Source of the DNA: a virus
DNA length: 64,000 nucleotides
Direction: 5' to 3' (one strand)
IMG/VR virus record: IMGVR_UViG_3300045923_000041
Location: 62,001 to 126,000 of that record
A program made the position numbers and the translations under genes. A model generated the notes under the pieces. That model saw only the letters and a list, made by a program, of their open reading frames with translations. It searched no databases and was not told the origin of the DNA. Within the stretch, counting starts at the first letter, position 1; each line of letters starts with the position of its first letter. Shown here in pieces: positions 1 through 64,000 of this stretch.

Positions 1-2183
1 AGCCATCTGGGGGTCCCCTTGCGCGCTCGGGGCCAACCGGCTACACCGCCCATCCAAATCCAGACTGGCTCACGTACGTACGTAAGCGTGGGGGTAGTGG
101 CGAGCTGGTCGGGGTACCCCCAGTTGACCTGGCACAGAGACCCCACCGCATAGTCGTACAGATACGCGGTGCTCATAGCGACCATGTAGTCACCAAACAC
201 AGGGTTCCCGTTGACACCGTAAGGGTTATTCAGACCTCGACGCCTGAAACAACGCCACACCCCGTTATACGAGCCGTTCGTGAAGCACGTCTGGCCGAGG
301 TTGTAGGAATCGATCGCAGAGGAGTTAACACTGAGGTTCTGAGTACGGTTGAAACCACTCAGAGTATACCCGCCGAAGGTTTGGGCGGCATACGGGTCGA
401 GGTCCCCATCCTCTGTGTTGTCCAATCTTTGGAAACCTATGCCGACATACCCAGTCGATTGGCACGACTGGTAGTAGCCCCATGTGCCGTCTTGAGAGAC
501 GCCCTGCTGCTCGATGTTGTTCGCGCACAAAAGCTGCGCTCGACCAGGGTTGGTAGGATTGAGGTTGCTGCACCAGTACGACGCACTCGTACCGACAGAA
601 CCAGCCCCGCCTGTTCCGATGACGGCCATAGTCGCAGTCGCAAGTCCGCCGGGGCCTAGAGGGAAGCCGTTGGCAGTGGGGTTACCCGTAGAGCCCCCAG
701 GACAGACAGTAGAAGACACCTGAGATAGAGCATTGGCCATCGTGGAGAACCGACCAGTCGATGTCGTCGTGGCGCCCTCAGTCGAAGTGCTCTGGTCGAT
801 GCACTGGTAGTAAATGTGCCCTTGGGTAGCGTTGAGGCGCCACCAGACCATCTCACGAACGTAGGCGATCGGAGGACCAGCCGTGCTCGTTACTGTGGCC
901 GCTGAAAAGGAGCCCGTGACCGTATCGGTAGTGGAGTTGTTCCACCCGTAGAGGTTGCCCGCCCAGCCGCTCGAACCTGTACCCACGACACGCGGAGCAA
1001 TGACCAAGAATCCCGTGCCGCCAGAGGAATCAGGCATGTACCCGAGAAGCTCGCCTTGAGCGCCCGTGCTCGACTGCGTGACGTTCTCACCGCGGATGAA
1101 GGTACCCGTCGAGACGTTCGTCCCGATCGGAATCTTCATGGTCGTTGGGCCTTGGAGACAAATCCACTGTCCGCCACCACCGGAACCCTGCAAGTAGCTC
1201 GGGTAGATGTGCTGTAGAGGATCGGTCTCAACCCATTGGAGATTGGGGTTGTTGCCGTCGCTGGCAACACCACCGGGGTTGTAGAGCAGGACGTTCGAAG
1301 CGCTCACGTACCCAGCGATCAGGAACGTACCGTTGTTGCCGCCCGCCAAGCTCGAAGGGTTGAGGATGGTGATTCGGCGCCCAACGTCCGCAGCCGTGAA
1401 GCCTGCGAAGGTTGACGTGGTGAAGTTGATGAGAGTGCTCGTCCCCGAGGTTACCGTAGAGAAGGCACCAATTGAGCCGTCGTTCCCACCGTACTGCTCT
1501 GTGATGGTCAGGCTGGTGTTACCGCTCTCCGCAACGAGCTGCGGTGCGTAAACGATGACCTGCGAGGAGGTCGCCGAGACGATACGGAAGCTGCCGTTGT
1601 TGTTACTGATCGAGCCTGTGATCGTAGCGTACCGCCCAGGCGAACCGTTGACCGTGAAGCCGGACACACCCGTGATCGTGGCCTGGCCCGTCGAACCGCT
1701 GGCCGCCCCGATGACAGCCGCACCGCTGCTCGCGCCACCACCGGACACGTTCGATAGGTGCACTGCTCCGCCAACACCCCAAAGGTCGAGCGCTGAGTTG
1801 CGCAAGAGTGCCCAGGTCAAGCCGGAGTCCGTCGATACGCCGCTGGTGTTGTAGATCGTGACCGAGGTCGCCGAGACGTACGAGGTGATGAGGAACGTGC
1901 CGTCGTTGCCGCCGTGCGAACCTCCCGAGATGGTGATGTACTGACCGACGCAACCGGGGGTCATGTTCGTCAGGCCACCCAACGTGACAGTGGGGCTTGA
2001 GAACGCGGTGACCGTACCGGCCGCCCCGCTCTGAAGGATGTTCGTGCAGCCGGAGCTTTGCCCGTTTCCCCCAGACATGTACTTCCAACCGGCCGCCAAC
2101 ATCGTGCGAGTGAGCTTCCAGATGGCGTGACTCGTCTCTCCGGAGTTCTGAAGAACGAGGTTGACTGTTGCTGCGTTGGCCAT
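1..2183 (-). CDS. Tail fibre/virion surface protein, 3' end cut by window edge (paralogue of next gene)
   Basis: The frame starts at ATG 2183 and stays open for about 727 codons to the left edge, where it reads KGTPRW; the paralogue at 2193-4262 continues about 43 residues past the same point, so little is missing. The N-terminus (HAIWKLTRTMLAAGWKYMSG) matches the neighbour's SAIWKLSRAMLSAGWKY. Shared blocks follow: several beta repeats with NNGTFLIxxY, the block FIRGENVTQS, GAQGELLGY, PRVVGTG, and near the C-terminus QQGVSQDGTW and NTEDGDLDPY. The start lies 9 bases after the neighbour's stop with a GAGAG ribosome site. I infer an exposed tail or baseplate fibre-type protein from its place at the distal end of the baseplate operon. 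Receptor binding is not shown. Confidence 0.8.
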   Translation of the reverse strand, partial: MANAATVNLVLQNSGETSHAIWKLTRTMLAAGWKYMSGGNGQSSGCTNILQSGAAGTVTAFSSPTVTLGGLTNMTPGCVGQYITISGGSHGGNDGTFLITSYVSATSVTIYNTSGVSTDSGLTWALLRNSALDLWGVGGAVHLSNVSGGGASSGAAVIGAASGSTGQATITGVSGFTVNGSPGRYATITGSISNNNGSFRIVSATSSQVIVYAPQLVAESGNTSLTITEQYGGNDGSIGAFSTVTSGTSTLINFTTSTFAGFTAADVGRRITILNPSSLAGGNNGTFLIAGYVSASNVLLYNPGGVASDGNNPNLQWVETDPLQHIYPSYLQGSGGGGQWICLQGPTTMKIPIGTNVSTGTFIRGENVTQSSTGAQGELLGYMPDSSGGTGFLVIAPRVVGTGSSGWAGNLYGWNNSTTDTVTGSFSAATVTSTAGPPIAYVREMVWWRLNATQGHIYYQCIDQSTSTEGATTTSTGRFSTMANALSQVSSTVCPGGSTGNPTANGFPLGPGGLATATMAVIGTGGAGSVGTSASYWCSNLNPTNPGRAQLLCANNIEQQGVSQDGTWGYYQSCQSTGYVGIGFQRLDNTEDGDLDPYAAQTFGGYTLSGFNRTQNLSVNSSAIDSYNLGQTCFTNGSYNGVWRCFRRRGLNNPYGVNGNPVFGDYMVAMSTAYLYDYAVGSLCQVNWGYPDQLATTPTLTYVREPVWIWMGGVAGWPRARKGTPRW

Positions 2184-2192
2184 GGTGCTCTC

Positions 2193-4262
2193 TCAGAAAG
2201 AAGGAGTCGTCACGCCGTCCCATGGCCCGACAACCATCTGTGAAATTGCGGATGCGGAGGTCAACACAATCCACTGCAAAGAGTCGAACGTCGAGTTGAC
2301 GCTTGCCCCCTGACAGAGCTGTAGCCACCTGGGGGTGCCTTTACGCATTCGACCGGACGCAAGCTGTGCAGTGTAGGGGGAGAGATAGAGCCATAGTTGG
2401 TCACGCACATAGGTCGTGGTGACTGCGGTTCCAACTTGATCTGGGTTGCCCGTGTTTGTTTGAAGCGGAAACACAGCGGCCCCGAAGTCGTACAGCATCA
2501 TCACGCTGAACCAGTTGTAGGTCTCTCCCGAAAGACCTCGACGGCGGAAACCCTTGAACCCGTGACCGCCGGTAGAGTTAGCGATCCATGTTTGGTCTGT
2601 ACGGCAATTGTCCGTAGCGCTGCCAGCGCCGTTGATCGTCACCGTATCCGCTGATCTGTTAGCCGCTGCGTTCAGCGAACCTGACCAGTGCCCTTGATGG
2701 ACGTACGGATCGAGATCCCCGTCCTCCTGGTTGTCCAACCTCAAGTACGAGAGCATCTGGTACCCGGTCGAGTTGCACGACTGGAGATAGAACCAGGTCC
2801 CGTCCGCCGAGACTCCTTGCTGAGGCACACAGTTGGCCGCAATGAGCTGCGCCCTTCCAGGAGATGTGGGAGACACAACCGACCAGTAGCTCCAGTAGCT
2901 ACCACCGCCGCCTTGCCCTGGCTGGCCGAGAACTGCGTACGTGCCCGTCCACGAAGTCGAGAACCCGTTGGTCGTGCAGTTACCGCCCGTAGACCCGCCA
3001 GGAGCGAGGATCGAGGTGACCTGGCTCAACGTGCCCGCCATCGTCGAGAGGCGGCCCGTGCTTGCAGTCGTCGCCGACTCCGTGGACGAGTTCTGATCGA
3101 TCCTCTGATGCCACATGAGCCCAGAGTTGTTGTAGTTCTTGTAGATGCAGGTCTCGGCGATATACGCGATGGGCGTCGAGCTGGCAGGGGTTGTAATGGT
3201 GACCCCCGAGAAGGCCCCCGTGATGGTGTCCGTGTTGGCCGAGTTGTTCCAGCCGTACGTCGCGAACGGACCGGCTTGCACACCCGTCCCCACGACTCTT
3301 GGAGCGACGACGAGGTAGCCGGTACCACCGGAGGTGTCCGTCACGATCCCAAGAAGCTCCCCCTGCGCGCCGGTCGTGCTCTGTGTGATGTTTTCACCAC
3401 GGATGAAAGTGCCGCCCACGGGCACGTTCGTACCAATGGGGATCTTCATGATGGTCGGCCCCTGAAGGACGATCCAACACCCGTTACCCGTGATGTTCTG
3501 GATGTAGCTCGGGTAGATCTGGTTCAGCGGCGAGTATTCGACCCACTGAAGGGTTGGGTTCTGCGAGTCGTTGATCGTGACTGTCGGAGTGCACTCAGGC
3601 CCAGCATGCAGAAGGATGTGGTTGTTGGCCACGTAGCCGGCAATCAGATATGTGCCGTTGTTCCCGCTACCCGAGTTGAGGATCGTGATCATACGACCAA
3701 CGTCCGTGGTCGTGAATCCAGTGAACGAGCTGGTCGTGAAGTTGATGAGGGTGCTCTGCCCTGTGGTCGTGGTGGAGTACGTCGTGATGGAGCCATCGGC
3801 TCCGCCGTACTGCTCGACCACGGCCAAACTGGAGTTGCTCGTCTCCGCCACGAGTTGAGGAGCGAACACCGTGACCGTTGTTCCAGTCTGCGCCGTGATG
3901 CGGAAGCTGCCATTGTTGCCGCTCCCCGACCCCGTGATGGTCAGGTAGTCGCCAACGGAAGCCGACGTGAAGCTACTGACTCCCGTGATGGTCGAGGCGC
4001 CCGTCGATGCGACCGCAGCCCCGATGCTCACTCCCGAGCCGCTGCCGGTACCACGGCTCGCGTTCTGGAGGTTGACGGCCCCGTCTACGCCCCACCAGTC
4101 CAGAGCCGCGTTGTTGGAGTGATCGACCGTGCCGCTGTTGCCGTTGCCGCTCGCCTTGTACTTCCACCCAGCCGAGAGCATGGCCCGGGAGAGCTTCCAA
4201 ATGGCGCTGAACTGATCGACCGAGGTGTTCAGTGTGTAGTTGAGTACGTATGCGTTTGCCAT
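2193..4262 (-). CDS. Tail fibre/virion surface protein, 689 aa
   Basis: This is a Ser/Thr/Gly/Asn-rich, nearly Lys-free beta protein typical of phage surface structures. After an N-terminal block (about residues 18-36) it carries repeated modules of the form DVGxxITIxxxxxNNGTYLI (about residues 90-240) that read as beta strands, then FIRGENITQS, GAQGELLGIV and PRVVGTG (about 320-370), and a C-terminal region with QQGVSADGTWFYLQSC, NQEDGDLDPY and FRRRGL. It is co-linear along its whole length with the next gene downstream, so the two are a tandem duplication. The start at 4262 is 6 bases after the upstream stop. No catalytic motif or collagen-like repeat is visible. The role as fibre, tip or decoration is inferred from position and composition. 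Confidence 0.8.
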   Translation of the reverse strand: MANAYVLNYTLNTSVDQFSAIWKLSRAMLSAGWKYKASGNGNSGTVDHSNNAALDWWGVDGAVNLQNASRGTGSGSGVSIGAAVASTGASTITGVSSFTSASVGDYLTITGSGSGNNGSFRITAQTGTTVTVFAPQLVAETSNSSLAVVEQYGGADGSITTYSTTTTGQSTLINFTTSSFTGFTTTDVGRMITILNSGSGNNGTYLIAGYVANNHILLHAGPECTPTVTINDSQNPTLQWVEYSPLNQIYPSYIQNITGNGCWIVLQGPTIMKIPIGTNVPVGGTFIRGENITQSTTGAQGELLGIVTDTSGGTGYLVVAPRVVGTGVQAGPFATYGWNNSANTDTITGAFSGVTITTPASSTPIAYIAETCIYKNYNNSGLMWHQRIDQNSSTESATTASTGRLSTMAGTLSQVTSILAPGGSTGGNCTTNGFSTSWTGTYAVLGQPGQGGGGSYWSYWSVVSPTSPGRAQLIAANCVPQQGVSADGTWFYLQSCNSTGYQMLSYLRLDNQEDGDLDPYVHQGHWSGSLNAAANRSADTVTINGAGSATDNCRTDQTWIANSTGGHGFKGFRRRGLSGETYNWFSVMMLYDFGAAVFPLQTNTGNPDQVGTAVTTTYVRDQLWLYLSPYTAQLASGRMRKGTPRWLQLCQGASVNSTFDSLQWIVLTSASAISQMVVGPWDGVTTPSF

Positions 4263-4268
4263 CTGATC

Positions 4269-5468
4269 TTACCCCCAAGTGATGACCACGGAGGCGTAGC
4301 TGCAAGTGACTGCGTTGGAGCCGGAGACGCTGCCCATCTTGAGCTGCACCTCGTAGAGCTTCGAAGCCGAAGGAAGCGTCAGAGTCGCGGTAACAAGCGT
4401 GGGGGTCAGCGCCGAGCTGCTAAGGGGAAAGGTGGGGCTCGACGTGACGACGTTGCCATCTGTCACGTTGTAGAGCTGGATTACCGCGGCAACGCTTGCC
4501 GAAGTCGTGACCAACACTGCATTGAAGGTCGCCTGCGCGTTCGCCGGGTAGACCGTTGGGTTGATCTGACGGTTGCCGATCCGCTGGTATGTGGTCGTCG
4601 AGTTGACCTGGACCCCGGCAACGAGGGGCAGCTCGATGGAGGTCGCCACCGTCAGGGGGTCTGTCCGGCCGACGTCGAGCACGTCCCAGTTCGTGCCGTC
4701 GAACGCAACCTCAACCGAGTAGTACGTGGTCCCGTTCGGAGGAGCGGAAAGCGACAGGATGATGGACCCGCCCACCCCGTTCAGGAGGTTGAACCCGCCG
4801 CAGCCGGCCGTGAGCCCGATCTTGTACTTGAAGCGCTTGCCCGATTGGGGTGTGGGAGAGGTGCTAGCGATCTGCTCCTGGTACAGACCCGTGCCCGTGA
4901 GGTTCAGGTTACGCCAGGGGTAGTCGGTCCCATCGACAATGGTGACCGTGGAGGCTCCCGAGCCCGTGAAGTTGACGGTGACAGGAAGCCCTACGAACCG
5001 GCCAACCGTCGCCCGCAGGAACCGTAGCAGACCATCGACGAAGACGTTCGTGCTGGCCGCCTGAGAGCCCTCCCAGCCCGCGTTCTGCGCGGCGGAAGAA
5101 CCCCCGATGTTGGTCATGTTGCCGGTCATGCCGGCGCTGGGGAGGACGTAACCGTACGTGTCGGCGATGGCGAAGAACTTGACGTCCGTCGTCACCACCG
5201 GGCCGGAATCGGTCCGGACAAGCTTGATGACGTACACGCCGTCGAGCGTCGGGGCGTTAATGTTCGCCGTCTGACTGGTCGGGTTGTTGATGGTCGGAGC
5301 CGAGGACAGGGGCCCGGGCCAACCAACGATGGACCACGACCAAGACGTAGCGCCAGCGCCCGCCGCATCGGTGAAGTTCACCTGCGTGCCAGTCACGTAG
5401 CCGAGCGCCGACTGACCTGCGGTGGTCGTCGTGAGGCCCTGTGAGAACTGGATCTGGGCGCTGGGCAT
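4269..5468 (-). CDS. Virion structural protein with PKD/Ig-like N-terminal domain, 399 aa
   Basis: Residues about 20-105 look like a PKD or Ig-like beta sandwich (TSWSWSIVG, then NAPTLDGVYVIKLVRTD). A central part with YSVEVAFDGTNWDVLDV and a C-terminal beta-rich part (STTTYQRIGNRQINPTVYP, then LYEVQLKMG) follow. There are few charged residues and no signal peptide. It sits between a small baseplate-distal protein and the paired fibre genes, in the same operon, with gaps of 13 and 6 bases. A fibre, fibre-adaptor or baseplate decoration role is inferred. I do not recognise a specific family. Confidence 0.75.
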   Translation of the reverse strand: MPSAQIQFSQGLTTTTAGQSALGYVTGTQVNFTDAAGAGATSWSWSIVGWPGPLSSAPTINNPTSQTANINAPTLDGVYVIKLVRTDSGPVVTTDVKFFAIADTYGYVLPSAGMTGNMTNIGGSSAAQNAGWEGSQAASTNVFVDGLLRFLRATVGRFVGLPVTVNFTGSGASTVTIVDGTDYPWRNLNLTGTGLYQEQIASTSPTPQSGKRFKYKIGLTAGCGGFNLLNGVGGSIILSLSAPPNGTTYYSVEVAFDGTNWDVLDVGRTDPLTVATSIELPLVAGVQVNSTTTYQRIGNRQINPTVYPANAQATFNAVLVTTSASVAAVIQLYNVTDGNVVTSSPTFPLSSSALTPTLVTATLTLPSASKLYEVQLKMGSVSGSNAVTCSYASVVITWG

Positions 5469-5481
5469 CTCGCCCCCTTAC

Positions 5482-6000
5482 TTATCCCAGAGTTATGGTG
5501 AACGTCAGCGTCAGGGTGTCGCTCGTGAACAGCGTTCGGGCTGAACCGAAGAGGATCTCGTGGTTCATGACACCGGAGGGGTAGCCCGCCGTGAAGAGAG
5601 CCGTCTTCGCAACCGACTGCGAGGTACCGCCCGTGTACGTGAACGTGTTGGAGATGGTGGTCTGGTTGCCGGAGCCGCTCGCCAGAGTGACCGAGCCCTG
5701 GATGCGACCGAGGCCGCTGCCCGTCAGCTCGCTCGCAAGGCTGGTGTCGCCTGCGTTGGGGCTGCCCGTGTCGGCCGTGAGGGCGATGTAGTTGAAGCCG
5801 TTGGTCAGAAGGCCCGAAGTGCCGTAGCACTGCGAGTGCATCTGGACACGCCCGGCGTTCAGGATGAGGTTCCCGGCCACCTCGTCCTCGCCAACTTGCT
5901 TGAAGAGCCAGATGCCCTTGGCCTCATCGTAGGCGTAAGGCCGCTCCTGGTGGATGAGCACCTTTGCTCGTGGCAGCGCTACAGAATCCTGGATGAGCAT
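5482..6000 (-). CDS. Small beta-rich tail/baseplate structural protein, 172 aa
   Basis: Start chosen at ATG 6000 (MLIQDSVALP), because the AGGAG site lies 6 bases upstream of it; an in-frame ATG at 6006 directly abuts that site. The N-terminal part reads AKVLIHQERPYAY, and the C-terminal half is a run of beta strands ending MNHEILF, TSDTLTLTFTITLG. This ending resembles the C-termini of small phage baseplate-fibre attachment proteins, but I cannot name a family. It follows the gpI-like wedge gene, which suggests a role linking baseplate wedge and fibres (inference). Confidence 0.75.
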   Translation of the reverse strand: MLIQDSVALPRAKVLIHQERPYAYDEAKGIWLFKQVGEDEVAGNLILNAGRVQMHSQCYGTSGLLTNGFNYIALTADTGSPNAGDTSLASELTGSGLGRIQGSVTLASGSGNQTTISNTFTYTGGTSQSVAKTALFTAGYPSGVMNHEILFGSARTLFTSDTLTLTFTITLG

Positions 6001-6022
6001 GCACATCTCCTAGCGAGGATGA

Positions 6023-6035
6023 CCCATAAAAGGAC
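6023..6035 (-). promoter_or_regulatory. Recurrent CTTTTATGG element (copy 1)
   Basis: Minus strand GTCCTTTTATGGG, 3 bases after the stop of the gpI-like gene and about 25 bases before the start at 6000. It is one of seven similar pyrimidine-TTAT elements in this window, all just after stop codons. Promoter or RNA-processing function is inferred from recurrence only. Confidence 0.35.
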
Positions 6036-6037
6036 GC

Positions 6038-6913
6038 TCAGAAGTCGTCTGAGTGGTCCTCATCGACGACGGCCTTGTTCGTCTTCTTGCCGAGCCGGTC
6101 CCGGTTCCGGATGCCGCCCCAGTACGAGCGGAAGTCGTCGTAGTAGTAGGCGCTCAGCGACGCCCGCATGGCATCCAGGACGATCTTGGCCGTGTCGTTC
6201 GGGATGTACGTGTCCTGGAAGATGTACCGGATCGTGTAGAGCGTGTGCGCTGGGCGCAGAATGTCGATGATCTGCCGCAGGGAGGAGTCCGAGTTGAACA
6301 GGTCGGGCGGGAACCCTCCCCCGGACGGGGTCAGGATCTCGATGTTGAACCCGAACTCGTCGGAGATGTCGAGCCCGGCCGCACCCTCGCGCAGGAGCAG
6401 GAAGTTCTCCGTGACCGTGATCTGACCCGAGAGAAACAGAGCCGCCGCATCGGCCATCGACTTGGGGATCGACCCCTGGAAGTAGATGCTGATGATGCTC
6501 AGGAGAAAGGACCGGAACGAGGCGTCTGTCCACTGCGTCGGAGGGATCTTGCCGTTCAAGACCATCAGGTAGCCGATGATCGAGTACAGGAAGTCCGAGC
6601 GCGTCGAGGACTGGATCGGGTTGTACGTCCCGTTCGAGACCTGCCAGGATGTCGTCGGCGTAGGGGCCACGAACGAGTAGTCACCGGCCACGTCTTCGAG
6701 CGCCAGCTCCAGCTTTGCCAGCTCTACGGAGACCGCCTTCAACTCTTGGGTGTAGTTCGGACCCTCGATGGTCGAGAGGTAGTTGCTCGGCAGGAGGTTC
6801 ATCACGGTCGTGAAGATGGCCTGCGACCGATAGAGCAGCCGGAGGTTGTACTCCTTGCCCGTTTGCGAGACGGTGTTGTTCAGCCGGTTGGGGTCAAATG
6901 CGAACCTGGGCAT
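6038..6913 (-). CDS. Baseplate wedge protein, gpI/gp7-like, 291 aa
   Basis: The position directly after the J-like protein is where phage P2 gpI-type proteins are encoded. The N-terminal half has the feature expected of that family: a helix, then FTTVMNLLPSNYLSTIEG (about residues 35-52), followed by a long helical stretch (ELKAVSVELAKLELALEDVAGD). The C-terminal half alternates short hydrophobic strands and helices (RQIIDILRPAHTLYTIRYIF). The end is acidic (DEDHSDDF). No enzymatic motif is seen. In the P2 and T4 systems such proteins join the wedge to the J/gp6 ring. Assignment rests on gene order and the LLP block, so the general role is more secure than the family. Confidence 0.65.
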   Translation of the reverse strand: MPRFAFDPNRLNNTVSQTGKEYNLRLLYRSQAIFTTVMNLLPSNYLSTIEGPNYTQELKAVSVELAKLELALEDVAGDYSFVAPTPTTSWQVSNGTYNPIQSSTRSDFLYSIIGYLMVLNGKIPPTQWTDASFRSFLLSIISIYFQGSIPKSMADAAALFLSGQITVTENFLLLREGAAGLDISDEFGFNIEILTPSGGGFPPDLFNSDSSLRQIIDILRPAHTLYTIRYIFQDTYIPNDTAKIVLDAMRASLSAYYYDDFRSYWGGIRNRDRLGKKTNKAVVDEDHSDDF

Positions 6914-6916
6914 GGA

Positions 6917-9900
6917 TCAGGCGCTCGCGTAAGTGATGTTGAAATTACCGAGGGTGATGTATTCGACCTGGGCCGCTGTGATGTCGTGCGCTCCGGTCTG
7001 GCCGCTCACGATGTATGTCACCGTGTAGACGTGATTCGTGGGCACGTCCGCAGGGGATCCTGCGTTCGAGAGCGAGACGACCACGTGATTCGCGGTGAGC
7101 AAGAGACGCTGGGCCAAGATGGCAGCCGGAGTGGTGAAGCCCTGAGCTATGAGGGTGGCGTCGTCCGAGTACCCGAGGATGCTTGCGCCCTCGCTACCGA
7201 TGATCCACCCCTGGTTGGCGGCAAGACAGACTTGTGCGAGCGAAGCCGCGTTCGTGAGCTGCACGTCATCCTGGAAGACGCCGTGCGTCTGCGTCGGCAA
7301 ACCCCCGTTGTCGGTCGTGGGGTTCTCCAGAGCAGCCGTCAGGATGAAGGCGTTGTTACCACCGATGTCCAGCGAGGCTACGGACTCGAAGGCAGAGTTG
7401 ACCGCCTCTCGAAGCTTGATCGACCCGTCCGCGTACCCCATCGTCGCGAAGGGCAGGACGTTGAAGGACACACCCGACTGGTCATTGATGGCGCCGTCCA
7501 CGTTCGACTGCGCTACACCCTGGCCGATGAGCTTCGTGTTGAGCACGATGCTCACCGCCGACCGGATCTCGGCGTCCACGGTGGACTGGCTCGCGCCCGC
7601 CTTGAGCTGGACAGTGGTCTCGATGTTGACGTTGTTGTCGATCGCCTGCTTCACGAGCACGTCGGCCGTGACGTGGCGCTTCGTGTTCACGACCTCTTGG
7701 AGCTGCTGGAGCAGGTCGTTGATGACGTAGGTGACCGTGAAGTTCTCGTCGTGCGTGTAGTCCACGCTCACGGTCTGGCCGCTGACGATCGTGGAGGTGG
7801 CCGTCCGGATGATGAGCGCCGGCGTCGTGGGCGTTCCCTGGATGATGTCGTAGTCGGGGGTCGGGCTGGACGGACCGTTGTACTCGATCGTTCTGTCTGC
7901 CGAGTAGACGGCGATCGTGTCCGTGTTGATGCCCACGTTGCTGAGGGGCACCTGGAAGAACCCGATGATGACGTGCGTCTCGTTGTTGACCTGGATCGGC
8001 GAACCGCTCGGAATGCCGTTGTACTGGACAAGGGTGAGGTTGTCGGTCGCGATCGTGGACTGCCCCGTGATGAGCGGGTCGTCAGACTGGTCGAAGATGA
8101 TGTTGTGCGTGAGGTCGAGCGGTCCGGCAATCTCGCCGACAACCGAGACGATCCTGCGCACGGGCTGGTAGCTGAAGGTGAAGGTGTTGACCGACTGGAA
8201 GCGGTAGTCCACCTCGATGACGTCGTCGATGTGGGTAGTCGGCTGATCCGGTAGCGCAGCGTTGAGCTGGAATGTGTTGTAGGAGAGGATCGTGGCTCCC
8301 GTGAGGTCGTACGCGATCCCTTGCGTCACGTTGAACACGCCCTGACCAGGGCCGCTCAAGATCTCCGTGATGGGGGTGCTCGGAGTCACACGCGAGTCGA
8401 GCACCTGGAAGACGAGCGTCGAGATGTTGATGATCTCGACAGGGATGTTGAGCGCGAGCTGGTAGGTGAAGGCGAACGTCTCCGTGATGTTGCGCTCGTT
8501 GACGCCCTGGACCCAGATGTCCACCTTGCCGCCGATGTGCTTGTGGCGAACCGGGTCGTAGTCCCGCATCATGAGGGGATCGCCGCTCTTGACGACCAGC
8601 GCCTTGATGATGCCGATCTGCGAGGCTGCCGTGAGGGCGTAACCGCCTTGGGTCCCTGTATCGACGGCCTGGAAGCCGAGCATGGCACGAGCGGCTAGAT
8701 CCTCGTTGGTCTCCACGTCCGTGCCGAAGACCGTTGAGGACTCGTTGACGACACTGACGCCCGCCACACCAGAGATCGAGGTGATGGTGCCTGCGGACCT
8801 ATTACCGTCAGCGCCCGCCTGCGTGGCCACGATGTCGGCCACAATCTCGTAGCGTTGCGTCGAGAAGTTGTAGTACGCCTGGGAGTTCTCCGCGGGCAGC
8901 GTGTACGAACCTGCGATGAGGAACGGCCACGCAGGGAGGTTCTGCGAGCTGTCAGCCGACGCGGTCACGATGGTGCCGGCTGGGATGACGATGTCCAGAA
9001 GGGGACGAGTCGGCGTGTAGATGACCACCTGACCGACCGCAGGAGCGCCAGGCAAGCGTGTCTTGTCTACGTTCGCCGCGAGCTTGTCGTACTGCGTGTC
9101 GATGAGCGACTGCGTCTGGTCGTCGGTCGTGGCGCCGATGGCTGCCTTGAGGGCCGACTTGTACGGGCTCGACGCCACCGCATCCGGCATCCCGTTGCCC
9201 GTGGTGTCGTCGATCTGAATGAGCGTGAGGAAGCTCTGCGACCTGTGGATGAAGTCGAGCAGGAACCAGAGACGCTCAGCCTCGCTAGCGAACGGGTCGA
9301 TCGAGACGTCACGGGACGTGGAGCCTGGGATGAGTGCGACGCTCGCGTTCACCCGTTGGATGGCTGTGATGTAGTCGGTCGTGATCTGCGCTGCGGTGCG
9401 GCCCGGCAAGTCCAGGATCGCCGTGTCGATGGTGAGAGGTGTGCCGAGTACCTCTTGCGAGTACGGGGTCTCGACCTCCTGGTTCAACACGCTGTCGAAG
9501 AAGACCGCCGTGACCACGTAGTAGAGCGGGTCACTGTTCGAGACATTGGCGAACTGGTCGGAGTTGATGATCCCCGTGCCGCCGCTTCGGGTGTGCGTGA
9601 ACGAGATGAAGTTGTTGAACTGGTAGCTCTGGAGGTTGCTGCTGTACCGCAGCTTCGGCCCGAGCGCACCGGCCGGGTAGGACTTGTCGAAGCGGACGTT
9701 GAGTAGGTTGCCGAAGTTGTCCGTCTCCGTCACCTGGATGCGGATGTTCTTGAGCGTGGTGTTGTCCCAAGTCGCAATATCTTGCGCGGAAGAGACGTCA
9801 TCCTCTTCGTAGACCGTGGGCGTGGTCACGGGGGACTGATTGACGAGGAAGTACCCGGTGGCGCCGCCCGGAGTCGTAGAGGCGTAGAAGTTGAACCCCT

Positions 9901-10402
9901 GGAACGTCGTGCTCGGCGGTACCACCAGCGTTGCTGGGTTCGAGACGAGCGACGACGGGTTCGTGATCGTTGCGGTGTTTGAGACCAGGTTCGGCTGGAT
10001 GGCCTGGATGTTGACGGAGCCGTTCGCGCGCACCACGCGCACGCCCGTGGGGATGAGCGTGGACACGTCGTTGACCGTGAGCACGTACGTCACGGTCGCC
10101 GTAGAGGTTGCGCTCACGGCACCGAGGATGTCGATCGCTCGGATGGCGATGGTGTTGACGCCAAGGGCGAGCGCGAGACCCGAGGGGTAGGAGTTCGGGT
10201 TCGGGATCGTGAAGGTCTGCTGGTCGAACAGGATGAGCGTGGGGTCGGACGAAAACGCCGACCCGTTCACGGAGATCTGAAGCGCCACGGTATCGACCGT
10301 GACTGTTCCCGTGATCACGATCGCGCTCTCGTTCGTGGAGAACACGAGCGACGTGGTGTATCCGAGTCCGTTTCTGAGTGCGATTTGGGGAGCGGTTGCC
10401 AT
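6917..10402 (-). CDS. Baseplate J-like (gp6/gp47-type) wedge protein, 1161 aa
   Basis: The key stretch lies around residues 525-570: GADGNRSAGTITSISGV, then VxNESSTVFGTDVETNEDLA, which is the Baseplate_J signature (G-x-x-GN, then GxDxExxxxLxxR). N-terminal residues about 15-110 form an Ig-like beta domain (FSTNESAIVITGTVTVD to TATVTYVLT). It is well over three times the size of P2 gpJ (about 300 aa), with extra beta domains before and after the core. The protein forms the ring that links baseplate wedges in contractile tails. It follows the gp25-like gene by 3 bases, and the gpI-like gene follows it, which is the classical gp25-J-I order. Confidence 0.85.
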   Translation of the reverse strand: MATAPQIALRNGLGYTTSLVFSTNESAIVITGTVTVDTVALQISVNGSAFSSDPTLILFDQQTFTIPNPNSYPSGLALALGVNTIAIRAIDILGAVSATSTATVTYVLTVNDVSTLIPTGVRVVRANGSVNIQAIQPNLVSNTATITNPSSLVSNPATLVVPPSTTFQGFNFYASTTPGGATGYFLVNQSPVTTPTVYEEDDVSSAQDIATWDNTTLKNIRIQVTETDNFGNLLNVRFDKSYPAGALGPKLRYSSNLQSYQFNNFISFTHTRSGGTGIINSDQFANVSNSDPLYYVVTAVFFDSVLNQEVETPYSQEVLGTPLTIDTAILDLPGRTAAQITTDYITAIQRVNASVALIPGSTSRDVSIDPFASEAERLWFLLDFIHRSQSFLTLIQIDDTTGNGMPDAVASSPYKSALKAAIGATTDDQTQSLIDTQYDKLAANVDKTRLPGAPAVGQVVIYTPTRPLLDIVIPAGTIVTASADSSQNLPAWPFLIAGSYTLPAENSQAYYNFSTQRYEIVADIVATQAGADGNRSAGTITSISGVAGVSVVNESSTVFGTDVETNEDLAARAMLGFQAVDTGTQGGYALTAASQIGIIKALVVKSGDPLMMRDYDPVRHKHIGGKVDIWVQGVNERNITETFAFTYQLALNIPVEIINISTLVFQVLDSRVTPSTPITEILSGPGQGVFNVTQGIAYDLTGATILSYNTFQLNAALPDQPTTHIDDVIEVDYRFQSVNTFTFSYQPVRRIVSVVGEIAGPLDLTHNIIFDQSDDPLITGQSTIATDNLTLVQYNGIPSGSPIQVNNETHVIIGFFQVPLSNVGINTDTIAVYSADRTIEYNGPSSPTPDYDIIQGTPTTPALIIRTATSTIVSGQTVSVDYTHDENFTVTYVINDLLQQLQEVVNTKRHVTADVLVKQAIDNNVNIETTVQLKAGASQSTVDAEIRSAVSIVLNTKLIGQGVAQSNVDGAINDQSGVSFNVLPFATMGYADGSIKLREAVNSAFESVASLDIGGNNAFILTAALENPTTDNGGLPTQTHGVFQDDVQLTNAASLAQVCLAANQGWIIGSEGASILGYSDDATLIAQGFTTPAAILAQRLLLTANHVVVSLSNAGSPADVPTNHVYTVTYIVSGQTGAHDITAAQVEYITLGNFNITYASA

Positions 10403-10405
10403 GGG

Positions 10406-11554
10406 TCACCCGGTGAGGACGAAGCCGCTGAGCGACTGCCGAATGAGACCCTGCTGGGCAGTCGAACCAAGCAGGTTGAGTGGTTGGGGCAGAATCAAAC
10501 CGCGAGTGATCTGAATCGGCTTGGTTGATCGGTTCTGTATCGTCATCGACACGTAGAGCAGCGTTGGATCGGACGTGTCTTGAGTGACCGTCGTCTGAAG
10601 GAGCCTGTAGGGGTACTCCTCGTCAGAGAGGTACTGCCCGACGACCGTCTCCTGTTGCTGCTTGATTGACTGCCAGCGGGTGAACGTCGTCGTGATGTCC
10701 GTCACGATCTGGTTCTGAAGGATGCTGCCGTTCGCGATCTTCTTGCCAACGGTATCGACGATGTACGTCCCGTACCACGTGTGGAACGGGTTGGACCCGC
10801 GCCGCGTGAACATGAGCTTCTGGGTCTCTTGGAGAAGCAGAGCTTCGTCCGTGACGTTCGCTGTCTCGCCTGTGTTGCCGTAGCGCCAGTCGTTCTCGTA
10901 GTTCAGCCCACCGCACCGCCGGCAGTCCTGGTACTGCGTCGTGTACGAGACCTGTACGAAGTCGTTGTAGCCCTTGAGGGGCTCATCGAAGACGATGAGA
11001 CGCGTCGGCCGCGGTGACACTGAGGTCGAGGGATCGATGACCAGGCTCCACCCTGGCGCCACCTGACGTCCTCGATACTCGCGGCCGGTCTGGATGCCGA
11101 ACGTAGCCGCCAGAGTGCTTGTCGAGCTGACGTAGATGCTTGCCCCCGTGCCCATCCCTGCGGTCACGAGGCCGATCTGCGAACCATTGGTCGTGAAGGC
11201 GAACTCAGTCCCAGCCTGCTGGTTCAAGATCTGAATGAGCTGGCCAGCCTGCATACGGTTGGTCGCCGGAGCAGTGATGGTGATGGACGGCCCCTGATTC
11301 ACTGAGACCACCATCGTGTCGTTGACCCCGGTCGTGATGGTGAACGGCCCCACAACCGTCCCCGTCGTCGAGGCTGGAACCTGCACGCCGTACGAGGGGA
11401 TCTGGTAGGAGCCGTTGTACAGAACCGAGACCGACTGGATGTTCGAGATCGGCTTGAGCGGCACCACCGTCTGGTGGTCGAGGGGGCTCACGAAAAGCGC
11501 CTCGTCCACGACGAAGTGTGGGCACACCTGGTCGATCTGGCGGTCGTAGCTCAC
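10406..11554 (-). CDS. gp25-like baseplate wedge protein with inserted domain, 382 aa
   Basis: Residues about 235-355 resemble the gp25/gpW wedge family (LLLQETQKLMFTRRGSNPFH, WYGTYIVDTVGKK, then VVGQYLSDEEYPYRLLQ), just upstream of the J-like gene as expected. The family is normally about 110-150 residues. Here the domain is at the C-terminus of a larger protein. Residues about 68-158 form an inserted domain (GPFTITTGVNDTMVVSVN, ending LAATFGIQTG) that closely resembles two insert domains of the tail sheath in this window. A CRRC pair (C211, C214) may bind metal with C11. The start ATG overlaps the upstream gene's stop (ATGA). Confidence 0.7.
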   Translation of the reverse strand: MSYDRQIDQVCPHFVVDEALFVSPLDHQTVVPLKPISNIQSVSVLYNGSYQIPSYGVQVPASTTGTVVGPFTITTGVNDTMVVSVNQGPSITITAPATNRMQAGQLIQILNQQAGTEFAFTTNGSQIGLVTAGMGTGASIYVSSTSTLAATFGIQTGREYRGRQVAPGWSLVIDPSTSVSPRPTRLIVFDEPLKGYNDFVQVSYTTQYQDCRRCGGLNYENDWRYGNTGETANVTDEALLLQETQKLMFTRRGSNPFHTWYGTYIVDTVGKKIANGSILQNQIVTDITTTFTRWQSIKQQQETVVGQYLSDEEYPYRLLQTTVTQDTSDPTLLYVSMTIQNRSTKPIQITRGLILPQPLNLLGSTAQQGLIRQSLSGFVLTG

Positions 11555-12297
11555 TGGCTGTCCAATCCGTCGTTGGGGGTCACGTAGCCCTGGAAGGCGC
11601 GGTAGAACCCATCGACCACGGTACGAGCCGGCCCCGGTTCGAGGCCGATGTACGGCGCGTAGGCGTAGTTGCCGGTCGGGTCCTGCCCCTTGTCGTCAGC
11701 GATGGCGCGGTAGTTCTGGCTGGTGATGAGGGCGTTGATCGCAGCGATGAGATTGGCGAGGGACCCTGTGGTCGTCGCATCCCCCTGGATGGTGTTGAGG
11801 AGCTGCGCCTCGGCTGCGAGCTGGTCGGCGTAGTCGAGAGCGCGGCGGATCTTGCGCTCGATGGCCTCCCGCTTGTACTGGATGCTGTCGTTCATCCACG
11901 CGCGGATCTGCTGCACGGGGATGGCCGAGTCGGCATCCATGAGCCCTTGCGTGCCCACGACCTTGCCGTTGCTGATGAGCTGCGCCGAATGGGACTCATC
12001 CCCCTTCATGAGGAAGAGCGCTTGCGTCTGCGACTGACGAAGAGGCAGGTCGTAGAACGCGTCACCCCCAAGGATCTCGTAGACCGCGAACAGACGTCCG
12101 ATATACGAGTCCGGGTCGCTGACGGCATAGCTGACCACCACGGACTGGTTGAACTGGAACAGAACGTTCCCCACCCGGGCCTGCTCCGCCGCAAGGTGGG
12201 CCAGCCGTCCAGGGATGTCCGCAAGCTGCGCTTGCGCGAACGTCTGGAGCCGCTTGAATTGCGACGCATTGAACGTTCCCAAGAAGTCCCAAGCCAA
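11551..12297 (-). CDS. Baseplate-region structural protein with TTG start, 248 aa
   Basis: Start chosen at TTG 12297 (reads MAWDFLGTF): a strong GAGGAG site lies 7 bases upstream, and no ATG is suitably placed. The protein is soluble and mostly helical, with VQQIRAWMNDSIQYKREAIE and RRALDYADQLAAEAQLLNTI (about residues 130-170), after a part with VGNVLFQFNQSVVVSYAVSD. It lies upstream of and overlaps the gp25-like gene, so a baseplate wedge or assembly role is likely. The family is not recognised. The ribosome site lies inside the end of the homing endonuclease gene, so the original leader of this gene was probably altered by that insertion. Confidence 0.7.
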   Translation of the reverse strand: MAWDFLGTFNASQFKRLQTFAQAQLADIPGRLAHLAAEQARVGNVLFQFNQSVVVSYAVSDPDSYIGRLFAVYEILGGDAFYDLPLRQSQTQALFLMKGDESHSAQLISNGKVVGTQGLMDADSAIPVQQIRAWMNDSIQYKREAIERKIRRALDYADQLAAEAQLLNTIQGDATTTGSLANLIAAINALITSQNYRAIADDKGQDPTGNYAYAPYIGLEPGPARTVVDGFYRAFQGYVTPNDGLDSQ

Positions 12298-12299
12298 AA

Positions 12300-13079
12300 C
12301 TAACTCCTCGCGTGACGGGTCAGGTACTCAGCAGCTCGTAGAAGAAGGTCAGGGACGTCCTTGAAAAACCCCAAGCCTCTGTTGCAATGGGCGCACAAGA
12401 GGGATCGCATTTTGCCGGTGCGGTGGTCGTGATCGGCATGAACAGAATTTGGGTTTTTCCCGGTCTTGGACATCGGGGTGCGACAGATGGCGCAGCACCC
12501 TTCCTGCGCCTGCCACATCTGCTCGAACTGCCCAGACGACCATCCAGAACGGCGACGCCTCTCAGCGTCAAGCCGTTCCTTTCGGTACACTTCGTCGTTT
12601 TGGTACTTGGCCCCGTTCACCTCTGACGTACAACTTCGGCAGACGGAAGTACGACAGCCCTCCCCGTAAAAGGCCCCACGGGGCAGATCGTTTCTACAGA
12701 CCGAGCAAACCTTAGTCGGCTTGGAGGGTTTGGGGGTCCGACCAGAGGGACGTCTTGCAATACCCTGTCGCAGCAAGACATTCCGAATGGTGCCAACCGA
12801 TAGCTTGTGATGTGTTGCGAGGGTCTCCAGAGACAAACCCCTTTGGTACCCTTCTGCAATAGCCAGAGCGGTCTCTGAACTGACCTTCGATCCCACTGGT
12901 CGCGTTAGACGACCATGCACCTCTTCGGCGCTGAGAGGGTAGTCCCTCAACCAAACGCTCAAGGATGCGGTGGAGACACCCGTGCATCTTGAAATGTCTG
13001 CAAGAGACAGGCGTTCTTCCAGACGTAGCCGGAGAGCTTCCGCCTTCTCCTCGGACGTTCTACGGACCCCTCTGGGCAT
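12300..13079 (-). CDS. Free-standing homing endonuclease, Endonuclease VII-type HNH, 259 aa
   Basis: The C-terminal domain (about residues 183-255) fits the recombination endonuclease VII family: CCAICRTPM (C196, C199), ADHDHRTGKMRSLLC (D216, H217, D218, H219) and CAHCNRGLG (C229, C232, N233), then FFKDVPDLLLRAAEYL. Cys 125, 128, 147 and 150 make a second, separate zinc-type site. The N-terminal 110 residues hold two helix-turn-helix-like segments (about 22-46 and 80-104) suited to DNA recognition. It sits between two structural genes with its own ribosome site and appears less GC-rich by eye, so I infer an inserted selfish gene. It nicks or cuts DNA at a target site; the target is unknown. 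A role in resolving branched DNA is less likely given the location. Confidence 0.85.
   Translation of the reverse strand: MPRGVRRTSEEKAEALRLRLEERLSLADISRCTGVSTASLSVWLRDYPLSAEEVHGRLTRPVGSKVSSETALAIAEGYQRGLSLETLATHHKLSVGTIRNVLLRQGIARRPSGRTPKPSKPTKVCSVCRNDLPRGAFYGEGCRTSVCRSCTSEVNGAKYQNDEVYRKERLDAERRRRSGWSSGQFEQMWQAQEGCCAICRTPMSKTGKNPNSVHADHDHRTGKMRSLLCAHCNRGLGFFKDVPDLLLRAAEYLTRHARS
12304..12309 (-). promoter_or_regulatory. Ribosome binding site deciding a TTG start
   Basis: GAGGAG on the minus strand ends 7 bases before TTG 12297. It is one of the strongest ribosome sites in the window and is the reason for accepting the rare start codon. Confidence 0.6.
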
Positions 13080-13090
13080 TGAATCCCCTG

Positions 13091-13119
13091 TTGATAAAGG
13101 GAGCCCATAAAGAGAAAAG
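13091..13119 (-). promoter_or_regulatory. Recurrent CTTTTATGG-like element (copy 2, doubled)
   Basis: The minus strand carries CTTTTCTCTTTATGGG and then TCCCTTTATCAA in the 43 bases between the 742-residue gene and the endonuclease gene. The first begins 3 bases after the stop. Same element as at 6023, 38215, 48092, 52149, 54665 and 55030. Confidence 0.35.
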
Positions 13120-13122
13120 CCG

Positions 13123-15351
13123 TTAGAAGATCAGGCCAAAGGCCGTAGCAAAGGGCCCGGGATCCACGGCCACGTACGCCAGGGCGATACCGGCCGAGTA
13201 GCCCCCCGGCCCGCTCGGGGGGACGGTCCCGGTCGCGTTGTCGATCTGGGAGAACCAGTCGAAGACGCTTCCGCTGCTCTGAACCGAGAGCAGGTAGAAC
13301 CCCACGGACAGGCTGAGGATGAAGTCGAGGATGCTGATCAGGAACTCGATGAACTGCTCCAAGACCGTGATCTTGCGCTCGATAGCGGAGATGAACTCCG
13401 CGATCTCCTCGAAGATCCCCTTGAAGGCGTCCACGAGAGCCTGAATCTTGGCGATCAGGTCGTATACGAGCTGACCCACCCAGGGGATGAGATCCCTCAA
13501 GATGCTGATCCGAACCCAGTCCGGCGGCACACCCCCATGCAGGAAGTTCGTCACGTACTGGAGCGCGAACTGAATGTTCTTGCGGCAGCTCGGATCCTTG
13601 TACGCTGCGATGTACGCCTGGTAGGTGTCGAGGGTGTAGTTACCGTCCGCGTCGAGAGCGATGATGTTCGCGCAGAGCTGTTGAAGGTTCGTCGCGTCCT
13701 TGATCTGCCGAACCGATGGCGTCAGGGGTCCACGTGGGAAGGCCCCCTGCATGACTTGCTGGAAGCCGGAAGTGGCTGCATAGCCCTGCTCCAAGAAGGC
13801 CGAGCCCACGACGCCCGCAAGGCGGTTCGCCTGTAGACGTACGAGCTTGTTCTGGAAAGGCTGCTGTACTTCCACGCCGCCGTTCGTAGGAAGTGGCGAG
13901 TTGGGGGTCAGGGCGCTGACCGTAGCGTTGTCAGCGTTGGACGTGACCTCCGGTTGCAGGAGGAGACCCCCAAGAACGCCCGCGTACCGGGTGAGGGTGC
14001 CCTTACCGATGGCCCAAGGCGGGGTAGTTCCCGTGGGGTTGCCCGCGGCATCGAAGGTGTCCTGTGGGACGCTCGCCCCCGTACCGTCCTTTTGCCCGGC
14101 CTGTGTGACCGGCGCCTGGAAGTTGAGCGCGAAGCCTGCGATGAACAGGTTCGTGAGGTTCTGAATGACGTCGAAGTTCGGCGGGATTTTGGGGACTCTG
14201 ACGCGGAAGATGCCGCTCGGGTTGCCCACGACAACGTTATCCCCCGGCCACGGCAAGTACCACTTGCGAGTCTTGGGGTTCTGTAGAGGGGTAGTGGCCC
14301 AGTTGAGCTGCGTCCCGTTGATGTCCAAAGTGCCCGTGTAGGCGCGCAGACGGTAGTAGTAGGTCTGATCCGACTGGATGTTCTCCGTGTCGAACCACTG
14401 GATGAAGCCGAGTTCCCCGATGAGCCCATTGAGGATCGTCGTGAGGATGTTCCCGCTGTCGTCTCCGAGCGTGAGCGTTTGGTACGTGTCGAACTTGATG
14501 ATCGGCTCACCATGGTCGTCGGTGAGGTGGATCGTCTGGTTGTAGAACTGTCCCGGGATACCGCGAGTCTCGTGCAGCGTGGGCACGCTTGCCGTGACGC
14601 GACCGACACCACTAGCGCCAACGTCGATGTCGTTGTTGATGGGGGTCGAGCTGCGTTCGATGAGCCACTGCGGCGGGATGAACTCGTTGGCAACGATACC
14701 CGCGAGGTCCGTGAATCCGGGGTCGGGGGGCTGCATACCACCGCCAAGAGTCCACGAGAGCGAGACTGCGTTGGCCTGAATCGAGAACGCCTTCGCGAGG
14801 CTGTTGATCGGTTGGACGGGAGTGGTGTTGTTGTTGACCGGGAAGATCTTCACGTTCGCCGGCGCAGCGAAGCGCGGCATGATGAAATCGCGAGAGAAGA
14901 ACTTGAGCAGGATCTTGATGAGACGCAGGAGTCCGACCGGGCCGACCGCATCCGCGACGAGCAAGATGAATCCGCTCTGTGTCGCCCCTGCGATGGGCTG
15001 CGGACGGTTCGGGTCACGCGAGTCGAGCAGCGATCCCTTGAACCGGCCCGTGAACGCTTGGTAGCCGCCCACGTACTTGAAGAAGTTGGGGTCTTTCGTT
15101 GGGTCTGGGATGTCGAAGTAGGCGTAGAGCCCTGTCTGATCGAGCGCCTGGACGAGGGTCTCGATGAGCTGGATGAGGGCCTTGACGAGCGCCTCGATGG
15201 GGTTGAGCAGCGCGAGAAGAAACGCCTTGACCGTTTCGAGGATGGTCTTGAGCACTTCCAGGAAAACGAGAAGCGTCTCCAGAACGTTCCGCACCGGCTC
15301 CAGGAGGTCCTGGCCGGGGAGCTGAATAGAGAAGCCTTCCCAGGATGCCAT
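13123..15351 (-). CDS. Baseplate/tail structural protein with long amphipathic helices, 742 aa
   Basis: Residues about 15-70 are one long heptad-like run of Leu, Ile and Val (LEPVRNVLETLLVFLEVLKT and onward to ETLVQAL). A second run near the C-terminus (about residues 630-690, LVYDLIAKIQALVDAFKGIF, then EQFIEFLISILDFILSLSVG) is similarly hydrophobic. Between them are beta-rich parts with fibronectin-III-like strands (AVSLSWTLGG; QTYYYRLRAYTG, about 335-345). There is no clear signal peptide. It lies in the baseplate operon after the 2033-residue protein and a 73-residue protein. The helices could form a coiled bundle or interact with membrane during injection; neither is proven, and I do not recognise a named family. 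Confidence 0.75.
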   Translation of the reverse strand: MASWEGFSIQLPGQDLLEPVRNVLETLLVFLEVLKTILETVKAFLLALLNPIEALVKALIQLIETLVQALDQTGLYAYFDIPDPTKDPNFFKYVGGYQAFTGRFKGSLLDSRDPNRPQPIAGATQSGFILLVADAVGPVGLLRLIKILLKFFSRDFIMPRFAAPANVKIFPVNNNTTPVQPINSLAKAFSIQANAVSLSWTLGGGMQPPDPGFTDLAGIVANEFIPPQWLIERSSTPINNDIDVGASGVGRVTASVPTLHETRGIPGQFYNQTIHLTDDHGEPIIKFDTYQTLTLGDDSGNILTTILNGLIGELGFIQWFDTENIQSDQTYYYRLRAYTGTLDINGTQLNWATTPLQNPKTRKWYLPWPGDNVVVGNPSGIFRVRVPKIPPNFDVIQNLTNLFIAGFALNFQAPVTQAGQKDGTGASVPQDTFDAAGNPTGTTPPWAIGKGTLTRYAGVLGGLLLQPEVTSNADNATVSALTPNSPLPTNGGVEVQQPFQNKLVRLQANRLAGVVGSAFLEQGYAATSGFQQVMQGAFPRGPLTPSVRQIKDATNLQQLCANIIALDADGNYTLDTYQAYIAAYKDPSCRKNIQFALQYVTNFLHGGVPPDWVRISILRDLIPWVGQLVYDLIAKIQALVDAFKGIFEEIAEFISAIERKITVLEQFIEFLISILDFILSLSVGFYLLSVQSSGSVFDWFSQIDNATGTVPPSGPGGYSAGIALAYVAVDPGPFATAFGLIF

Positions 15352-15354
15352 CTG

Positions 15355-15576
15355 TCATGCCCCGTACGTGAGCTTGCGCAACTTCTTGCGCTGGCGGTCG
15401 ATCTCCAACCGCGTGGTCTTGATCGTCTCGTTGATGATCGTGCGCATGTGGCCGATGATGGCGAATTCCTGCTTGTACTGCCACTGCGCCCGAGGCTCAG
15501 CAGCGGCCTCAGGTTCAGGAGCAGGCGCCTCGGGGGCCGCCGCTTGCTCTTCGGGGATCTTGGGTTCGTCGCTCAT
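15355..15576 (-). CDS. Small charged coiled-coil protein, 73 aa
   Basis: The N-terminal 30 residues are Pro/Ala/Glu-rich and probably disordered. The C-terminal 35 form one basic helix (MRTIINETIKTTRLEIDRQR, KKLRKLTYGA). The start overlaps the stop of the 2033-residue gene (ATGA), and the next gene starts 4 bases after its stop, so it is translationally coupled on both sides. Probably an assembly factor or a minor baseplate part binding its large neighbours (inference). No family recognised. Confidence 0.7.
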   Translation of the reverse strand: MSDEPKIPEEQAAAPEAPAPEPEAAAEPRAQWQYKQEFAIIGHMRTIINETIKTTRLEIDRQRKKLRKLTYGA

Positions 15577-18500
15577 GCCGCCTGTACCGCCAGAATCATG
15601 AGTAGTTGGTTGAGAATGTTCGCTTGAGCCGCGATGCGGTTCGTGATCGCAACAGCCTCTTGAATCAGCAAGCCGCTCTGCTGGTCGATGCGGGCGTCAA
15701 TCCAGGTGTACCGTGCGTCATACAAACGGTCTGTGCCAGTCAAAGCGTTCTCGATGAGCGCTATGGGTCCGGTCGCTGGGTTGGTCAGGTAGTTCACACG
15801 GTTCTGCACCACAGTGTGCCGTGCCGTGAGGTCCGTGGCCAAGAAACCCCAGGCCACCGCTTGAGCGTCCCCCACGACCGGCACTGAGGTGGTGAGGAGC
15901 GTCTGCCATGTGGTGGTCGTCGTGACGAAGGTCGTGTTCTGCGCGAGAATGCTGAACACGTTCGTAAGCGTCGTGAAGCTCAGGCCAAACGTGCTCACGA
16001 TCTGGTAGGTCGTCGGAATCGCGGCCGTGAAGTTCTGCGTTGTCGTCAGCACGTGCGGCGGGGTCGTGCTCGCGATCTGGTAGATGCCAGCGTTCGAGCC
16101 GCTAGGCACGTACACGTAGTCGGACCCCGTCACCTCCGTGAAGTCCTGCGTGCTGTCCGTCAGGGTGGTGGGCAGCGTAACGGTGCCCGTGCTCGGTCCT
16201 ACGACCACCGTGAAGGCATCCGTGAAGAACTGGTTGATCGCTGCCTCTTCGGTCGTCCCGATCGTGACCAGCTCTTGAGACACTGCCGCGAGGAGCGATT
16301 GGTAGAAGAACCCGTCGTACGTCGCGAGGGTGTTGTCCACGCGATAGGAGAACGCCGAGTCGGTCGTCAGGGATTGGTCGAGCGTGACGGAGTTCGAGGC
16401 ATTGTACGTGGCGATGTTCCGGCGAAGACCCGCGTTCGCGCCCGTAGTCACAACAATCGTGTACCCGACCATAGACGCACTGAATGGCGTGCCGGAATCC
16501 GTGAAGGCTGTGCCAGTGACGGATCCAGAGAGGGTCTCGACGAGGCTCGACGTCGTGGTCACAACCTCGAACGAGAAGGGGTTCGGGTCGTACGTGAAGG
16601 GCTCGGACGGGGCGACGAACAATGCTGTAGTGGTGCTGCCGGTTCCGGCGTGGTGGAAAGAGGACCCTGCGTTCACACCCGTCAGGATGCGCACGAGGTC
16701 GTATTGCTTGGGGGCTCCCGGGAAGGTGCCGGACGTGAGCGTGATGTGCAGACCGCTGACGTCGATGGTGCCGGTCCCGACGAAGGGCAGCGCCAAGGTC
16801 TGCAAGTTCGTGATCTGCGCCAGCTCGCTGTTGAGCGGGCCGCCCCCTGCTTCCGTGGTCTCGCCATTGAATAGCGGGCCGACGAGCGGGATCGCTTGGT
16901 CACCATCGTCATCAACGGTGCCGCCATCGAGCGCAGGGAAGCGATAGGGTGCAACGTTCGTTGCGAAGAGGCCAGCACCGTAGACCTGAAGAATGTCCCC
17001 GCTCGTGGTCCCGAGCTGCACGGGGTAGATGAGCAGGAACTTGGGGATAATGGTGGTCGGCAGGGTACCGTCGAACGGGAAGTGCCGCTTCTTGTAGCGG
17101 ATCTCCCCAGTGCCAAGGTCGCAGTCCACGTCCTTGCCGAACTGGTAGACCATCTGGTAGCCGCCGCTGCCAGGCGGGTCGTTGCCGCCCGAGAGCATCG
17201 AGTTGGCATCGGAGGGGGACATCGTGATGGTCGCCCCGGCAGGTATCTCGAAAGCGGAGCCGCCGCTCAATGTGATGGTTTGAGGGGTGCCGCCCGAGAT
17301 AGCGGTGACCGTGACGTTTGCTGAGGCCGGGATGTACGAGTTGCCGAGAGACTCGTTGTGCGTCGGATCCTCGACGACCACCTTCATCGGGGAGTTGGGA
17401 CCGCTAGTCGGGAACGCAGGGCGCTGGAGCGCATCGTTGGTCCCAGTCGCGTTGTCCACGGCGAAGACCGTGTTGCCAGGCGGGTAGGGCTGGAGGATCT
17501 GAGCACGGGGCGCCCGACGCGAGACCTGCGAAGGCAGAGACGAGAGGTTCGAGAAGGTCAACTTCGCGACCGTATCTCCGTCGTTGGGGCCGCTCGCGTC
17601 CTGGCACGGTGAGGTTGTGAACAGGTTCCGGCGTGTCGTGAAGAAGCGGCTGTAGGGACCAGCGATGTAGAGCTTCTGGTACGTGCCGTTGGGGAGCGGG
17701 AACGGCGAGACCTGCACGAGGTCGTCAATCTGGTTGAGCGCATCCGCGGGCGAGGACACCGTGCGGCCGATGACCCCATCGAACTTGAAGAGACCGTCAT
17801 GGTCGCCTACCACACGCCCGTCGAAGGCCGCGAGCACCGCTTCGAGGTCGTTGACGATGGTGTTGTAGTAGGTGAGGGTCGAGCGAGCGATGATGTCCTG
17901 GTTGGCCAGGTGCCCCTCGGAGTAGTAGATCGATTGACGGCCCTGGCTGTAGAGCTGGGGAGACGACGAGTTCGAGGTCTGCGGACCGCTCGTGGGCGCG
18001 CCCGAGGTCGAGTCCTGTTGAAGCTCCTGCGCGAACTCCCCTCGGAAGTTCGTCATCGTCTCGACCCGGTAGTAGAAGCTGTCCGGACTGAACGTGTAGT
18101 AGTTCGCCATCAAGCTCTGGTTGAGGAGCCCGTTGGGGGCGCTGGGAGTGATGACGTTCGTGTAGCTCGCCCGGAAGTGCAACCCAGCCTGAACCGTGTA
18201 GTAGCCCGTGTAGAAGATCGAGACTTCCTCACCTGGCTGCAAGGGCACTGTCAAGGTGATGTTGCCCGATGGCTCGATCGTATAGTCGGTCGGCGAGGAG
18301 AGGATCGTTCCGACCTGACCGCCCATACGCCGCCAGACGATGTACGGCTGCGTGAGCACAGGAACGTAGGTGGTCGTGACGACCTTGGCCCCAGCTTCGT
18401 AAATGGGCCGGACAGAGTAACTTAGCGTCTCGACGTCGTACTGAAGGACGGTGTTGCGTGCGAGTGTGATGTTGGTGACGTTGTTCGTCGAGTCGTAGGT

Positions 18501-21500
18501 GACACCCGTCGCCTCGTAGAAATCCTGTTCCGAGCCGGTCGTGAAGAGCAAGATCGTGCCGGTCTTGTACGAGCCCGTACGGTTGCCCGCGATCGTGACC
18601 TGGTTCATCCCGATCGAGACAGGCTCGTAAGAGGCCAGCTCCGTCTGGAAGTACGAAGGGATGAAGACGGTCGGCGTCAGGGGTGTCGGCCCCGAAGCCA
18701 CGTAGAGGGTCGGATTCTGGAAGTCGTCTGTGAAGGACTCGCCGCCCCCAAGGGTTACCGTGGTCATGCCGGTCCCGGCGTCGTACGTAGACGAGCCGAT
18801 CAGATAGACCTGCTGCGTCTCGATGCGCAGGAGGAAACCGGGCGGGAAGCTAGCGGCATAGTTGCCCGCGATCATGAAGTAGGTGTTGTCCGGGATGACC
18901 GAGGGTGCCGTGATGTTCGAGTCGCTGACGATGTTCACCTGGGCGAGATTGATCGGCGGTTGCAGGACCGTCGTCGTCTTCTCGCCACCGATCGCCTCGT
19001 AGACGTAGTAGTCGATGTAGACGTTCTCGATCGGGTTGACGATCGCGCCATGGGGCAGTGCGTTCGTCAGAATGGCGTCCGGTTGGAAGGTGATCGTCGA
19101 GTTGGATGCGTTGACGACACACTGTGTGGGAATGACCTGTGGTCGGCCTCCACGCCAGACGGCTTGCGTGGGGTTCGTTGCAACCGTGCGCCCGAGAGGG
19201 TTGAACTGGAGGGTCGTCGTGGGCACGGGATGCGGCTGGCACAACTCCTTGCGCACGAGAAACGTCATCGGCTCGACGATCACGGTGCTCGGCGCGTTCT
19301 GCGACGTGTACGTGACCAAACCCTCTTCCTCCGCGAGCATGCGGACAGTGAAGGTGATCGTGCCGAGAGCCGGCGTCATCACGTAGTCCACGTTCTGCGT
19401 CAGGAGGCGCACGAAGTAGACGGTCCCACCCGCGGTCACGTCCACCTGCGAGAAGTTCAGGTCGCCAGTCGCGGCGCTGACCTCGACTGTGCCCTGAGGC
19501 AGAGACGACGGACTGGAGAACGCCGCATCGTTTGCGACGACGTTGACGTGCGTGGAAAAGGTCGCGTTCGGCCCCTTGCCGTAGCGGAATCGCACGACAT
19601 TCACGTAGGTCGTCATCACGCTCAGGCGCGGCGAGTTCGTGATCGTGCCGAGGGCTCGGATGCGCTCGACCTTCGTGTTCGGATCGACCAGCTCCACCTC
19701 TTGGAAGAATCGATCCGCCAAGACCTCCTTCGAGGCGAACACCTGGTAGTCGAGGTTCGAAGAGGTGGTACCGGCAACATCCGTGAGGAGCAACGTCGGG
19801 TTGACCGGGGACCCAATCGTGTAGACGCCCTGCGCAGCGCCCGAAGTCACCGCGAGGTACATGCCTGGAAGCACATTGTCCGTGGTGAAGTCAGCGCTCG
19901 TGTCGGTGAAGGACGTCCCGGAGAACGAGCCTGTAGACCCTTCCGCAAGCTGCTCATTCACCTGCGTGAAGGAGAACTGGCCGGCGGTCTCGTCGAAGAG
20001 CCCTCCAAGGCCCGTAGTCGAGACGAACACTCCAGAGCCGGGCGGGCTCTCCGTGAACGGCGTGTAGAAGCCTGAGCCGGGCGCTGTCTCGATGGCGAAG
20101 TTCAGGTTCGACGGGAAGACTAGCGGGTTTGGCAAGACCGCGATGGCGGTCGCTTGCTGTAGCAGCAACGATTGGGTGTTGTAGCGCTGCGCGTACTGAA
20201 GCGTGCCCGTGTCCGAGTCCAAGACATACCCGATGCCCGCAGTGGGGGTCGTCGTCTGGTTCGGGAGGTTGCTGGAGATGAAGCTGCCCGTCCCCTGCTC
20301 GACCATCACCACGAGGGGGTACTGCGTGTACGGGGCGTACGTCGGGTTGTCGATCGGGATGGCAGGCAAGAAGACCTGTGGCATCGCGATGATGGGGGAC
20401 TGGAACGTGGCGTCCGTCACCTGATATATGGCCGAGACGTCCTTGATCGAAGCGTCCGTACCCGCGAGGTCCACGGGGCACCTGAAGAACCGCATCGACA
20501 CGCCGCGCTCAACCGGAAGGTCTCCGGAGACCATCTGGAGCGTCTGGCCGCCGTACAGGAGGCGATCCGCCTGCGAGAACTGAATCTGGCCCGTCGTCGG
20601 GTCGTACTGGACCTGCCCTTGTTTGCCGACTGCACTGAACGAGGCAACCGGAGTGGCTACCGCTTCCTCGAACTGGACGACGCCAGGGACGCGGAAGATG
20701 ATGTCCCCGCCCGGCGCCGGGATGGGGCTCAAGACGCTCGCCTGGGGCGATGTGTTGCCGACCAGGTTGATGGTGCCGAGGTTCTGGACCGGCAGCGTCA
20801 GGTTCGCCGAGATGAGCACCCCATCGTAGTAGACGGGGGTCCCTGCGTTGTTGGTGATGTCGGTCGAGTTGAACTTGAGCAGCCCGGTGGTCGTGTTCCA
20901 CTCGACGGTGCCGATCGTTGGGTTCGGTGAGAAGGTCGAGACGCCGATCGCCTGCAAGTAGAGCCCGTATCCGATCCGGAGCAGCGGGTACTGCGACGTT
21001 CCAGGGATGGGGGTGAGCAGGAGCGAGTTGTTGCCGATGTCCCCGATGTTGCCGTTCGACTGTTGCGTGGTGAACGGCGCCTGTTGCTGGAACAGGATGG
21101 GCTGCCCCTGGTAGGACGGGTTCGTCAGGTCAGTTGTGTTCCAGAGAAGCTGACCCGCCGTCGAGCCGGTCGTGATCATCTGCACGTTGCCCGGCGCGGG
21201 CGTCGTGAAGCTGGTCACGAGCGTCAGGGTGAACGTGAAGATGGGAGCGGCGGGGGTACCTATCGACAACCGGAACGGGGCAACGGCCGGCGACGTTGAG
21301 GTGTTGCTGATCTGAACGGGAGCCTTGACCGTCGAGGTATTCAACGTGGGGCCGAACAACCCGAGGTTGAGGGGTGTGCTGCCAGGCAAGGGACGGAACT
21401 GCTGGTGCTTGCCGTCGTACGTGAAGCGCTGGATGGCCGCCTCTCCGACGACGAAGCCCTCGTTCTTCGTCCACCCAAAGGTAGCCGAAGGGAGCTTCCC

Positions 21501-21674
21501 GTCCGTCATGACGAGAACGAGGTAGTCCGTTCTCGGGACGTTCTCGGCCGAGGAATAGTAGGAGCTGAACGCGCCGGGGTTAGACTCGAAGTTCGCTGGG
21601 GTCAGCGTGAACTGCGAGTTGGCCGCCCCGACGAGCGGTGGCTCCAACACGTATCCCGTGATCGAGAAGCCCAT
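15573..21674 (-). CDS. Very large baseplate/tail structural protein, 2033 aa
   Basis: The protein is Thr/Ser/Val-rich and beta-structured for most of its length. A repeated module of about 65 residues recurs at least four times (for example GTSFTDTSADFTTDNVLPGM; GTAFTDSGTPFSASMVGYTI; LTDSTQDFTEVTGSDYVYVP), each followed by SGANAGxYxI-like strands; similar modules occur in the fibre genes at 1-4262. Other recurring strands read TGQIQFSQAD, TGDLNFSQVD and AGQFSFTQVN. The last 120 residues are helical (QSGLLIQEAVAITNRIAAQA). The start ATG 21674 has an AGACAGG site. It lies between the spike-region genes and the wedge genes, so it likely forms a peripheral baseplate or fibre-network component. 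Not a tape measure: it lacks the helical pattern, and a better candidate exists at 30565. Confidence 0.75.
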   Translation of the reverse strand: MGFSITGYVLEPPLVGAANSQFTLTPANFESNPGAFSSYYSSAENVPRTDYLVLVMTDGKLPSATFGWTKNEGFVVGEAAIQRFTYDGKHQQFRPLPGSTPLNLGLFGPTLNTSTVKAPVQISNTSTSPAVAPFRLSIGTPAAPIFTFTLTLVTSFTTPAPGNVQMITTGSTAGQLLWNTTDLTNPSYQGQPILFQQQAPFTTQQSNGNIGDIGNNSLLLTPIPGTSQYPLLRIGYGLYLQAIGVSTFSPNPTIGTVEWNTTTGLLKFNSTDITNNAGTPVYYDGVLISANLTLPVQNLGTINLVGNTSPQASVLSPIPAPGGDIIFRVPGVVQFEEAVATPVASFSAVGKQGQVQYDPTTGQIQFSQADRLLYGGQTLQMVSGDLPVERGVSMRFFRCPVDLAGTDASIKDVSAIYQVTDATFQSPIIAMPQVFLPAIPIDNPTYAPYTQYPLVVMVEQGTGSFISSNLPNQTTTPTAGIGYVLDSDTGTLQYAQRYNTQSLLLQQATAIAVLPNPLVFPSNLNFAIETAPGSGFYTPFTESPPGSGVFVSTTGLGGLFDETAGQFSFTQVNEQLAEGSTGSFSGTSFTDTSADFTTDNVLPGMYLAVTSGAAQGVYTIGSPVNPTLLLTDVAGTTSSNLDYQVFASKEVLADRFFQEVELVDPNTKVERIRALGTITNSPRLSVMTTYVNVVRFRYGKGPNATFSTHVNVVANDAAFSSPSSLPQGTVEVSAATGDLNFSQVDVTAGGTVYFVRLLTQNVDYVMTPALGTITFTVRMLAEEEGLVTYTSQNAPSTVIVEPMTFLVRKELCQPHPVPTTTLQFNPLGRTVATNPTQAVWRGGRPQVIPTQCVVNASNSTITFQPDAILTNALPHGAIVNPIENVYIDYYVYEAIGGEKTTTVLQPPINLAQVNIVSDSNITAPSVIPDNTYFMIAGNYAASFPPGFLLRIETQQVYLIGSSTYDAGTGMTTVTLGGGESFTDDFQNPTLYVASGPTPLTPTVFIPSYFQTELASYEPVSIGMNQVTIAGNRTGSYKTGTILLFTTGSEQDFYEATGVTYDSTNNVTNITLARNTVLQYDVETLSYSVRPIYEAGAKVVTTTYVPVLTQPYIVWRRMGGQVGTILSSPTDYTIEPSGNITLTVPLQPGEEVSIFYTGYYTVQAGLHFRASYTNVITPSAPNGLLNQSLMANYYTFSPDSFYYRVETMTNFRGEFAQELQQDSTSGAPTSGPQTSNSSSPQLYSQGRQSIYYSEGHLANQDIIARSTLTYYNTIVNDLEAVLAAFDGRVVGDHDGLFKFDGVIGRTVSSPADALNQIDDLVQVSPFPLPNGTYQKLYIAGPYSRFFTTRRNLFTTSPCQDASGPNDGDTVAKLTFSNLSSLPSQVSRRAPRAQILQPYPPGNTVFAVDNATGTNDALQRPAFPTSGPNSPMKVVVEDPTHNESLGNSYIPASANVTVTAISGGTPQTITLSGGSAFEIPAGATITMSPSDANSMLSGGNDPPGSGGYQMVYQFGKDVDCDLGTGEIRYKKRHFPFDGTLPTTIIPKFLLIYPVQLGTTSGDILQVYGAGLFATNVAPYRFPALDGGTVDDDGDQAIPLVGPLFNGETTEAGGGPLNSELAQITNLQTLALPFVGTGTIDVSGLHITLTSGTFPGAPKQYDLVRILTGVNAGSSFHHAGTGSTTTALFVAPSEPFTYDPNPFSFEVVTTTSSLVETLSGSVTGTAFTDSGTPFSASMVGYTIVVTTGANAGLRRNIATYNASNSVTLDQSLTTDSAFSYRVDNTLATYDGFFYQSLLAAVSQELVTIGTTEEAAINQFFTDAFTVVVGPSTGTVTLPTTLTDSTQDFTEVTGSDYVYVPSGSNAGIYQIASTTPPHVLTTTQNFTAAIPTTYQIVSTFGLSFTTLTNVFSILAQNTTFVTTTTTWQTLLTTSVPVVGDAQAVAWGFLATDLTARHTVVQNRVNYLTNPATGPIALIENALTGTDRLYDARYTWIDARIDQQSGLLIQEAVAITNRIAAQANILNQLLMILAVQAA

Positions 21675-21692
21675 CCTGTCTGCATCCTGTCT

Positions 21693-22265
21693 TCATACGA
21701 CGGACCCGAACCCGACCCCCACTGAGGGGGCCGGACCTGCTCCGCCCGCGATCGGTGTCACGGTAGTGTAGGCCGCAAAAGTAGTATCGAGCGCGATTCC
21801 GATGGCTGTTGCTTTCTTGACGGACCCTGGCCCCACCATCCCTGCCGTAGCGAACCCAGCGATCATGGCAGGGATCGCGGAGCCGCCCTGGAAACGTACT
21901 ACACCGGCCCCGACCCCTACCGTGGTGTGAGCTGTCGTGATGAGCCCCTGGGCGAAACCTGTCGTCAGACCGATGGACAGGCCGAGGATGGTCAGAGGGG
22001 CAAAGGGCCCAACAATGCCCATGGCCGCGAACCCCTGCGTGAGCCCTGCCGTAATGAGCGGAGTAGGGACCAGGAGAGGCGTGGCCCCCACCCCGACCCC
22101 GACCACACCAGAATCGACCGTGATCGGCTTGACGATGCCCGTCAGGTACGCGAAGACGCCGGACGCGACCCCGTTTGCAAACTGAGGCACAGACGGCCCA
22201 ATGTGGCCCGTTGAGACCAACGCGGCCGCAATCGTCGCCGTGAGCCCTACCGGAGTGATCGGCAT
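21693..22265 (-). CDS. Gly-rich protein of three internal repeats, candidate spike cap, 190 aa
   Basis: The sequence is three diverged repeats of about 62 residues (1-62, 63-125, 126-190). Each has a hydrophobic helix-like part, a G-x-(I/V/H)-GP block (GP at 23-24, 86-87 and 145-146), a small-residue stretch, and ends in VGVG (about 54-60, 116-121 and 182-187). Charged residues are very rare. The start overlaps the spike gene stop (TGATG), so the two are coupled. A single chain with three-fold repeats next to a trimeric spike recalls PAAR tip proteins, which have pseudo-three-fold symmetry, but no PAAR motif is visible. A membrane-inserting or pore role is an alternative. Confidence 0.7.
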   Translation of the reverse strand: MPITPVGLTATIAAALVSTGHIGPSVPQFANGVASGVFAYLTGIVKPITVDSGVVGVGVGATPLLVPTPLITAGLTQGFAAMGIVGPFAPLTILGLSIGLTTGFAQGLITTAHTTVGVGAGVVRFQGGSAIPAMIAGFATAGMVGPGSVKKATAIGIALDTTFAAYTTVTPIAGGAGPAPSVGVGFGSVV

Positions 22266-24484
22266 CAGATTGACCTCACCACGGCGCAGCCTTGGAGCGG
22301 CAGGCCCGTGATCCAGTCGAGGGAGGGAGAGCCTGGGGGCATCATCGGGGCGCCACGGGCAACCCCAAAGACAGCCGCGGGACCCCCAAAGAGCATCTGT
22401 GGAGCGATGAGGGACACAACGCTGGTCGAGGTGATGGTCGCCGGTCCGCCTGCCGTCAGAGAGATGGCTGCGGCCGCCTGCATACTGACCGCTGCGGCTG
22501 CGGTCAGGGCGATAGCGCCCGCGCCCACGTTGACCGAGAAGGCTCCGGCGCCCACGTTGATCGCGAAGGCACCGCCGCCGTTGTTGAAGGTCGTCACGCC
22601 GGCGGCGGTGTTGTACGATCGGGCTCCTGCGACCACGGAGTCCAGAAGGGCGCCCGCGAGAATGGTCTTGATCTCCCCGCCCGCCAGGATGTTGGTCGTG
22701 ACGAGGAGCGCGTAGTTCATGATGGTCTTGTCGGTCACCGTGAGCGACAAGCCGCCATAGCTGCCCGTGAACCCGCCGTTAGCCGACTGAGACATGGTGT
22801 CGGCTTTGATCGAATGCCGACCGTTCGCGGTCTCCGTAATCGATCCGTAGGCATTGAGGACGTAGTCCCCGGTCAGCACCTTGTTCTCGTTACCCTCGAC
22901 CGTTGTATCGAGCGAGATGCCCTGACCCGTAGAGTCGGACGGCGAGCCCGAGTGCGTGACCTTCACGGGGCAGTCGTACTCGATGTCCACGGACTGACCC
23001 GCCGCGAGGTGGCCGACACGGGCCTTAATGCCCCCCGCAAAGTCCGCGATGAGCGAGGCGCCAAGGGATGTCTCCATCCCGAGGAACATCTTGAGCGCGC
23101 CGCCCATCGTGACCTCGGCGCTAACGTTCTTGGACCCGCTCGGGTAGCGCTCGACGACCGAGCCTGGGACGCTGAGAAACAGCTTACCCTGCTTGGAGAT
23201 CGAGCAAGAGAACGGATCGACCTTGTCTTGCTGATTCGGGGGGTTGATCTGGAAGAAGAACGCGCCCGCTGTGGTGTTCGCTTCGAGATCTGGCTCCGTG
23301 GCCAAACGTGGCACCACGTTCATCGTGAATTTGCCAGGGTCCTTCGAATCCGACCAGATGTCGTCGAAGATCTGCGGCTTGAGCATCTGCGCGTACTGGC
23401 GCATGCCGTTGCCAGAGAGCGCGTCGTTGCCCACGACCGTCCCCATCGCAAGCTCGATGAACCGACGAGGCTGCGACATCTGGAAGCCGTCGATCTCGTC
23501 CCGAACCTCCTGCGAGGCGTCTGTCGTGTGCGAGATCTCGACCCTGCGCTCCGTGTACGCGAGGGCGCCCAAGGAGGTATCCGGATCCTCGAAATTCACC
23601 CCGACGTTCGTTGCCGGGTAGAAGACTCGCCTGCCGTTGTTGTACGTGACCGGAGGGAAGTCAGACACGTCGTTGAAGAACCCAAGCACCTTGCCGTTCG
23701 AGTTGGCGTACTTGTTCGGGCCGTTGGGTACGTCCGGGCCGATGGCCGCAAGGTCAGTCTGACCGAAATAGCGGTTGGCTGTCGTTTGCAGCGTCACCCC
23801 GTCCTTCTGGAAGATGTCATTGGGGAGGAACGCTTGCCCGCGGCGGATCGGACCCGTGATCTCGTGCACGCCCGAAGTGTTCTCGACCCTATGGATGCCC
23901 TGCGTGATCAGCGTGCGGTCCACATCGCGCAGCTCGATGAAGTCGCCGGCACGGTTGTAGAACTTGGCGTCTCGCGTAAGGGCGAACTCGGCACCCTGCG
24001 ACGACATGCCGCCAACGTCGCCAGGACGCAAGCGCATGCGCTTGTAGCGGATGGTCGGCCCGAGGAAGTTGTTCAGGAAGGCCACGTCACTCGGATCCAC
24101 TTGAGAGGGATCCGTGGGGGCCATCGGGTCGAAGTTGAGTGCGAGGCGCGAGGCTGCCGGCAGGTAGCCGAGGATGACGCCTTGCGTGATCTGCTTACTC
24201 TTGCGTCGGTAGCCGAGAATGACGAGCGAGTTGACCTCTGGGATGCCCCCGAGGAAGCTTCGTGGACCCGCCATGCTCTGCGAGAGGTCCACCTCGTAGT
24301 GGTCACCACCTCCGGTGAGCACCTTGAGGTCCGCGACCATGTTGATCTCGTCAACGCGGGTGATGATCGCGACCTTGAGGCCGAACCCGCCGCCCTCCCC
24401 TGAGTCAGCGAACTTAGAATCCTTCCTCTGCCCCACTTCACGGGGCATCGGAGCGCCGGGCGGTCTGGTACCTGCGATTGACAT
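22265..24484 (-). CDS. Central spike protein, gp5/gpV/VgrG-like, 739 aa
   Basis: Residues about 30-110 look like the OB-fold of spike proteins (FGLKVAIITRVDEINMVADL, then NSLVILGYRRKSKQITQGVI, LGYLP). A middle region follows with RAGDFIELRDVDRTLITQGI. The C-terminal third (about 540-710) is a low-complexity beta-helix-type run in which Gly, Ala, Ser and Thr alternate (AINVGAGAFSVNVGAGAIAL, TAAAAVSMQAAAAISLTAGG), as expected for a trimeric needle. The gene follows the hub and precedes the three-repeat protein. In contractile tails this protein punctures the outer cell surface at the tail tip. No lysozyme domain is seen here; a muralytic-like domain is instead on the product of the gene at 27815. 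Confidence 0.8.
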   Translation of the reverse strand: MSIAGTRPPGAPMPREVGQRKDSKFADSGEGGGFGLKVAIITRVDEINMVADLKVLTGGGDHYEVDLSQSMAGPRSFLGGIPEVNSLVILGYRRKSKQITQGVILGYLPAASRLALNFDPMAPTDPSQVDPSDVAFLNNFLGPTIRYKRMRLRPGDVGGMSSQGAEFALTRDAKFYNRAGDFIELRDVDRTLITQGIHRVENTSGVHEITGPIRRGQAFLPNDIFQKDGVTLQTTANRYFGQTDLAAIGPDVPNGPNKYANSNGKVLGFFNDVSDFPPVTYNNGRRVFYPATNVGVNFEDPDTSLGALAYTERRVEISHTTDASQEVRDEIDGFQMSQPRRFIELAMGTVVGNDALSGNGMRQYAQMLKPQIFDDIWSDSKDPGKFTMNVVPRLATEPDLEANTTAGAFFFQINPPNQQDKVDPFSCSISKQGKLFLSVPGSVVERYPSGSKNVSAEVTMGGALKMFLGMETSLGASLIADFAGGIKARVGHLAAGQSVDIEYDCPVKVTHSGSPSDSTGQGISLDTTVEGNENKVLTGDYVLNAYGSITETANGRHSIKADTMSQSANGGFTGSYGGLSLTVTDKTIMNYALLVTTNILAGGEIKTILAGALLDSVVAGARSYNTAAGVTTFNNGGGAFAINVGAGAFSVNVGAGAIALTAAAAVSMQAAAAISLTAGGPATITSTSVVSLIAPQMLFGGPAAVFGVARGAPMMPPGSPSLDWITGLPLQGCAVVRSI

Positions 24485-24491
24485 TTGATCC

Positions 24492-27400
24492 TCAGGGGGT
24501 CGAAGCCGGGGGCAGCGCAGCTAGCTGAGACTGCGCGTTCGCGAGTTGCTGTTGTGTCGTGTAGAGCTGGCTTTCCAAGTTCTTGAGCGTCTGCGTGGTG
24601 TCCCCAGGCGCGACAACGTTCGGTTGGGACAGAGCCTTGATCTGCGTCTGGAGGCTAGAGATCTGACTCTGGTACCCTTGAATCTGTTGCGTGAGCTGCG
24701 CCCTCTGCGCGTTACTCTTGACCGAAGCTCCGAAGTTCTGCCAGTTCTGCGAGAGGGAAGACAGTGCGCTGTCCGCTTGCTGCGCGATGGCGATCGGGTT
24801 GTCCGTCTGCCCAGGCCCACCTGGTCCGTATGGCGGAGTAACGTTCGCGAACCCGTTGCCCGATGTTCCGAACTCGACGTTCTGCACAAGTTCCTGGTCG
24901 CTCTGCGCGATGAGTTCTTGCTGGCTGGGGTCGAGGTTGGTGGGGTCGCCACGCAGCGCGTTCTCGTACTGCTGGTGCACCTGGTCGAGCTGGTTGTAGA
25001 GGTTGTAGAGGAACGTGTCGATCGTGTTCTCCACTTCCTGAGGCGTCATCGGCACGGCCTGACTATCGTTGACCGGCACCGGGGTGTTCGTAGCGGCGGC
25101 CGTAGCCGGAGCGAGGTTGCCCTGATCCGGTGTCGCAGCATTGGGCGAGGAAAGCGTGGAGACGCTGTACCCGTTGCCCGAGGAGATGAAGATGAGGTCC
25201 GCACGACCGAGCAAGCACGCGCACTCCGTGTCTGAGGTGACGTCGCCCGTCTTCGGAACCATCTCGTAGAGCGTCAGGCCGTTCGAGAGCTGCCCAGCTT
25301 CGACGCTGTTCGGCACACCCGCTTGCTGCGGGGAGTTGAGTGTGGTGGCTTTCGGGTCGCCCAACATGGGGTACGCGCCGGGAGTCGTGGGCGGCGTGTA
25401 GTATTGCGGCCCGGTGTCTGGGTTGACGAAGCCTGCGGTCTGGAGATCCTCGGGGGTGAGCGTAGAGAGCGTAGCTGCCGGGTTCTGGTAGGCGCTCGTG
25501 ACAGACGTGATCCCCTGCGCCTGTGCGTTGAGCGTGGCGTAGAGGTCACCACCGAGAGCGGTCTGCTCCGAGACAGTGGCCATGCTGTCCCGTTGGCCTT
25601 GTTGCTGCACGACCAGGTTTCCATCCCGAAGCATGACGCCACGGCCGTAGCGGAACACGCCCACGACCTCGAACCCACGCTCATCCGAGACCGGCCGAAT
25701 GAGACCCGAAGCCCCTTGCAAGGCTTGAATTCCTCCAGAAGTGCCCTGGATGTGCAGGTTCTTGTTCGGGAAGATGAGCACCTCTTTGATCACATCCGCC
25801 TTGTCATACGCGTAGACGTACGCGCCAGCGGAGTTCAAACCGTACTGGTAGCGGTTGTTGAGATACTGCTCGCGCACACGCGTGTCGGTGTTTGCAGCGT
25901 TGAAGGGCGCGAGCACTGCACTTGCTGTCTGATTGGCGGCGTTCGTGAAGGCGGTCTTCTTCGCAGCGAGCACGTCTGGGTTCGTCGAGGACTGTGGCCG
26001 GTGACCCGCGACTTGACCCGTCTGATCCGTGGTCCCTTGAAAGGAACGCGTGAAGAGCATGACCGCGTTCGGGTAGCCTACGATGCGACCCGTCTTCGAG
26101 TTGCGAAGGATGAGAGGGTCGTATGGGCTTTGGCTGCCCGCATTCGGAATGGGAGGCGTCGGCGGGAAGGTGGCCGCCGTGCCCATCTTCAGGTTGAACG
26201 AAGCGCTCTGGGAGAGCTGCTTCGAGCTGTACGATACCTGGCCCGACGCTGAAGTGGTGGGGGTGCCCTGCGGCGCGCTGGCGAGCGAGAGCGTTCCAAT
26301 ACCCTGAGGGGCGATGAACTTCTTACGCCGAGCGGTCAAGGTCAACGAGGTTGTAGCTCGCCCACCGTACGCGATGTTGTGGCTGATACCGCTGACGTAC
26401 CAGACCTCGTCCTTGGGGGCGATGTAGACAGGGAACCCAAGACGCAGCTCTGGACGGATGGGGATCGTGACCGTTCCACGATGCCGGCGGGCGTTCCACC
26501 TGTCGAGCATGTCTAGGCCAACGTAGAACATCTTGTTGGTGTCGCCCAGGAACTCCGAGTTGAAGGTCTGCGACCGCCAACCGTACTGACGAAGCAAGTG
26601 GAAGTCCGTAACCGACGTCATCGGCGTCAGCTCTTGGGCAAGGCCGTAATCCACGTTGCCGCCGTAGCTGCCCTGCATGATGATCTGCGTGACGACTTCC
26701 GACTCGGAGGAGGAAAAGTCCCAGTCGATGATGTCGATGTCCTGGATCCAGGAGATCGGCTTGTTCCCGAGCACGTCCAGGTTGTAGAACGGTGGCTTGA
26801 AAACAACGCTCCCGTCCACGTCCATGTACAGCTCGAAGCCGATGGCCTCTTTCGCGGCCGTACCGAGTTCAAGCTTGGTCTGGTACTCGGAGTTCCACAG
26901 GGGGACTTCGACGTTGAGGTTGCTGCGGAAGGCTACGACCTCTTCATCCGTAGGGTCGTAGACCGCCTGACCCGAGTTGGGGCCGCCCATCGCCTTCGCG
27001 ATGCTCTTGGCAACCCAGTGCTTGCCGACCTTTGTTGTACCCGTGGGAACGTACTCGTTCAGAACGTCGCCCCGGATGGAGTAACCGTTCGCAGCATAGA
27101 GCATCAAGTTGCTGCGGATGCGTTGGAACCGCTCCTCCCAATAGATGGCGAGGTCGGCGAAGATACCGTTGAAGAGGTTCTTCTGCGCGCCCGACTCCCG
27201 GTACTGAGCCACAAGGCCGCCCGTACCGACGATGATGTCCCCGAAGGACTGCTGCGCGAGGGTCCAGATGATGTCGTAAGGATTGGCACCGAAGAAGGCG
27301 TTGCCGAAGAGCGCCATGCCCATCGCGCCCGGGTGCGGCGACGTGAACGCGCTGTTCGTCGCCATCTTGCAGACTTCCCACCACTTGAGGATGTCTGCGC

Positions 27401-27806
27401 AGTGGATGGAAACCGAGTGCTCGCCGCCCGAGTAGCTGTCGTTGACCTCCGTGACGAGACCCCAGAAGATCGGGTAGTATTGCGGCAGACCCTCCACGAG
27501 GAAGTGGCCCTTCGTGTAGATCTCGACCTCCATCATCGGGCAGATGATGGGGCTGTTGTCGAAGTAGAAGTCGTCTATGGCATGCCGGGGCACGGACAGG
27601 TTCAGGCTCGCCGAACCGGGCACACTGTCGATCGACAGGTCCACCTGGACCGACGTGATGTACTTGTTGAACGGGAAGCTCTTGTTGCAGACCGGGCAGC
27701 CGATCACATCCGAGTTGCCGTTGATGAGTACGATGGAGTCTGGCGCCGTCACAACAGTGGGGCGGGCTCCGTTGACGTACGTGCCTTGGAAGGGACTGCG
27801 GGCCAT
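24492..27806 (-). CDS. Baseplate hub protein, gp27/gpD-like, with long C-terminal extension, 1104 aa
   Basis: The first 510 residues fit a gp27/gpD hub: VQVDLSIDSVPGSASLNLSV and PMMEVEIYTKG near the N-terminus, then HSVSIHCADILKWWEV, a central helical part (DLAIYWEERFQRIRSNLMLY), and LGFPVYIAPKDEVWYVSGIS, HNIAYGG with a final beta domain (SLTLTARRKK). A lone CPVC pair (C37, C40) sits near the N-terminus. Residues about 520-1104 are an extra region, low-complexity and Gln/Asn/Thr/Pro-rich, ending in a coiled coil (SQISSLQTQIKALSQP, TTQQQLANAQSQLAAL). Hub proteins form the trimeric adaptor between tail tube and spike. The extension is unusual and may bind neighbouring subunits or cell wall. Confidence 0.8.
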   Translation of the reverse strand: MARSPFQGTYVNGARPTVVTAPDSIVLINGNSDVIGCPVCNKSFPFNKYITSVQVDLSIDSVPGSASLNLSVPRHAIDDFYFDNSPIICPMMEVEIYTKGHFLVEGLPQYYPIFWGLVTEVNDSYSGGEHSVSIHCADILKWWEVCKMATNSAFTSPHPGAMGMALFGNAFFGANPYDIIWTLAQQSFGDIIVGTGGLVAQYRESGAQKNLFNGIFADLAIYWEERFQRIRSNLMLYAANGYSIRGDVLNEYVPTGTTKVGKHWVAKSIAKAMGGPNSGQAVYDPTDEEVVAFRSNLNVEVPLWNSEYQTKLELGTAAKEAIGFELYMDVDGSVVFKPPFYNLDVLGNKPISWIQDIDIIDWDFSSSESEVVTQIIMQGSYGGNVDYGLAQELTPMTSVTDFHLLRQYGWRSQTFNSEFLGDTNKMFYVGLDMLDRWNARRHRGTVTIPIRPELRLGFPVYIAPKDEVWYVSGISHNIAYGGRATTSLTLTARRKKFIAPQGIGTLSLASAPQGTPTTSASGQVSYSSKQLSQSASFNLKMGTAATFPPTPPIPNAGSQSPYDPLILRNSKTGRIVGYPNAVMLFTRSFQGTTDQTGQVAGHRPQSSTNPDVLAAKKTAFTNAANQTASAVLAPFNAANTDTRVREQYLNNRYQYGLNSAGAYVYAYDKADVIKEVLIFPNKNLHIQGTSGGIQALQGASGLIRPVSDERGFEVVGVFRYGRGVMLRDGNLVVQQQGQRDSMATVSEQTALGGDLYATLNAQAQGITSVTSAYQNPAATLSTLTPEDLQTAGFVNPDTGPQYYTPPTTPGAYPMLGDPKATTLNSPQQAGVPNSVEAGQLSNGLTLYEMVPKTGDVTSDTECACLLGRADLIFISSGNGYSVSTLSSPNAATPDQGNLAPATAAATNTPVPVNDSQAVPMTPQEVENTIDTFLYNLYNQLDQVHQQYENALRGDPTNLDPSQQELIAQSDQELVQNVEFGTSGNGFANVTPPYGPGGPGQTDNPIAIAQQADSALSSLSQNWQNFGASVKSNAQRAQLTQQIQGYQSQISSLQTQIKALSQPNVVAPGDTTQTLKNLESQLYTTQQQLANAQSQLAALPPASTP

Positions 27807-27814
27807 GGTCTGAT

Positions 27815-29668
27815 CTAGGTCTGGGTTGAGAGCGTGAGGCCGCCGGGACCAACTTCGTCGATGGTGGCGTTGTAGATAGGCACGGGAGCCGCAGGCTGCG
27901 GGATGACAGGAGAAGAGTTCGGGACCGTCGTCGATTGATTGGTAGGCGTCGTCGGCGGTTGCTGGACCGTGAAGCCCCCTTGAGGAATGCCATAGGTGAA
28001 GTTGGGGTCCGCCACCTGATCGAAGACGAAGGTCGCACGAGCCGTGAAGGAGAAGCTGTACTCCAACGAGTAAGGTTCCGTGTCGGTCTCGGTGATCGTG
28101 AAGTTGTCGAACGACCCCACGTACAGCGTGTAGTCGAAGTAGATGTAGATGGAGCCCAGGACCGAGAGGTTGCTCTTCGAGAAGTCGATGGGGTCGGGCA
28201 CGTAGATGCCCGCATTGTTGCGGTAGATCTGGTAGAGCGACACGAGGTTCTGGAACGACAGCGAATACTGCCGTGCCGTCCTCGTGAGGCCAGGACCCAT
28301 CGAATCGGTAGTCGTGTCGATCGCTTGGAAAGCAGCGATCTTGCCCGAGCCCTCGATCTTGTCCTGGTTGTCACCCCAGTGCTCGACGATGTCTTGCGGG
28401 CCGAAGCGGGTCCAGTTACCGTCCGCAATGACCTTCTCGTTGTTGACCTTGAACGACCTCGGGTTGACGAGGAGTTGCAGAGGCGGCGTCTGCGCCATCT
28501 GCGTAATGAGTTGCTGCGAGGCCAAGGCAGACGCTCGCTGCGCCTGTGCGTAGTTCTGCGCGACCTGGTTCTGCGAGTTCTGGAGGTCCGTGTTTTGGGA
28601 CGTAGAGATCTGCGAGGCTGCCTGCGCGCTAGCTCCTGACCCGGTAGCAACCCAATCTGTCGAGACGTTCGTGGTGATCGTACCCGCAGGGCTGAACGTG
28701 AGCGGCGCGGGGAGCTGACTCGTGTCCAGGGACCCAAGCTGGCCCACGAGAGTGTTTGGGTCGTGGAACCCTTGGAGGTACCCGCCCACGCTGACGCCCA
28801 TGTACGAGTATTGGCCAGCGCTCTTCAGGGCGTTCACGTAGCCCTGCGTGTCCCCCGCCGCTGCCGCCTGGAAGGCCGCTTGGCCGCCCGTTCCCTGGAT
28901 GGCGTTGAGGAACGCGGTCGCGCCCCCCACCGCCGTGCTGTACGACGTGTAGTAGGAGACCGGGCCTTCGCCCTGCGTCCCCGGGCAGTTCACGTACCCG
29001 AAAGTGTTGTGGTTGGCGATGGCCTTCGCGCCCCAGGACGTCGAGGGGTTGAAGTTGCCGATGTACCCAGGGTTGTTGTTGGGCCACTGGACCGTCGTGC
29101 CGCTCGGAGAGCCGGTCTCACGCATCGAGTGGGCACAGAGCGTTGCAAGAGTCAGTGCTGAAGGCGGGCTTCCGAACTTCTGCGTGTAGGCGGTGTTGAG
29201 GGCGGCCGCAAGCTGTTGCAAGCTCAACGTCTGAACGATGGGCGGTCCCTGGTTCGATCCCGGATCACCGTCCACGTTCTGCCCGTGGCAGCCTCCGAAG
29301 GCCCCCGCCGGTCCCTGACTCGAACTGACGGTGGAAGCACTGCCGCTCGCTGGCTGCGGTTGCGCCTGAGGGGCGGTCCCCAGAGTAGGCTGCTTGGGCG
29401 TGCGGTCCAACGTGCGCCCGGTAGGGAGCGACGAAGGCGGGATGAGCCCGATGACGAAGAGCTTCTTGCTCTGGTCAGGGTTGTTCATCGCGTCGGAAAC
29501 GGGGATGAACTGCGCTCCCATCGCATCCGGTTGCAGGATGAGCGACTGGCTGAGCTGCGACAGAAGCGAGTAGTAGAGCGACGGCGAGTAGTAGTTCGCG
29601 TTCTGCGCGATCTGTTGGTAGATCGACGTGTTCGACGGGTTCGTGTTGTTGTTGCCGTTGTCCGCCAT
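27815..29668 (-). CDS. Baseplate hub adaptor fused to muralytic-like domain, 617 aa
   Basis: Three regions are visible. Residues 1-140 are low-complexity (Gln/Ser/Pro). Residues about 145-305 look like a lysozyme or glucosaminidase-type fold: SMRETGSPSG (E184 the best catalytic candidate), NNNPGYIGNF, SYYTSYSTAVGGATAFLNAI, and a C-terminal helix pair with ALKSAGQYSYMGVSVGGYLQ. Residues about 385-560 are paralogous to the next downstream gene (LLVNPRSFKVNN, FGPQDIVEHWGD, LYQIYRNNAGIYVPD). Such an arrangement puts a cell-wall-cutting domain in the hub, for peptidoglycan penetration during infection. The enzymatic class is uncertain because only one catalytic residue is evident by eye. Confidence 0.75.
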   Translation of the reverse strand: MADNGNNNTNPSNTSIYQQIAQNANYYSPSLYYSLLSQLSQSLILQPDAMGAQFIPVSDAMNNPDQSKKLFVIGLIPPSSLPTGRTLDRTPKQPTLGTAPQAQPQPASGSASTVSSSQGPAGAFGGCHGQNVDGDPGSNQGPPIVQTLSLQQLAAALNTAYTQKFGSPPSALTLATLCAHSMRETGSPSGTTVQWPNNNPGYIGNFNPSTSWGAKAIANHNTFGYVNCPGTQGEGPVSYYTSYSTAVGGATAFLNAIQGTGGQAAFQAAAAGDTQGYVNALKSAGQYSYMGVSVGGYLQGFHDPNTLVGQLGSLDTSQLPAPLTFSPAGTITTNVSTDWVATGSGASAQAASQISTSQNTDLQNSQNQVAQNYAQAQRASALASQQLITQMAQTPPLQLLVNPRSFKVNNEKVIADGNWTRFGPQDIVEHWGDNQDKIEGSGKIAAFQAIDTTTDSMGPGLTRTARQYSLSFQNLVSLYQIYRNNAGIYVPDPIDFSKSNLSVLGSIYIYFDYTLYVGSFDNFTITETDTEPYSLEYSFSFTARATFVFDQVADPNFTYGIPQGGFTVQQPPTTPTNQSTTVPNSSPVIPQPAAPVPIYNATIDEVGPGGLTLSTQT

Positions 29669-29671
29669 AGG

Positions 29672-30556
29672 TCACACCCCCGTCTGGCCGCTGCCCCGGG
29701 CTCCGATGACAGGAGCGTTCGGGTTGGCGATGCCGGTTGCGGCCGAGGTCGTTCCTGAGGTCCCGATGGATGCCAGTGCAGCCGCTTGCTGCCCAGCCGT
29801 CAGGCCGCCTGAGGCGACGAAGCCTGCCTGTGACTGCACAGGAGGCGAGGTGTTTGGAGCTTGCACGGAGGTTGACGAGGTTGTCGGGTTCACCCCAGGC
29901 GTGCCCTGGAAGTTCGTAGACTGGAAGGCAGGCGTCCCGACGTAGCCGTTCGGAGAGAGACCGCCGCCCACGGGAATGAGCTGAATCGTCTGCTGGACCT
30001 TGAAGGACCAGGAGACCTTGAACATGAACGGCGTGTCGTCCGTCTCTTCCACTTCGAAGGTCTTGAAGTACCCGATGTACGTCCCGCGATCGTACATGAG
30101 CATGACGTTGCCCTGGAGGACGATGTTGCCAGCCGGATCGAAGACCGACCCGTTATTGCGGTACAGATCGTAGAGGTCCCGATAGCGGTCCCATGCAATC
30201 GTGTACTGGCGAACGACGCTGGCCGTGCCCGAGTAGATGTTGAGGAAGGCTCCGGTCACGCCGTCTGCGGAGAGGTCCGTCATCTCGTCGCCCCAGTGCT
30301 GCTCGACGAAGCCGCCGCGCGTCTGGATGCGTTCGATCTTCTTCGTGTAGTTCTCGGAGAAGTTCTGCGGGTTGACGTGCATGACGAGTGCGTGTGGAAG
30401 CAGAGCCTTGGTGTTGTCGAGAGGGCTTGTGATCTGGAACGCCATCGGGATGAACGACCGACGAGAGTCCACACCATGGACGTACGACGGCTGATTCGTC
30501 GGTCCCGAGTTGACCGGGAAGTTGTTGGGGTTCGCGGGAGAGTTGATCGCGGGCAT
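29672..30556 (-). CDS. Baseplate hub adaptor (tube/hub-joining) protein, 294 aa
   Basis: Residues about 50-205 match the C-terminal domain of its neighbour at 27815: HVNPQNFSENYTKKIERI, GGFVEQHWGDEMTD, LYDLYRNNGSVFDP, MLMYDRGTYIGYFKTFEVEE, then a final beta strand pair. The N(P)xxF, HWGD and LYxxYRNN blocks are common to both. The last 80 residues are Pro/Gly/Ser/Thr-rich and likely flexible. It lies between the tape measure gene and the muralytic fusion, the place where LysM-type or tube-like adaptors (gp53/CIS-tube-like) are encoded in contractile systems. The family name is an inference; the paralogy is directly visible. Confidence 0.7.
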   Translation of the reverse strand: MPAINSPANPNNFPVNSGPTNQPSYVHGVDSRRSFIPMAFQITSPLDNTKALLPHALVMHVNPQNFSENYTKKIERIQTRGGFVEQHWGDEMTDLSADGVTGAFLNIYSGTASVVRQYTIAWDRYRDLYDLYRNNGSVFDPAGNIVLQGNVMLMYDRGTYIGYFKTFEVEETDDTPFMFKVSWSFKVQQTIQLIPVGGGLSPNGYVGTPAFQSTNFQGTPGVNPTTSSTSVQAPNTSPPVQSQAGFVASGGLTAGQQAAALASIGTSGTTSAATGIANPNAPVIGARGSGQTGV

Positions 30557-30564
30557 AGGTCAGA

Positions 30565-33500
30565 TCACGTGAACTTGTTCCGCCGGTTGTACTCGGCGAT
30601 ACCGTTCATGACGTGCCCTTTGATCACGTTGGCCAGCTCTTGGCCCCCAGGACCATTGACGTTGATCGAGATGCCACCACCTCCACCACCTGCCCGCCCG
30701 ATCGTCTCCTTCGGGCCCACAGACGCGAAGCCCTCGCCCGCAGGAGCGCGCATGGTCTTGGCGACGCCACCCTGAATGCTCGTGACGTAGCCGCCCGATG
30801 CGTGCGCGGGCGCAACCGGAACAGGTCCGATGGCCTCTTGGGCAGCGTTCTTGCCGAACGTGGACATCGTGGACGCACCCGACCGGAGTTGTTCGAGCAC
30901 GCCTTCCTTGCTGTCGTCCTTGTAGAGGAAGTACTCCAGGAGGGCCTCGCGGTTCGCGTCGAGAACCTGGTCGTGGCCTTCCTTCCAGAACTTGTCCTTC
31001 ATGAAGGACTGGTTGATCTTGATCCCACGGATCCAAAGGACGTTGTAGAGATCGTCGATCGTCTTGCCGCTCGACATCACATCGAGCTGATCGCTGACGT
31101 TCTGGATGGTCTGGTTCGCCTGTGCCAGGGTCGGCGTCTGGTTGTTGATGGCGTCCACGACCTGCGGGATCGGCGCCGTGTTGTCCGCCACCTTCTGCTC
31201 CGCCTGCGACTGAGCAGGGGGTCCAGCGGCGGGCGTGCCCGCACCTGCCGGGGCTCCGGTAGTGGCCACGGACGGCGCCGCGGGGCCGGCTACCCCGGGC
31301 TTGTCGTCCGAATCATCGTCCGATTCACCCATCCCTGGCTTCACCGTTCCGGGAAGACCCAGGCCACCCTTCGTGATCTTCGCGAAGCCCACCATCTTCA
31401 CGAGCTGTTGCTCGGTCATGCCCGCCATGGCGCCCTTCATGAGGGACTGCATCTGCGCGGGATTGAGTCCCGCCGCATTGGAGGCGGACGTCAGGTTCGC
31501 GCCCATCCCCTCTTCCTGCAACGCCTTCTGGAGATTGTCCTTGATGTCGTCAGACAGATCCGACTTGTTGATCGCATCCGCCTGTTGATCCGGATTGAGC
31601 GCGGCGGTGACGGACTTGAGCGCGTCGAACTGGTCGGCCGAAGAGGCGCCGCCCACCTTCTTCATGAAGGCATCGCGAAGAGCTTCGCTGGCAGTGGTCG
31701 CGTTCCCGCTCTCCGCAAGCAGCCTGCCGAGATCCTTGCTCAGAACGTCTTGCTGACCACTCAGGCTCCGGATCAGCTCCTTGTGCGCCTTGGCGGGGTC
31801 GTTCTGGTTGTTCTTGGTAGACCAGAAATCGAAGAACTCATCCAGAGTCGAGCTGACCTGTTCAAGAACCTTGTACAGGTAATTCATGATCCCATCGACG
31901 ACGAGATCCAGCTTGTCACCGAGCTTCGACGTGAGCTTCGTCTGTTGCTTGGCGTAGTTGATCTCCTTCTGCGTGTCGGCGAGCGCTTGCTGTTGCGTCT
32001 CGTCCATCGCAGCGATGATCTTCTGATCGTTGACCTTGGACTCGTCGCCCACCGTATCGGCGGTGATGCCGAGTTCCTGCATGCGCTTGACCATCTGCGC
32101 CTGCTCGGGGGACGGGTTCGGGTTCGCGAACGCCGCCTTCATCTCGTCGCGCTGCTTGTCGATCGCCTTCTCCAGCTTGACCGCCTGATCGAACTGGTCC
32201 TGGGAGATGTTGGCCGCCTTACGTGCAGCGAACGCCTGGATGCCCACCATGTCCGAAAGCTTCTTGCCCCCGCCGAACTTCTGAAGAGCAGCCTTCGTCG
32301 CGGTTACGGCACCCGCGGCACTGAGGTTCTGCATGGCCTCGGCTACGCCCACCATGCCGCCCTGCTGGACTCGCTTGTAGTCCATCTCGATCGAGGTGAT
32401 GGCCTCGTTGAGCGGACCCGAGAGCTTCTTGCCGCTCTTGGCCGACGCATCGGCCAGTGCCTTCTCCAGGGACTTGCCGCCGTCCTTGCCCGCCTTGGCC
32501 ATCGCATCCTGGAACTCTTGAGCGTTCAGGCCGATGGTGCTCTGCACCTGCGTGCTGAGGGCACGGGTCTTGTCCTCAAGGTCATCGGTCACGACCTTGG
32601 CGGCCTTACCGACGCCGAGGATGGCAACCTGACGGATGCGGTCTTCCTCGCTCATGCCCTTGTACATGTTGACGAGGGTGCCCATGAACTTCTGTGCTTC
32701 GCGCGGGTTCATCTGCTTGCCCATCAGCTTGAGCAGAGACGTCGCCTGATCGATGCGAGTGTTGTAGAGGTTCAAGTCTGCGGAGACGCCACGGATGATG
32801 GCGAAGAACTTGTTGGACGCGATGCCCGAGTCCGCGGCCGAGTCCGCGGCCGCACGGCTCATCTTGGACATCGAGAGCATCGTAGAGTCGAAGCTCTGGC
32901 CCATGTCGCGCATGGCCTCGCTCTGGAACTGCGTGATCTCCTGGAGGCTCACACCCCAGTTGCGAGAGAAGGCCACCGCGACGTGAACGGCGTCACCCCA
33001 GTCCTGAACCTGACCCGTCATTCCCGAAGCCGAGTCCTTGGCGGACTTGAACTCCCGCTTCATCGTCTTGAGGTCCACACCCTCTTGGAAGAGCGTTTGC
33101 TCGAATTGCTTGTGCTCTTGCGCAGTGATGCCCCACTGCATGTTGTCGTTGATGTCGAAGGCCGAGTCGCGCATCTTGTCGAGCGTCGCACTCAGGCTCT
33201 TGTACGCCTTGTCGGCGTCCATGCCGTTGGCGTAGAGAATCGCAGAGGTGTCCGCGCTCGCCAGCACTTCCTTGTTGAAGTCCTTGGCCTGTCCTTCGAT
33301 CTGCATGAAGAGCTTGACGAGCATCCCCGCAATGTCAGCCACACCTCCAAGAGCGGGGCCCATCTTCGAGAACGCGCTCGTGAGCCCGCCGATACCCTCG
33401 GTGAGCTTGCCGACGCCCTTCATGAGGCCGCCCATGGCACCCAAACCAATGGCGCCCGCTTTGCCCCCGGCCCCGCCCTTGCCCCATAGCTTCCCGGCCT

Positions 33501-34104
33501 TCTTGAAGGTCAGGTCGCCCATGTGCCACATCTTCTTGCCGCTGACTCTGAAGACCTTGCCGATGGTGTTTTCGAGGATCTTGGCCGCAAACGAGAAGCC
33601 CTCGGAGAGCGTCTTGACCGCCTCCGTGACAGCGCCCTCAAGATCCTTGCGGAGCAACGCTCCGCCGACCTTGAACGCTCCGGTGAGTATCTGACCCGTT
33701 CCGTGGCTGGTCGCCGCCCCGCCCTTGGAGACCGCGCCGGCGATCTTGCCGCCCACGCCAGCCTTCTGAGCCGCCGAACGAAGGCGCTTGTACTCGGCGA
33801 CCGTCTCCTGGATCTTCTTCTTCTCCGCGCCGGTCGCGTGGAGCATCTTCTCTTGCTGACGACCGATGAGGACGTTGTACTTGTGGACCTTCTGGTAGCC
33901 AGTGACGACGTCCTTGATCCTCCGGGTCATGCCGCGAAGGTTCACGTCCGAGATCTTCTTGAGCGCCTTGCTGAAAAGCTGCGCTGCACGGCTCGTCTGC
34001 TTGAACCCTTGCTGCGTACGCAGGTTGAGGTTCTTGAAGTCCTTGAGCGCTGCCTGCGTCTCAAGCTGTAGCTTTACTTGCAGTACCTCTTGTTCCGTGG
34101 GCAT
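30565..34104 (-). CDS. Tail tape measure protein, 1179 aa
   Basis: The protein is long and mainly helical, with a coiled-coil N-terminus (LQVKLQLETQAALKDFKNLN, LFSKALKKISDVNL, EKKKIQETVAEYKRLRSAAQ), a Gly/Ala-rich hydrophobic centre (GAIGLGAMGGLMKGVGKLTE, about residues 215-260) that could cross a membrane, then further helices and a Gly/Pro/Ala-rich stretch near residues 945-985. It directly follows the two candidate chaperone genes, the usual place of a tape measure. At the usual 0.15 nm per residue it would set a tail of about 175 nm (inference). The start has a GGGGAG ribosome site. Confidence 0.9.
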   Translation of the reverse strand: MPTEQEVLQVKLQLETQAALKDFKNLNLRTQQGFKQTSRAAQLFSKALKKISDVNLRGMTRRIKDVVTGYQKVHKYNVLIGRQQEKMLHATGAEKKKIQETVAEYKRLRSAAQKAGVGGKIAGAVSKGGAATSHGTGQILTGAFKVGGALLRKDLEGAVTEAVKTLSEGFSFAAKILENTIGKVFRVSGKKMWHMGDLTFKKAGKLWGKGGAGGKAGAIGLGAMGGLMKGVGKLTEGIGGLTSAFSKMGPALGGVADIAGMLVKLFMQIEGQAKDFNKEVLASADTSAILYANGMDADKAYKSLSATLDKMRDSAFDINDNMQWGITAQEHKQFEQTLFQEGVDLKTMKREFKSAKDSASGMTGQVQDWGDAVHVAVAFSRNWGVSLQEITQFQSEAMRDMGQSFDSTMLSMSKMSRAAADSAADSGIASNKFFAIIRGVSADLNLYNTRIDQATSLLKLMGKQMNPREAQKFMGTLVNMYKGMSEEDRIRQVAILGVGKAAKVVTDDLEDKTRALSTQVQSTIGLNAQEFQDAMAKAGKDGGKSLEKALADASAKSGKKLSGPLNEAITSIEMDYKRVQQGGMVGVAEAMQNLSAAGAVTATKAALQKFGGGKKLSDMVGIQAFAARKAANISQDQFDQAVKLEKAIDKQRDEMKAAFANPNPSPEQAQMVKRMQELGITADTVGDESKVNDQKIIAAMDETQQQALADTQKEINYAKQQTKLTSKLGDKLDLVVDGIMNYLYKVLEQVSSTLDEFFDFWSTKNNQNDPAKAHKELIRSLSGQQDVLSKDLGRLLAESGNATTASEALRDAFMKKVGGASSADQFDALKSVTAALNPDQQADAINKSDLSDDIKDNLQKALQEEGMGANLTSASNAAGLNPAQMQSLMKGAMAGMTEQQLVKMVGFAKITKGGLGLPGTVKPGMGESDDDSDDKPGVAGPAAPSVATTGAPAGAGTPAAGPPAQSQAEQKVADNTAPIPQVVDAINNQTPTLAQANQTIQNVSDQLDVMSSGKTIDDLYNVLWIRGIKINQSFMKDKFWKEGHDQVLDANREALLEYFLYKDDSKEGVLEQLRSGASTMSTFGKNAAQEAIGPVPVAPAHASGGYVTSIQGGVAKTMRAPAGEGFASVGPKETIGRAGGGGGGISINVNGPGGQELANVIKGHVMNGIAEYNRRNKFT

Positions 34105-34107
34105 CTG

Positions 34108-35412
34108 TTATCTCCCCTTGCGGAACGTCGGGGGCTTCGCCGCAGACGCCGGGATACTGGGTTGAACCTCTTGGGGAGGCTGGATCCCCAAACGCGCCAT
34201 GCGCCGTTCGAACTGCTCATCATGCAGCTCGGGCCAAGTCATCCGCTTCGCATCGGATTGTGCCTCGTACTGCTTGTGTCGAACCATGCGCTCCCGGACC
34301 TCGACGGGGGTCAGACCCGTCATGTCTGTGCCTCCGACAAGTGCTTTCCCGTCGAACTCCTCTTCGCGGGCCTTCGCCATGGCGGTCAGTTCTTCACGAC
34401 GATCTTCGTAGCCCTTTCGGATCTTCGCCTCGGACTGCTCCACGATGATGTCGTGCCAGTCTTTCTCACCGCGAAGGTCGCTGTCGAGCTGCTTGATCAG
34501 CTCCTCGGTCGTGCGTGCGGCAACCCAGACCGCCCCGTCCTTGAGCAGCTTGGGGCGCATAGGCTCCCCAAGTAGGACATGCCGCAGAAGCTCGTCCTTG
34601 CGGGAGATCAGCTCTTCACGCTCTTGCTTTCGGCGCTGGTTGTCCTGGTTGTAGATCTTCGAGACACCCTTGCCCGCGCTGCACGACCCAATGAACTTCG
34701 CGTGATCCCAGCGGTGCTCCAAGTCCTCTCGGAGATCCTCGAAGCGGTTGAGGGCACGCCAGATAAGCTGCGCCCAGTTCAGCCCGAGCTGCGATGTTCC
34801 TGCGATCCCCGTCATGGCCGTCGAGGTCATGTCGATGTTCTGGACCTGGAACCAGCGGTAGCGGGACTGCTTCTCGGTCACGTAGCACTCCGTCAAGGTG
34901 ACCGCGTTGCTGGCGCGACGGTTGATCTCGCTGAGGTGGCGGACGATACGCTGCTTGACCGACAGGTGGAAGTCCCCGAACGTCTTGGCCAGAACCGAGA
35001 TGAAGTGGTCCCGGTTCGGCAGCACGTTGACGCCGTCCACCATGAGGACGCCGTAGGCCAGGAACATGTCCCAGAAGCGCTGCGACGGCTGACCGTTCTT
35101 CGTGTGACCCCCAGACATGCGGATCAGCTCGAACTCGTGATGGTTGAGAGACTTGAAGACGAAGTGCACGTCGTTGATCTCGGCGCTCTGCGTCAGGAAG
35201 CCGCGATAGAGAAGCGACTCGACGTCCTTGTAGACCTCGGGATTGACCTCCGGTTCACGAGGAGCTTCGACTCGCTTCTCTTCGTCCTTCTCAAGCTGGT
35301 CCAGTTCCGCTTGCTGCCGATCGTAAGGCGTAGCACTAGCGGGCCGATCGAACTCGGTCCGACCATGGAGCCTGGCCTGCTCCTCCCGATAGCTACGAGC
35401 GGCTTGCGGCAT
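34108..35412 (-). CDS. Tail assembly chaperone-type protein (second), 434 aa
   Basis: It lies between the first chaperone-type protein and the tape measure, 3 bases after the former's stop. The protein is highly charged: acidic and basic N-terminus (QQAELDQLEKDEEKRVEAP), a helical core (VLAKTFGDFHLSVKQRIVRH, LNWAQLIWRALNRFEDLRED), a long charged coiled coil (NQDNQRRKQEREELISRKDE) and a Pro-rich C-terminus. It is much larger than the T or gpG/GT chaperones of model phages (about 130-280 aa). No slippery heptamer is seen at the junction, so a frameshift product is not supported. Assembly role is inferred from gene order. Confidence 0.65.
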   Translation of the reverse strand: MPQAARSYREEQARLHGRTEFDRPASATPYDRQQAELDQLEKDEEKRVEAPREPEVNPEVYKDVESLLYRGFLTQSAEINDVHFVFKSLNHHEFELIRMSGGHTKNGQPSQRFWDMFLAYGVLMVDGVNVLPNRDHFISVLAKTFGDFHLSVKQRIVRHLSEINRRASNAVTLTECYVTEKQSRYRWFQVQNIDMTSTAMTGIAGTSQLGLNWAQLIWRALNRFEDLREDLEHRWDHAKFIGSCSAGKGVSKIYNQDNQRRKQEREELISRKDELLRHVLLGEPMRPKLLKDGAVWVAARTTEELIKQLDSDLRGEKDWHDIIVEQSEAKIRKGYEDRREELTAMAKAREEEFDGKALVGGTDMTGLTPVEVRERMVRHKQYEAQSDAKRMTWPELHDEQFERRMARLGIQPPQEVQPSIPASAAKPPTFRKGR

Positions 35413-35415
35413 GGA

Positions 35416-36567
35416 TCAGCGCTGCGGGCGGAACTTGGGGTTGATGCCGCCTGCTGGCCTCGGTTCGAGGATGCTTGCGAGGCCCCTCGGGTCCGTGTGC
35501 TGTTGTCCACGCTGCGCCAAAACCGGGGTAGGCGCCCTCTCTGCGGGCGATACGAACGTCCCCGGCGGAGCGTTGGGGGGTGCCACCATCCCGGGCGGAA
35601 TGACCGCCTGGGGAGGCGCTGCGCGAAGGGCCTCATCGATCATGGCGGCCTCGGCCGGGATGCGGCCAGCGACTACGGGCGGCCCGGTCATGGCTGGTGG
35701 AGCAACCGGAGGCGGACTGACGTACTGCGGCGCAGACGTTGCCGGCTCACGAACCTCAATCGGAGCCTTCGGCATCTCGGGGATGGGCACCGGCTGTTGG
35801 TTCATGGGCACCCGCTGCCTCATGATGTTGGCGACGTTCTGGATGGGGTCCGCCTTCTCGGCGACCGGACCACGAGTCGGGGTCGGTGCGGGAGCCTGAA
35901 CCGGAGGCGGGGCTGCCTGCGGAGCTTCCGCAGCCGGAGCCGGCTGGGGGTCGGAATGCCGCTGGTCGAACTCCCGCAACATCTCCGTGTCCTGCGGCGT
36001 CGTGTAGAACGTGTACCCGTTCTCGTGCAGGATCGCTTCGAGGATGGGCGGCGGAACCTCCGCTTCCAGTTCCTTCAGCTCGCCGAGGATGCGGCGGTAC
36101 TTCTCCTCCGCGCTCTCCTCCGCGACGACGAAGTGCACACCCTCTTTGGCCTTGTTCTCGGCGAGCTGCACCGCGTCCGTGAACTTCCGGTACGCCGTGA
36201 AGATCGCTTCCTTACTCCACGTCGCCAGGACGTTCTTGCGGAGCCAGTCGTGCACCTCACGCTTGACAGTGCGCATCTGTGCCCGATTCTTGGGGTCGGG
36301 CTCCTCGACCTCTACGAAGTCAGCTTCACGGAGATCGACGCCGTTGATCTCGACGATCGAACGGCAGACGTGCCCCTCTTGCCACTTGTTGAGGTACGCC
36401 AGATCTTCCAGGTCTTTGCATTCCTGGACGACGGCCTCGTATTCGTCGGGACGGAGGTTGCGAAGAACAACCTCACAGTCCCCGACCTTGAACTTCTCTT
36501 CGACGAGCCCGACAGCCTTTGCTTGCTGAAGAGCCTCGGTGAGGTGCTTTGCGGATACGACTCCCAT
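35416..36567 (-). CDS. Tail assembly chaperone-type protein (first), 383 aa
   Basis: Residues about 20-200 contain a helical core with FKVGDCEVVLRNLRPDEYEA, VVQECKDLEDLAYLNKWQEG, HVCRSIVEINGVDLRE and HDWLRKNVLATWSKEAIFTA. This layout, a short beta start with LRxLxxxEyexv, then an INGxDL block, is common in tail assembly chaperones that follow a tube gene. Residues about 205-383 are Pro/Ala/Gln-rich and probably disordered, an uncommon tail for the family. The start at 36567 has AAGGAG 8 bases upstream. Functionally it should keep the tape measure soluble and help tube assembly (inference). Confidence 0.7.
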   Translation of the reverse strand: MGVVSAKHLTEALQQAKAVGLVEEKFKVGDCEVVLRNLRPDEYEAVVQECKDLEDLAYLNKWQEGHVCRSIVEINGVDLREADFVEVEEPDPKNRAQMRTVKREVHDWLRKNVLATWSKEAIFTAYRKFTDAVQLAENKAKEGVHFVVAEESAEEKYRRILGELKELEAEVPPPILEAILHENGYTFYTTPQDTEMLREFDQRHSDPQPAPAAEAPQAAPPPVQAPAPTPTRGPVAEKADPIQNVANIMRQRVPMNQQPVPIPEMPKAPIEVREPATSAPQYVSPPPVAPPAMTGPPVVAGRIPAEAAMIDEALRAAPPQAVIPPGMVAPPNAPPGTFVSPAERAPTPVLAQRGQQHTDPRGLASILEPRPAGGINPKFRPQR

Positions 36568-36746
36568 CCTCGATCTCCTTGTCCATTTTGTTTGGACGCG
36601 ACCTAGAGGATGGCGACGGATAGGCGAGAGCGAATCTACATCTGGATCCGAGTCCCACTACAGGGAGACAGGAGCCATGTGCATTTGGTCTGATCTGGTC
36701 CGATTTACATCTTGGATCGCGTCGCCGTCTCAGGCTGCGTGCCCGA
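36568..36746 (-). other. 179-base intergenic region between tube and chaperone genes
   Basis: One of the two longest gene-free stretches in the window. It holds an imperfect 20-base direct repeat at 36631-36650 and 36701-36720 (CGAATCTACATCTGGATCCG and CGATTTACATCTTGGATCGC). On the minus strand each copy contains an ATG followed at once by a stop (ATGTAG, ATGTAA). No clear intrinsic terminator or sigma70-type promoter is seen. Confidence 0.5.
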
Positions 36747-37496
36747 TCACACGTTCGGTGGGACCGGAATGACCGCCGCGCTGTTGCTTGCGAAGCGGAG
36801 CGAGAAGCCCGAACCCGCCTGTCCGTTGGACGAGATGGGAGCGAGGCCCGTGTCGATGAACTCCCCGTACTGGGAGAAGCCGTCGATGACGTCAGAGACC
36901 TTGACCGAGGAGTTCTCGGCCACCATCGCTGCGTCCGACGTGTAGCTGGCGTTGTACGACTCGAACCAGCAACCCTCGAAGAAGGTGTACAGCGACTTGA
37001 CCGCGATGATCGGGGTGGTCGCCGGGTTGAAGATGAACTGCTGCGAGGGCGAGTTGCCGTTGGGGGACGACGCGGGCTGCGCGTTCGGTCCAGCGCCGAC
37101 GTCCTGTTGGACGCTGATCTCGCTGATCACCAGCTCTTGCTTGATGTCGAACGGCCAGCGGTGGTGCTTGAGCGAGCGGGCGATGCCGTCGATCCCTGCC
37201 TTGTAGCCCACCGTCTGGAAGATGTTGGCCGTGTAGAGCAGGGTCTTGTTGAGCGTGAGCGTCATCGGCTCAGTGACGCCGGGCACCAGCTCGGCGATCT
37301 GATCACCGAAGCCGACACCACGCACCGGGTCGATCGTACGAGACTCGTCAGAGCCGAACTCGGAGATCGCGCCGATCTGCACGAACCCCTGTCCGCCCAC
37401 GGAGTAACCGTAGACCTTGTTCTTCTGGGAGACGGCTGCGCGCGTGTTCGGCGCAGTCCCCATCCTGTAGATGTAGTTCGTGGTCGTGACCGGCAT
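36747..37496 (-). CDS. Tail tube protein (gp19-like), 249 aa
   Basis: Size, position upstream of chaperones and tape measure, and pattern fit a contractile-tail tube subunit. The C-terminal half has the typical two long strands around a polar turn (KSLYTFFEGCWFESYNASYT, then ENSSVKVSDVIDGFSQY). The N-terminal part holds FVQIGAISEFGSDESRTIDP and PMTLTLNKTLLYTANIFQTV. The tube polymerises inside the sheath and carries DNA to the cell. The ribosome site GAGGGG lies 9 bases from ATG 37496. In most phages the tube gene directly follows the sheath. Here about 5.9 kb separate them, filled by a helicase and other genes. Confidence 0.85.
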   Translation of the reverse strand: MPVTTTNYIYRMGTAPNTRAAVSQKNKVYGYSVGGQGFVQIGAISEFGSDESRTIDPVRGVGFGDQIAELVPGVTEPMTLTLNKTLLYTANIFQTVGYKAGIDGIARSLKHHRWPFDIKQELVISEISVQQDVGAGPNAQPASSPNGNSPSQQFIFNPATTPIIAVKSLYTFFEGCWFESYNASYTSDAAMVAENSSVKVSDVIDGFSQYGEFIDTGLAPISSNGQAGSGFSLRFASNSAAVIPVPPNV

Positions 37497-37517
37497 GACT
37501 GCTTACCCCTCGTCCCT

Positions 37518-38504
37518 TCAGACCTTCGCCGAAGCGAAGAGCCCGTGGATGTACTGAGCTTGCTTGGCGAGAGCCGTCAGGTCCTTGGCGACCCAGGGCT
37601 GCGCGAGATCGACGTTGTTGACGATCTCGGTCACGCGCGACGCGATGGCATAGAGGTCTTCCTTCGCCTTGGACGCGTTGAACTTGCGACCTGCCGTCAC
37701 GAGGGCATCGACCTTGACGCTCGTCTCCTCGACCGTGTTGATGATCGAGTCGGCGAGGCCGGTGTTCTGCTTGAGGCTTTCGAGCGAAGGCTGAGCCGCG
37801 GGTGCCGCAGCAGCCGGGGCGACCTCAGCGGCCGTCTTCGGGGCGTAGACCGGGGTGGTCGAGGGCTCCGGAGCGTAGACCGACTTGGTCGAAGGGCTGG
37901 CCGTCTCCACCTTCACGCCCTGCGCACTTCCGTGCGTGGCGCTCGCGGGGAGCTTCTGGCCTGCGTCTGCCGTGTCCACGACAGGCTTCGAGTCGATGTA
38001 CCACGCGTCGTTCTTGCTCTGGTCACCCGGGTCGTAGAAGTGCAGCCCGCCGACCAGTGAACGAAGCTCACTGTGCAGCTTCGGAGCGATCAGTTGTCCT
38101 GAGGCGTGCTTGTCGAGCAGGGTAACAACCCCCTCGATCTTCCCGAGCCTCTCCAGGAGCGTCTTTGCGTCAGCCATGGCTGGTCCTTCCCTCGTCGAGG
38201 TTCGATCTGAGCGCGGGATAAGAGAACTAGTGAAGTCCCCAGCGGTACCCCACCTGGATACATGGGGCTTCAAAAGCTCTCCCATAGCGTCCAGGTCCAC
38301 CGTAACTACGGCCGAACCGCCTTGGTTGAAGGCGTCGAGCACCTTACGTGCGAACCGCAAGGGGGTCAGCTCTGTCACGAACTTCAGCATCGAGACTGGG
38401 CCCAGCATCATCCGCTGGCCACCCGGCAGGGTCACGAAGTCTCGCAGACCATCCGTTCCGATGGTGACAATCGCCTTCCGCATGTGCGCTCTATCAGAGC
38501 GCAC
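37518..38504 (-). CDS. Two-part protein of unknown function, 328 aa (possible in-frame fusion)
   Basis: The frame can start at GTG 38504 or at ATG 38483 (MRKAIVTIGTDG); neither has a good ribosome site. Part one (about 90 residues) is a small alpha/beta unit ending MGELLKPH. A linker follows that contains the recurrent CTAG/CTCTTAT element at 38215-38230. Part two begins at a plausible internal ATG 38177 (MADAKTLLERLGKIEGVVTL) with a GAAGGA ribosome site, so a separate product of about 219 residues may be made. Part two has helical ends around a Pro/Ala-rich middle (SVYAPEPSTTPVYAPKTAAE). It lies just upstream of the tube gene. No family recognised. Confidence 0.65.
   Translation of the reverse strand: MRSDRAHMRKAIVTIGTDGLRDFVTLPGGQRMMLGPVSMLKFVTELTPLRFARKVLDAFNQGGSAVVTVDLDAMGELLKPHVSRWGTAGDFTSSLIPRSDRTSTREGPAMADAKTLLERLGKIEGVVTLLDKHASGQLIAPKLHSELRSLVGGLHFYDPGDQSKNDAWYIDSKPVVDTADAGQKLPASATHGSAQGVKVETASPSTKSVYAPEPSTTPVYAPKTAAEVAPAAAAPAAQPSLESLKQNTGLADSIINTVEETSVKVDALVTAGRKFNASKAKEDLYAIASRVTEIVNNVDLAQPWVAKDLTALAKQAQYIHGLFASAKV
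38177..38193 (-). promoter_or_regulatory. Internal ribosome site and start codon
   Basis: GAGGGAAGGA on the minus strand ends a few bases before ATG 38177, within the 328-codon frame. It resembles true starts in this phage more than the two upstream start candidates do. Confidence 0.45.
38215..38230 (-). promoter_or_regulatory. Recurrent CTAGTTCTCTTATCCC element (copy 3)
   Basis: The minus strand reads CTAGTTCTCTTATCCC about 40 bases before the internal start at 38177. It is nearly identical to copies at 48092 and 55030. Unlike the others it lies within an open frame. Confidence 0.35.
38484..38504 (-). repeat. Perfect inverted repeat at start codon
   Basis: Arms GTGCGCTCT and AGAGCGCAC (9 bp) flank a 3-base loop and abut ATG 38483; the alternative GTG start is the first codon of the left arm. 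It could form an RNA hairpin that hides the start or bind a dimeric protein. No T-run follows, so it is not a terminator. Confidence 0.6.
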
Positions 38505-38515
38505 GAAAGGAAACG

Positions 38516-38683
38516 TCAGTCTGCGTCTAGCGCTTCGTCATCAAGCCCGAGGTGGTCGAAGTCGGGAGGGGGCGATGGGATAGTGTCTCTCCGCCCCTCT
38601 TCCACCATCTCTTCGAAGTCCTCGAAGTGGTCGAACACGGGGTGGTCTACGCTGAGCAACTCGTCGATGACGGGGACTGCCAT
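38516..38683 (-). CDS. Small acidic protein, 55 aa
   Basis: The frame runs from ATG 38683 (MAVPVIDELLSVDHPVFDHF) to TGA at 38516, filling most of the gap between its neighbours. The AGGAAG ribosome site lies 7 bases upstream. It is strongly acidic, especially at the C-terminus (DFDHLGLDDEALDAD), with a Pro-Pro-Pro break near residue 38. Codon use and position fit a real gene. Function unknown; small acidic phage proteins often bind a partner or mimic DNA, but nothing here proves that. Confidence 0.6.
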   Translation of the reverse strand: MAVPVIDELLSVDHPVFDHFEDFEEMVEEGRRDTIPSPPPDFDHLGLDDEALDAD

Positions 38684-38702
38684 GTTCTGCTTCCTGTACC
38701 CG

Positions 38703-39557
38703 TCAGACCCTCAAAAAGACTTCCATCAAATGGGGGATGTCGATGAGGGTGCCCGTAGGTGGGGAACGCAGCCATAGCTCGTCTGCCGTCCATTCCGGGG
38801 GTTGACCCAAAGCCGCCTCAATCTGGTTGAGCAGAGAGGCCGCCTGCACGAGATTAAAGGGCACGTACACGCTCTTGCGCGATCCCAGCACCTCGCGATG
38901 GCCAGCCTTACCCGGGGGTCCCAGGAGCACCCCTCGGAGGTACCCCTGGCGGTACAGGTCAATCCACGTGAGGTTCAACCTCCCCCGACCCTCAGCTACT
39001 ACGAATCCATTTGTTCCAGTTTCAAGGATCGTTGCCGTTGGGAGTTGTTGCCCAACATGGGGGAGACGATCTTCCGTGACGTGCTCGTAGATCCACCCAA
39101 CAACCGTCCGTAGCTGCTCGCCTTGCTCCTTCTTGGAAGTCTCCCGGGTGAAGAGGAGCGTGACCATCACAAGAAAGTTCACGAGATCTGGGGCCAGGTG
39201 CGCGAGGCCCTGAATGCCACGTCGATGTGCCAGGTCCACGGAGGCAAGCAAGCCGGGCGTGGCCGGATGTGTCACGAGATCACGGTGCAGGAACAACGTG
39301 ATGGCGTATAGCGTGTCGAAGTTCTCAAGTGTCCGAGTGACGAACTTCTCTGGCAGCGGACGCCCAAGCAGCACATCCTCGTAGAAGCTCCACAAGGCAC
39401 CTGGGTCCACGAGTGTGAACTCCGCCCCGTGATGCTCGTACGCATACAGGTGCGGATCAGCCGCTTGCGCACGCGTGAGGCCGGTCTCGAACGAGATAGC
39501 GTCCTTGACGAGGCCGTTGACCTTGGGGTCAACGAGCACCTGAAGCTGGATCTCCAC
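38703..39557 (-). CDS. Hypothetical protein with GTG start, 284 aa
   Basis: The start is GTG 39557 (MEIQLQVLVDPKV), 9 bases after the upstream stop, with only a weak ribosome site. The protein is soluble and mainly helical: FVTRTLENFDTLYAITLFLH, LAHLAPDLVNFLVMVTLLFT, EQLRTVVGWIYEHVTEDRLP, then a C-terminal beta/alpha region with LNLTWIDLYRQGYLRGVLLG. There are no catalytic motifs, no Cys clusters and no low-complexity regions, unlike the surrounding virion genes, so a non-structural role is plausible. I do not recognise the family. Confidence 0.7.
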   Translation of the reverse strand: MEIQLQVLVDPKVNGLVKDAISFETGLTRAQAADPHLYAYEHHGAEFTLVDPGALWSFYEDVLLGRPLPEKFVTRTLENFDTLYAITLFLHRDLVTHPATPGLLASVDLAHRRGIQGLAHLAPDLVNFLVMVTLLFTRETSKKEQGEQLRTVVGWIYEHVTEDRLPHVGQQLPTATILETGTNGFVVAEGRGRLNLTWIDLYRQGYLRGVLLGPPGKAGHREVLGSRKSVYVPFNLVQAASLLNQIEAALGQPPEWTADELWLRSPPTGTLIDIPHLMEVFLRV

Positions 39558-39566
39558 CGAGGGTCG

Positions 39567-40001
39567 TTACACCGGCTCGGCTTCGGGCTCCGGCTTCTTC
39601 GCGTGCCAGTCGATGAACCGACCCGCCTCGATGGCGTCCTCGTGCTCGTCGAACAGCTCCATGTACTTCTCGATGCGGTCCCGCACGCCGTCACGCCAGT
39701 TCTGCGTGCGCTTGACCTTGAGGATCATGTCCCTGGGCATGAGCGGCCGGTTCTTCGAGAAGTCGTACATGATCATCTGGATGATGTCGGCGCCGCTCTT
39801 GCGGGTCTGCGCCCCCTCGGTCGGAACCGTCGTACGGATGCGGATACCGACCTTCGGCGTCAGAAAGAGGTCGTAGGTCACCTCTCCCATCGAACTGCCC
39901 TGCTTGGGGTGGAGCGCGTGGAAGGCGCGCTTGAGGAAGGTATCCCACTCCTCAAGCGAAGCCTCCGTGTACGTCGCCCCTGCCATGCCCTCTCGCTTCA
40001 T
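39567..40001 (-). CDS. Small basic/acidic protein coupled to helicase gene, 144 aa
   Basis: Start ATG 40001 overlaps the helicase stop (ATGA); a longer open frame upstream is a shadow of the helicase. The core reads LEEWDTFLKRAFHALHPKQG, VTYDLFLTPKVGIRIRTTVP, DIIQMIMYDFSKNRPL and VKRTQNWRDGVRDRIEKYME. That pattern (IRIRT, then RTxNWxxxxxxRIE) recalls small uncharacterised proteins of mobile elements, but I can give no firm name. Coupling to the helicase suggests a shared process, such as DNA repair or recombination. Confidence 0.7.
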   Translation of the reverse strand: MKREGMAGATYTEASLEEWDTFLKRAFHALHPKQGSSMGEVTYDLFLTPKVGIRIRTTVPTEGAQTRKSGADIIQMIMYDFSKNRPLMPRDMILKVKRTQNWRDGVRDRIEKYMELFDEHEDAIEAGRFIDWHAKKPEPEAEPV

Positions 40002-43000
40002 GACGGCCTCCGGTCGTATGCGGACACCGCTGGGAAGTCCTCCGGGGTCCTCGGGTCGATCGTGTCCGACTCGAAGAAGCTGGCGAGCACGGTGGTTGCG
40101 TCCGGCGGCTCGGGGGTCGGGTCGTTCTTGCCGGGGACGTTCTGTCCCTTCTTGAGCCCTGCCTCCGAGACGAAGACGCTCGGTCCAGCATCTCGCCCGT
40201 AAGCGCTCTTGGCCGGGCACACGATGGTCAGGTTTTTCGCTGCGCGGGTCATCGCAACGTAGGCGAGCTGGCGCTCTGTCTTGAACTCCTCGGCCCGCTC
40301 CTTGGCCAGGCGCTCTTGCGCCTCGGGCGGGAGAAGCTCCTCACCCGGCTTCGGCCTCGGCTCGTACGGGAAGACACCCCTGGCCATGACCACAGAGGTG
40401 TTGTTCCACTGCGCGCCCTTGACCGAGTGCACGGTGGAGAGGGTCACGCAGGGCGGCGCCTTGCGCTCGTTCGGGGGGAGCTTCTGCTGCTCCGCATCCC
40501 ACTGGTCGAGATCGATGCGCAGATCCTTCGAGGCGGCCACGAGCTTGTCGATGCGCGCCTTGAACTTCTTGGGATCGCTCGGGTCCGTGTCCAGGTTCGC
40601 TGGATCCGGCTGCGCGATCTGGAAGAGGAAGACCACGTTGCCGATCGGCTTCTTCGACGGGTCATCATCCGGATCGGGCGGCGAGTCGCTCTCTTCCTCG
40701 TGTCCCCCAAATACGGGCATGAGCACGTCGCGCAGGGTCGGAGCAGGAGCATCCCTGCGTTCGGGCACACCCTTGACGTTGAGGATGTCGCCGAAGAGGT
40801 CTTGTGTCGTGTAAGGCTTGTTCTCGCCGGTCAGCCTGTCGTAGATCTTGCCGACCTCTACGGACTCCCGCATCCCACGAAGAGCGCGGCCGAGGTTCTC
40901 CAGCTCCTCACCCGTAGCCCGAACCTTCCAGTTCTCCCAGCGGCGGGCCGGGTCCATCGCGTCCATGAACGCGTTGATACCGGGACGGTCGAAGAGATCG
41001 AGCGGGTTGACGTTCTTCGAAGAGGTGCCGAGCTGGCGCGCCCTCTTTTCGACGACCTCGTTAACGATGCGCTCCGACTCCCCCGCCTTGAGGTAGAACC
41101 TGTTCGGCTTGTTCAAGACCTCGATGAGCGACTTCTGCATGCGCTCGAAATCCTGACCCGCTGCCAGGTTGAAGTAGCTCATCACGGTCACGGTCTCGGG
41201 GGACCGGAGGAAGCTCGTGCCGCCCTTGCGTGCGTACGGGATGCCCTGGATGATGCAGGCCGTCTCGAAGTCGTTCTGCTCCATGTTGGTACGGGTCAGA
41301 ACGGCGTAGTCTTCCAGCGGAGCGCCGGCGTCCACGTCCTGCTTGATCTGCGAGACGACGCTCAGAGCGCCCGCTGCATGGGTCGGCGGCTCTTGAACGA
41401 CGATCGAAGACTGCCCCCGCGGCTTGGACGCATCCGGCACCGCCTCCATGGGGACGCCACGGGGGTGGTTGGTCATGAGCTGGTTGGCGTGATCGACGAT
41501 CTCGGGCAAGCAGCGATAGTTCGTGCGGATGGTCTTGGTCTTCCACCCGGGCTTGCCGTGGAACTGCGTGAGCAGCTCCGGACGAGCGCCCACGAAGCGG
41601 TTGACGCTCTGCACTTCGTCGCCCACGAGCCATACGGACTTGCCGTCCGAACCGTCGCCAATGTGCTCGGACATCATGGCGATGATCTGGTGCTGCACCG
41701 TGTTGAGGTCTTGGGCCTCATCGACCAGGATGTGATCGAACATGGCCTGAACGCGCTTGCGCACGATGGGGTCTCGCTTGAGCACGTCGCGGAACATGAT
41801 GATCATGTCCGAGAAGTCGCCAAGACGAGCCTTGCCGTTATCGCGCCACTTCGCGAGGAACTCTCCCCACTGCTTCATCGCCTTGGGGCTGGTGTCCTTG
41901 CAGGGCGGGCTCCAGGTCTTGTCGATGCCCTTGAAGCCGTTGAGCCAGGCGTACCACTCGGCCTGGTCCTTCTCTTCTTCCGTTCCGGCCATCGCCTTCG
42001 CTTGCGCGGGAGTGATGTCGTTCATCATCCAGGACTGGACGACATTCTTCGCCCGCCCCGGCGGATCCTGGTCCCGGCATTCCTTCCAGATGCGGGCCAT
42101 GTACCCGCCGAAGGCTCCCGGGGAAGGTGCCCGGCCTGAACGCTGGTCCTGGTCGCCCGCCTTCTTCGAGGGCGTAGTCATGAGCCACGTGGTGAGCGCG
42201 GCCTTCTCCTCAGGCGTGCCGTTCTCGACGACGAACTTGCGGAACATGCCGTGCATCGTCCCGACGTTCATCTGCTTGAGCGCGTCGTCGCCGACCTGCG
42301 CTCCGATGCGCTCCCGAAGCTCGCGGGCGGCCTTGCGGTTGAAGCTCACGACGAAGATACGAGCCGGGTTGACCTTGCGGTCCTTGACCAGGTAAGCCGC
42401 ACGAGCCGTGACCGTGGTGGTCTTGCCCGAACCGGCGCCGGCCATGATGACGACGCGGCCGTCTGTCAGAGCGGCATCGAGCTGCTCGGGGTCCAGGCGG
42501 GCCAGAGACTCGGGGACGGCCCCGGCCTTCGAGGCGGCTGCGGCCGCTGTGGCGATGCCGATGACCTCGGACTTGGTAGGCGGAGCGTCCGCCTCCCCGC
42601 TCACATCAAGAGCCCGCTTGGCAGCCTCCTGAGCGTCCTTCTGGATGACTGTCAATCGGTCTGCATGGTCCTTGGTCGCAACGTGTGCCTCTTCACTGAG
42701 GACGGGGCCTGCCACCCTCTTGGCGTTGTCGAGGGTCAAGGCATGGGTGTCGTCGAGCGTGGCCGTTGCAGCGGCATCCACGGCGTTCTGAACATCGCCA
42801 GCGCCCGCGACCTTCGCCGCGAGGTCAATCCATGCGCGCACCCGCGCGTTGCGGATCGAGACCGTGGCGATTTGACCCATCGCCGAAGCGCCATCGTCGT
42901 ACGTGGACGCCTGCATGACCAAGTTCACCTCGCGACGTGCGCGGGCGGACTCGAAGACCTTGCGGATGGTGGCCGTACCCCCAAGAGAGAGCACGTTGCG

Positions 43001-43348
43001 GAGCTGGAGGGCCTGACGAGGCAGGCCAGCGCGGCTCGTGGCAAACCGGAACGCCTTGGCCAGCATCTTCTTGCGCGTCTCGTTGGGCATGTGCCCGGTC
43101 AGAAACGCATGGTACGCGTCGCCGTGCTGCGAGTTGGCCTGCTGAAGAAGCCTCAGGCCCCGCTTGAGAACGGGGTCCATGGGGTCGTGAAGACCCGTCT
43201 TCTCCTTCAGGAACCGGAAGTACGTGTCATAGGCGAAGACGAAGACCACCCATTCGGCGACTTCGAGATCTCCCACATCCTCGACCGGATCAGAGTGCCC
43301 GGTCGGAACTGGCTCAGCGGCGGTGCGACGGTCGTAGCTCATCACCAT
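39998..43348 (-). CDS. UvrD/Rep-family SF1 helicase with N-terminal extension, 1116 aa
   Basis: Residues about 285-1060 show the SF1A motifs in order: Walker A GAGSGKTTT (304-312), VGTMHG (motif Ic), DEAQD (543-547), GDEVQSVNRFVGA (motif III), TNYR (609-612), STVHSVKGAQW (motif V) and YVAMTRAAK (motif VI). It should unwind DNA in the 3'-5' direction using ATP. Residues 1-280 are not helicase: a compact helical part (LEVAEWVVFVFAYDTYFRFL, VLKRGLRLLQQANSQHGDAY) and an Ala-rich linker. The start at 43348 has an AAGG site. It lies right after the sheath terminator, in the middle of tail genes, an unusual location for DNA metabolism. No nuclease motif is seen. Confidence 0.9.
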   Translation of the reverse strand: MVMSYDRRTAAEPVPTGHSDPVEDVGDLEVAEWVVFVFAYDTYFRFLKEKTGLHDPMDPVLKRGLRLLQQANSQHGDAYHAFLTGHMPNETRKKMLAKAFRFATSRAGLPRQALQLRNVLSLGGTATIRKVFESARARREVNLVMQASTYDDGASAMGQIATVSIRNARVRAWIDLAAKVAGAGDVQNAVDAAATATLDDTHALTLDNAKRVAGPVLSEEAHVATKDHADRLTVIQKDAQEAAKRALDVSGEADAPPTKSEVIGIATAAAAASKAGAVPESLARLDPEQLDAALTDGRVVIMAGAGSGKTTTVTARAAYLVKDRKVNPARIFVVSFNRKAARELRERIGAQVGDDALKQMNVGTMHGMFRKFVVENGTPEEKAALTTWLMTTPSKKAGDQDQRSGRAPSPGAFGGYMARIWKECRDQDPPGRAKNVVQSWMMNDITPAQAKAMAGTEEEKDQAEWYAWLNGFKGIDKTWSPPCKDTSPKAMKQWGEFLAKWRDNGKARLGDFSDMIIMFRDVLKRDPIVRKRVQAMFDHILVDEAQDLNTVQHQIIAMMSEHIGDGSDGKSVWLVGDEVQSVNRFVGARPELLTQFHGKPGWKTKTIRTNYRCLPEIVDHANQLMTNHPRGVPMEAVPDASKPRGQSSIVVQEPPTHAAGALSVVSQIKQDVDAGAPLEDYAVLTRTNMEQNDFETACIIQGIPYARKGGTSFLRSPETVTVMSYFNLAAGQDFERMQKSLIEVLNKPNRFYLKAGESERIVNEVVEKRARQLGTSSKNVNPLDLFDRPGINAFMDAMDPARRWENWKVRATGEELENLGRALRGMRESVEVGKIYDRLTGENKPYTTQDLFGDILNVKGVPERRDAPAPTLRDVLMPVFGGHEEESDSPPDPDDDPSKKPIGNVVFLFQIAQPDPANLDTDPSDPKKFKARIDKLVAASKDLRIDLDQWDAEQQKLPPNERKAPPCVTLSTVHSVKGAQWNNTSVVMARGVFPYEPRPKPGEELLPPEAQERLAKERAEEFKTERQLAYVAMTRAAKNLTIVCPAKSAYGRDAGPSVFVSEAGLKKGQNVPGKNDPTPEPPDATTVLASFFESDTIDPRTPEDFPAVSAYDRRPS

Positions 43349-43388
43349 CTCTACCCTTACACCCGTCGTTCAATAGATGGAAGCAAAC

Positions 43389-43420
43389 AGCCCCGGAGTC
43401 CGACGAGGGACTTCGGGGCT
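43389..43420 (-). terminator. Intrinsic terminator after tail sheath gene
   Basis: On the minus strand, arms AGCCCCGAAGTCC and GGACTCCGGGGCT (13 bp with one mismatch) flank a 6-base loop and are followed by GTTTGCTT. It begins about 22 bases after the sheath stop. It separates sheath transcription from the helicase gene. Confidence 0.7.
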
Positions 43421-43442
43421 GCCGGCTGGGGTTTCCCTAGCC

Positions 43443-46400
43443 TCAGAGGCTCGCGCGGAGGTTGAACGTCAGCACGAGGTAGAGGAGGGGGAAGATCGGC
43501 TGGTAGTAGGCCGAGAAGTCGAGCGTCGTGGGGTCGTTCGGATCGACCACTGCGCTCACGCCCGTGTACGCGCCGATGATCTGCGCCTCGATGAGGCCCT
43601 TGAGAAGGGCGGTCATCGAAACCGTGACCTCGTTGGTACGCGAGAGCAGGTACTTCGTGCCGACGAACGAGTCCAGGATGACTCGGCTCTGCTGCTGCAC
43701 GAAGTCGCTGATCTGCGTCACCGTGGGGAGACGCGTCAGGATCGTGCTCATGTTCGTCGTCAGAGCAGCGCGGATGCGGATGAGCGGTTGCAGCTCTTCG
43801 AGCACCGTGATGCCTGCGACGGCGGTCTGGTTGGCCGTGACAGGGTCGAGCACCCGGGGGATGCTCGTGAAGCCCTGGAGGCGGCGACGGTCGTAGGGGG
43901 TCGCGACGTCCACCGCAGGCGAGCACCCCGCGCCGGCAACTGCCGCCGCGTAGAAGGTACCGTCCACGATCGAGTCGTAGCTTGCGCCCGTCTCGTCCGT
44001 CAGGGTGATGTCGGAGCTGTCGGGGTAGAACGCGACGATGCGGTTTGAGAGCAAGCTCCGAACGACCGTCTGAGCGTTCGTCGGCGACGTGCCCGAAGCG
44101 AACCCGATGAAGCCCATCCGCTCCGACTGGTTGCGGATGTTGGATTCCACTTCACAGTGCTGCGTCAGGTAGGCGTAGACTGCCGTGCTGGTCGCGAGCG
44201 GGACGAGGATGTCCGGCTTCACGTTGCCAGGCAGCGGGGTCGCGAGGTTCTGGATGGCCGTGATGAAGCTCGCGTCCGACGCCTGGTTCGTGTTCGGCAC
44301 CGCGAGCACCTGGCTGATACCCACGAGCACCGCGCCGTTGAGGATGGCGAGGTACGCCGCGAGGCTGACCCGGTTTTGCGGGGCCACGACGCCGAAGTTG
44401 GCGTTGATGGTCGCTTGCTGCTGGAAGAGCCGGACCGTGAAGTCCTGCTTCATGTACTGGTAGGACACGAAGTAGAAGTCGCCGACTGCCGGAGCGGTGC
44501 CGCTCGGGTTGAAGGTCGTGATCGTGCCCGTGTCGTTCGTTCCGACGCCCACGGTGTTGGAGACGGTGGTCTCCAGACCCGGGATGGCGTAGGTCGGAAT
44601 GGCCGAGGTCACGTTGAACGTCTGCGAGACGAGCAGCGTGAAGCTTCCGGATCCCCCGTAGCTGCCGATGGCGGACGGCAGCACCGTGAAGCGCAGGCCC
44701 GTCTTCGCATCGACGTACGTCTGACCAGGGTAGCCAGTTCCGCTCGAACCCGAGGAGTTCGAAGACGTGACCACGAAGTTGTCGATCGGGTTCTCGCCGT
44801 CATCCCCATCCGTGCCCGGCACGAGACCGATGTTGGTGCTCGTGTTGAACGCGGAGTTCGAGGAGGTGACGAAGCCGATGCTCGAACCTGCCGCGCCGAC
44901 CGTCAACGACTCGAACGTGATGTAGTTCAGGCTGTTGATCTGATCGACGTAGGCAATGGCCGCCGACTTGAAGCCGGAGGTCGCCATGAGTTCGTCCACG
45001 ATCTCGTAGGCGAAGACCTGGACCTGGCTTGCCGAGGCGTTCTGCGTGAAGCCGAGTGGCGTGTTCGCCGTTCCCGTGCCGATGATGATCGACGAGTTGG
45101 CGTTGTTGGTCGGGCTCGTGAGGCGGAGCTTGCCCGAGTTTGCGAGAGTACCAACCGAGGCGACACCAGAGAGACCCGGGGTCGTGTTGATCGCGGTCAC
45201 GATGGCCGACGTAGCGACCGACGTCCCGTTGGGGATGGTGATCGTGTACTGGTTGCCGTTGACCGAGATGATGAGCTGGTCGTTGACCCCCAACGTGATG
45301 TTGTAGGGGCCTGCGATGCTGCTCAGGAGGGTTGCCGGCTTGTTGATCGCGCCGGTCGTGCCCTTACCCGTCGAGAAGGTCTGGAACCCGAGGGTCGAGG
45401 TGACAGTACCCTGGTTGATCTCGACTGCCGAGGGGCTGTCGAAACCGCCAGGCAGCGCGCCCGGAACCGAGTAGCTGTAGATGTAGAACAGTACGTCGCC
45501 CGTGCTCGGCCCGATCTGGGAGAAGTTGGCGAGGTTGTTCGGTGCCGTTCCGGAGAACGCAGCGTTGAGGTCGATGACCTCGTTGATCGAGGCCACGATG
45601 GCTGCCGGGCTGTAGTAGCCCCCAGCCGCCGAGCCGAAGACCGCCGTGGTCGAGGGGTTGGTCGTACCCGTGTAAGCCGTCGTGAGCGTGATGTTGCCGC
45701 TCGTGACCGCCTGGACCACGTAGTACGTGCCCGCCTGCGAAGCGAACGTGATGACGTTGCCCGGGAAGACGAGCCCGACTTGCGAGGTCGAAGTCGTGAC
45801 CGTGGCGCTTGCCGTCACATCGAAGGTACCCGTGAGGGCTCCCGTGGGCAGCGTGACCGAGAGGGCCGTGCCGTCGATGGTCAGGTTGAGGACGTTGTTC
45901 GGAGCGGCCGGGATCTGGATGAACCCAGAGTCGCCACCCGACTGGACCGGCGTGACGTGCCCGCCGACCACGACACCGCGCTCTGCGGCAGCGAGGTTGG
46001 TCGTCACGTTGCTGCCGTTGACTTCCGTGACCCACGTCGCCGAGGACGGCGTGAAGATCGAGTACGGCTCAGCGTTGCGGTTCGTGAAGCTCGCGTTGTT
46101 GGCGGCCGCCGTACCGAACGTCACCGTCACGGTCTCGGGGACCGGCGTTCCGGCGCCCGTCATGAAGGCGTCGGGGATGCTCTGAACGCCACGCGGCCAG
46201 ATGACCTGTTGGCTGAGACCAGACGTCGTGCCGAACCGGATCTGCCAGGCGTTCTGGTTCTGGTTCGAGTCGAGGATCTGGTACGTACCCGCCCCGTACG
46301 CCCCAGGGGTCGTGCAGGTCAGGATGAACGTGTCATCCGTAATCCGGTTGTACCAGAAGGTGGCCCAAGCCTGGAAGTCGGGCGGGACCGGGTTGGCCAG

Positions 46401-47942
46401 CGTGACGAGACGCTGAAGTCCGTCCACCGCCGTCACCGTGACCGGGCCACGGTTGACTGCATCACGGAACGAGCGACCCACGTAGACCTGAACGAGGTCC
46501 GGGCGGTTCGTCACGAGGTCTTGGCGCGCGTTCGTGACCGAGTTGAAGAGCGGCAGGCCAAGGGGCGTGTCGCGGCCGTTGCCGGTCGTCGGGATTTCCG
46601 GCAGCGTGAACTGGTTGGTCGAAACCGTCGCCGGGATCGTCGTGGTGTTCACAACGCGCGTGCACGGGGCCAGCCAGAGCTTGTCGTCCACGAGAAGGGC
46701 GCTGACGAGCGTGTTGTCGAACGGCTGCGCACCAGTCGAGGTCGAACCTGCTGCGATGACGAAGCTCGTCCCCCAGAGGATGACCGAGACCGACTTCGAA
46801 GGGTTGGAGACGATGAAGTCCACACCCTGCACGTAGTCGTTGCGGCCTGGCGAGATGCCGCACGCGACCACGTTGGTCACGAGGGAGTTCGGCAGGTAGT
46901 CGAACGTGTTCTGCCAGGTGTTGGCCGAGTATTGAACCGTGACCGTGGTCCCCGCTGCCGGAGCGTAGGGGAGCGTCACGACACCGTTCGTACCGTCGAG
47001 GCTCGTCGGGATGACCTGGACGTTGTTGACGAGAACGACCACCTTCGAGGTGTCCGTCGTCGTCACGCCGCCGCCCGTGCCGTCCGTGACCGGGATGTTG
47101 AAGACCCGGAACGCCTGGTTGCGGACCGTCTTCGCACCGGCCGAGAAGCCGAGGATGCCGTTGGCCGTGCCCGAACCGATGATGAGGTTCTGGGTCGTCG
47201 TGAACTGCACGTGGTTCAGACCCGCGTTGTCGGTGAAGACCGACGCCACGAGGTTGGTCACCGCGGCTGCGTTGATCGCAGAAGCGAAACCCGCCGCCGT
47301 GTAGCTCTGTGCCCCGAGCGAGATCGTCGAGGTGACGCCGTTGACCGAGACAGCGAACTGGTCGCTCTGGCCACCGACCACCACGTACGGCTCGAACGCC
47401 GGCGCAACGAGGGTTGCGAGGCTGTTGCTCACCTGGGCCGAGACGTCGTCCTTGAAGGACGTGTCGCCACGGTGGAAGTAGTAGGTGACGTTGACCTGGT
47501 CGGTCGGCTGCGTCGGCACCTGGAGGGTGATGAGACCCTGCGAACCGTTGACCGCTGCGAGAGCAACCGGCGTCCCGTTGACCGTAACGGTCACAGCGCT
47601 CGTGTTGTTCGAGACCGTCCCGGTCCCTTGACCGTTGGTGATCGGGAAGTTCGCCACCTTGAAGGTGACAAGGGTTCCCGTCTGGAGGCCGAGGATGAGG
47701 TTCTGGGGGTTCGTCGCGTTGACGACCCACTCCTCAGTGACGTCCTCGTTGACGATCTGTTCGTCGGCCGAGCCGGACGAACCGCGCACGATCTCGACGT
47801 TGTCGTTCTCCAGCACTTGCTGGCCGACCCCGATAATGACAGGGATCCTTAGACCCGCCGTCAGGTTCGAGACGTTGGCTTCAGTCAGCGTCCGCGTGTA
47901 AACGCCGGGCGGGACGTAGGAAATGAACGGGCCGAGTGCCAT
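43443..47942 (-). CDS. Tail sheath protein, very large, 1499 aa
   Basis: The N-terminus (PFISYVPPGVYTRTLTEANV, then GLRIPVIIGVG) and C-terminal third (NVKPDILVPLATSTAVYAYL; ERMGFIGFASGTSPTNAQTV; then DPVTANQTAVAGITVLEELQ, TVSMTALLKGLIEAQIIGAY) are typical contractile sheath. Sheath proteins are usually about 400-700 residues. The extra 800 residues are beta domains inserted between: two pairs with FPITNGQGTG or IPVTDGTGGG, and two copies of an IN-like domain (near nt 47130-47390 and 45040-45310). The insertions should project outward from the tail. The gene has a GAGGAG ribosome site, a 161-base leader and its own terminator, as expected for a highly expressed gene. Confidence 0.9.
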   Translation of the reverse strand: MALGPFISYVPPGVYTRTLTEANVSNLTAGLRIPVIIGVGQQVLENDNVEIVRGSSGSADEQIVNEDVTEEWVVNATNPQNLILGLQTGTLVTFKVANFPITNGQGTGTVSNNTSAVTVTVNGTPVALAAVNGSQGLITLQVPTQPTDQVNVTYYFHRGDTSFKDDVSAQVSNSLATLVAPAFEPYVVVGGQSDQFAVSVNGVTSTISLGAQSYTAAGFASAINAAAVTNLVASVFTDNAGLNHVQFTTTQNLIIGSGTANGILGFSAGAKTVRNQAFRVFNIPVTDGTGGGVTTTDTSKVVVLVNNVQVIPTSLDGTNGVVTLPYAPAAGTTVTVQYSANTWQNTFDYLPNSLVTNVVACGISPGRNDYVQGVDFIVSNPSKSVSVILWGTSFVIAAGSTSTGAQPFDNTLVSALLVDDKLWLAPCTRVVNTTTIPATVSTNQFTLPEIPTTGNGRDTPLGLPLFNSVTNARQDLVTNRPDLVQVYVGRSFRDAVNRGPVTVTAVDGLQRLVTLANPVPPDFQAWATFWYNRITDDTFILTCTTPGAYGAGTYQILDSNQNQNAWQIRFGTTSGLSQQVIWPRGVQSIPDAFMTGAGTPVPETVTVTFGTAAANNASFTNRNAEPYSIFTPSSATWVTEVNGSNVTTNLAAAERGVVVGGHVTPVQSGGDSGFIQIPAAPNNVLNLTIDGTALSVTLPTGALTGTFDVTASATVTTSTSQVGLVFPGNVITFASQAGTYYVVQAVTSGNITLTTAYTGTTNPSTTAVFGSAAGGYYSPAAIVASINEVIDLNAAFSGTAPNNLANFSQIGPSTGDVLFYIYSYSVPGALPGGFDSPSAVEINQGTVTSTLGFQTFSTGKGTTGAINKPATLLSSIAGPYNITLGVNDQLIISVNGNQYTITIPNGTSVATSAIVTAINTTPGLSGVASVGTLANSGKLRLTSPTNNANSSIIIGTGTANTPLGFTQNASASQVQVFAYEIVDELMATSGFKSAAIAYVDQINSLNYITFESLTVGAAGSSIGFVTSSNSAFNTSTNIGLVPGTDGDDGENPIDNFVVTSSNSSGSSGTGYPGQTYVDAKTGLRFTVLPSAIGSYGGSGSFTLLVSQTFNVTSAIPTYAIPGLETTVSNTVGVGTNDTGTITTFNPSGTAPAVGDFYFVSYQYMKQDFTVRLFQQQATINANFGVVAPQNRVSLAAYLAILNGAVLVGISQVLAVPNTNQASDASFITAIQNLATPLPGNVKPDILVPLATSTAVYAYLTQHCEVESNIRNQSERMGFIGFASGTSPTNAQTVVRSLLSNRIVAFYPDSSDITLTDETGASYDSIVDGTFYAAAVAGAGCSPAVDVATPYDRRRLQGFTSIPRVLDPVTANQTAVAGITVLEELQPLIRIRAALTTNMSTILTRLPTVTQISDFVQQQSRVILDSFVGTKYLLSRTNEVTVSMTALLKGLIEAQIIGAYTGVSAVVDPNDPTTLDFSAYYQPIFPLLYLVLTFNLRASL

Positions 47943-48103
47943 CCGAGTGTCTCCTCAGCAGAGTGGAGAGAGGTGCTGCGTTCTCATCCGCATCTGGGTG
48001 CGATCTGCCGGAAATCGACAGTGCTTTCGCTTATCTGATTCGGATTCGGATCTCGCCCGTAGGTCGGCGCTGACGTTCTACGCTGGATAGAGTTACAAGA
48101 GAA
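47943..48103 (-). other. 161-base leader of the sheath gene with possible leader peptide
   Basis: A 12-codon frame at 47955-47993 (MRMRTQHLSPLC) ends with a TGA that overlaps the GAGGAG ribosome site of the sheath gene. It has no strong ribosome site of its own. A tandem CCGAATCCGAATC lies near 48040. The right end holds the recurrent CTCTTGT element. No clear sigma70 promoter is seen. Confidence 0.35.
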
Positions 48104-48107
48104 CTAG
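48092..48107 (-). promoter_or_regulatory. Recurrent CTAGTTCTCTTGTAAC element (copy 4)
   Basis: The TAG of this element is the stop codon of the zinc-ribbon gene. It matches the element at 38215 in 12 of the first 12 bases (CTAGTTCTCTTR, allowing one A/G change). It lies 150 bases upstream of the sheath gene, the likely most expressed tail gene. Confidence 0.35.
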
Positions 48108-48550
48108 CGATGCTCGCCGCCGGGTCCCCTCTGTGCCCTGACCGAGTCGATGGCGACCTTGGCGAGATTGCGCCTCGCTGTACGTCCGCCGTCGCTCATA
48201 GGCTCATAATCAATGTAATCGCGGTTGTTGTGGCGGATCAGGGCATGGGTTCCACCCTGTTTACGGGCTTCGGCCTTGACCTTCTCCCGTTCGTGGATCT
48301 CCGCCCAGCGGACTTCCGCATCCCGCCCGACAAGCTTGTCCGCCGTAGGATAGTCGTTGTCGTGGACGCCCGTGTTCGCCGTAGCGCCCGTCTGGGAGCC
48401 CTTGAAGGCGAAAGCCAGTGAGTCCGCGTCCCACACTCGCGGTGCATCGCGCCCGCACGAGGGGCACTCGTGCGTCAGGTGCTCTGCCATCTTGAGGGTG
48501 CGGAGGAACTCGACGTTGCAGTCCTCGCACGCGAACGTGTACATGGGCAT
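48104..48550 (-). CDS. FmdB-type zinc ribbon protein, 148 aa
   Basis: The first 40 residues form a classic short zinc ribbon (MPMYTFACEDCNVEFLRTLK then CPSCGRDAPRVW): C8, C11, C29 and C32 bind one zinc. This matches FmdB-type proteins, small zinc proteins whose roles are mostly unclear. Residues 50-148 are charged and likely flexible, with VRWAEIHEREKVKAEARKQG. It lies between the terminator-like tail gene and the sheath gene. It may help virion assembly or regulate transcription of late genes; both are inference. Confidence 0.8.
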   Translation of the reverse strand: MPMYTFACEDCNVEFLRTLKMAEHLTHECPSCGRDAPRVWDADSLAFAFKGSQTGATANTGVHDNDYPTADKLVGRDAEVRWAEIHEREKVKAEARKQGGTHALIRHNNRDYIDYEPMSDGGRTARRNLAKVAIDSVRAQRGPGGEHR

Positions 48551-48566
48551 GGGATCCTCATTTGGG

Positions 48567-49760
48567 TCAGCGGATGCGCTCGAAGTCGTTGTTGCGCCCG
48601 TTGAAGATGGGCAAGGAGGGGTAGATCAGGGGGCTTGCGCCGCTGGCGAGGGGGGCGACCTGGTCTGACGGCGTATTGGGGTCGGCCGGCTGACCGGCTG
48701 CGTTTGTCTGCCTGACACGACTGATCGTGAAGGGCATCGGCGCGTGCACTTCCCAGTCCGCGCGCAACTGGAGCGACAACGAGGCCGAGTACATGTAGAT
48801 GTCGCCCGTCTCATCCATGGGCTCTTCGCTCTCACCGCCCATGGAGAGGTCCACGATCTCGATGCCCTCGTTCTCCAGGTACGGCTTCTTGTCCGCCCAG
48901 AGGTACATCATCGCGAGGTCGGAGATCTCTTCCATCTGGATCGGGTCTTGAGCCACGGCTTCCAGTTCGAAGCTGACCTCCCACTTGCCACCGTACGCCC
49001 GCGCCACATCCACACGGTCCGGGTAGACCACGACCGCGCACTTGTCCCCAACGCGGGCACGCTTGCCGAACGCCATGACCACACCGGGCAGTGTCTTGAA
49101 GTCCGAGACGTTCCAAAAGAACGGGATCGGACCAAGGGACGGGACCGAGTAGCGGTACTCCGCCATGACCCTCGCCCCGGGCTTGAAGCGGGTCTTGAAG
49201 ACAATCGCTCCGGTCGAGTAGTTGACAACGTAGTCAGTACCCTCCGTGAGCAGCCAGTTGCCGTTCTCGTAGATCCGGAGCGTGCCCTTCGAAGGAGGGT
49301 TCTGAAGCTGACCCTCAGTCTCGATGCCGGTCTGAAAGAAGAGCAGAGGTTCTTGGGGGACCGTGATGAGGGGGTCAATCGTGTACATGCCAGGCTCGGA
49401 GGCGTTCTTGGGCACGGACAAGATCTCGATGTAGTAGACCCCAGGCAGGATCGGCATCTGCTCTTGGTTGTTCGCGAGGACAGCCTGATCCTCGCGAACC
49501 CACTCGATAGGATGCGCGGGCGTACCAAAGTAGAAGAGACCCACGTGGCTCTCGACCGTCCCCATGAAGTTGTCGCCAGCTAGGGAGATCTTGTTGGCAC
49601 TCGATCCCTTGACGATGATCCCGTACTGCGGACGCTCGTTGAAGCTGTACTTGTTCTGGATGTACGGAACGATCTTGCTGTAGATGGGGTGGCGCGAGAA
49701 CGAGTCTTTCAACTCGTTGATGATGCGCCGCTTGAGAGCCCCAATGATGTAGTAGTACAC
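48567..49760 (-). CDS. Tail terminator/neck-type structural protein with GTG start, 397 aa
   Basis: The start is GTG 49760 with a GAGG site 5 bases before. The N-terminal helix (GALKRRIINELKDSFSRHPI) and the C-terminal part (ISDLAMMYLWADKKPYLENE, GIEIVDLSMGGESEEPMDET, YSASLSLQLRADWEVHAPMP) read like tail-terminator folds, where a helix is followed by strands ending in a downward-facing LxLxxDWE. A middle beta region (GTLRIYENGNWLLTEGTDYV, VNYSTGAIVF) is an added domain. Position between neck-type genes and the sheath supports a role at the top of the tail. The family is inferred from layout rather than a diagnostic motif. Confidence 0.6.
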   Translation of the reverse strand: MYYYIIGALKRRIINELKDSFSRHPIYSKIVPYIQNKYSFNERPQYGIIVKGSSANKISLAGDNFMGTVESHVGLFYFGTPAHPIEWVREDQAVLANNQEQMPILPGVYYIEILSVPKNASEPGMYTIDPLITVPQEPLLFFQTGIETEGQLQNPPSKGTLRIYENGNWLLTEGTDYVVNYSTGAIVFKTRFKPGARVMAEYRYSVPSLGPIPFFWNVSDFKTLPGVVMAFGKRARVGDKCAVVVYPDRVDVARAYGGKWEVSFELEAVAQDPIQMEEISDLAMMYLWADKKPYLENEGIEIVDLSMGGESEEPMDETGDIYMYSASLSLQLRADWEVHAPMPFTISRVRQTNAAGQPADPNTPSDQVAPLASGASPLIYPSLPIFNGRNNDFERIR

Positions 49761-49767
49761 GTGGGCC

Positions 49768-50781
49768 TCAGGCGTGTTCCTCCATCGCCAGGACCAGGAG
49801 GCCCTCTGCGACAGCGGTCATGGGGTCCTTCGCCATCCGGATCTCGCTGATCTCGATGGGGAAGCCCTTCTTCTTGATCTCGGAGAACTCCGACTTGAAG
49901 ACCTCCTCGAAACCGATGGCCTTGCACGTGCCGCCGGAAACGACGAACGGGATCGGCCCTGGCAGCTCAATGCTCGACTGCGCCTTGCGGAACTGGATGG
50001 CGATGTTCTCCAGGCAATGGCGGATGAGCGCGCGGATGTAGAGAGAGATCGCTTCGGCGTCCCGATCATCATCCTTGTGGTTGATGAGGTCCACGCCCTT
50101 CTCCTTGATGGTGCACATGCGCGAGGCCGTAGACCCGGTCGCCTTGGCTGCGTGGGAGTCGATCCAGTCGCCGCCACGTGCAAGAGAAAACTCCAGACCC
50201 TTGATGGTCTGATAGGAGAGCGCCACGTTGCACATGCCCGAACCGAATGACACGGACAGGCCCGAGAATGTCTCGTCGGCGCACTGGCTGTAGATGATCG
50301 CCATCGCCTCGTTCATCGGGTGCGCCGTGAACCCGTGCTCGGTGATGATCTTGCGGAAGATCTCCGTGTGGTAGACGACGTCCTGGTCCGGCATGTCCAC
50401 GGGCGCCGCGGGGACGCTGTAGAAGCAGTGCTCGTCCTTGCAAGACGGCTCTTCGAGTACACTCTTGACGAGGAGACTCAGGATCTGCTGCGCCTTGAGT
50501 TCCCCGGCCGCGATGACGCCGTTGCTCAGGGGACGACGCACTTCCCTCTTGAAGAGGTTGGCCATCGTCAGAGCTGAATCGCCGATGACGACGAGCTGGC
50601 CGTCGCCCATCTCGATGTAATCGACCTTCGAGAGCCGGAGCTGCTTCTTGGCCTCCGATTCGAGGTCGATGAATGCGTCGCGGATGCGGTTGGTCGAGAC
50701 CTTGTCGCCGACCTGGCGTGCCGAGACGATGTTCATGGTCCCAATGTCGAGACCAATGCCCTTCCTCTTGTCCGTGCTCAT
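49768..50781 (-). CDS. Actin/Hsp70-fold ATPase (MreB/ParM/DnaK-like), 337 aa
   Basis: The phosphate-1 loop is GIGLDIGTMNIV (D12-T15), the connect-1 helix is MNEAMAIIYS (156-165), phosphate-2 is SVSFGSGMCNVAL (176-188), GGDWIDSHAA (203-212) fits the MreB/ParM GGDxxD block, and the adenosine loop is VVSGGTCKAIGFEEVF (280-295). Length fits MreB (about 340 aa). Phosphate-2 has S178 where actins, ParM and Hsp70 carry Asp, so ATP hydrolysis may be altered. The start has an AGAGGA site. It is encoded between the Dps-like gene and a neck-type gene, in an operon of virion genes. It could form filaments, act as a chaperone in assembly, or move capsids or DNA; the fold is clear, the role is not. Confidence 0.85.
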   Translation of the reverse strand: MSTDKRKGIGLDIGTMNIVSARQVGDKVSTNRIRDAFIDLESEAKKQLRLSKVDYIEMGDGQLVVIGDSALTMANLFKREVRRPLSNGVIAAGELKAQQILSLLVKSVLEEPSCKDEHCFYSVPAAPVDMPDQDVVYHTEIFRKIITEHGFTAHPMNEAMAIIYSQCADETFSGLSVSFGSGMCNVALSYQTIKGLEFSLARGGDWIDSHAAKATGSTASRMCTIKEKGVDLINHKDDDRDAEAISLYIRALIRHCLENIAIQFRKAQSSIELPGPIPFVVSGGTCKAIGFEEVFKSEFSEIKKKGFPIEISEIRMAKDPMTAVAEGLLVLAMEEHA

Positions 50782-50800
50782 CTGGGTCCTCTTTCATCTG

Positions 50801-50819
50801 ACCGGGCAACGTGCCCGGT
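50801..50819 (-). repeat. Inverted repeat between Dps-like and actin-like genes
   Basis: Arms ACCGGGC and GCCCGGT (7 bp) flank a 5-base loop, starting 5 bases after the Dps-like stop and ending before the actin-like ribosome site. There is no T-run. It may stabilise the upstream mRNA end or separate expression of the two genes. Confidence 0.5.
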
Positions 50820-50824
50820 GAACT

Positions 50825-51604
50825 TCATTTGATCTTCCAGTCGGAAGCAGTCTTCACGCTCTTCGAAGCAACCCGGCCGCCCGCACGCTGCTTGAGCAGG
50901 TACACGAACGACTCGTTCACGTCAGCGATGCCCTGGAGAAGGTTGTCAATGCCGTGCGAGAGCATCCCCTTCTTTTCCAACAGCTCGTAGCCGATACGCA
51001 GAAGCACGAGGAACCGGAGCACACCCTTGAGCGAGATGAGAACGCACTGCTCGGGCGCGGCCTGCATAGGGGCGGCGTTGTACAGATCCTTGACGATGAG
51101 GAGCTGGTGCGTGCTCTGGATGACCGGGTTCACGAGCACGGGAGTGCCGGCGCCCACTGCGCGCTCTCCAAGGCTGTCGATGAGCGGCTGCGTCTCGTTG
51201 TAGAGGCGTTCGAAGAGCAGGTGATCGGCGTAGAAGGCCGTGCCCTGCGTCTGCCAGTGATGCGTCTGGTGGATGAAGGAGAGCGCGCGAAGGTAGGTGA
51301 GCAGTGCCGCAAGCTCCGCCATCGACTGCTCGCCGTAGTCGAGCAAGAAGTGCGCGAGCACGTTGGCCACGTCCTCGTTCGCGGCTTCTTTGGCCACCAT
51401 CGCGCGGACCTCGGCCAGAGAGTCCTTGTCGGGAATCGACGAGGCACCCTTCGGACGACCCACTGCCTTCGAACACGAGGCATCCGGAAGATAGGGGGGA
51501 CCCATCTTCAGGTGGTCGTATGTCGTGGGGTCGTGCCAGACTGCGTAGATCGAGTCGGCGTGTTCCCCAGAGTACGGGTCGATGACGGCGCGTTTGCCGC
51601 TCAC
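50825..51604 (-). CDS. Dps/ferritin-like protein with GTG start, 259 aa
   Basis: Residues about 108-160 carry the Dps ferroxidase signature: HHWQTQGTAFYADHLLFERL, then IDSLGERAV. H116, H128, E132, D143 and E147 have the same spacing as E. coli Dps H51, H63, D67, D78 and E82. Dps proteins form 12-mers that oxidise and store iron and can bind DNA. This protein is about 100 residues longer, with an N-terminal extension (residues 1-90) and a basic C-terminus (VASKSVKTASDWKIK). The GTG start is chosen because no earlier or nearby ATG has a ribosome site. Encoded beside the actin-like ATPase in a virion operon. It could be virion-borne or act in the infected cell. Confidence 0.8.
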   Translation of the reverse strand: MSGKRAVIDPYSGEHADSIYAVWHDPTTYDHLKMGPPYLPDASCSKAVGRPKGASSIPDKDSLAEVRAMVAKEAANEDVANVLAHFLLDYGEQSMAELAALLTYLRALSFIHQTHHWQTQGTAFYADHLLFERLYNETQPLIDSLGERAVGAGTPVLVNPVIQSTHQLLIVKDLYNAAPMQAAPEQCVLISLKGVLRFLVLLRIGYELLEKKGMLSHGIDNLLQGIADVNESFVYLLKQRAGGRVASKSVKTASDWKIK

Positions 51605-51609
51605 AGCGC

Positions 51610-52125
51610 TCAGCCCTTCTTCTTGTGGATGCCGTGCGTGAATTCGAGGCTGCCCATACCGCCCGCCGAGGTGGACTTGATGCGGTGCTCCAGCTCATAG
51701 GGGCCCATGCCCTCCTCGTTGAGCTTCTTGGCGTCCTTGGGGTCGTAGCCGTGGGCTTCGAGGATGGCCTCAAGCTCCTTGAGTTCCCCAGGATGCGCTG
51801 CGCCTTCCGCCTGCCAGTCGGCCTTCTTGCGCTTGTTTTGTGTCTTGCCGCCAGGCCCAGCACCCCCGGGGAGCGCCGCCTTGGCCTCCTCACGCAGGTC
51901 TTGACCGACACCCGAGGGCGTCTCGCGCTCCGGCTTGGCGGTGAACGTCTTGCCCGTGTACGGAGAGCGGACGGTCAGCTTCTTCTCCTTGAGCCAGAAC
52001 TCGTTGCCCGTGGGATCCACGTACTTCCAAAGCATGCCGCCCTGGCCCTGCTTCTTGTCACCCTTGGCGAGCTTCTCGGTAAGCTCACTGGCCTGCTTCT
52101 TGAGCTGCTCTTGGATGGGGTGCAT
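51610..52125 (-). CDS. Charged hypothetical protein, 171 aa
   Basis: The N-terminus is helical (IQEQLKKQASELTEKLAKGD), followed by a small beta motif (MLWKYVDPTGNEFWLKEKKL, TVRSPYTGKTF) that looks like a compact WW- or SH3-sized unit, a Gly/Pro-rich linker, and a C-terminal helical part (LKELEAILEAHGYDPKDAKK, GPYELEHRIK). Many Lys and Glu residues and no Cys. The ribosome site AGAAGGAAG precedes ATG 52125. It lies between neck-type genes and the Dps-like gene. Function unknown. Confidence 0.7.
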   Translation of the reverse strand: MHPIQEQLKKQASELTEKLAKGDKKQGQGGMLWKYVDPTGNEFWLKEKKLTVRSPYTGKTFTAKPERETPSGVGQDLREEAKAALPGGAGPGGKTQNKRKKADWQAEGAAHPGELKELEAILEAHGYDPKDAKKLNEEGMGPYELEHRIKSTSAGGMGSLEFTHGIHKKKG

Positions 52126-52148
52126 GGTCTTCCTTCTGTAACGGCCGA

Positions 52149-52163
52149 GGGGATAAGAGGAAG
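52149..52163 (-). promoter_or_regulatory. Recurrent CTTCCTCTTATCCCC element (copy 5)
   Basis: The minus strand reads CTTCCTCTTATCCCC, 1 base after the stop of the 201-residue gene and about 27 bases before ATG 52125. Confidence 0.35.
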
Positions 52164-52164
52164 T

Positions 52165-52770
52165 TCAGGGCTTGGCCTTGCGCCGAAGCTCCCGAAGCTT
52201 GTCCGAAGCGCCCGAAAGGGTGCTATCCGACTCGGTTTTCTTGGCCTCGATGCGACTCTCGGTGTTTTCGGGCCTGATCGTCGCTGGGATGAACGTCGGA
52301 GTGTTGTCCTCGGGCACCGCCGCACGCACCAGCGGGCCGCCGTTGCCCTGGACCTGGACGATGGTCGTCGTCGAGGGACCCTGCGTGCGAAGAAGCTCCA
52401 AGATCGTGTCCAGCTTGACCGTGGCCCGCTGTTCAGCCGCCAGAGCGTCCTGGCGTTGCTTCTCAAGAGCTTCCCGCAGACGCTTGTTCTCTTCTTCGAG
52501 GGCCTGCTGGCGAGCCGCAAGCGAAGGGTCCGGAGCCGCTGCAACGGGCTCGGTTGAGCCCGGGGGGATGATGACGTTTCGCTGGACGTAGGGACCCGAC
52601 TGGATGAGGCAGATGTACTTCTGCCCGATAGCCCGCCAGAGATCCTTGGACTTGTTCGCTTTGTCCGCCGGGATCGTGACCGTATGGCCGTGGGGAACAC
52701 CCACCCCCAAGTCCGTGATGAAGTGGATCCCGGCGACGAGGCCGAAGACGGTGACATCGCTCACGGCCAT
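52165..52770 (-). CDS. Virion-region protein with coiled coil, 201 aa
   Basis: Residues 1-70 form a small beta domain (VTVFGLVAGIHFITDLGVGV, PHGHTVTIPADKANKS, YICLIQSGPYVQRNVIIPPG) resembling a short capping or decoration fold. Residues about 85-125 are a coiled coil (RQQALEEENKRLREALEKQR). The C-terminal part is charged and likely disordered (RPENTESRIEAKKTESDSTL). The start lies 1 base after the upstream stop. Position suggests a neck or head-tail linker role, but no family is recognised. Confidence 0.7.
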   Translation of the reverse strand: MAVSDVTVFGLVAGIHFITDLGVGVPHGHTVTIPADKANKSKDLWRAIGQKYICLIQSGPYVQRNVIIPPGSTEPVAAAPDPSLAARQQALEEENKRLREALEKQRQDALAAEQRATVKLDTILELLRTQGPSTTTIVQVQGNGGPLVRAAVPEDNTPTFIPATIRPENTESRIEAKKTESDSTLSGASDKLRELRRKAKP

Positions 52771-52771
52771 G

Positions 52772-53281
52772 TCAACGACCCTTCTTGTTGTGGAGGGTCT
52801 GTCGGAGCTGGAGCATCACCTCACGGGTCATGCGCTCCTTGATGAACTTCTTGGCCTCTTGCTTGGCCTTCGTGATGAAGTCCACACGACCGCGGCCGGG
52901 GTGCCACCAGCTCCCGTTCTCCATCGAACGAGGCGTCGCCCAGCGGAAGATCATCTCGCCCGAGTCGAGGACGATGGGGATCGGGACCTTCGCCTTCGTG
53001 AGCCACTTCATCTGCCTCTTCTCCTGTCCGAAGACGAGAGGCTTGAAACCGGGGTGACTGGTCGTGATGACGAGGCTGTTCGGGAAGATCTTGATCCGGA
53101 GCGACTTCGACAGCGACTTGCGGGCGCGGTCCGAAAAGGTGGGAATGTTCTGGAACTTGGCCTTGAGGCGCCGGTTCAGCTCGGCCTTGAGCTTGCGCAG
53201 CACCCCTTCTGGGTTGACGTTGAGGTTCTCGCCGATGAGGGGTTTGGCGTAGACACCGCTGACACGCGTGGGGGCGCCCAT
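52772..53281 (-). CDS. Neck/head-tail joining-type protein, 169 aa
   Basis: Start chosen at ATG 53281, which overlaps the stop of the upstream gene (TGATG). The helical N-terminus (LRKLKAELNRRLKAKFQNIP), then SDRARKSLSKSLRIKIFPNS and the strand pair LVITTSHPGFKPLVFGQE, followed by a final basic helix (KQEAKKFIKERMTREVMLQL), are in the order of HK97 gp10-type neck proteins. The middle contains RWATPRSMENGSWWHPGRGR, rich in aromatic residues. The assignment is by secondary-structure order and position; a specific homologue cannot be named. Confidence 0.6.
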   Translation of the reverse strand: MGAPTRVSGVYAKPLIGENLNVNPEGVLRKLKAELNRRLKAKFQNIPTFSDRARKSLSKSLRIKIFPNSLVITTSHPGFKPLVFGQEKRQMKWLTKAKVPIPIVLDSGEMIFRWATPRSMENGSWWHPGRGRVDFITKAKQEAKKFIKERMTREVMLQLRQTLHNKKGR

Positions 53282-54645
53282 CAGTATTCCGTGTTCTCCC
53301 AAGCGTCGGTCTCTCCACGGAGCTGGCGCTCTGCGGGGATGTTGGGCTTGTTCGTGATCTCCGAGCTGGCTTCCTGGTCAGGGCCCATCGGAGCGAACTC
53401 GACGGCCGGGAACCTGACAGGATTGTCCACGGGCACCTTGTTGCGGATGTCCTTCTCGTCGAAGTGACCCACCGTGAAGTGCTGTTGCAGGATCATGCCT
53501 CGGCTTGTAGGCATCCGAACGGCGCCGATCGAGTATCGTTCACCGTTGATCTTCACGAAGAAGTCACGGTGTGCAAGGAGCGGCGTCGGTCCCGTCCAGG
53601 ACTCGTACGTGTGCTCGACCGTGCGACCGCGATCCTTCTGTGTGATGCGCTTCTCAGAGTCATCCGGCGCGATGATGATGTCGTACGGTCCGTCGTAGCC
53701 GCCGATGATCCCCGTACCGAAGCAGAGGGGATCGTCATTGATTGGTTGCTTGTGGATGTCGTCCTGGAAACAAGGGCACGGCGTGCCCACCTGCTTGCGC
53801 AAGAAGACCTTCACGCGCTCGCCCGCCTGCTCAAGCAGCCAGCGGTTTCGGCGTGCGGCCTCCTTCCAGATGTAGTCGATCTTCTCCATCTCGTAGGAGT
53901 TCGTGGCCGTCGCGTACTCCAGCGGCGTCTCCATGACCTTCTGGGACTGGACAACGCTCGTGGCGTGGTTGACGGGGATGCCCACGGTCGTGACGAGATA
54001 GAAGACCCTCTGAACGAGGTCCGTGCGCACGAGCTGCTTCGTGTACCTGTACGAGCAGGTCACGACGCTCGTTGAAGAAGGGACCACCGTGGGCAAGTAG
54101 TTCTGCGTGCCCGTGTCGGGGTAGCGCCGGACGTCGATCTCGATCTCGCCCGTCTGACCATCGACACGCAGGACCGGAACGATCTGGCCATCGACGATGA
54201 CCTGCACGTCCTCGGCAGAGTTGGCGTAGACCTCCTGCGAGGCTTCCTTGACGATGGGCCGAAGCAGCGTGCGGAAGACGTAACGAGGACCATAGCCGGC
54301 CATGCCCGTGCTCTGCTCGCCGAAGATGACCCACTGTTGAGGGGTGATCTGCTCGTCGGTAACGAGGACGTTGTTGGTCTGATCGCGCCAGTAGCGAGAC
54401 CCGATGGGCAGGCTGTTCACGCGCTCGAACGGTCCGAACTCCGAGTCGAACGCACGGTAGATGTTGACCCCCAAGATGGAGAACCGACCGTTGAGGGTCA
54501 GGATCCCGGGGCTGTCCCACGTGAGGTCGAACACACCAGGCCGGTACCCACTCCTCACGAAGAAGTTGAGGGGTGAGACCGGCCACGGAGCCCGGACGTA
54601 CTCCAGCTCACTGGGGTTCCGGTCGCGATTACTTGCATAAGGCAT
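53281..54645 (-). CDS. Neck/connector structural protein with FN3-like N-terminus, 454 aa
   Basis: Residues about 35-95 look like a fibronectin-III domain (GVFDLTWDSPGILTLNGRFS; GVNIYRAFDSEFGPFERVNS). A beta region follows (EDVQVIVDGQIVPVLRVDGQ, TGEIEIDVRRYPD). Residues 285-320 hold a Cys cluster (CPC at 290-292, C308, FGTGIIGGYDGPYD) that resembles a metal-binding loop of some phage neck proteins. The C-terminus is hydrophilic. The ribosome site GGGGGAG lies 5 bases before ATG 54645. Its place at the start of the neck-type cluster, before the gp10-like gene, supports a head-tail connector role (inference). Confidence 0.7.
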   Translation of the reverse strand: MPYASNRDRNPSELEYVRAPWPVSPLNFFVRSGYRPGVFDLTWDSPGILTLNGRFSILGVNIYRAFDSEFGPFERVNSLPIGSRYWRDQTNNVLVTDEQITPQQWVIFGEQSTGMAGYGPRYVFRTLLRPIVKEASQEVYANSAEDVQVIVDGQIVPVLRVDGQTGEIEIDVRRYPDTGTQNYLPTVVPSSTSVVTCSYRYTKQLVRTDLVQRVFYLVTTVGIPVNHATSVVQSQKVMETPLEYATATNSYEMEKIDYIWKEAARRNRWLLEQAGERVKVFLRKQVGTPCPCFQDDIHKQPINDDPLCFGTGIIGGYDGPYDIIIAPDDSEKRITQKDRGRTVEHTYESWTGPTPLLAHRDFFVKINGERYSIGAVRMPTSRGMILQQHFTVGHFDEKDIRNKVPVDNPVRFPAVEFAPMGPDQEASSEITNKPNIPAERQLRGETDAWENTEY

Positions 54646-54664
54646 GGAGGCTCCCCCAGATCAG

Positions 54665-54680
54665 CCCCCATAAAGGGAAG
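54665..54680 (-). promoter_or_regulatory. Recurrent CTTCCCTTTATGGGGG element (copy 6)
   Basis: The minus strand reads CTTCCCTTTATGGGGG, 2 bases after the stop of the 98-residue gene and about 25 bases before ATG 54645. Confidence 0.35.
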
Positions 54681-54682
54681 AA

Positions 54683-54979
54683 TCACTGCGGTGCTTGCGC
54701 ACCTTCACCCTGGGCGTTGACGAAGCTGATCTGCCCTGTCTTGGCGTCCACCTCGACAGGTGTACCCGGGTTGAGCCCACGGTCGGTCAACTCCTTGGCG
54801 AAGAGACGCTGCTTCTCCTCGTCGAGCTGCCTGGCCGAGACGAGGATCTTGATCTTCTCGTGCTCCAAGTCGAGGAGCTGGTCGCCAAGCTGAGACCTGG
54901 CAGCCGAGACCTGTGCCATTCTTTTCAGCACATCTGGCGAGATCGGGTCGTTCGGGGTCAGCTTCTTCTCGGTGCTCAT
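54683..54979 (-). CDS. Small coiled-coil protein, 98 aa
   Basis: Start chosen at ATG 54979 (MSTEKKLTPNDPIS), 6 bases after GGAGG; two earlier in-frame candidates lie upstream of or directly abut that site. Residues about 25-65 form one helix (QLGDQLLDLEHEKIKILVSA, RQLDEEKQRLFAKEL). A short beta end follows (GTPVEVDAKTGQISFV). Probably a small adaptor or assembly factor for neighbouring connector proteins; family not recognised. Confidence 0.7.
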   Translation of the reverse strand: MSTEKKLTPNDPISPDVLKRMAQVSAARSQLGDQLLDLEHEKIKILVSARQLDEEKQRLFAKELTDRGLNPGTPVEVDAKTGQISFVNAQGEGAQAPQ

Positions 54980-55029
54980 CTTCATCCTCCGGTGGCGCAC
55001 AAACGCGCGCCCGTCCTACAGGAGGGGAT

Positions 55030-55045
55030 GGCATAAGAGGACTAG
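55030..55045 (-). promoter_or_regulatory. Recurrent CTAGTCCTCTTATGCC element (copy 7)
   Basis: The minus strand reads CTAGTCCTCTTATGCC, 10 bases after the stop of the 305-residue gene. It matches the elements at 38215 and 48092. A weak hairpin (arms GGCGC/GCGCC) lies between it and ATG 54979. Confidence 0.35.
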
Positions 55046-55055
55046 ACAGCTTGGG

Positions 55056-55973
55056 TCAGAAGCCGACGAACTTGCGAGGAGAGAGCACACCTCGGCCGGC
55101 GTACGGACCGAATGCCGAACGGATGCCGGTACCAAACTTGGGCTGCTGGACGCCCTTGATGTAGTTGACGGTCGCCTTGCCCTTTTCGAGCTGCGTCTGG
55201 AAGTGCTCACTGGCGGCTTGCTGAGCGCCTTCGTACTTGGCGGCCTTCTCCAGGTTGAGCGAGACACCGCCGATGCTGTAGTCGAACTCGTCGGCGATCC
55301 AGTTGATGCGCATGGCCTGGAGCGCGTAGTACGTCGCGCCCGTCAAGAGCATCGTCCTCCACTCGGGATGGAGCTGCACCATCTGAGCGATGTTGGCGAA
55401 GGGAGTCTTGGGGGGCGCCGCGATGATGTCGTCGAGCGCGTTGTACATGTACTCGACCAGCTCGTGGTCCTCCCAGATGAAGCCGAAGACCTTGCTGAAC
55501 TGCGTAACCGTCTCTTCGTGGGCCGGCGGACGGAAGTGGTAGTTGCGGTCGGGGTTGTTGTCGCGGAGCAGGTTGCGCAAGCGGCGCATGAGTTCCCGCT
55601 CGTGGTGGTCCATCTCGCCACCCTCACCCCCACCGGGGCCGAACCCACCCGGTTGGACCCGGTCGATGACCGCGAAGTTCATGACGACCTGTTGCAGCGG
55701 CCCTCCGACGACCTCACGGAAGGTCCAGCGGATGCGGTAGGCACCGATGTTGGCGTCAAGCGGGATGAGCAGGCTCGCGTAGTATTCCCCGACAGACGGG
55801 TTCACGGGCACACGCATGCTCGGACCGACGAGGACTTCGCTGCCGGTCGTGAAGTCGTAGAGGGCGTAGCTGATCTCGGCGGCGTTGACGGGCGTGCCGT
55901 TGACGTTCGTCAGGTAGATGTTGAGGTCGTTCCTGCCGAGGAGCTGACCCTTGTAGAATGCGGTGGTTGCCAT
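55056..55973 (-). CDS. Connector/virion structural protein with Ig-like N-terminus, 305 aa
   Basis: Residues 1-105 form an Ig-like beta domain (NDLNIYLTNVNGTPVNAAEI, SYALYDFTTG; VGEYYASLLIPLDANIGAYR, IRWTFREVVGG) that is also present at the C-terminus of the giant protein just upstream. After a Gly-rich linker (about 110-122), residues 125-305 are helical (HHERELMRRLRNLLRDNNPD; LEKAAKYEGAQQAASEHFQT) and end in QPKFGTGIRS. The start lies 3 bases after the giant gene's stop. The helical half looks like phage connector proteins, so a head-tail or neck position is inferred. Confidence 0.7.
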   Translation of the reverse strand: MATTAFYKGQLLGRNDLNIYLTNVNGTPVNAAEISYALYDFTTGSEVLVGPSMRVPVNPSVGEYYASLLIPLDANIGAYRIRWTFREVVGGPLQQVVMNFAVIDRVQPGGFGPGGGEGGEMDHHERELMRRLRNLLRDNNPDRNYHFRPPAHEETVTQFSKVFGFIWEDHELVEYMYNALDDIIAAPPKTPFANIAQMVQLHPEWRTMLLTGATYYALQAMRINWIADEFDYSIGGVSLNLEKAAKYEGAQQAASEHFQTQLEKGKATVNYIKGVQQPKFGTGIRSAFGPYAGRGVLSPRKFVGF

Positions 55974-55976
55974 GCT

Positions 55977-58900
55977 TCAGTCCCATCCGCGCTTGCGGCC
56001 TCGTGGCGTCTTGTCGTCGGGGAAGTGCGCCGAGACGGCGTCGAGCACCTCGAAGTAGTAGTCCTTCGTGAAGGACTGGCTAAAGAAGGTTTCTTGAACG
56101 GTCCAGCGGACCATCCAGATGCCCGGCTGGCCACCTTCGCCAACGACACCCGTGACGTAGAAGTGTCCCACACCGGGGCCGTGCGCCGGCTCGCGAGCGT
56201 CGGGCCCGACCGGCATGAGGAACATGTCCTTCACCTGGTAGAGGGCGAACGTGACCTTGTAGGGTTCGACCGGGTGACGGCGCTTGTCGTCGTCCTTCTC
56301 GTAGACGTAGAGCGGCAGATGGTGCGGCTCGAAGAACGTGGCCCAGTACGGGAACGCGACGAGCCGCGAGGTCGTGCGAGTCCTGAGGATGGGCGGCAGA
56401 ACCGGGGCTTGGTAGTTGTAGCCCGCGATGATCGCGCTGATCGGCGGTAGCGAGACGTACTGCGCCGGCGGCTGGACGTAGATGAAGGCGTTCTGCGAGG
56501 GAACACCGTAGCCCGCGAAGATCGAATCTTGGGGCGGGAGGTCTGCAACCGGGGGGAGAGCCGCAGGAATGATCTGCGCGTTCTGTGGTGGGAACCCGAA
56601 GCCCGCGAAGAGGTACTGCGGGGGCGGGAGGTCCGGAACGAGCGGGGCCGGGATCGTCGGGATGATCTGCGGTGCTTGCGCCGCCTGGCCGTAGCCGACC
56701 ACCAGCTCCGGGATCACAGTGGGGTACGGAGCGCGAGCGTCGTACGCCTGGAAGAGCTGTGCGACCTGTGCAGGGAAGCCGAACCCAGGGATGACGTACT
56801 GAGGCGGCGGAAGATCCGGTACGAGCGGGGGCGGTACCGCAGGGATGATCTGAGCAACCTGTGCTGCCTGCCCGTAGCCTGCCAGCACGTAGTCCGTAGG
56901 CGGCAAGAGCGCAGCGGGGGCGGGCACGCCGATGTAGATGGCGGGGTTCTGCGCGGCCTGTCCGAAGCCTGCGAAGAGGCTGTCGAGCGGGGGCAGAGGG
57001 ACGTAGTCTGCGGGGGCTGCCTTCGAGATGAAGGGCGCCTGAGCGGCCTGCCCGTAGCCCGCGAACAGGTAGTCCGTGGGCGGGAGCTGCACGTAGGGGG
57101 ACGGCGGGGGCAGCGAGAAGACCACTGCGGACTGCGCGGCCGTTCCAGCACCACCCGTGAGAGCACCACCGGACGTCGCATAGAAGGCCGGCGGCGGATC
57201 ACCCGAGCTGAGGAGCAGCGGCGGCGGGATGAGGTAGTACGCGTGCGGGGCGACGGGCGGAGCGATGATGATCTGCGCGTTCTGCGCGGCCTGACCGTAG
57301 CCCTTGAGGACGTAGTCCTGAGGGGGGAGCTGAGCACTCGGCGGGAGAACGAAAGGTTGGAACAGCTCGGGGCTCTGCGCTGCCTGGCCGTGTCCTGCGA
57401 AGACTGCGTCCTCCGGAGGGAGCTGGGTGAACGGTGGCACGAGTGGCTGCGTGTAGACCACGGCCTTCTGAGGCGGGAACCCGAAGCCAGCGAAGATGGA
57501 GTCCAGCGGAGGCAGTGCAGCGCTCGGCGGGAGAACGAACGGCTGGTAGAGAGCGGCGTTCTGAGCCGGACGTCCAAAGCCCGCGTAGATGCTCTGTGGG
57601 GGCGGCAGCACCTCGGTTGGAGGCAGCACGAACGGCTGGACGAGGGTCGGTGCCTGCGCCGCCTGACCGAAGCCCTTGAGGATGTAGTCGGTCGGAGGCA
57701 GTGCAGCGAACGGCGGGACGAGCGGCTGCGTGTAGATTGCCGGGTTCTGTGGCGGGTAGCCGAAGCCCGCGAAGATCGAGTCCTCGGGCGGCAGGACAGC
57801 CGAGGGCGGCAGCAACGTGGGCTGCACGAAGAACGGCGCTTCGGCGGGCTTGCCGTACCCCGCATAGATGTAGTCCTGCGGCGGGAGTACCTCGGTCGGA
57901 GGCAGGATCGTCGCCTGAACATGGAAGGGTGCTTCCGCGGCCTGGCCGTACCCGGCGAACACGTAGTCCTGCGGAGGCAGATTGGCGCTTGGGGGAAGCA
58001 ACGTGGGCTGCACGAAAAAGGGCACTTCGGCGGCCTGCCCGTAGCCTGCAAAGATCGAATCCAGCGGGGGAAGAGCAGCCGAGGGCGGAAGAACGAACGG
58101 CTGGAACAGCGCTGCGACCTGTGCAGGCTTGCCGTAACCGGCGTAGATGCTCTGCGGCGGAGGCAGGGCAGCCGAGGGCGGTAGGACGAACGGCTGTACG
58201 AAGAACGGTGCCTGAGCAGCCTGACCATACCCAGCGTAGACGTAGTCTTGCGGAGGCAGGTTCGCAGCGGGCGGCGGAACCCCAATGATCTGGACCGCCA
58301 CTTGTGCAGGCTTGCCGAAGCCTGCGAAGATCGAATCCTCGGGCGGCAGGGCCACGTACGGGGGCTGCGGTTGCAAAGTGAAGGGGATGTTCGAGAGGCT
58401 GGGGGTTCCGTAGCCCGCGAAGATCGAGTCCTCCGGGGGCAAGATCGCGCTGGGGGCCGGGAAGAGCGAAGGGTAGAAGACCTCGGCGATCTGCGCAGCT
58501 TGACCGTAGCCGGTGACCACGTAGTCCTGCGGAGGCAGCGTCGCGCTCGGAGCAACGAGCGGTTGGGAGATGGTGAACGCGTTGAGCGAAGGCTTGCCGT
58601 ACCCTGCAACGAGGAAGGTGGGAGGGGGCAGGAGTGCAGACGGCGGCAGGACAAACGGCTGGAAGAGCGCTGCGTTCTGTGCCGGTTGACCGAACCCGGC
58701 GAAGATGCTTTGGGGTGGGGGCAGATCCGGAACCCTGGGCGGCGGGATCGCAGGGAGGATCTGTGCGACTTGAGCCGGCTGACCATACCCAATGAAGATC
58801 GAGTCCTCCGGGGGCAGAACCGCGAAGGGTGGGATCTGCGCCGGAACAACGGACGGGGCTTGTGTTGCCTGACCGAAGCCCTTGAGGATGTAGTCTTGCG

Positions 58901-61900
58901 GCGGAAGCTGAACGTAGGGGGCGGGGGGCTGTACCAGGAGTTGGGCGACCTGCGAGGGTTGACCGTATCCAGCGAAGATCGAGTCGAGCGGCGGGAGCGT
59001 TGCCGAAGGTGGGATCTGCGCCGGGACGATGAACGGCACTTGTGCCGCCTGTCCGAAGCCCGTGTAGATGTAGTCGGTAGGCGGGAGGATCGCGCTCGGA
59101 GCAGGAACCCCAATGAACGTGGCCGCTGCCTGTGCAGCTTGACCAAAGCCAGCGTACACGGACGTGGGAGGGGGCAGAGCAGGAACAACTGGCGGCGGAA
59201 TCGCAGGAATGATCTGCGCGGCCTGCGTCGGGAAGCCGAATCCCGCGAAGACGTAATCGGTCGGCGGGAGCTGTGCGCTCGGCGGGAGGATCGTCGGCTG
59301 GACGAAGAACGGTGCCTGCGAAGGCTGGCCGTACCCCGCATAGACAGAGTCGAGAGGAGGCAGGCTCGCATTCGGCGGGAGTACGAAGGGCTGAACGAGC
59401 TGTGCGTTCTGAGCAGGCTGGCCGTACCCAGCGTACACGTAGTCCGTGGGAGGGAGCAGAGGTACGAATGGCGGCGGTGTTCCAACGAAGGTCGCTGGGG
59501 CCTGAGCTGCCTGACCGAAGCCCGCGTACACGTAGTCCGTGGGCGGAAGCAGCGGCACGAAGGGGGGCGGAACCGCAGGGATGATCTGCGCCGTCTGCGA
59601 AGGTTGGCCGTATCCCTTGAGGACGTAGTCAGTTGGCGGAAGCAGCGCGAGTTGAGGGAGGTTGAACGGCTGGTACAGCGCTGCGTTCTGCGGGGGTTGG
59701 CCGTATCCTGCCAACACATAGTCGGTGGGCGGTAGCTGCGCGTTCGGCGGAAGCACAAACGGTTGAACGAAGAACGGCGCTTCTGCGGGTTGACCGTACC
59801 CGGCCAGCACGTAGTCGGTCGGAGGAAGCACCGCGGACGGCGGCAAGACCACCGGCTGGACGAGAGATGCATTCTGGGAGGGTTGGCCGTATCCCGTAAG
59901 AACCGCGTCAAGCGGAGGCAGGATCGCGCTCGGCGGGATCACGAACGGCTGCACGAGCTGCGCGTTTTGCGAGGGTTGGCCAGCACCCGTGTTGGTCTGC
60001 CCGCCGAACGCGCCCGTGATGCCGATGGGCTCCCCGTTCTCAATCGCCTGGAAGAGCGGCAAGTCCGCTACTAGGGGCGGGAGGAACGAGTTGCCATAGA
60101 CGTACCCCACGAGCGGATTGGCGCCCTGTCCGAGAGCGCCGCCCGAAGTGGCGTTGAACGTACCACCATCCGAGATGTACACGGTAGGCGGTTTGGTACG
60201 GTAACGCTCTGCCGGAGCCTCGATGTCGAACTCCGTGAAGGTGATGACAGGAGGTTGTGCGGCTTGGCCGGCACCTTGACCAAGAGCACCGCCTGAGGTG
60301 GGGTTGAAGGACCCACCGTCCGAGATGTACACGTGCGGCGGCTTCCCACGGCCACGCAGCGCCTCCGCGTCGATGTCCAACTCACTGTAGAGGGTAATGG
60401 GCGAAGGAGGCGGCCCCGGCTGGCCGTACCCAGTGTTGGTCTGCCCTCCGAACGCACCCGTGATGCCGTTGGGTTCACCGTTCTCAAGAGCCTGGAACGG
60501 AGGCAGGTCGGCACGGATCTGATTGAAGATCTGCTCCTGCGCGTTGAGGTTGATGGTCGTCGCAAGCCCCAGGGGCTTGAATGCGGCAACCGCAGCGCTC
60601 CAGTTGTAGCTCGACGTGAACGTACAGCCTGGCGAGTAGGTGCCAGGGGCGCCCGCGAGCTGGTCTTGCTCCATCGCTGCGCCGGAGTTGAAGTTGTACC
60701 TGGTGATCGCACCGCCCGTGGGCACGTAGCCGGTGCTAGACCCGTTCGTCTCGATGACCGTGAACAGGAGGTCCGTGCCTACCGTTGTCGTGATCGGCAC
60801 TGACACGGAGGTGCTTGCAGTGGTGCCGATCGCGGTCGCCACATCAAGGGGATCCGACGTGTTCTGGACACCGGAGTATTCCACCACACTGAGTTCGTAG
60901 TAGTTGGATCCACCCCAAGTCGCGGTGACGGCGTTGCTAGCGTGGGCAGCGATGTTCCAAGCGTAGTAGATAGCGACGATACCCCCAGGACTGACCACTG
61001 CCGAGTGGTACACGTTGCCAGCGGTATCAGTGACCGAGATGGGACCACCAGTGGGCGAGAACACCGCCGCCACAAGCAGGTTGCCCGCTGTGTTCGAGCC
61101 GGTGAACGTAGCCGTGACGCTGGTACCTGGGGCGACGTTGTTGCTCGCCACCTGGACGTACGTGGGAGCCGTGATGCCGGGGTTTCCCGCGATGCTCAAC
61201 GAACCAAACTGACCACTGATGTTGAGGTACCCCGTAAGGGTAACAACATCGAGTCCCTTCAAGATCGTTTGCTGCGTTGGGGGAAGCCCCCACGGCTGCA
61301 TCGCGGGGGACAGGACATCCAAGGGGCTCGCGTAGATGGTCCCCTTCGCCGGCACGATAGAACCGGCCCCTGCGTGGAGAGCTATGCTGTAGGGCAGCAC
61401 CTCGGGAGCCTTGAAGGGCGATGAGTGCGAGACGTACGCGACGCCTGGCGATTGACCGTACCCGGCCTTGACGCCTGTTGTCGCCGGAAGCTGTGGCGAC
61501 TCGCTAACCGAGGGTCTGGTGATTGTGTTGATGTTCGACAGACCCGCAAAGCTCTGTGCCTTGAAGGTCACAATGCAAGAGACAACCGAACCGCCCGACG
61601 ACGCGATCGTGGAAGTGCTGCTGTAGGCCCCGGTCGATGTGACTACACGATCGGCCACACCATTCCACGGACCGTTGCCACCGAGACCTCTGGAAGTCCA
61701 AGTGGGGTCCAACGCTGAAAGGTTGTTACCCGCCCAAGCGAGCCAGTTGAACAGAAGCTCGGTGGCTTGGGTTGTTGTGGGGGTAGGACCCGTTGTGAAG
61801 CTCGTACCAGACGAACCCGTGTAGGTATCGACAGAAACGTCTGGACCAGCAAGCCCGCTGTACTCCAAGGCCCACACGTAGAAGCTCTGCATGCCTCCCG

Positions 61901-64000
61901 TGGTGTACGTGACCGTGATGTGCGTGGCGCCCGCGATCGTGATCTTCGAGTAGTAGACCCCCGTCTCGTACGTGCTCGCGTCGTCGAACGTGGTGAGGGC
62001 CGGATAGTACGAGTTGCCCTTGTCGTCGGTAACCGAGACGAAGCTTGAAGGGTACTGCCCGCTCCAGGCGACGATCACGGTGTTGCCCACCGTGGCCGCC
62101 ACGGGGAGGATGGCCGTAACGGAGGTGACCGCGGTGTAAGCCACACCCGCTACAGGGGCCTTTTGAATGAACGTTGGGTTCGCGTACCCCAAGCCCAGTT
62201 GCTGTGTGAGTGTGCCAACAGCACCCGTGACGTTAAGGCCACCGTAGATCGGTTGGAACGAGCCACCGCTTAGCGCGCCACCTGTCGTTGGCTCGAAGGT
62301 CCCGCCGTCTGCGAGCTGCACCGCGGTCAACGAAGGCAGATCAGCGGGAGCAGGTCGCAGACGGTTGTAGACCGAGGACTGGATAGCCGAAGGGTTGTTC
62401 CAGTAGAAGTTCGCCGCGATCATACCCCAAGAGGCGTTGCCAGCGAGCGTAACTCCCGCGCTGTTGGTACCGATCGTCGCACCGATGTCATCTTCAATGA
62501 TCTGGTCGAAAATAGAAGTGACCAGGCGTTGCGTGTACCCAGAACCGGGCGTCGTCGTCGGTTGCGAGCCGCTCCACCCGGTAGCGATGATGGCGCCGAG
62601 CTTGCTGGTCGTGAAGTTGCCCGTGGATGGCGTGGAGGTGAACAACGAGTTCGTGCTCGTGTCCATCGCCGCGCCCGTATCGTAGGCGTTGATGCCCGAA
62701 TACTCGGCCGCGATCACGGTCATCGCGTTGACGTTGGTCGTGGTGAAAGCGACGCTGACCTGATTGCCCGAGCCGCCCGTGATGCCGAAGGCAACGTAGA
62801 CGGCCATCGACACGGCGCTGTAGCCGCTGCTCGCCGTGCCCGCCCAGCTCAAGACCTGTGTGTAGGAGTTCCCTTGGGTATCGGTCACGCCCGTGCCCGG
62901 GAAGCCGTTGGCCGGATAGACCATGCCGCACATGACGAAGACCACGATGGCGTTACCCGCGGTGTTCGCCGATCCGAAGGCTGCCGTCGTCGCTGGGCTT
63001 GCAACGCTACCGCCGGGCTCTTCGAGATACGCTCCCTGTTTGAACGTGACGGCCGGAACCGACACGGGAGTGCCCGACAGGACCATGGTCCCGAGGTTGC
63101 CCGTGACATTCAGGAGGCTGAATATGTTGGACGGAACGCCAAGCGTCGTCTGGCCACCAAAAGCACCCGTGATGCCCGTTTGATTGGCGTGCTGAAGGGT
63201 TTGGAACGGAGGCAGGTCCGGAACCACCGGAGGCAAGAAGATGTTGTCGATCTCGTATCCGATGGTGAGCGGAGGCGGCGGGGTAAACGGACCCGGCGCG
63301 ACTTGACCGCCAAAGGCGCCCGTGATCCCGTTGTTGTGGCCCGTAGGGATCGCCTGAAACGGCGGCAACAACATCACATCGGTCGTAGGCGCGGCCGAAG
63401 CTTCCAGGGCGTTGATGACCGATTCGTCCTGTGCTGCGTAGAACCCCGCCGCGACGATCCCCCAGGTCTGAGCGGTCATGGTCGCAATGGCCGTCACGGA
63501 CCCCGCAGCACCAAAGACCGCGTACTCCAGAATGTCTGCGTATCCGCTCGTCTTCTGAATGAGCCTGAACCCACCACCAGCTCCCGTCGCCGAACCAGTG
63601 TTGATCGTCGCTGCGAAGACAATGCACTGGCGGTGAGCGAGGTTGAAGGGCCCAGTGGTGGCGTTTGCCGTCGTACCCGTAGCCCCAGCGCCGTTGTCGT
63701 AAGCAGTGATACCCGCGACCTCGAAGCAGTAGATGGCGGGCGAGGTCATGCTGCCCGTAGCCGTAAAAGACACCGCGTTGGAAGCCCCGCCCACCACATT
63801 GAAGGCCACGTAAACGGCCATCTGCGTGCTGTTGGGTGTGCTCGATACGGAGGCACCCGGGCAGGCGACGTATGTGTTGCCTTGAGTGTCCGTGACCGTG
63901 TTAAACGTGACGCCCGTGGAGTTCTGGTTGGCGAGGATAACGACGATCGCTCGTCCCGGCTTGACGGTGGCTCCGAATGTTGCTGTCTGCGTAGACTCCC
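55977..64000 (-). CDS. Giant modular repeat protein, 5' end beyond the window, more than 2670 aa
   Basis: The frame is open from the right edge to the stop at 55977; ATG 63821 lies inside a domain (reading ...STPNSTQMAVYVAFNV) so it is not the true start. Order from the edge: four copies of a beta domain of about 190 residues (AFGSANTAGNAIVVFVMC, VTDTQGNSYTQVLSW and relatives), linked by short units with LPPFQA and ITGAFGGQT; two DGGTFNATSGGAL units; 38 Pro-rich repeats of about 31 residues (56400-59990); and a C-terminal Ig-like domain (LPLYVYEKDDDKRRHPVEPY, WMVRWTVQETFFSQSFTKDY) shared with the next gene. No signal peptide can be judged. It is probably a long extended fibre or whisker, fixed to the neck by its C-terminal domain. 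Confidence 0.85.
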   Translation of the reverse strand, partial: ESTQTATFGATVKPGRAIVVILANQNSTGVTFNTVTDTQGNTYVACPGASVSSTPNSTQMAVYVAFNVVGGASNAVSFTATGSMTSPAIYCFEVAGITAYDNGAGATGTTANATTGPFNLAHRQCIVFAATINTGSATGAGGGFRLIQKTSGYADILEYAVFGAAGSVTAIATMTAQTWGIVAAGFYAAQDESVINALEASAAPTTDVMLLPPFQAIPTGHNNGITGAFGGQVAPGPFTPPPPLTIGYEIDNIFLPPVVPDLPPFQTLQHANQTGITGAFGGQTTLGVPSNIFSLLNVTGNLGTMVLSGTPVSVPAVTFKQGAYLEEPGGSVASPATTAAFGSANTAGNAIVVFVMCGMVYPANGFPGTGVTDTQGNSYTQVLSWAGTASSGYSAVSMAVYVAFGITGGSGNQVSVAFTTTNVNAMTVIAAEYSGINAYDTGAAMDTSTNSLFTSTPSTGNFTTSKLGAIIATGWSGSQPTTTPGSGYTQRLVTSIFDQIIEDDIGATIGTNSAGVTLAGNASWGMIAANFYWNNPSAIQSSVYNRLRPAPADLPSLTAVQLADGGTFEPTTGGALSGGSFQPIYGGLNVTGAVGTLTQQLGLGYANPTFIQKAPVAGVAYTAVTSVTAILPVAATVGNTVIVAWSGQYPSSFVSVTDDKGNSYYPALTTFDDASTYETGVYYSKITIAGATHITVTYTTGGMQSFYVWALEYSGLAGPDVSVDTYTGSSGTSFTTGPTPTTTQATELLFNWLAWAGNNLSALDPTWTSRGLGGNGPWNGVADRVVTSTGAYSSTSTIASSGGSVVSCIVTFKAQSFAGLSNINTITRPSVSESPQLPATTGVKAGYGQSPGVAYVSHSSPFKAPEVLPYSIALHAGAGSIVPAKGTIYASPLDVLSPAMQPWGLPPTQQTILKGLDVVTLTGYLNISGQFGSLSIAGNPGITAPTYVQVASNNVAPGTSVTATFTGSNTAGNLLVAAVFSPTGGPISVTDTAGNVYHSAVVSPGGIVAIYYAWNIAAHASNAVTATWGGSNYYELSVVEYSGVQNTSDPLDVATAIGTTASTSVSVPITTTVGTDLLFTVIETNGSSTGYVPTGGAITRYNFNSGAAMEQDQLAGAPGTYSPGCTFTSSYNWSAAVAAFKPLGLATTINLNAQEQIFNQIRADLPPFQALENGEPNGITGAFGGQTNTGYGQPGPPPSPITLYSELDIDAEALRGRGKPPHVYISDGGSFNPTSGGALGQGAGQAAQPPVITFTEFDIEAPAERYRTKPPTVYISDGGTFNATSGGALGQGANPLVGYVYGNSFLPPLVADLPLFQAIENGEPIGITGAFGGQTNTGAGQPSQNAQLVQPFVIPPSAILPPLDAVLTGYGQPSQNASLVQPVVLPPSAVLPPTDYVLAGYGQPAEAPFFVQPFVLPPNAQLPPTDYVLAGYGQPPQNAALYQPFNLPQLALLPPTDYVLKGYGQPSQTAQIIPAVPPPFVPLLPPTDYVYAGFGQAAQAPATFVGTPPPFVPLLPPTDYVYAGYGQPAQNAQLVQPFVLPPNASLPPLDSVYAGYGQPSQAPFFVQPTILPPSAQLPPTDYVFAGFGFPTQAAQIIPAIPPPVVPALPPPTSVYAGFGQAAQAAATFIGVPAPSAILPPTDYIYTGFGQAAQVPFIVPAQIPPSATLPPLDSIFAGYGQPSQVAQLLVQPPAPYVQLPPQDYILKGFGQATQAPSVVPAQIPPFAVLPPEDSIFIGYGQPAQVAQILPAIPPPRVPDLPPPQSIFAGFGQPAQNAALFQPFVLPPSALLPPPTFLVAGYGKPSLNAFTISQPLVAPSATLPPQDYVVTGYGQAAQIAEVFYPSLFPAPSAILPPEDSIFAGYGTPSLSNIPFTLQPQPPYVALPPEDSIFAGFGKPAQVAVQIIGVPPPAANLPPQDYVYAGYGQAAQAPFFVQPFVLPPSAALPPPQSIYAGYGKPAQVAALFQPFVLPPSAALPPLDSIFAGYGQAAEVPFFVQPTLLPPSANLPPQDYVFAGYGQAAEAPFHVQATILPPTEVLPPQDYIYAGYGKPAEAPFFVQPTLLPPSAVLPPEDSIFAGFGYPPQNPAIYTQPLVPPFAALPPTDYILKGFGQAAQAPTLVQPFVLPPTEVLPPPQSIYAGFGRPAQNAALYQPFVLPPSAALPPLDSIFAGFGFPPQKAVVYTQPLVPPFTQLPPEDAVFAGHGQAAQSPELFQPFVLPPSAQLPPQDYVLKGYGQAAQNAQIIIAPPVAPHAYYLIPPPLLLSSGDPPPAFYATSGGALTGGAGTAAQSAVVFSLPPPSPYVQLPPTDYLFAGYGQAAQAPFISKAAPADYVPLPPLDSLFAGFGQAAQNPAIYIGVPAPAALLPPTDYVLAGYGQAAQVAQIIPAVPPPLVPDLPPPQYVIPGFGFPAQVAQLFQAYDARAPYPTVIPELVVGYGQAAQAPQIIPTIPAPLVPDLPPPQYLFAGFGFPPQNAQIIPAALPPVADLPPQDSIFAGYGVPSQNAFIYVQPPAQYVSLPPISAIIAGYNYQAPVLPPILRTRTTSRLVAFPYWATFFEPHHLPLYVYEKDDDKRRHPVEPYKVTFALYQVKDMFLMPVGPDAREPAHGPGVGHFYVTGVVGEGGQPGIWMVRWTVQETFFSQSFTKDYYFEVLDAVSAHFPDDKTPRGRKRGWD
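56400..59990 (-). repeat. Coding tandem repeat, 38 units of about 93 bp
   Basis: Units of 30-32 residues follow the pattern VLPPSAxLPPxDYVxAGYGQ then PAQxAxFxQPF. DNA identity between units is partial, so the array has diverged but kept reading frame. Unit 30 (with YATSGGALTG) and unit 34-35 are altered. The array sits in the giant gene at 55977. Confidence 0.9.

Follow-up and report, generated by a model that had tools for sequence, protein, structure and literature searches.

Introduction

The phage actins of the papers considered here act on phage DNA. AlpC of the Corynebacterium prophage CGP3 makes filaments to which phage DNA is connected and, in the available text of its description, is the product of an early gene with a role in replication, accompanied by a DNA-binding adaptor, AlpA, and by repeats, alpS (PMC4446434). 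Similarly, the available part of another report describes ParM-like partition systems on plasmid prophages (PMC8026635). In haloarchaea, two actin families have been described. The Volactin family (PF25216) is named after HVO_2015 of Haloferax volcanii, which forms dynamic filaments in vivo (PMC10869688, main text), and Salactin (PF25229) of Halobacterium salinarum, a separate Pfam family, is dynamically unstable (PMC10746226, main text). The word 'phage' is absent from the main text of both papers. In the magnetosome actin MamK, the D161A exchange stabilized the filaments and impaired their dynamics, and the available text of that study adds that in other actins changes of the residues equivalent to D161 or E143 abolished ATPase activity (PMC5059902).

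Our search of the open-licence literature brought up neither a description of phage volactins nor one of their position in a neck module, and no mention of PF25216 or of volactin-like proteins. Judged by title, publications on 'volactin' or 'salactin' deal with haloarchaea, actin evolution, cell mechanics or unrelated subjects. The main text of a survey of huge phages mentions tubulin and does not contain the word actin (PMC7162821). In the available texts of PMC9067925 and PMC4870245, 'actin' and 'actin-like', respectively, occur only in the reference list, the available part of PMC12619734 makes no mention of actin, and none of the terms looked for occurs in PMC13037316. Here we describe a volactin whose gene is associated with the genes for head-to-tail joining in numerous contigs of uncultured viruses, many of which are pieces of giant phages, whereby an archaeal cytoskeletal family becomes linked with virus assembly.

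Family membership and predicted fold

The gene (positions 49768-50781, minus strand, ATG start, 337 aa) lies in a window of 64,000 bases, which is the part from 62001 to 126000 of a virus record of 126,452 bases. A 362,937-base IMG/VR contig (L001) encodes an identical protein. Volactin was the sole Pfam family above cut-off for the 337-aa protein, with 251 bits (E=2.5e-74) against a curated cut-off of 35 bits and a match spanning positions 3-321 of the 321-position profile; because of this E value the open reading frame is far from a chance one. The scores across 20 phage records (208-265 bits) were lower than those of the two haloarchaeal members scanned (447 and 466 bits). PF25216 matches were also obtained in three control genomes, including that of Haloferax volcanii, one of the three being over the cut-off. 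When plasmids were searched with tblastn, matches in Haloarcula and Natrinema were 37% identical to the phage protein along 96-97% of its length (E=5e-69 and 1e-66), with 97% coverage for the Haloarcula volactins. These two members served as archaeal reference sequences and stand in for the Haloferax protein. Their megaplasmid genes (L090 4992-6020 and L091 4992-6026) carry a hypothetical-protein annotation only.

Other families of the superfamily were far less well matched by the 337-aa protein. MreB_Mbl (PF06723) reached 15 bits (E=0.012), under its cut-off of 27, and the MamK model NF040964 gave 21.9 bits as compared to an NCBIfam cut-off of 400. In the Pfam scan, Salactin PF25229, the ParM/StbA family and Hsp70 PF00012 gave no match at E up to 1, and a substrate-binding domain was lacking; filing of the protein as ParM/Alp or Hsp70 was thereby ruled out. 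A genome search with PF06406 gave no match, its controls being without match as well. No PHROGs family matched the protein, and a single-sequence phmmer search of the PDB gave no match, a profile being needed. The first-pass annotation had placed the protein in the actin/Hsp70 superfamily, apart from the ParM/Alp partition actins, and had left its nearest kin unnamed. Both placements held, and the closest homologues turned out to be archaeal volactins, not a phage chaperone or partition family. Assignment of the gene to a phage branch of the Volactin family is well supported.

The actin fold was retained upon structure prediction. An AlphaFold2 model built from an input alignment of 59 phage sequences had a pLDDT of 91.1 and a pTM of 0.88, and its Foldseek matches were MreB, MamK, archaeal actin and actin. 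The best structural alignment was obtained with the MamK double-helical filament (Z 28.1, 3.0 Å, 296 residues, 21% identity), followed by the BeeR filament (Z 26.6) and MreB (Z 25.0); MamK was also the best solved structure by the family sequence profile (E=6.3e-5). Among viral predicted structures, the best matches were the Hsp70 homologues of plant viruses, which are virion-tail assembly factors.

Nucleotide-binding site and serine 178

All blocks of the actin/Hsp70 nucleotide site are readable in the protein, as had been noticed from the sequence, namely phosphate-1 (GLDIGTMN, with D12), connect-1 (NEAMAI, with E158), phosphate-2 (SFGSGMCN, with S178), a GGD-x-ID block with D205 and D208, and an adenosine block, SGGT, with G283 and G284. 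In phage relatives (176 distinct sequence strings, with fragments included and gapped rows set aside), D12 (163/163), E158 (173/173) and S178 (174/174) were invariant and N185 was kept in 173 of 174. The serine at position 178, where the superfamily has aspartate, is thus genuine. As a peculiarity of the phage protein it did not stand, however, since position 178 is Ser and position 185 is Asn in all 43 volactins of the tree alignment, the archaeal sequences among them, whereas the five MreBs have Asp and Glu at these positions (5/5). An earlier alignment of volactins for Ser178 omitted L119-L121 and rows shorter than 280 aa. The uncharged phosphate-2 loop S-x-G-x-G-x-x-N, which the phage and archaeal proteins share, is therefore a mark of the family, although as such it is an observation made here and not a published definition.

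When the family profile was aligned with MamK, Glu158 fell on E143, so that this Glu is kept, and Ser178 on D161. The pairing of E158 with E143 is obtained by profile alignment only; with MAFFT, the catalytic Glu of MreB lies four columns off E158. Ser178 as a sign of a dead ATPase, or as a phage novelty, was ruled out, as all aligned volactins have Ser and the main text of PMC10869688 describes the Haloferax filaments as dynamic. In view of these dynamics in cells, ATP hydrolysis by volactins may be slow or may use a slightly altered arrangement, provided that the loop is the same in the Haloferax protein. For the phage protein, too, slow nucleotide turnover or a rearranged active site would be expected, as a serine takes the place of MamK D161. 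How an actin ATPase works without an acidic residue in its phosphate-2 loop is thus a testable question.

Gene neighbourhood in the window

For comparison of gene neighbourhoods, a set of 83 phage loci was used, nearly all of which had been fetched by volactin itself; L081, L084-L092 and L094-L121 (duplicates, cellular or unplaced loci) were left out of this count and L093 was kept. All genes of the module in the window are on the minus strand and, along transcription, encode a virion structural protein, a tail-completion/Neck1-like protein, two proteins without useful family match, a Dps-like protein, volactin, a terminator-like protein, an FmdB-type zinc ribbon and the sheath. Neck and terminator genes carry putative names here, which stem from weak or partial matches.

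The virion structural (neck) protein (53281-54645, 454 aa) is named after phrog_1004, which was matched by 12 of 26 family members (best E=9.1e-5); the copy in the window matched only phrog_2806, a family of unknown function. Likewise, the candidate tail-completion/Neck1-like protein (52772-53302, 176 aa; homologue in 63/83 loci) takes its name from phrog_5, matched by 3 of 21 family members (best E=3.7e-10), with the window's own copy remaining without match. Next come the two module proteins of 201 aa (52165-52770) and 171 aa (51610-52125), with homologues in 56/83 and 33/83 loci, respectively. The protein of 259 aa encoded at 50825-51604 has a Dps/ferritin-like domain after a long N-terminal extension (phrog_3636, E=2.5e-9; phrog_858, E=6.6e-7); Pfam Ferritin stayed under its cut-off, and a homologue was present in 51/83 loci. 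The volactin gene starts 43 nt after this gene and stops 7 nt before that of the putative tail terminator (48567-49760, 397 aa).

A model of the 397-aa protein (pLDDT 79.8) had its best match in the neck of phage 812 (8qkh_G, E=8e-8), followed by a second 812 neck chain (1.9e-7). Other neck or gateway proteins were matched as well, with TM-scores of only 0.20-0.41, and phrog_123, a tail terminator family, was matched by 1 of 33 members of the terminator-like family. Between the terminator and sheath genes, an FmdB-type zinc-ribbon protein of 148 aa is encoded (48104-48550; phrog_1076, E=4.7e-5), with a homologue in 73/83 loci. The tail sheath protein (43443-47942, 1499 aa) has a long N-terminal part. 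Full-length scans gave no sheath match, and only the C-terminal 369 aa are recognisable (phrog_2839, E=1e-22), but the C-terminal domains of all 18 sheath family members matched phrog_2839. Relatives of the sheath gene reach about 1750-1790 aa. The neck and tail context and the tight packing that the first-pass annotation had pointed out were borne out by the 7 nt to the terminator-like gene, by the sheath gene downstream and by the conservation of this order across loci.

Upstream of the neck gene, a module protein of 305 aa (55056-55973) gave a weak connector match (phrog_17327, E=0.23) and has a homologue in 46/83 loci. It is preceded by the gene for a 2614-aa protein (55977-63821, minus strand), residues about 1300-2450 of which contain successive repeats of about 31 residues with LPP...GYG at their core (34 matches to a single expression; period 93 bases); no Pfam match was obtained for this protein at E up to 0.1. 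On the other side of the sheath gene, 39998-43348 was considered as a tail gene and ruled out, as it encodes a helicase (phrog_1967).

Conservation of the arrangement among phage loci

A terminator homologue was found in 76 of the 83 loci, in every case (76/76) downstream of volactin and on the same strand. Three of the seven remaining loci end just after volactin (L015, L039, L078), and four do not (L061, L062, L065, L066). The neck homologue, present in 70 of the 83, was always on the volactin strand (70/70). When loci were fetched by the neighbours, which avoids the bias of a volactin query, volactin was present in 80/80 of the best loci obtained with the neck protein and in 78/80 of those obtained with the terminator, both misses being cut close to the terminator. 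With divergent neck or terminator members as queries, 70/80 and 71/80 of the loci had volactin; the four neighbour-fetched sets overlap and some of the misses are short contigs. Among distinct neck+terminator pairs from loci fetched by neighbours, volactin lay between the two genes in 132 of 140. If volactin-fetched loci are added, 142 of 150 pairs hold it, a count that includes three loci not from IMG/VR (L082, L083, L093). In all, 492 candidate IMG/VR stretches encode a relative, without reduction to distinct contigs. The working alignments of loci were hand-picked subsets.

The modules of the eight pairs that lack volactin possess neck, tail-completion, terminator and zinc-ribbon genes at their usual places, and in five of them (L370, L386, L421, L427, L497) a sheath gene was seen. 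Volactin is therefore not an obligatory part of the neck. Twelve contigs, nine holding the eight empty pairs and three that lack a terminator near their neck gene, were searched with PF25216. No match was found in 11 of them, one of which has 536 kb, although contigs may be fragments. In G224 (266 kb), the twelfth contig, the module is split; its neck gene lies far away, and volactin (L515, 139893-140852) is still located between the tail-completion and terminator genes. On a quick tree of 111 modules, thinned of near-identical rows and rooted at the midpoint, the absence of volactin requires at least seven changes, five of them forced by supported branches. All absences fall in one of the two main arms and are nested among modules with volactin, which suggests that the gene is ancestral and was lost repeatedly; with the root placed at the midpoint, gain instead of loss could account for the pattern as well.

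Phylogeny and co-inheritance

A tree was calculated for 43 hand-listed volactin rows, with near-identical ones thinned, L030, L045 and L048 omitted and L091 and L093 included. MreB, the outgroup (five rows), was the sole other actin family in this tree. The volactins split from MreB at 100/100, with the phage protein on the side of the archaeal volactins. Among the volactins, a single phage clade was recovered (99/99, 29 rows). This clade includes L084, a metagenome-assembled genome (MAG) contig without module shown, which was counted as phage because it fell among phage rows. Eight archaeal volactin rows form a separate clade (98/83), and the sister group of the phage clade (86/86) consists of the two copies from a MAG titled Neomarinimicrobiota. 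The placement of the long-branched L087, L089 and L092 is unsure.

Each of 20 chosen records (205-619 kb), all preselected as having volactin, had one copy of the gene (20/20). In a comparison of 99 rows, from which rows shorter than 290 aa were left out, volactin distances correlated with those of the neck protein and with those of the terminator (Mantel r=0.81 in both cases, p 0.001), and the neck and terminator distances with each other (0.87). Volactin was the most conserved of the three, with a mean distance of 0.43 as compared to 0.51 and 0.55. The dN/dS ratio was about 0.06 when compared to L002 (93% identical) and 0.08-0.25 when compared to L004, L005, L007 and L013, the latter values being rough as dS is large. 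Volactin is thus under purifying selection.

Putative role in virion assembly

An actin fold, a conserved ATP pocket, a single copy and co-inheritance with the head-to-tail joining genes emerge directly from these computations. Gene order, archaeal filaments and empty modules lead us to prefer, with middling confidence, the view that volactin is a late cytoskeletal ATPase, probably filament-forming, which helps virion assembly. The assembly role or filament system that the first-pass annotation had put forward is accordingly the reading favoured here. The gene order suggests that volactin would be transcribed late, together with the neck, tail-terminator and sheath genes, and points to a tie to head-tail joining. 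The protein would bind ATP and may polymerise into ATP-driven filaments like its archaeal namesake, a member of the family from outside the present alignment. Filaments or short oligomers could then position tails and heads, or bring them together, during virion assembly. As some lineages do without volactin, it would be a factor that serves assembly rather than an indispensable building block of the particle. Adjacency to neck and tail genes does not, however, prove joint function. An accessory gene that is non-essential and unrelated to assembly would also fit the loss in several lineages. Also counted against a role in assembly is the volactin of the 595-kb phage LR756511 (L092 9995-11014; 28% identity), which is long-branched and lies outside the phage clade and outside any recognisable neck module.

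Clearly less probable, but the best of the alternatives, is an assembly ATPase or chaperone that would act on the neck or the tail terminator in monomeric form or within a small complex, in the manner of Hsp70 and without filaments. Its fixed place beside the tail terminator, the conserved actin/Hsp70 nucleotide core and the plant-virus homologues that lead the viral structure matches would agree with such a function. However, the 337 aa leave the protein without the substrate-binding domain and without a PF00012 match, the closest family and the closest folds are those of actins known to form filaments, and eight modules manage without it.

That volactin is a structural component of the neck or tail of the virion, or decorates it, is unlikely. 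Volactin lies inside the neck and tail gene block and is inherited together with those genes, and the structural packing from which the first-pass annotation had derived a possible virion-associated role stood. The virion-integral role itself is weakened because 8 of the 140 distinct neighbour-fetched neck+terminator pairs lack volactin, and an obligatory brick is disfavoured by the same eight modules, which are nested among modules that have the gene. Moreover, the invariant nucleotide pocket would suggest a working ATPase. Least probable, and very doubtful, is a ParM/AlpC-type filament for DNA partition or genome positioning, with its gene among the late ones by chance. AlpC and the ParM-like prophage systems provide precedents for such a filament, and the absence of tubulin PF00091 from all 20 large records (where a diverged PhuZ could be missed) would agree with it. 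However, AlpC is an early gene with adaptor and repeats (PMC4446434, available text), whereas the recognisable neighbours of volactin are structural, Dps-like or zinc-ribbon genes, and no ParM-type Pfam family matched at E up to 1.

With regard to the late cytoskeletal factor, the available text on a nucleus-forming jumbo phage describes particles organised in cells as bouquets and states that the mechanism is not understood (PMC9067925). A volactin filament might be useful in such bouquet-like organisation, but this is a guess, as the bouquet phage is linked to the present one by the process alone. How giant phages organise assembly in the cell has in any case become a testable question. More broadly, and tentatively, we propose that a large lineage of giant phages may run virion morphogenesis with a volactin cytoskeleton of its own, in which filaments encoded in the structural operon would dock or sort tails and DNA-filled heads at organised joining sites, and which some lineages would have lost; archaeal and phage volactins would then be two arms of one family, the phage arm being maybe a source or a recipient of the archaeal cytoskeleton.

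Volactins in other lineages

Near the LR756511 volactin are genes that matched the Pfam families PKD, MptE-like and glycosyltransferase weakly. LR745208 and LR756511 presumably come from the huge-phage survey. Of 194 genomes in the GTDB phylum to which a MAG titled Thermoplasmata archaeon (G003) belongs, 18 were over the PF25216 cut-off; sixteen have strong copies (287-413 bits), G003 itself has a phage-like copy and one copy is marginal (35.6 bits). Two copies from this phylum are located more than 1 megabase into their contig, and the family is therefore also cellular outside the haloarchaea. On a contig binned as Fermentibacteria, volactin (L087 7989-8984) is found beside terminase-like and PhoH genes, and because of this company L087 is probably another phage lineage with volactin. 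A MAG titled Planctomycetota (G007) has two divergent volactins (L094, L101), one of them in an 828-kb contig, which are possible bacterial cellular members. Among the 20 large phage records, an SLT domain was found in five and ribosomal protein S21 in one.
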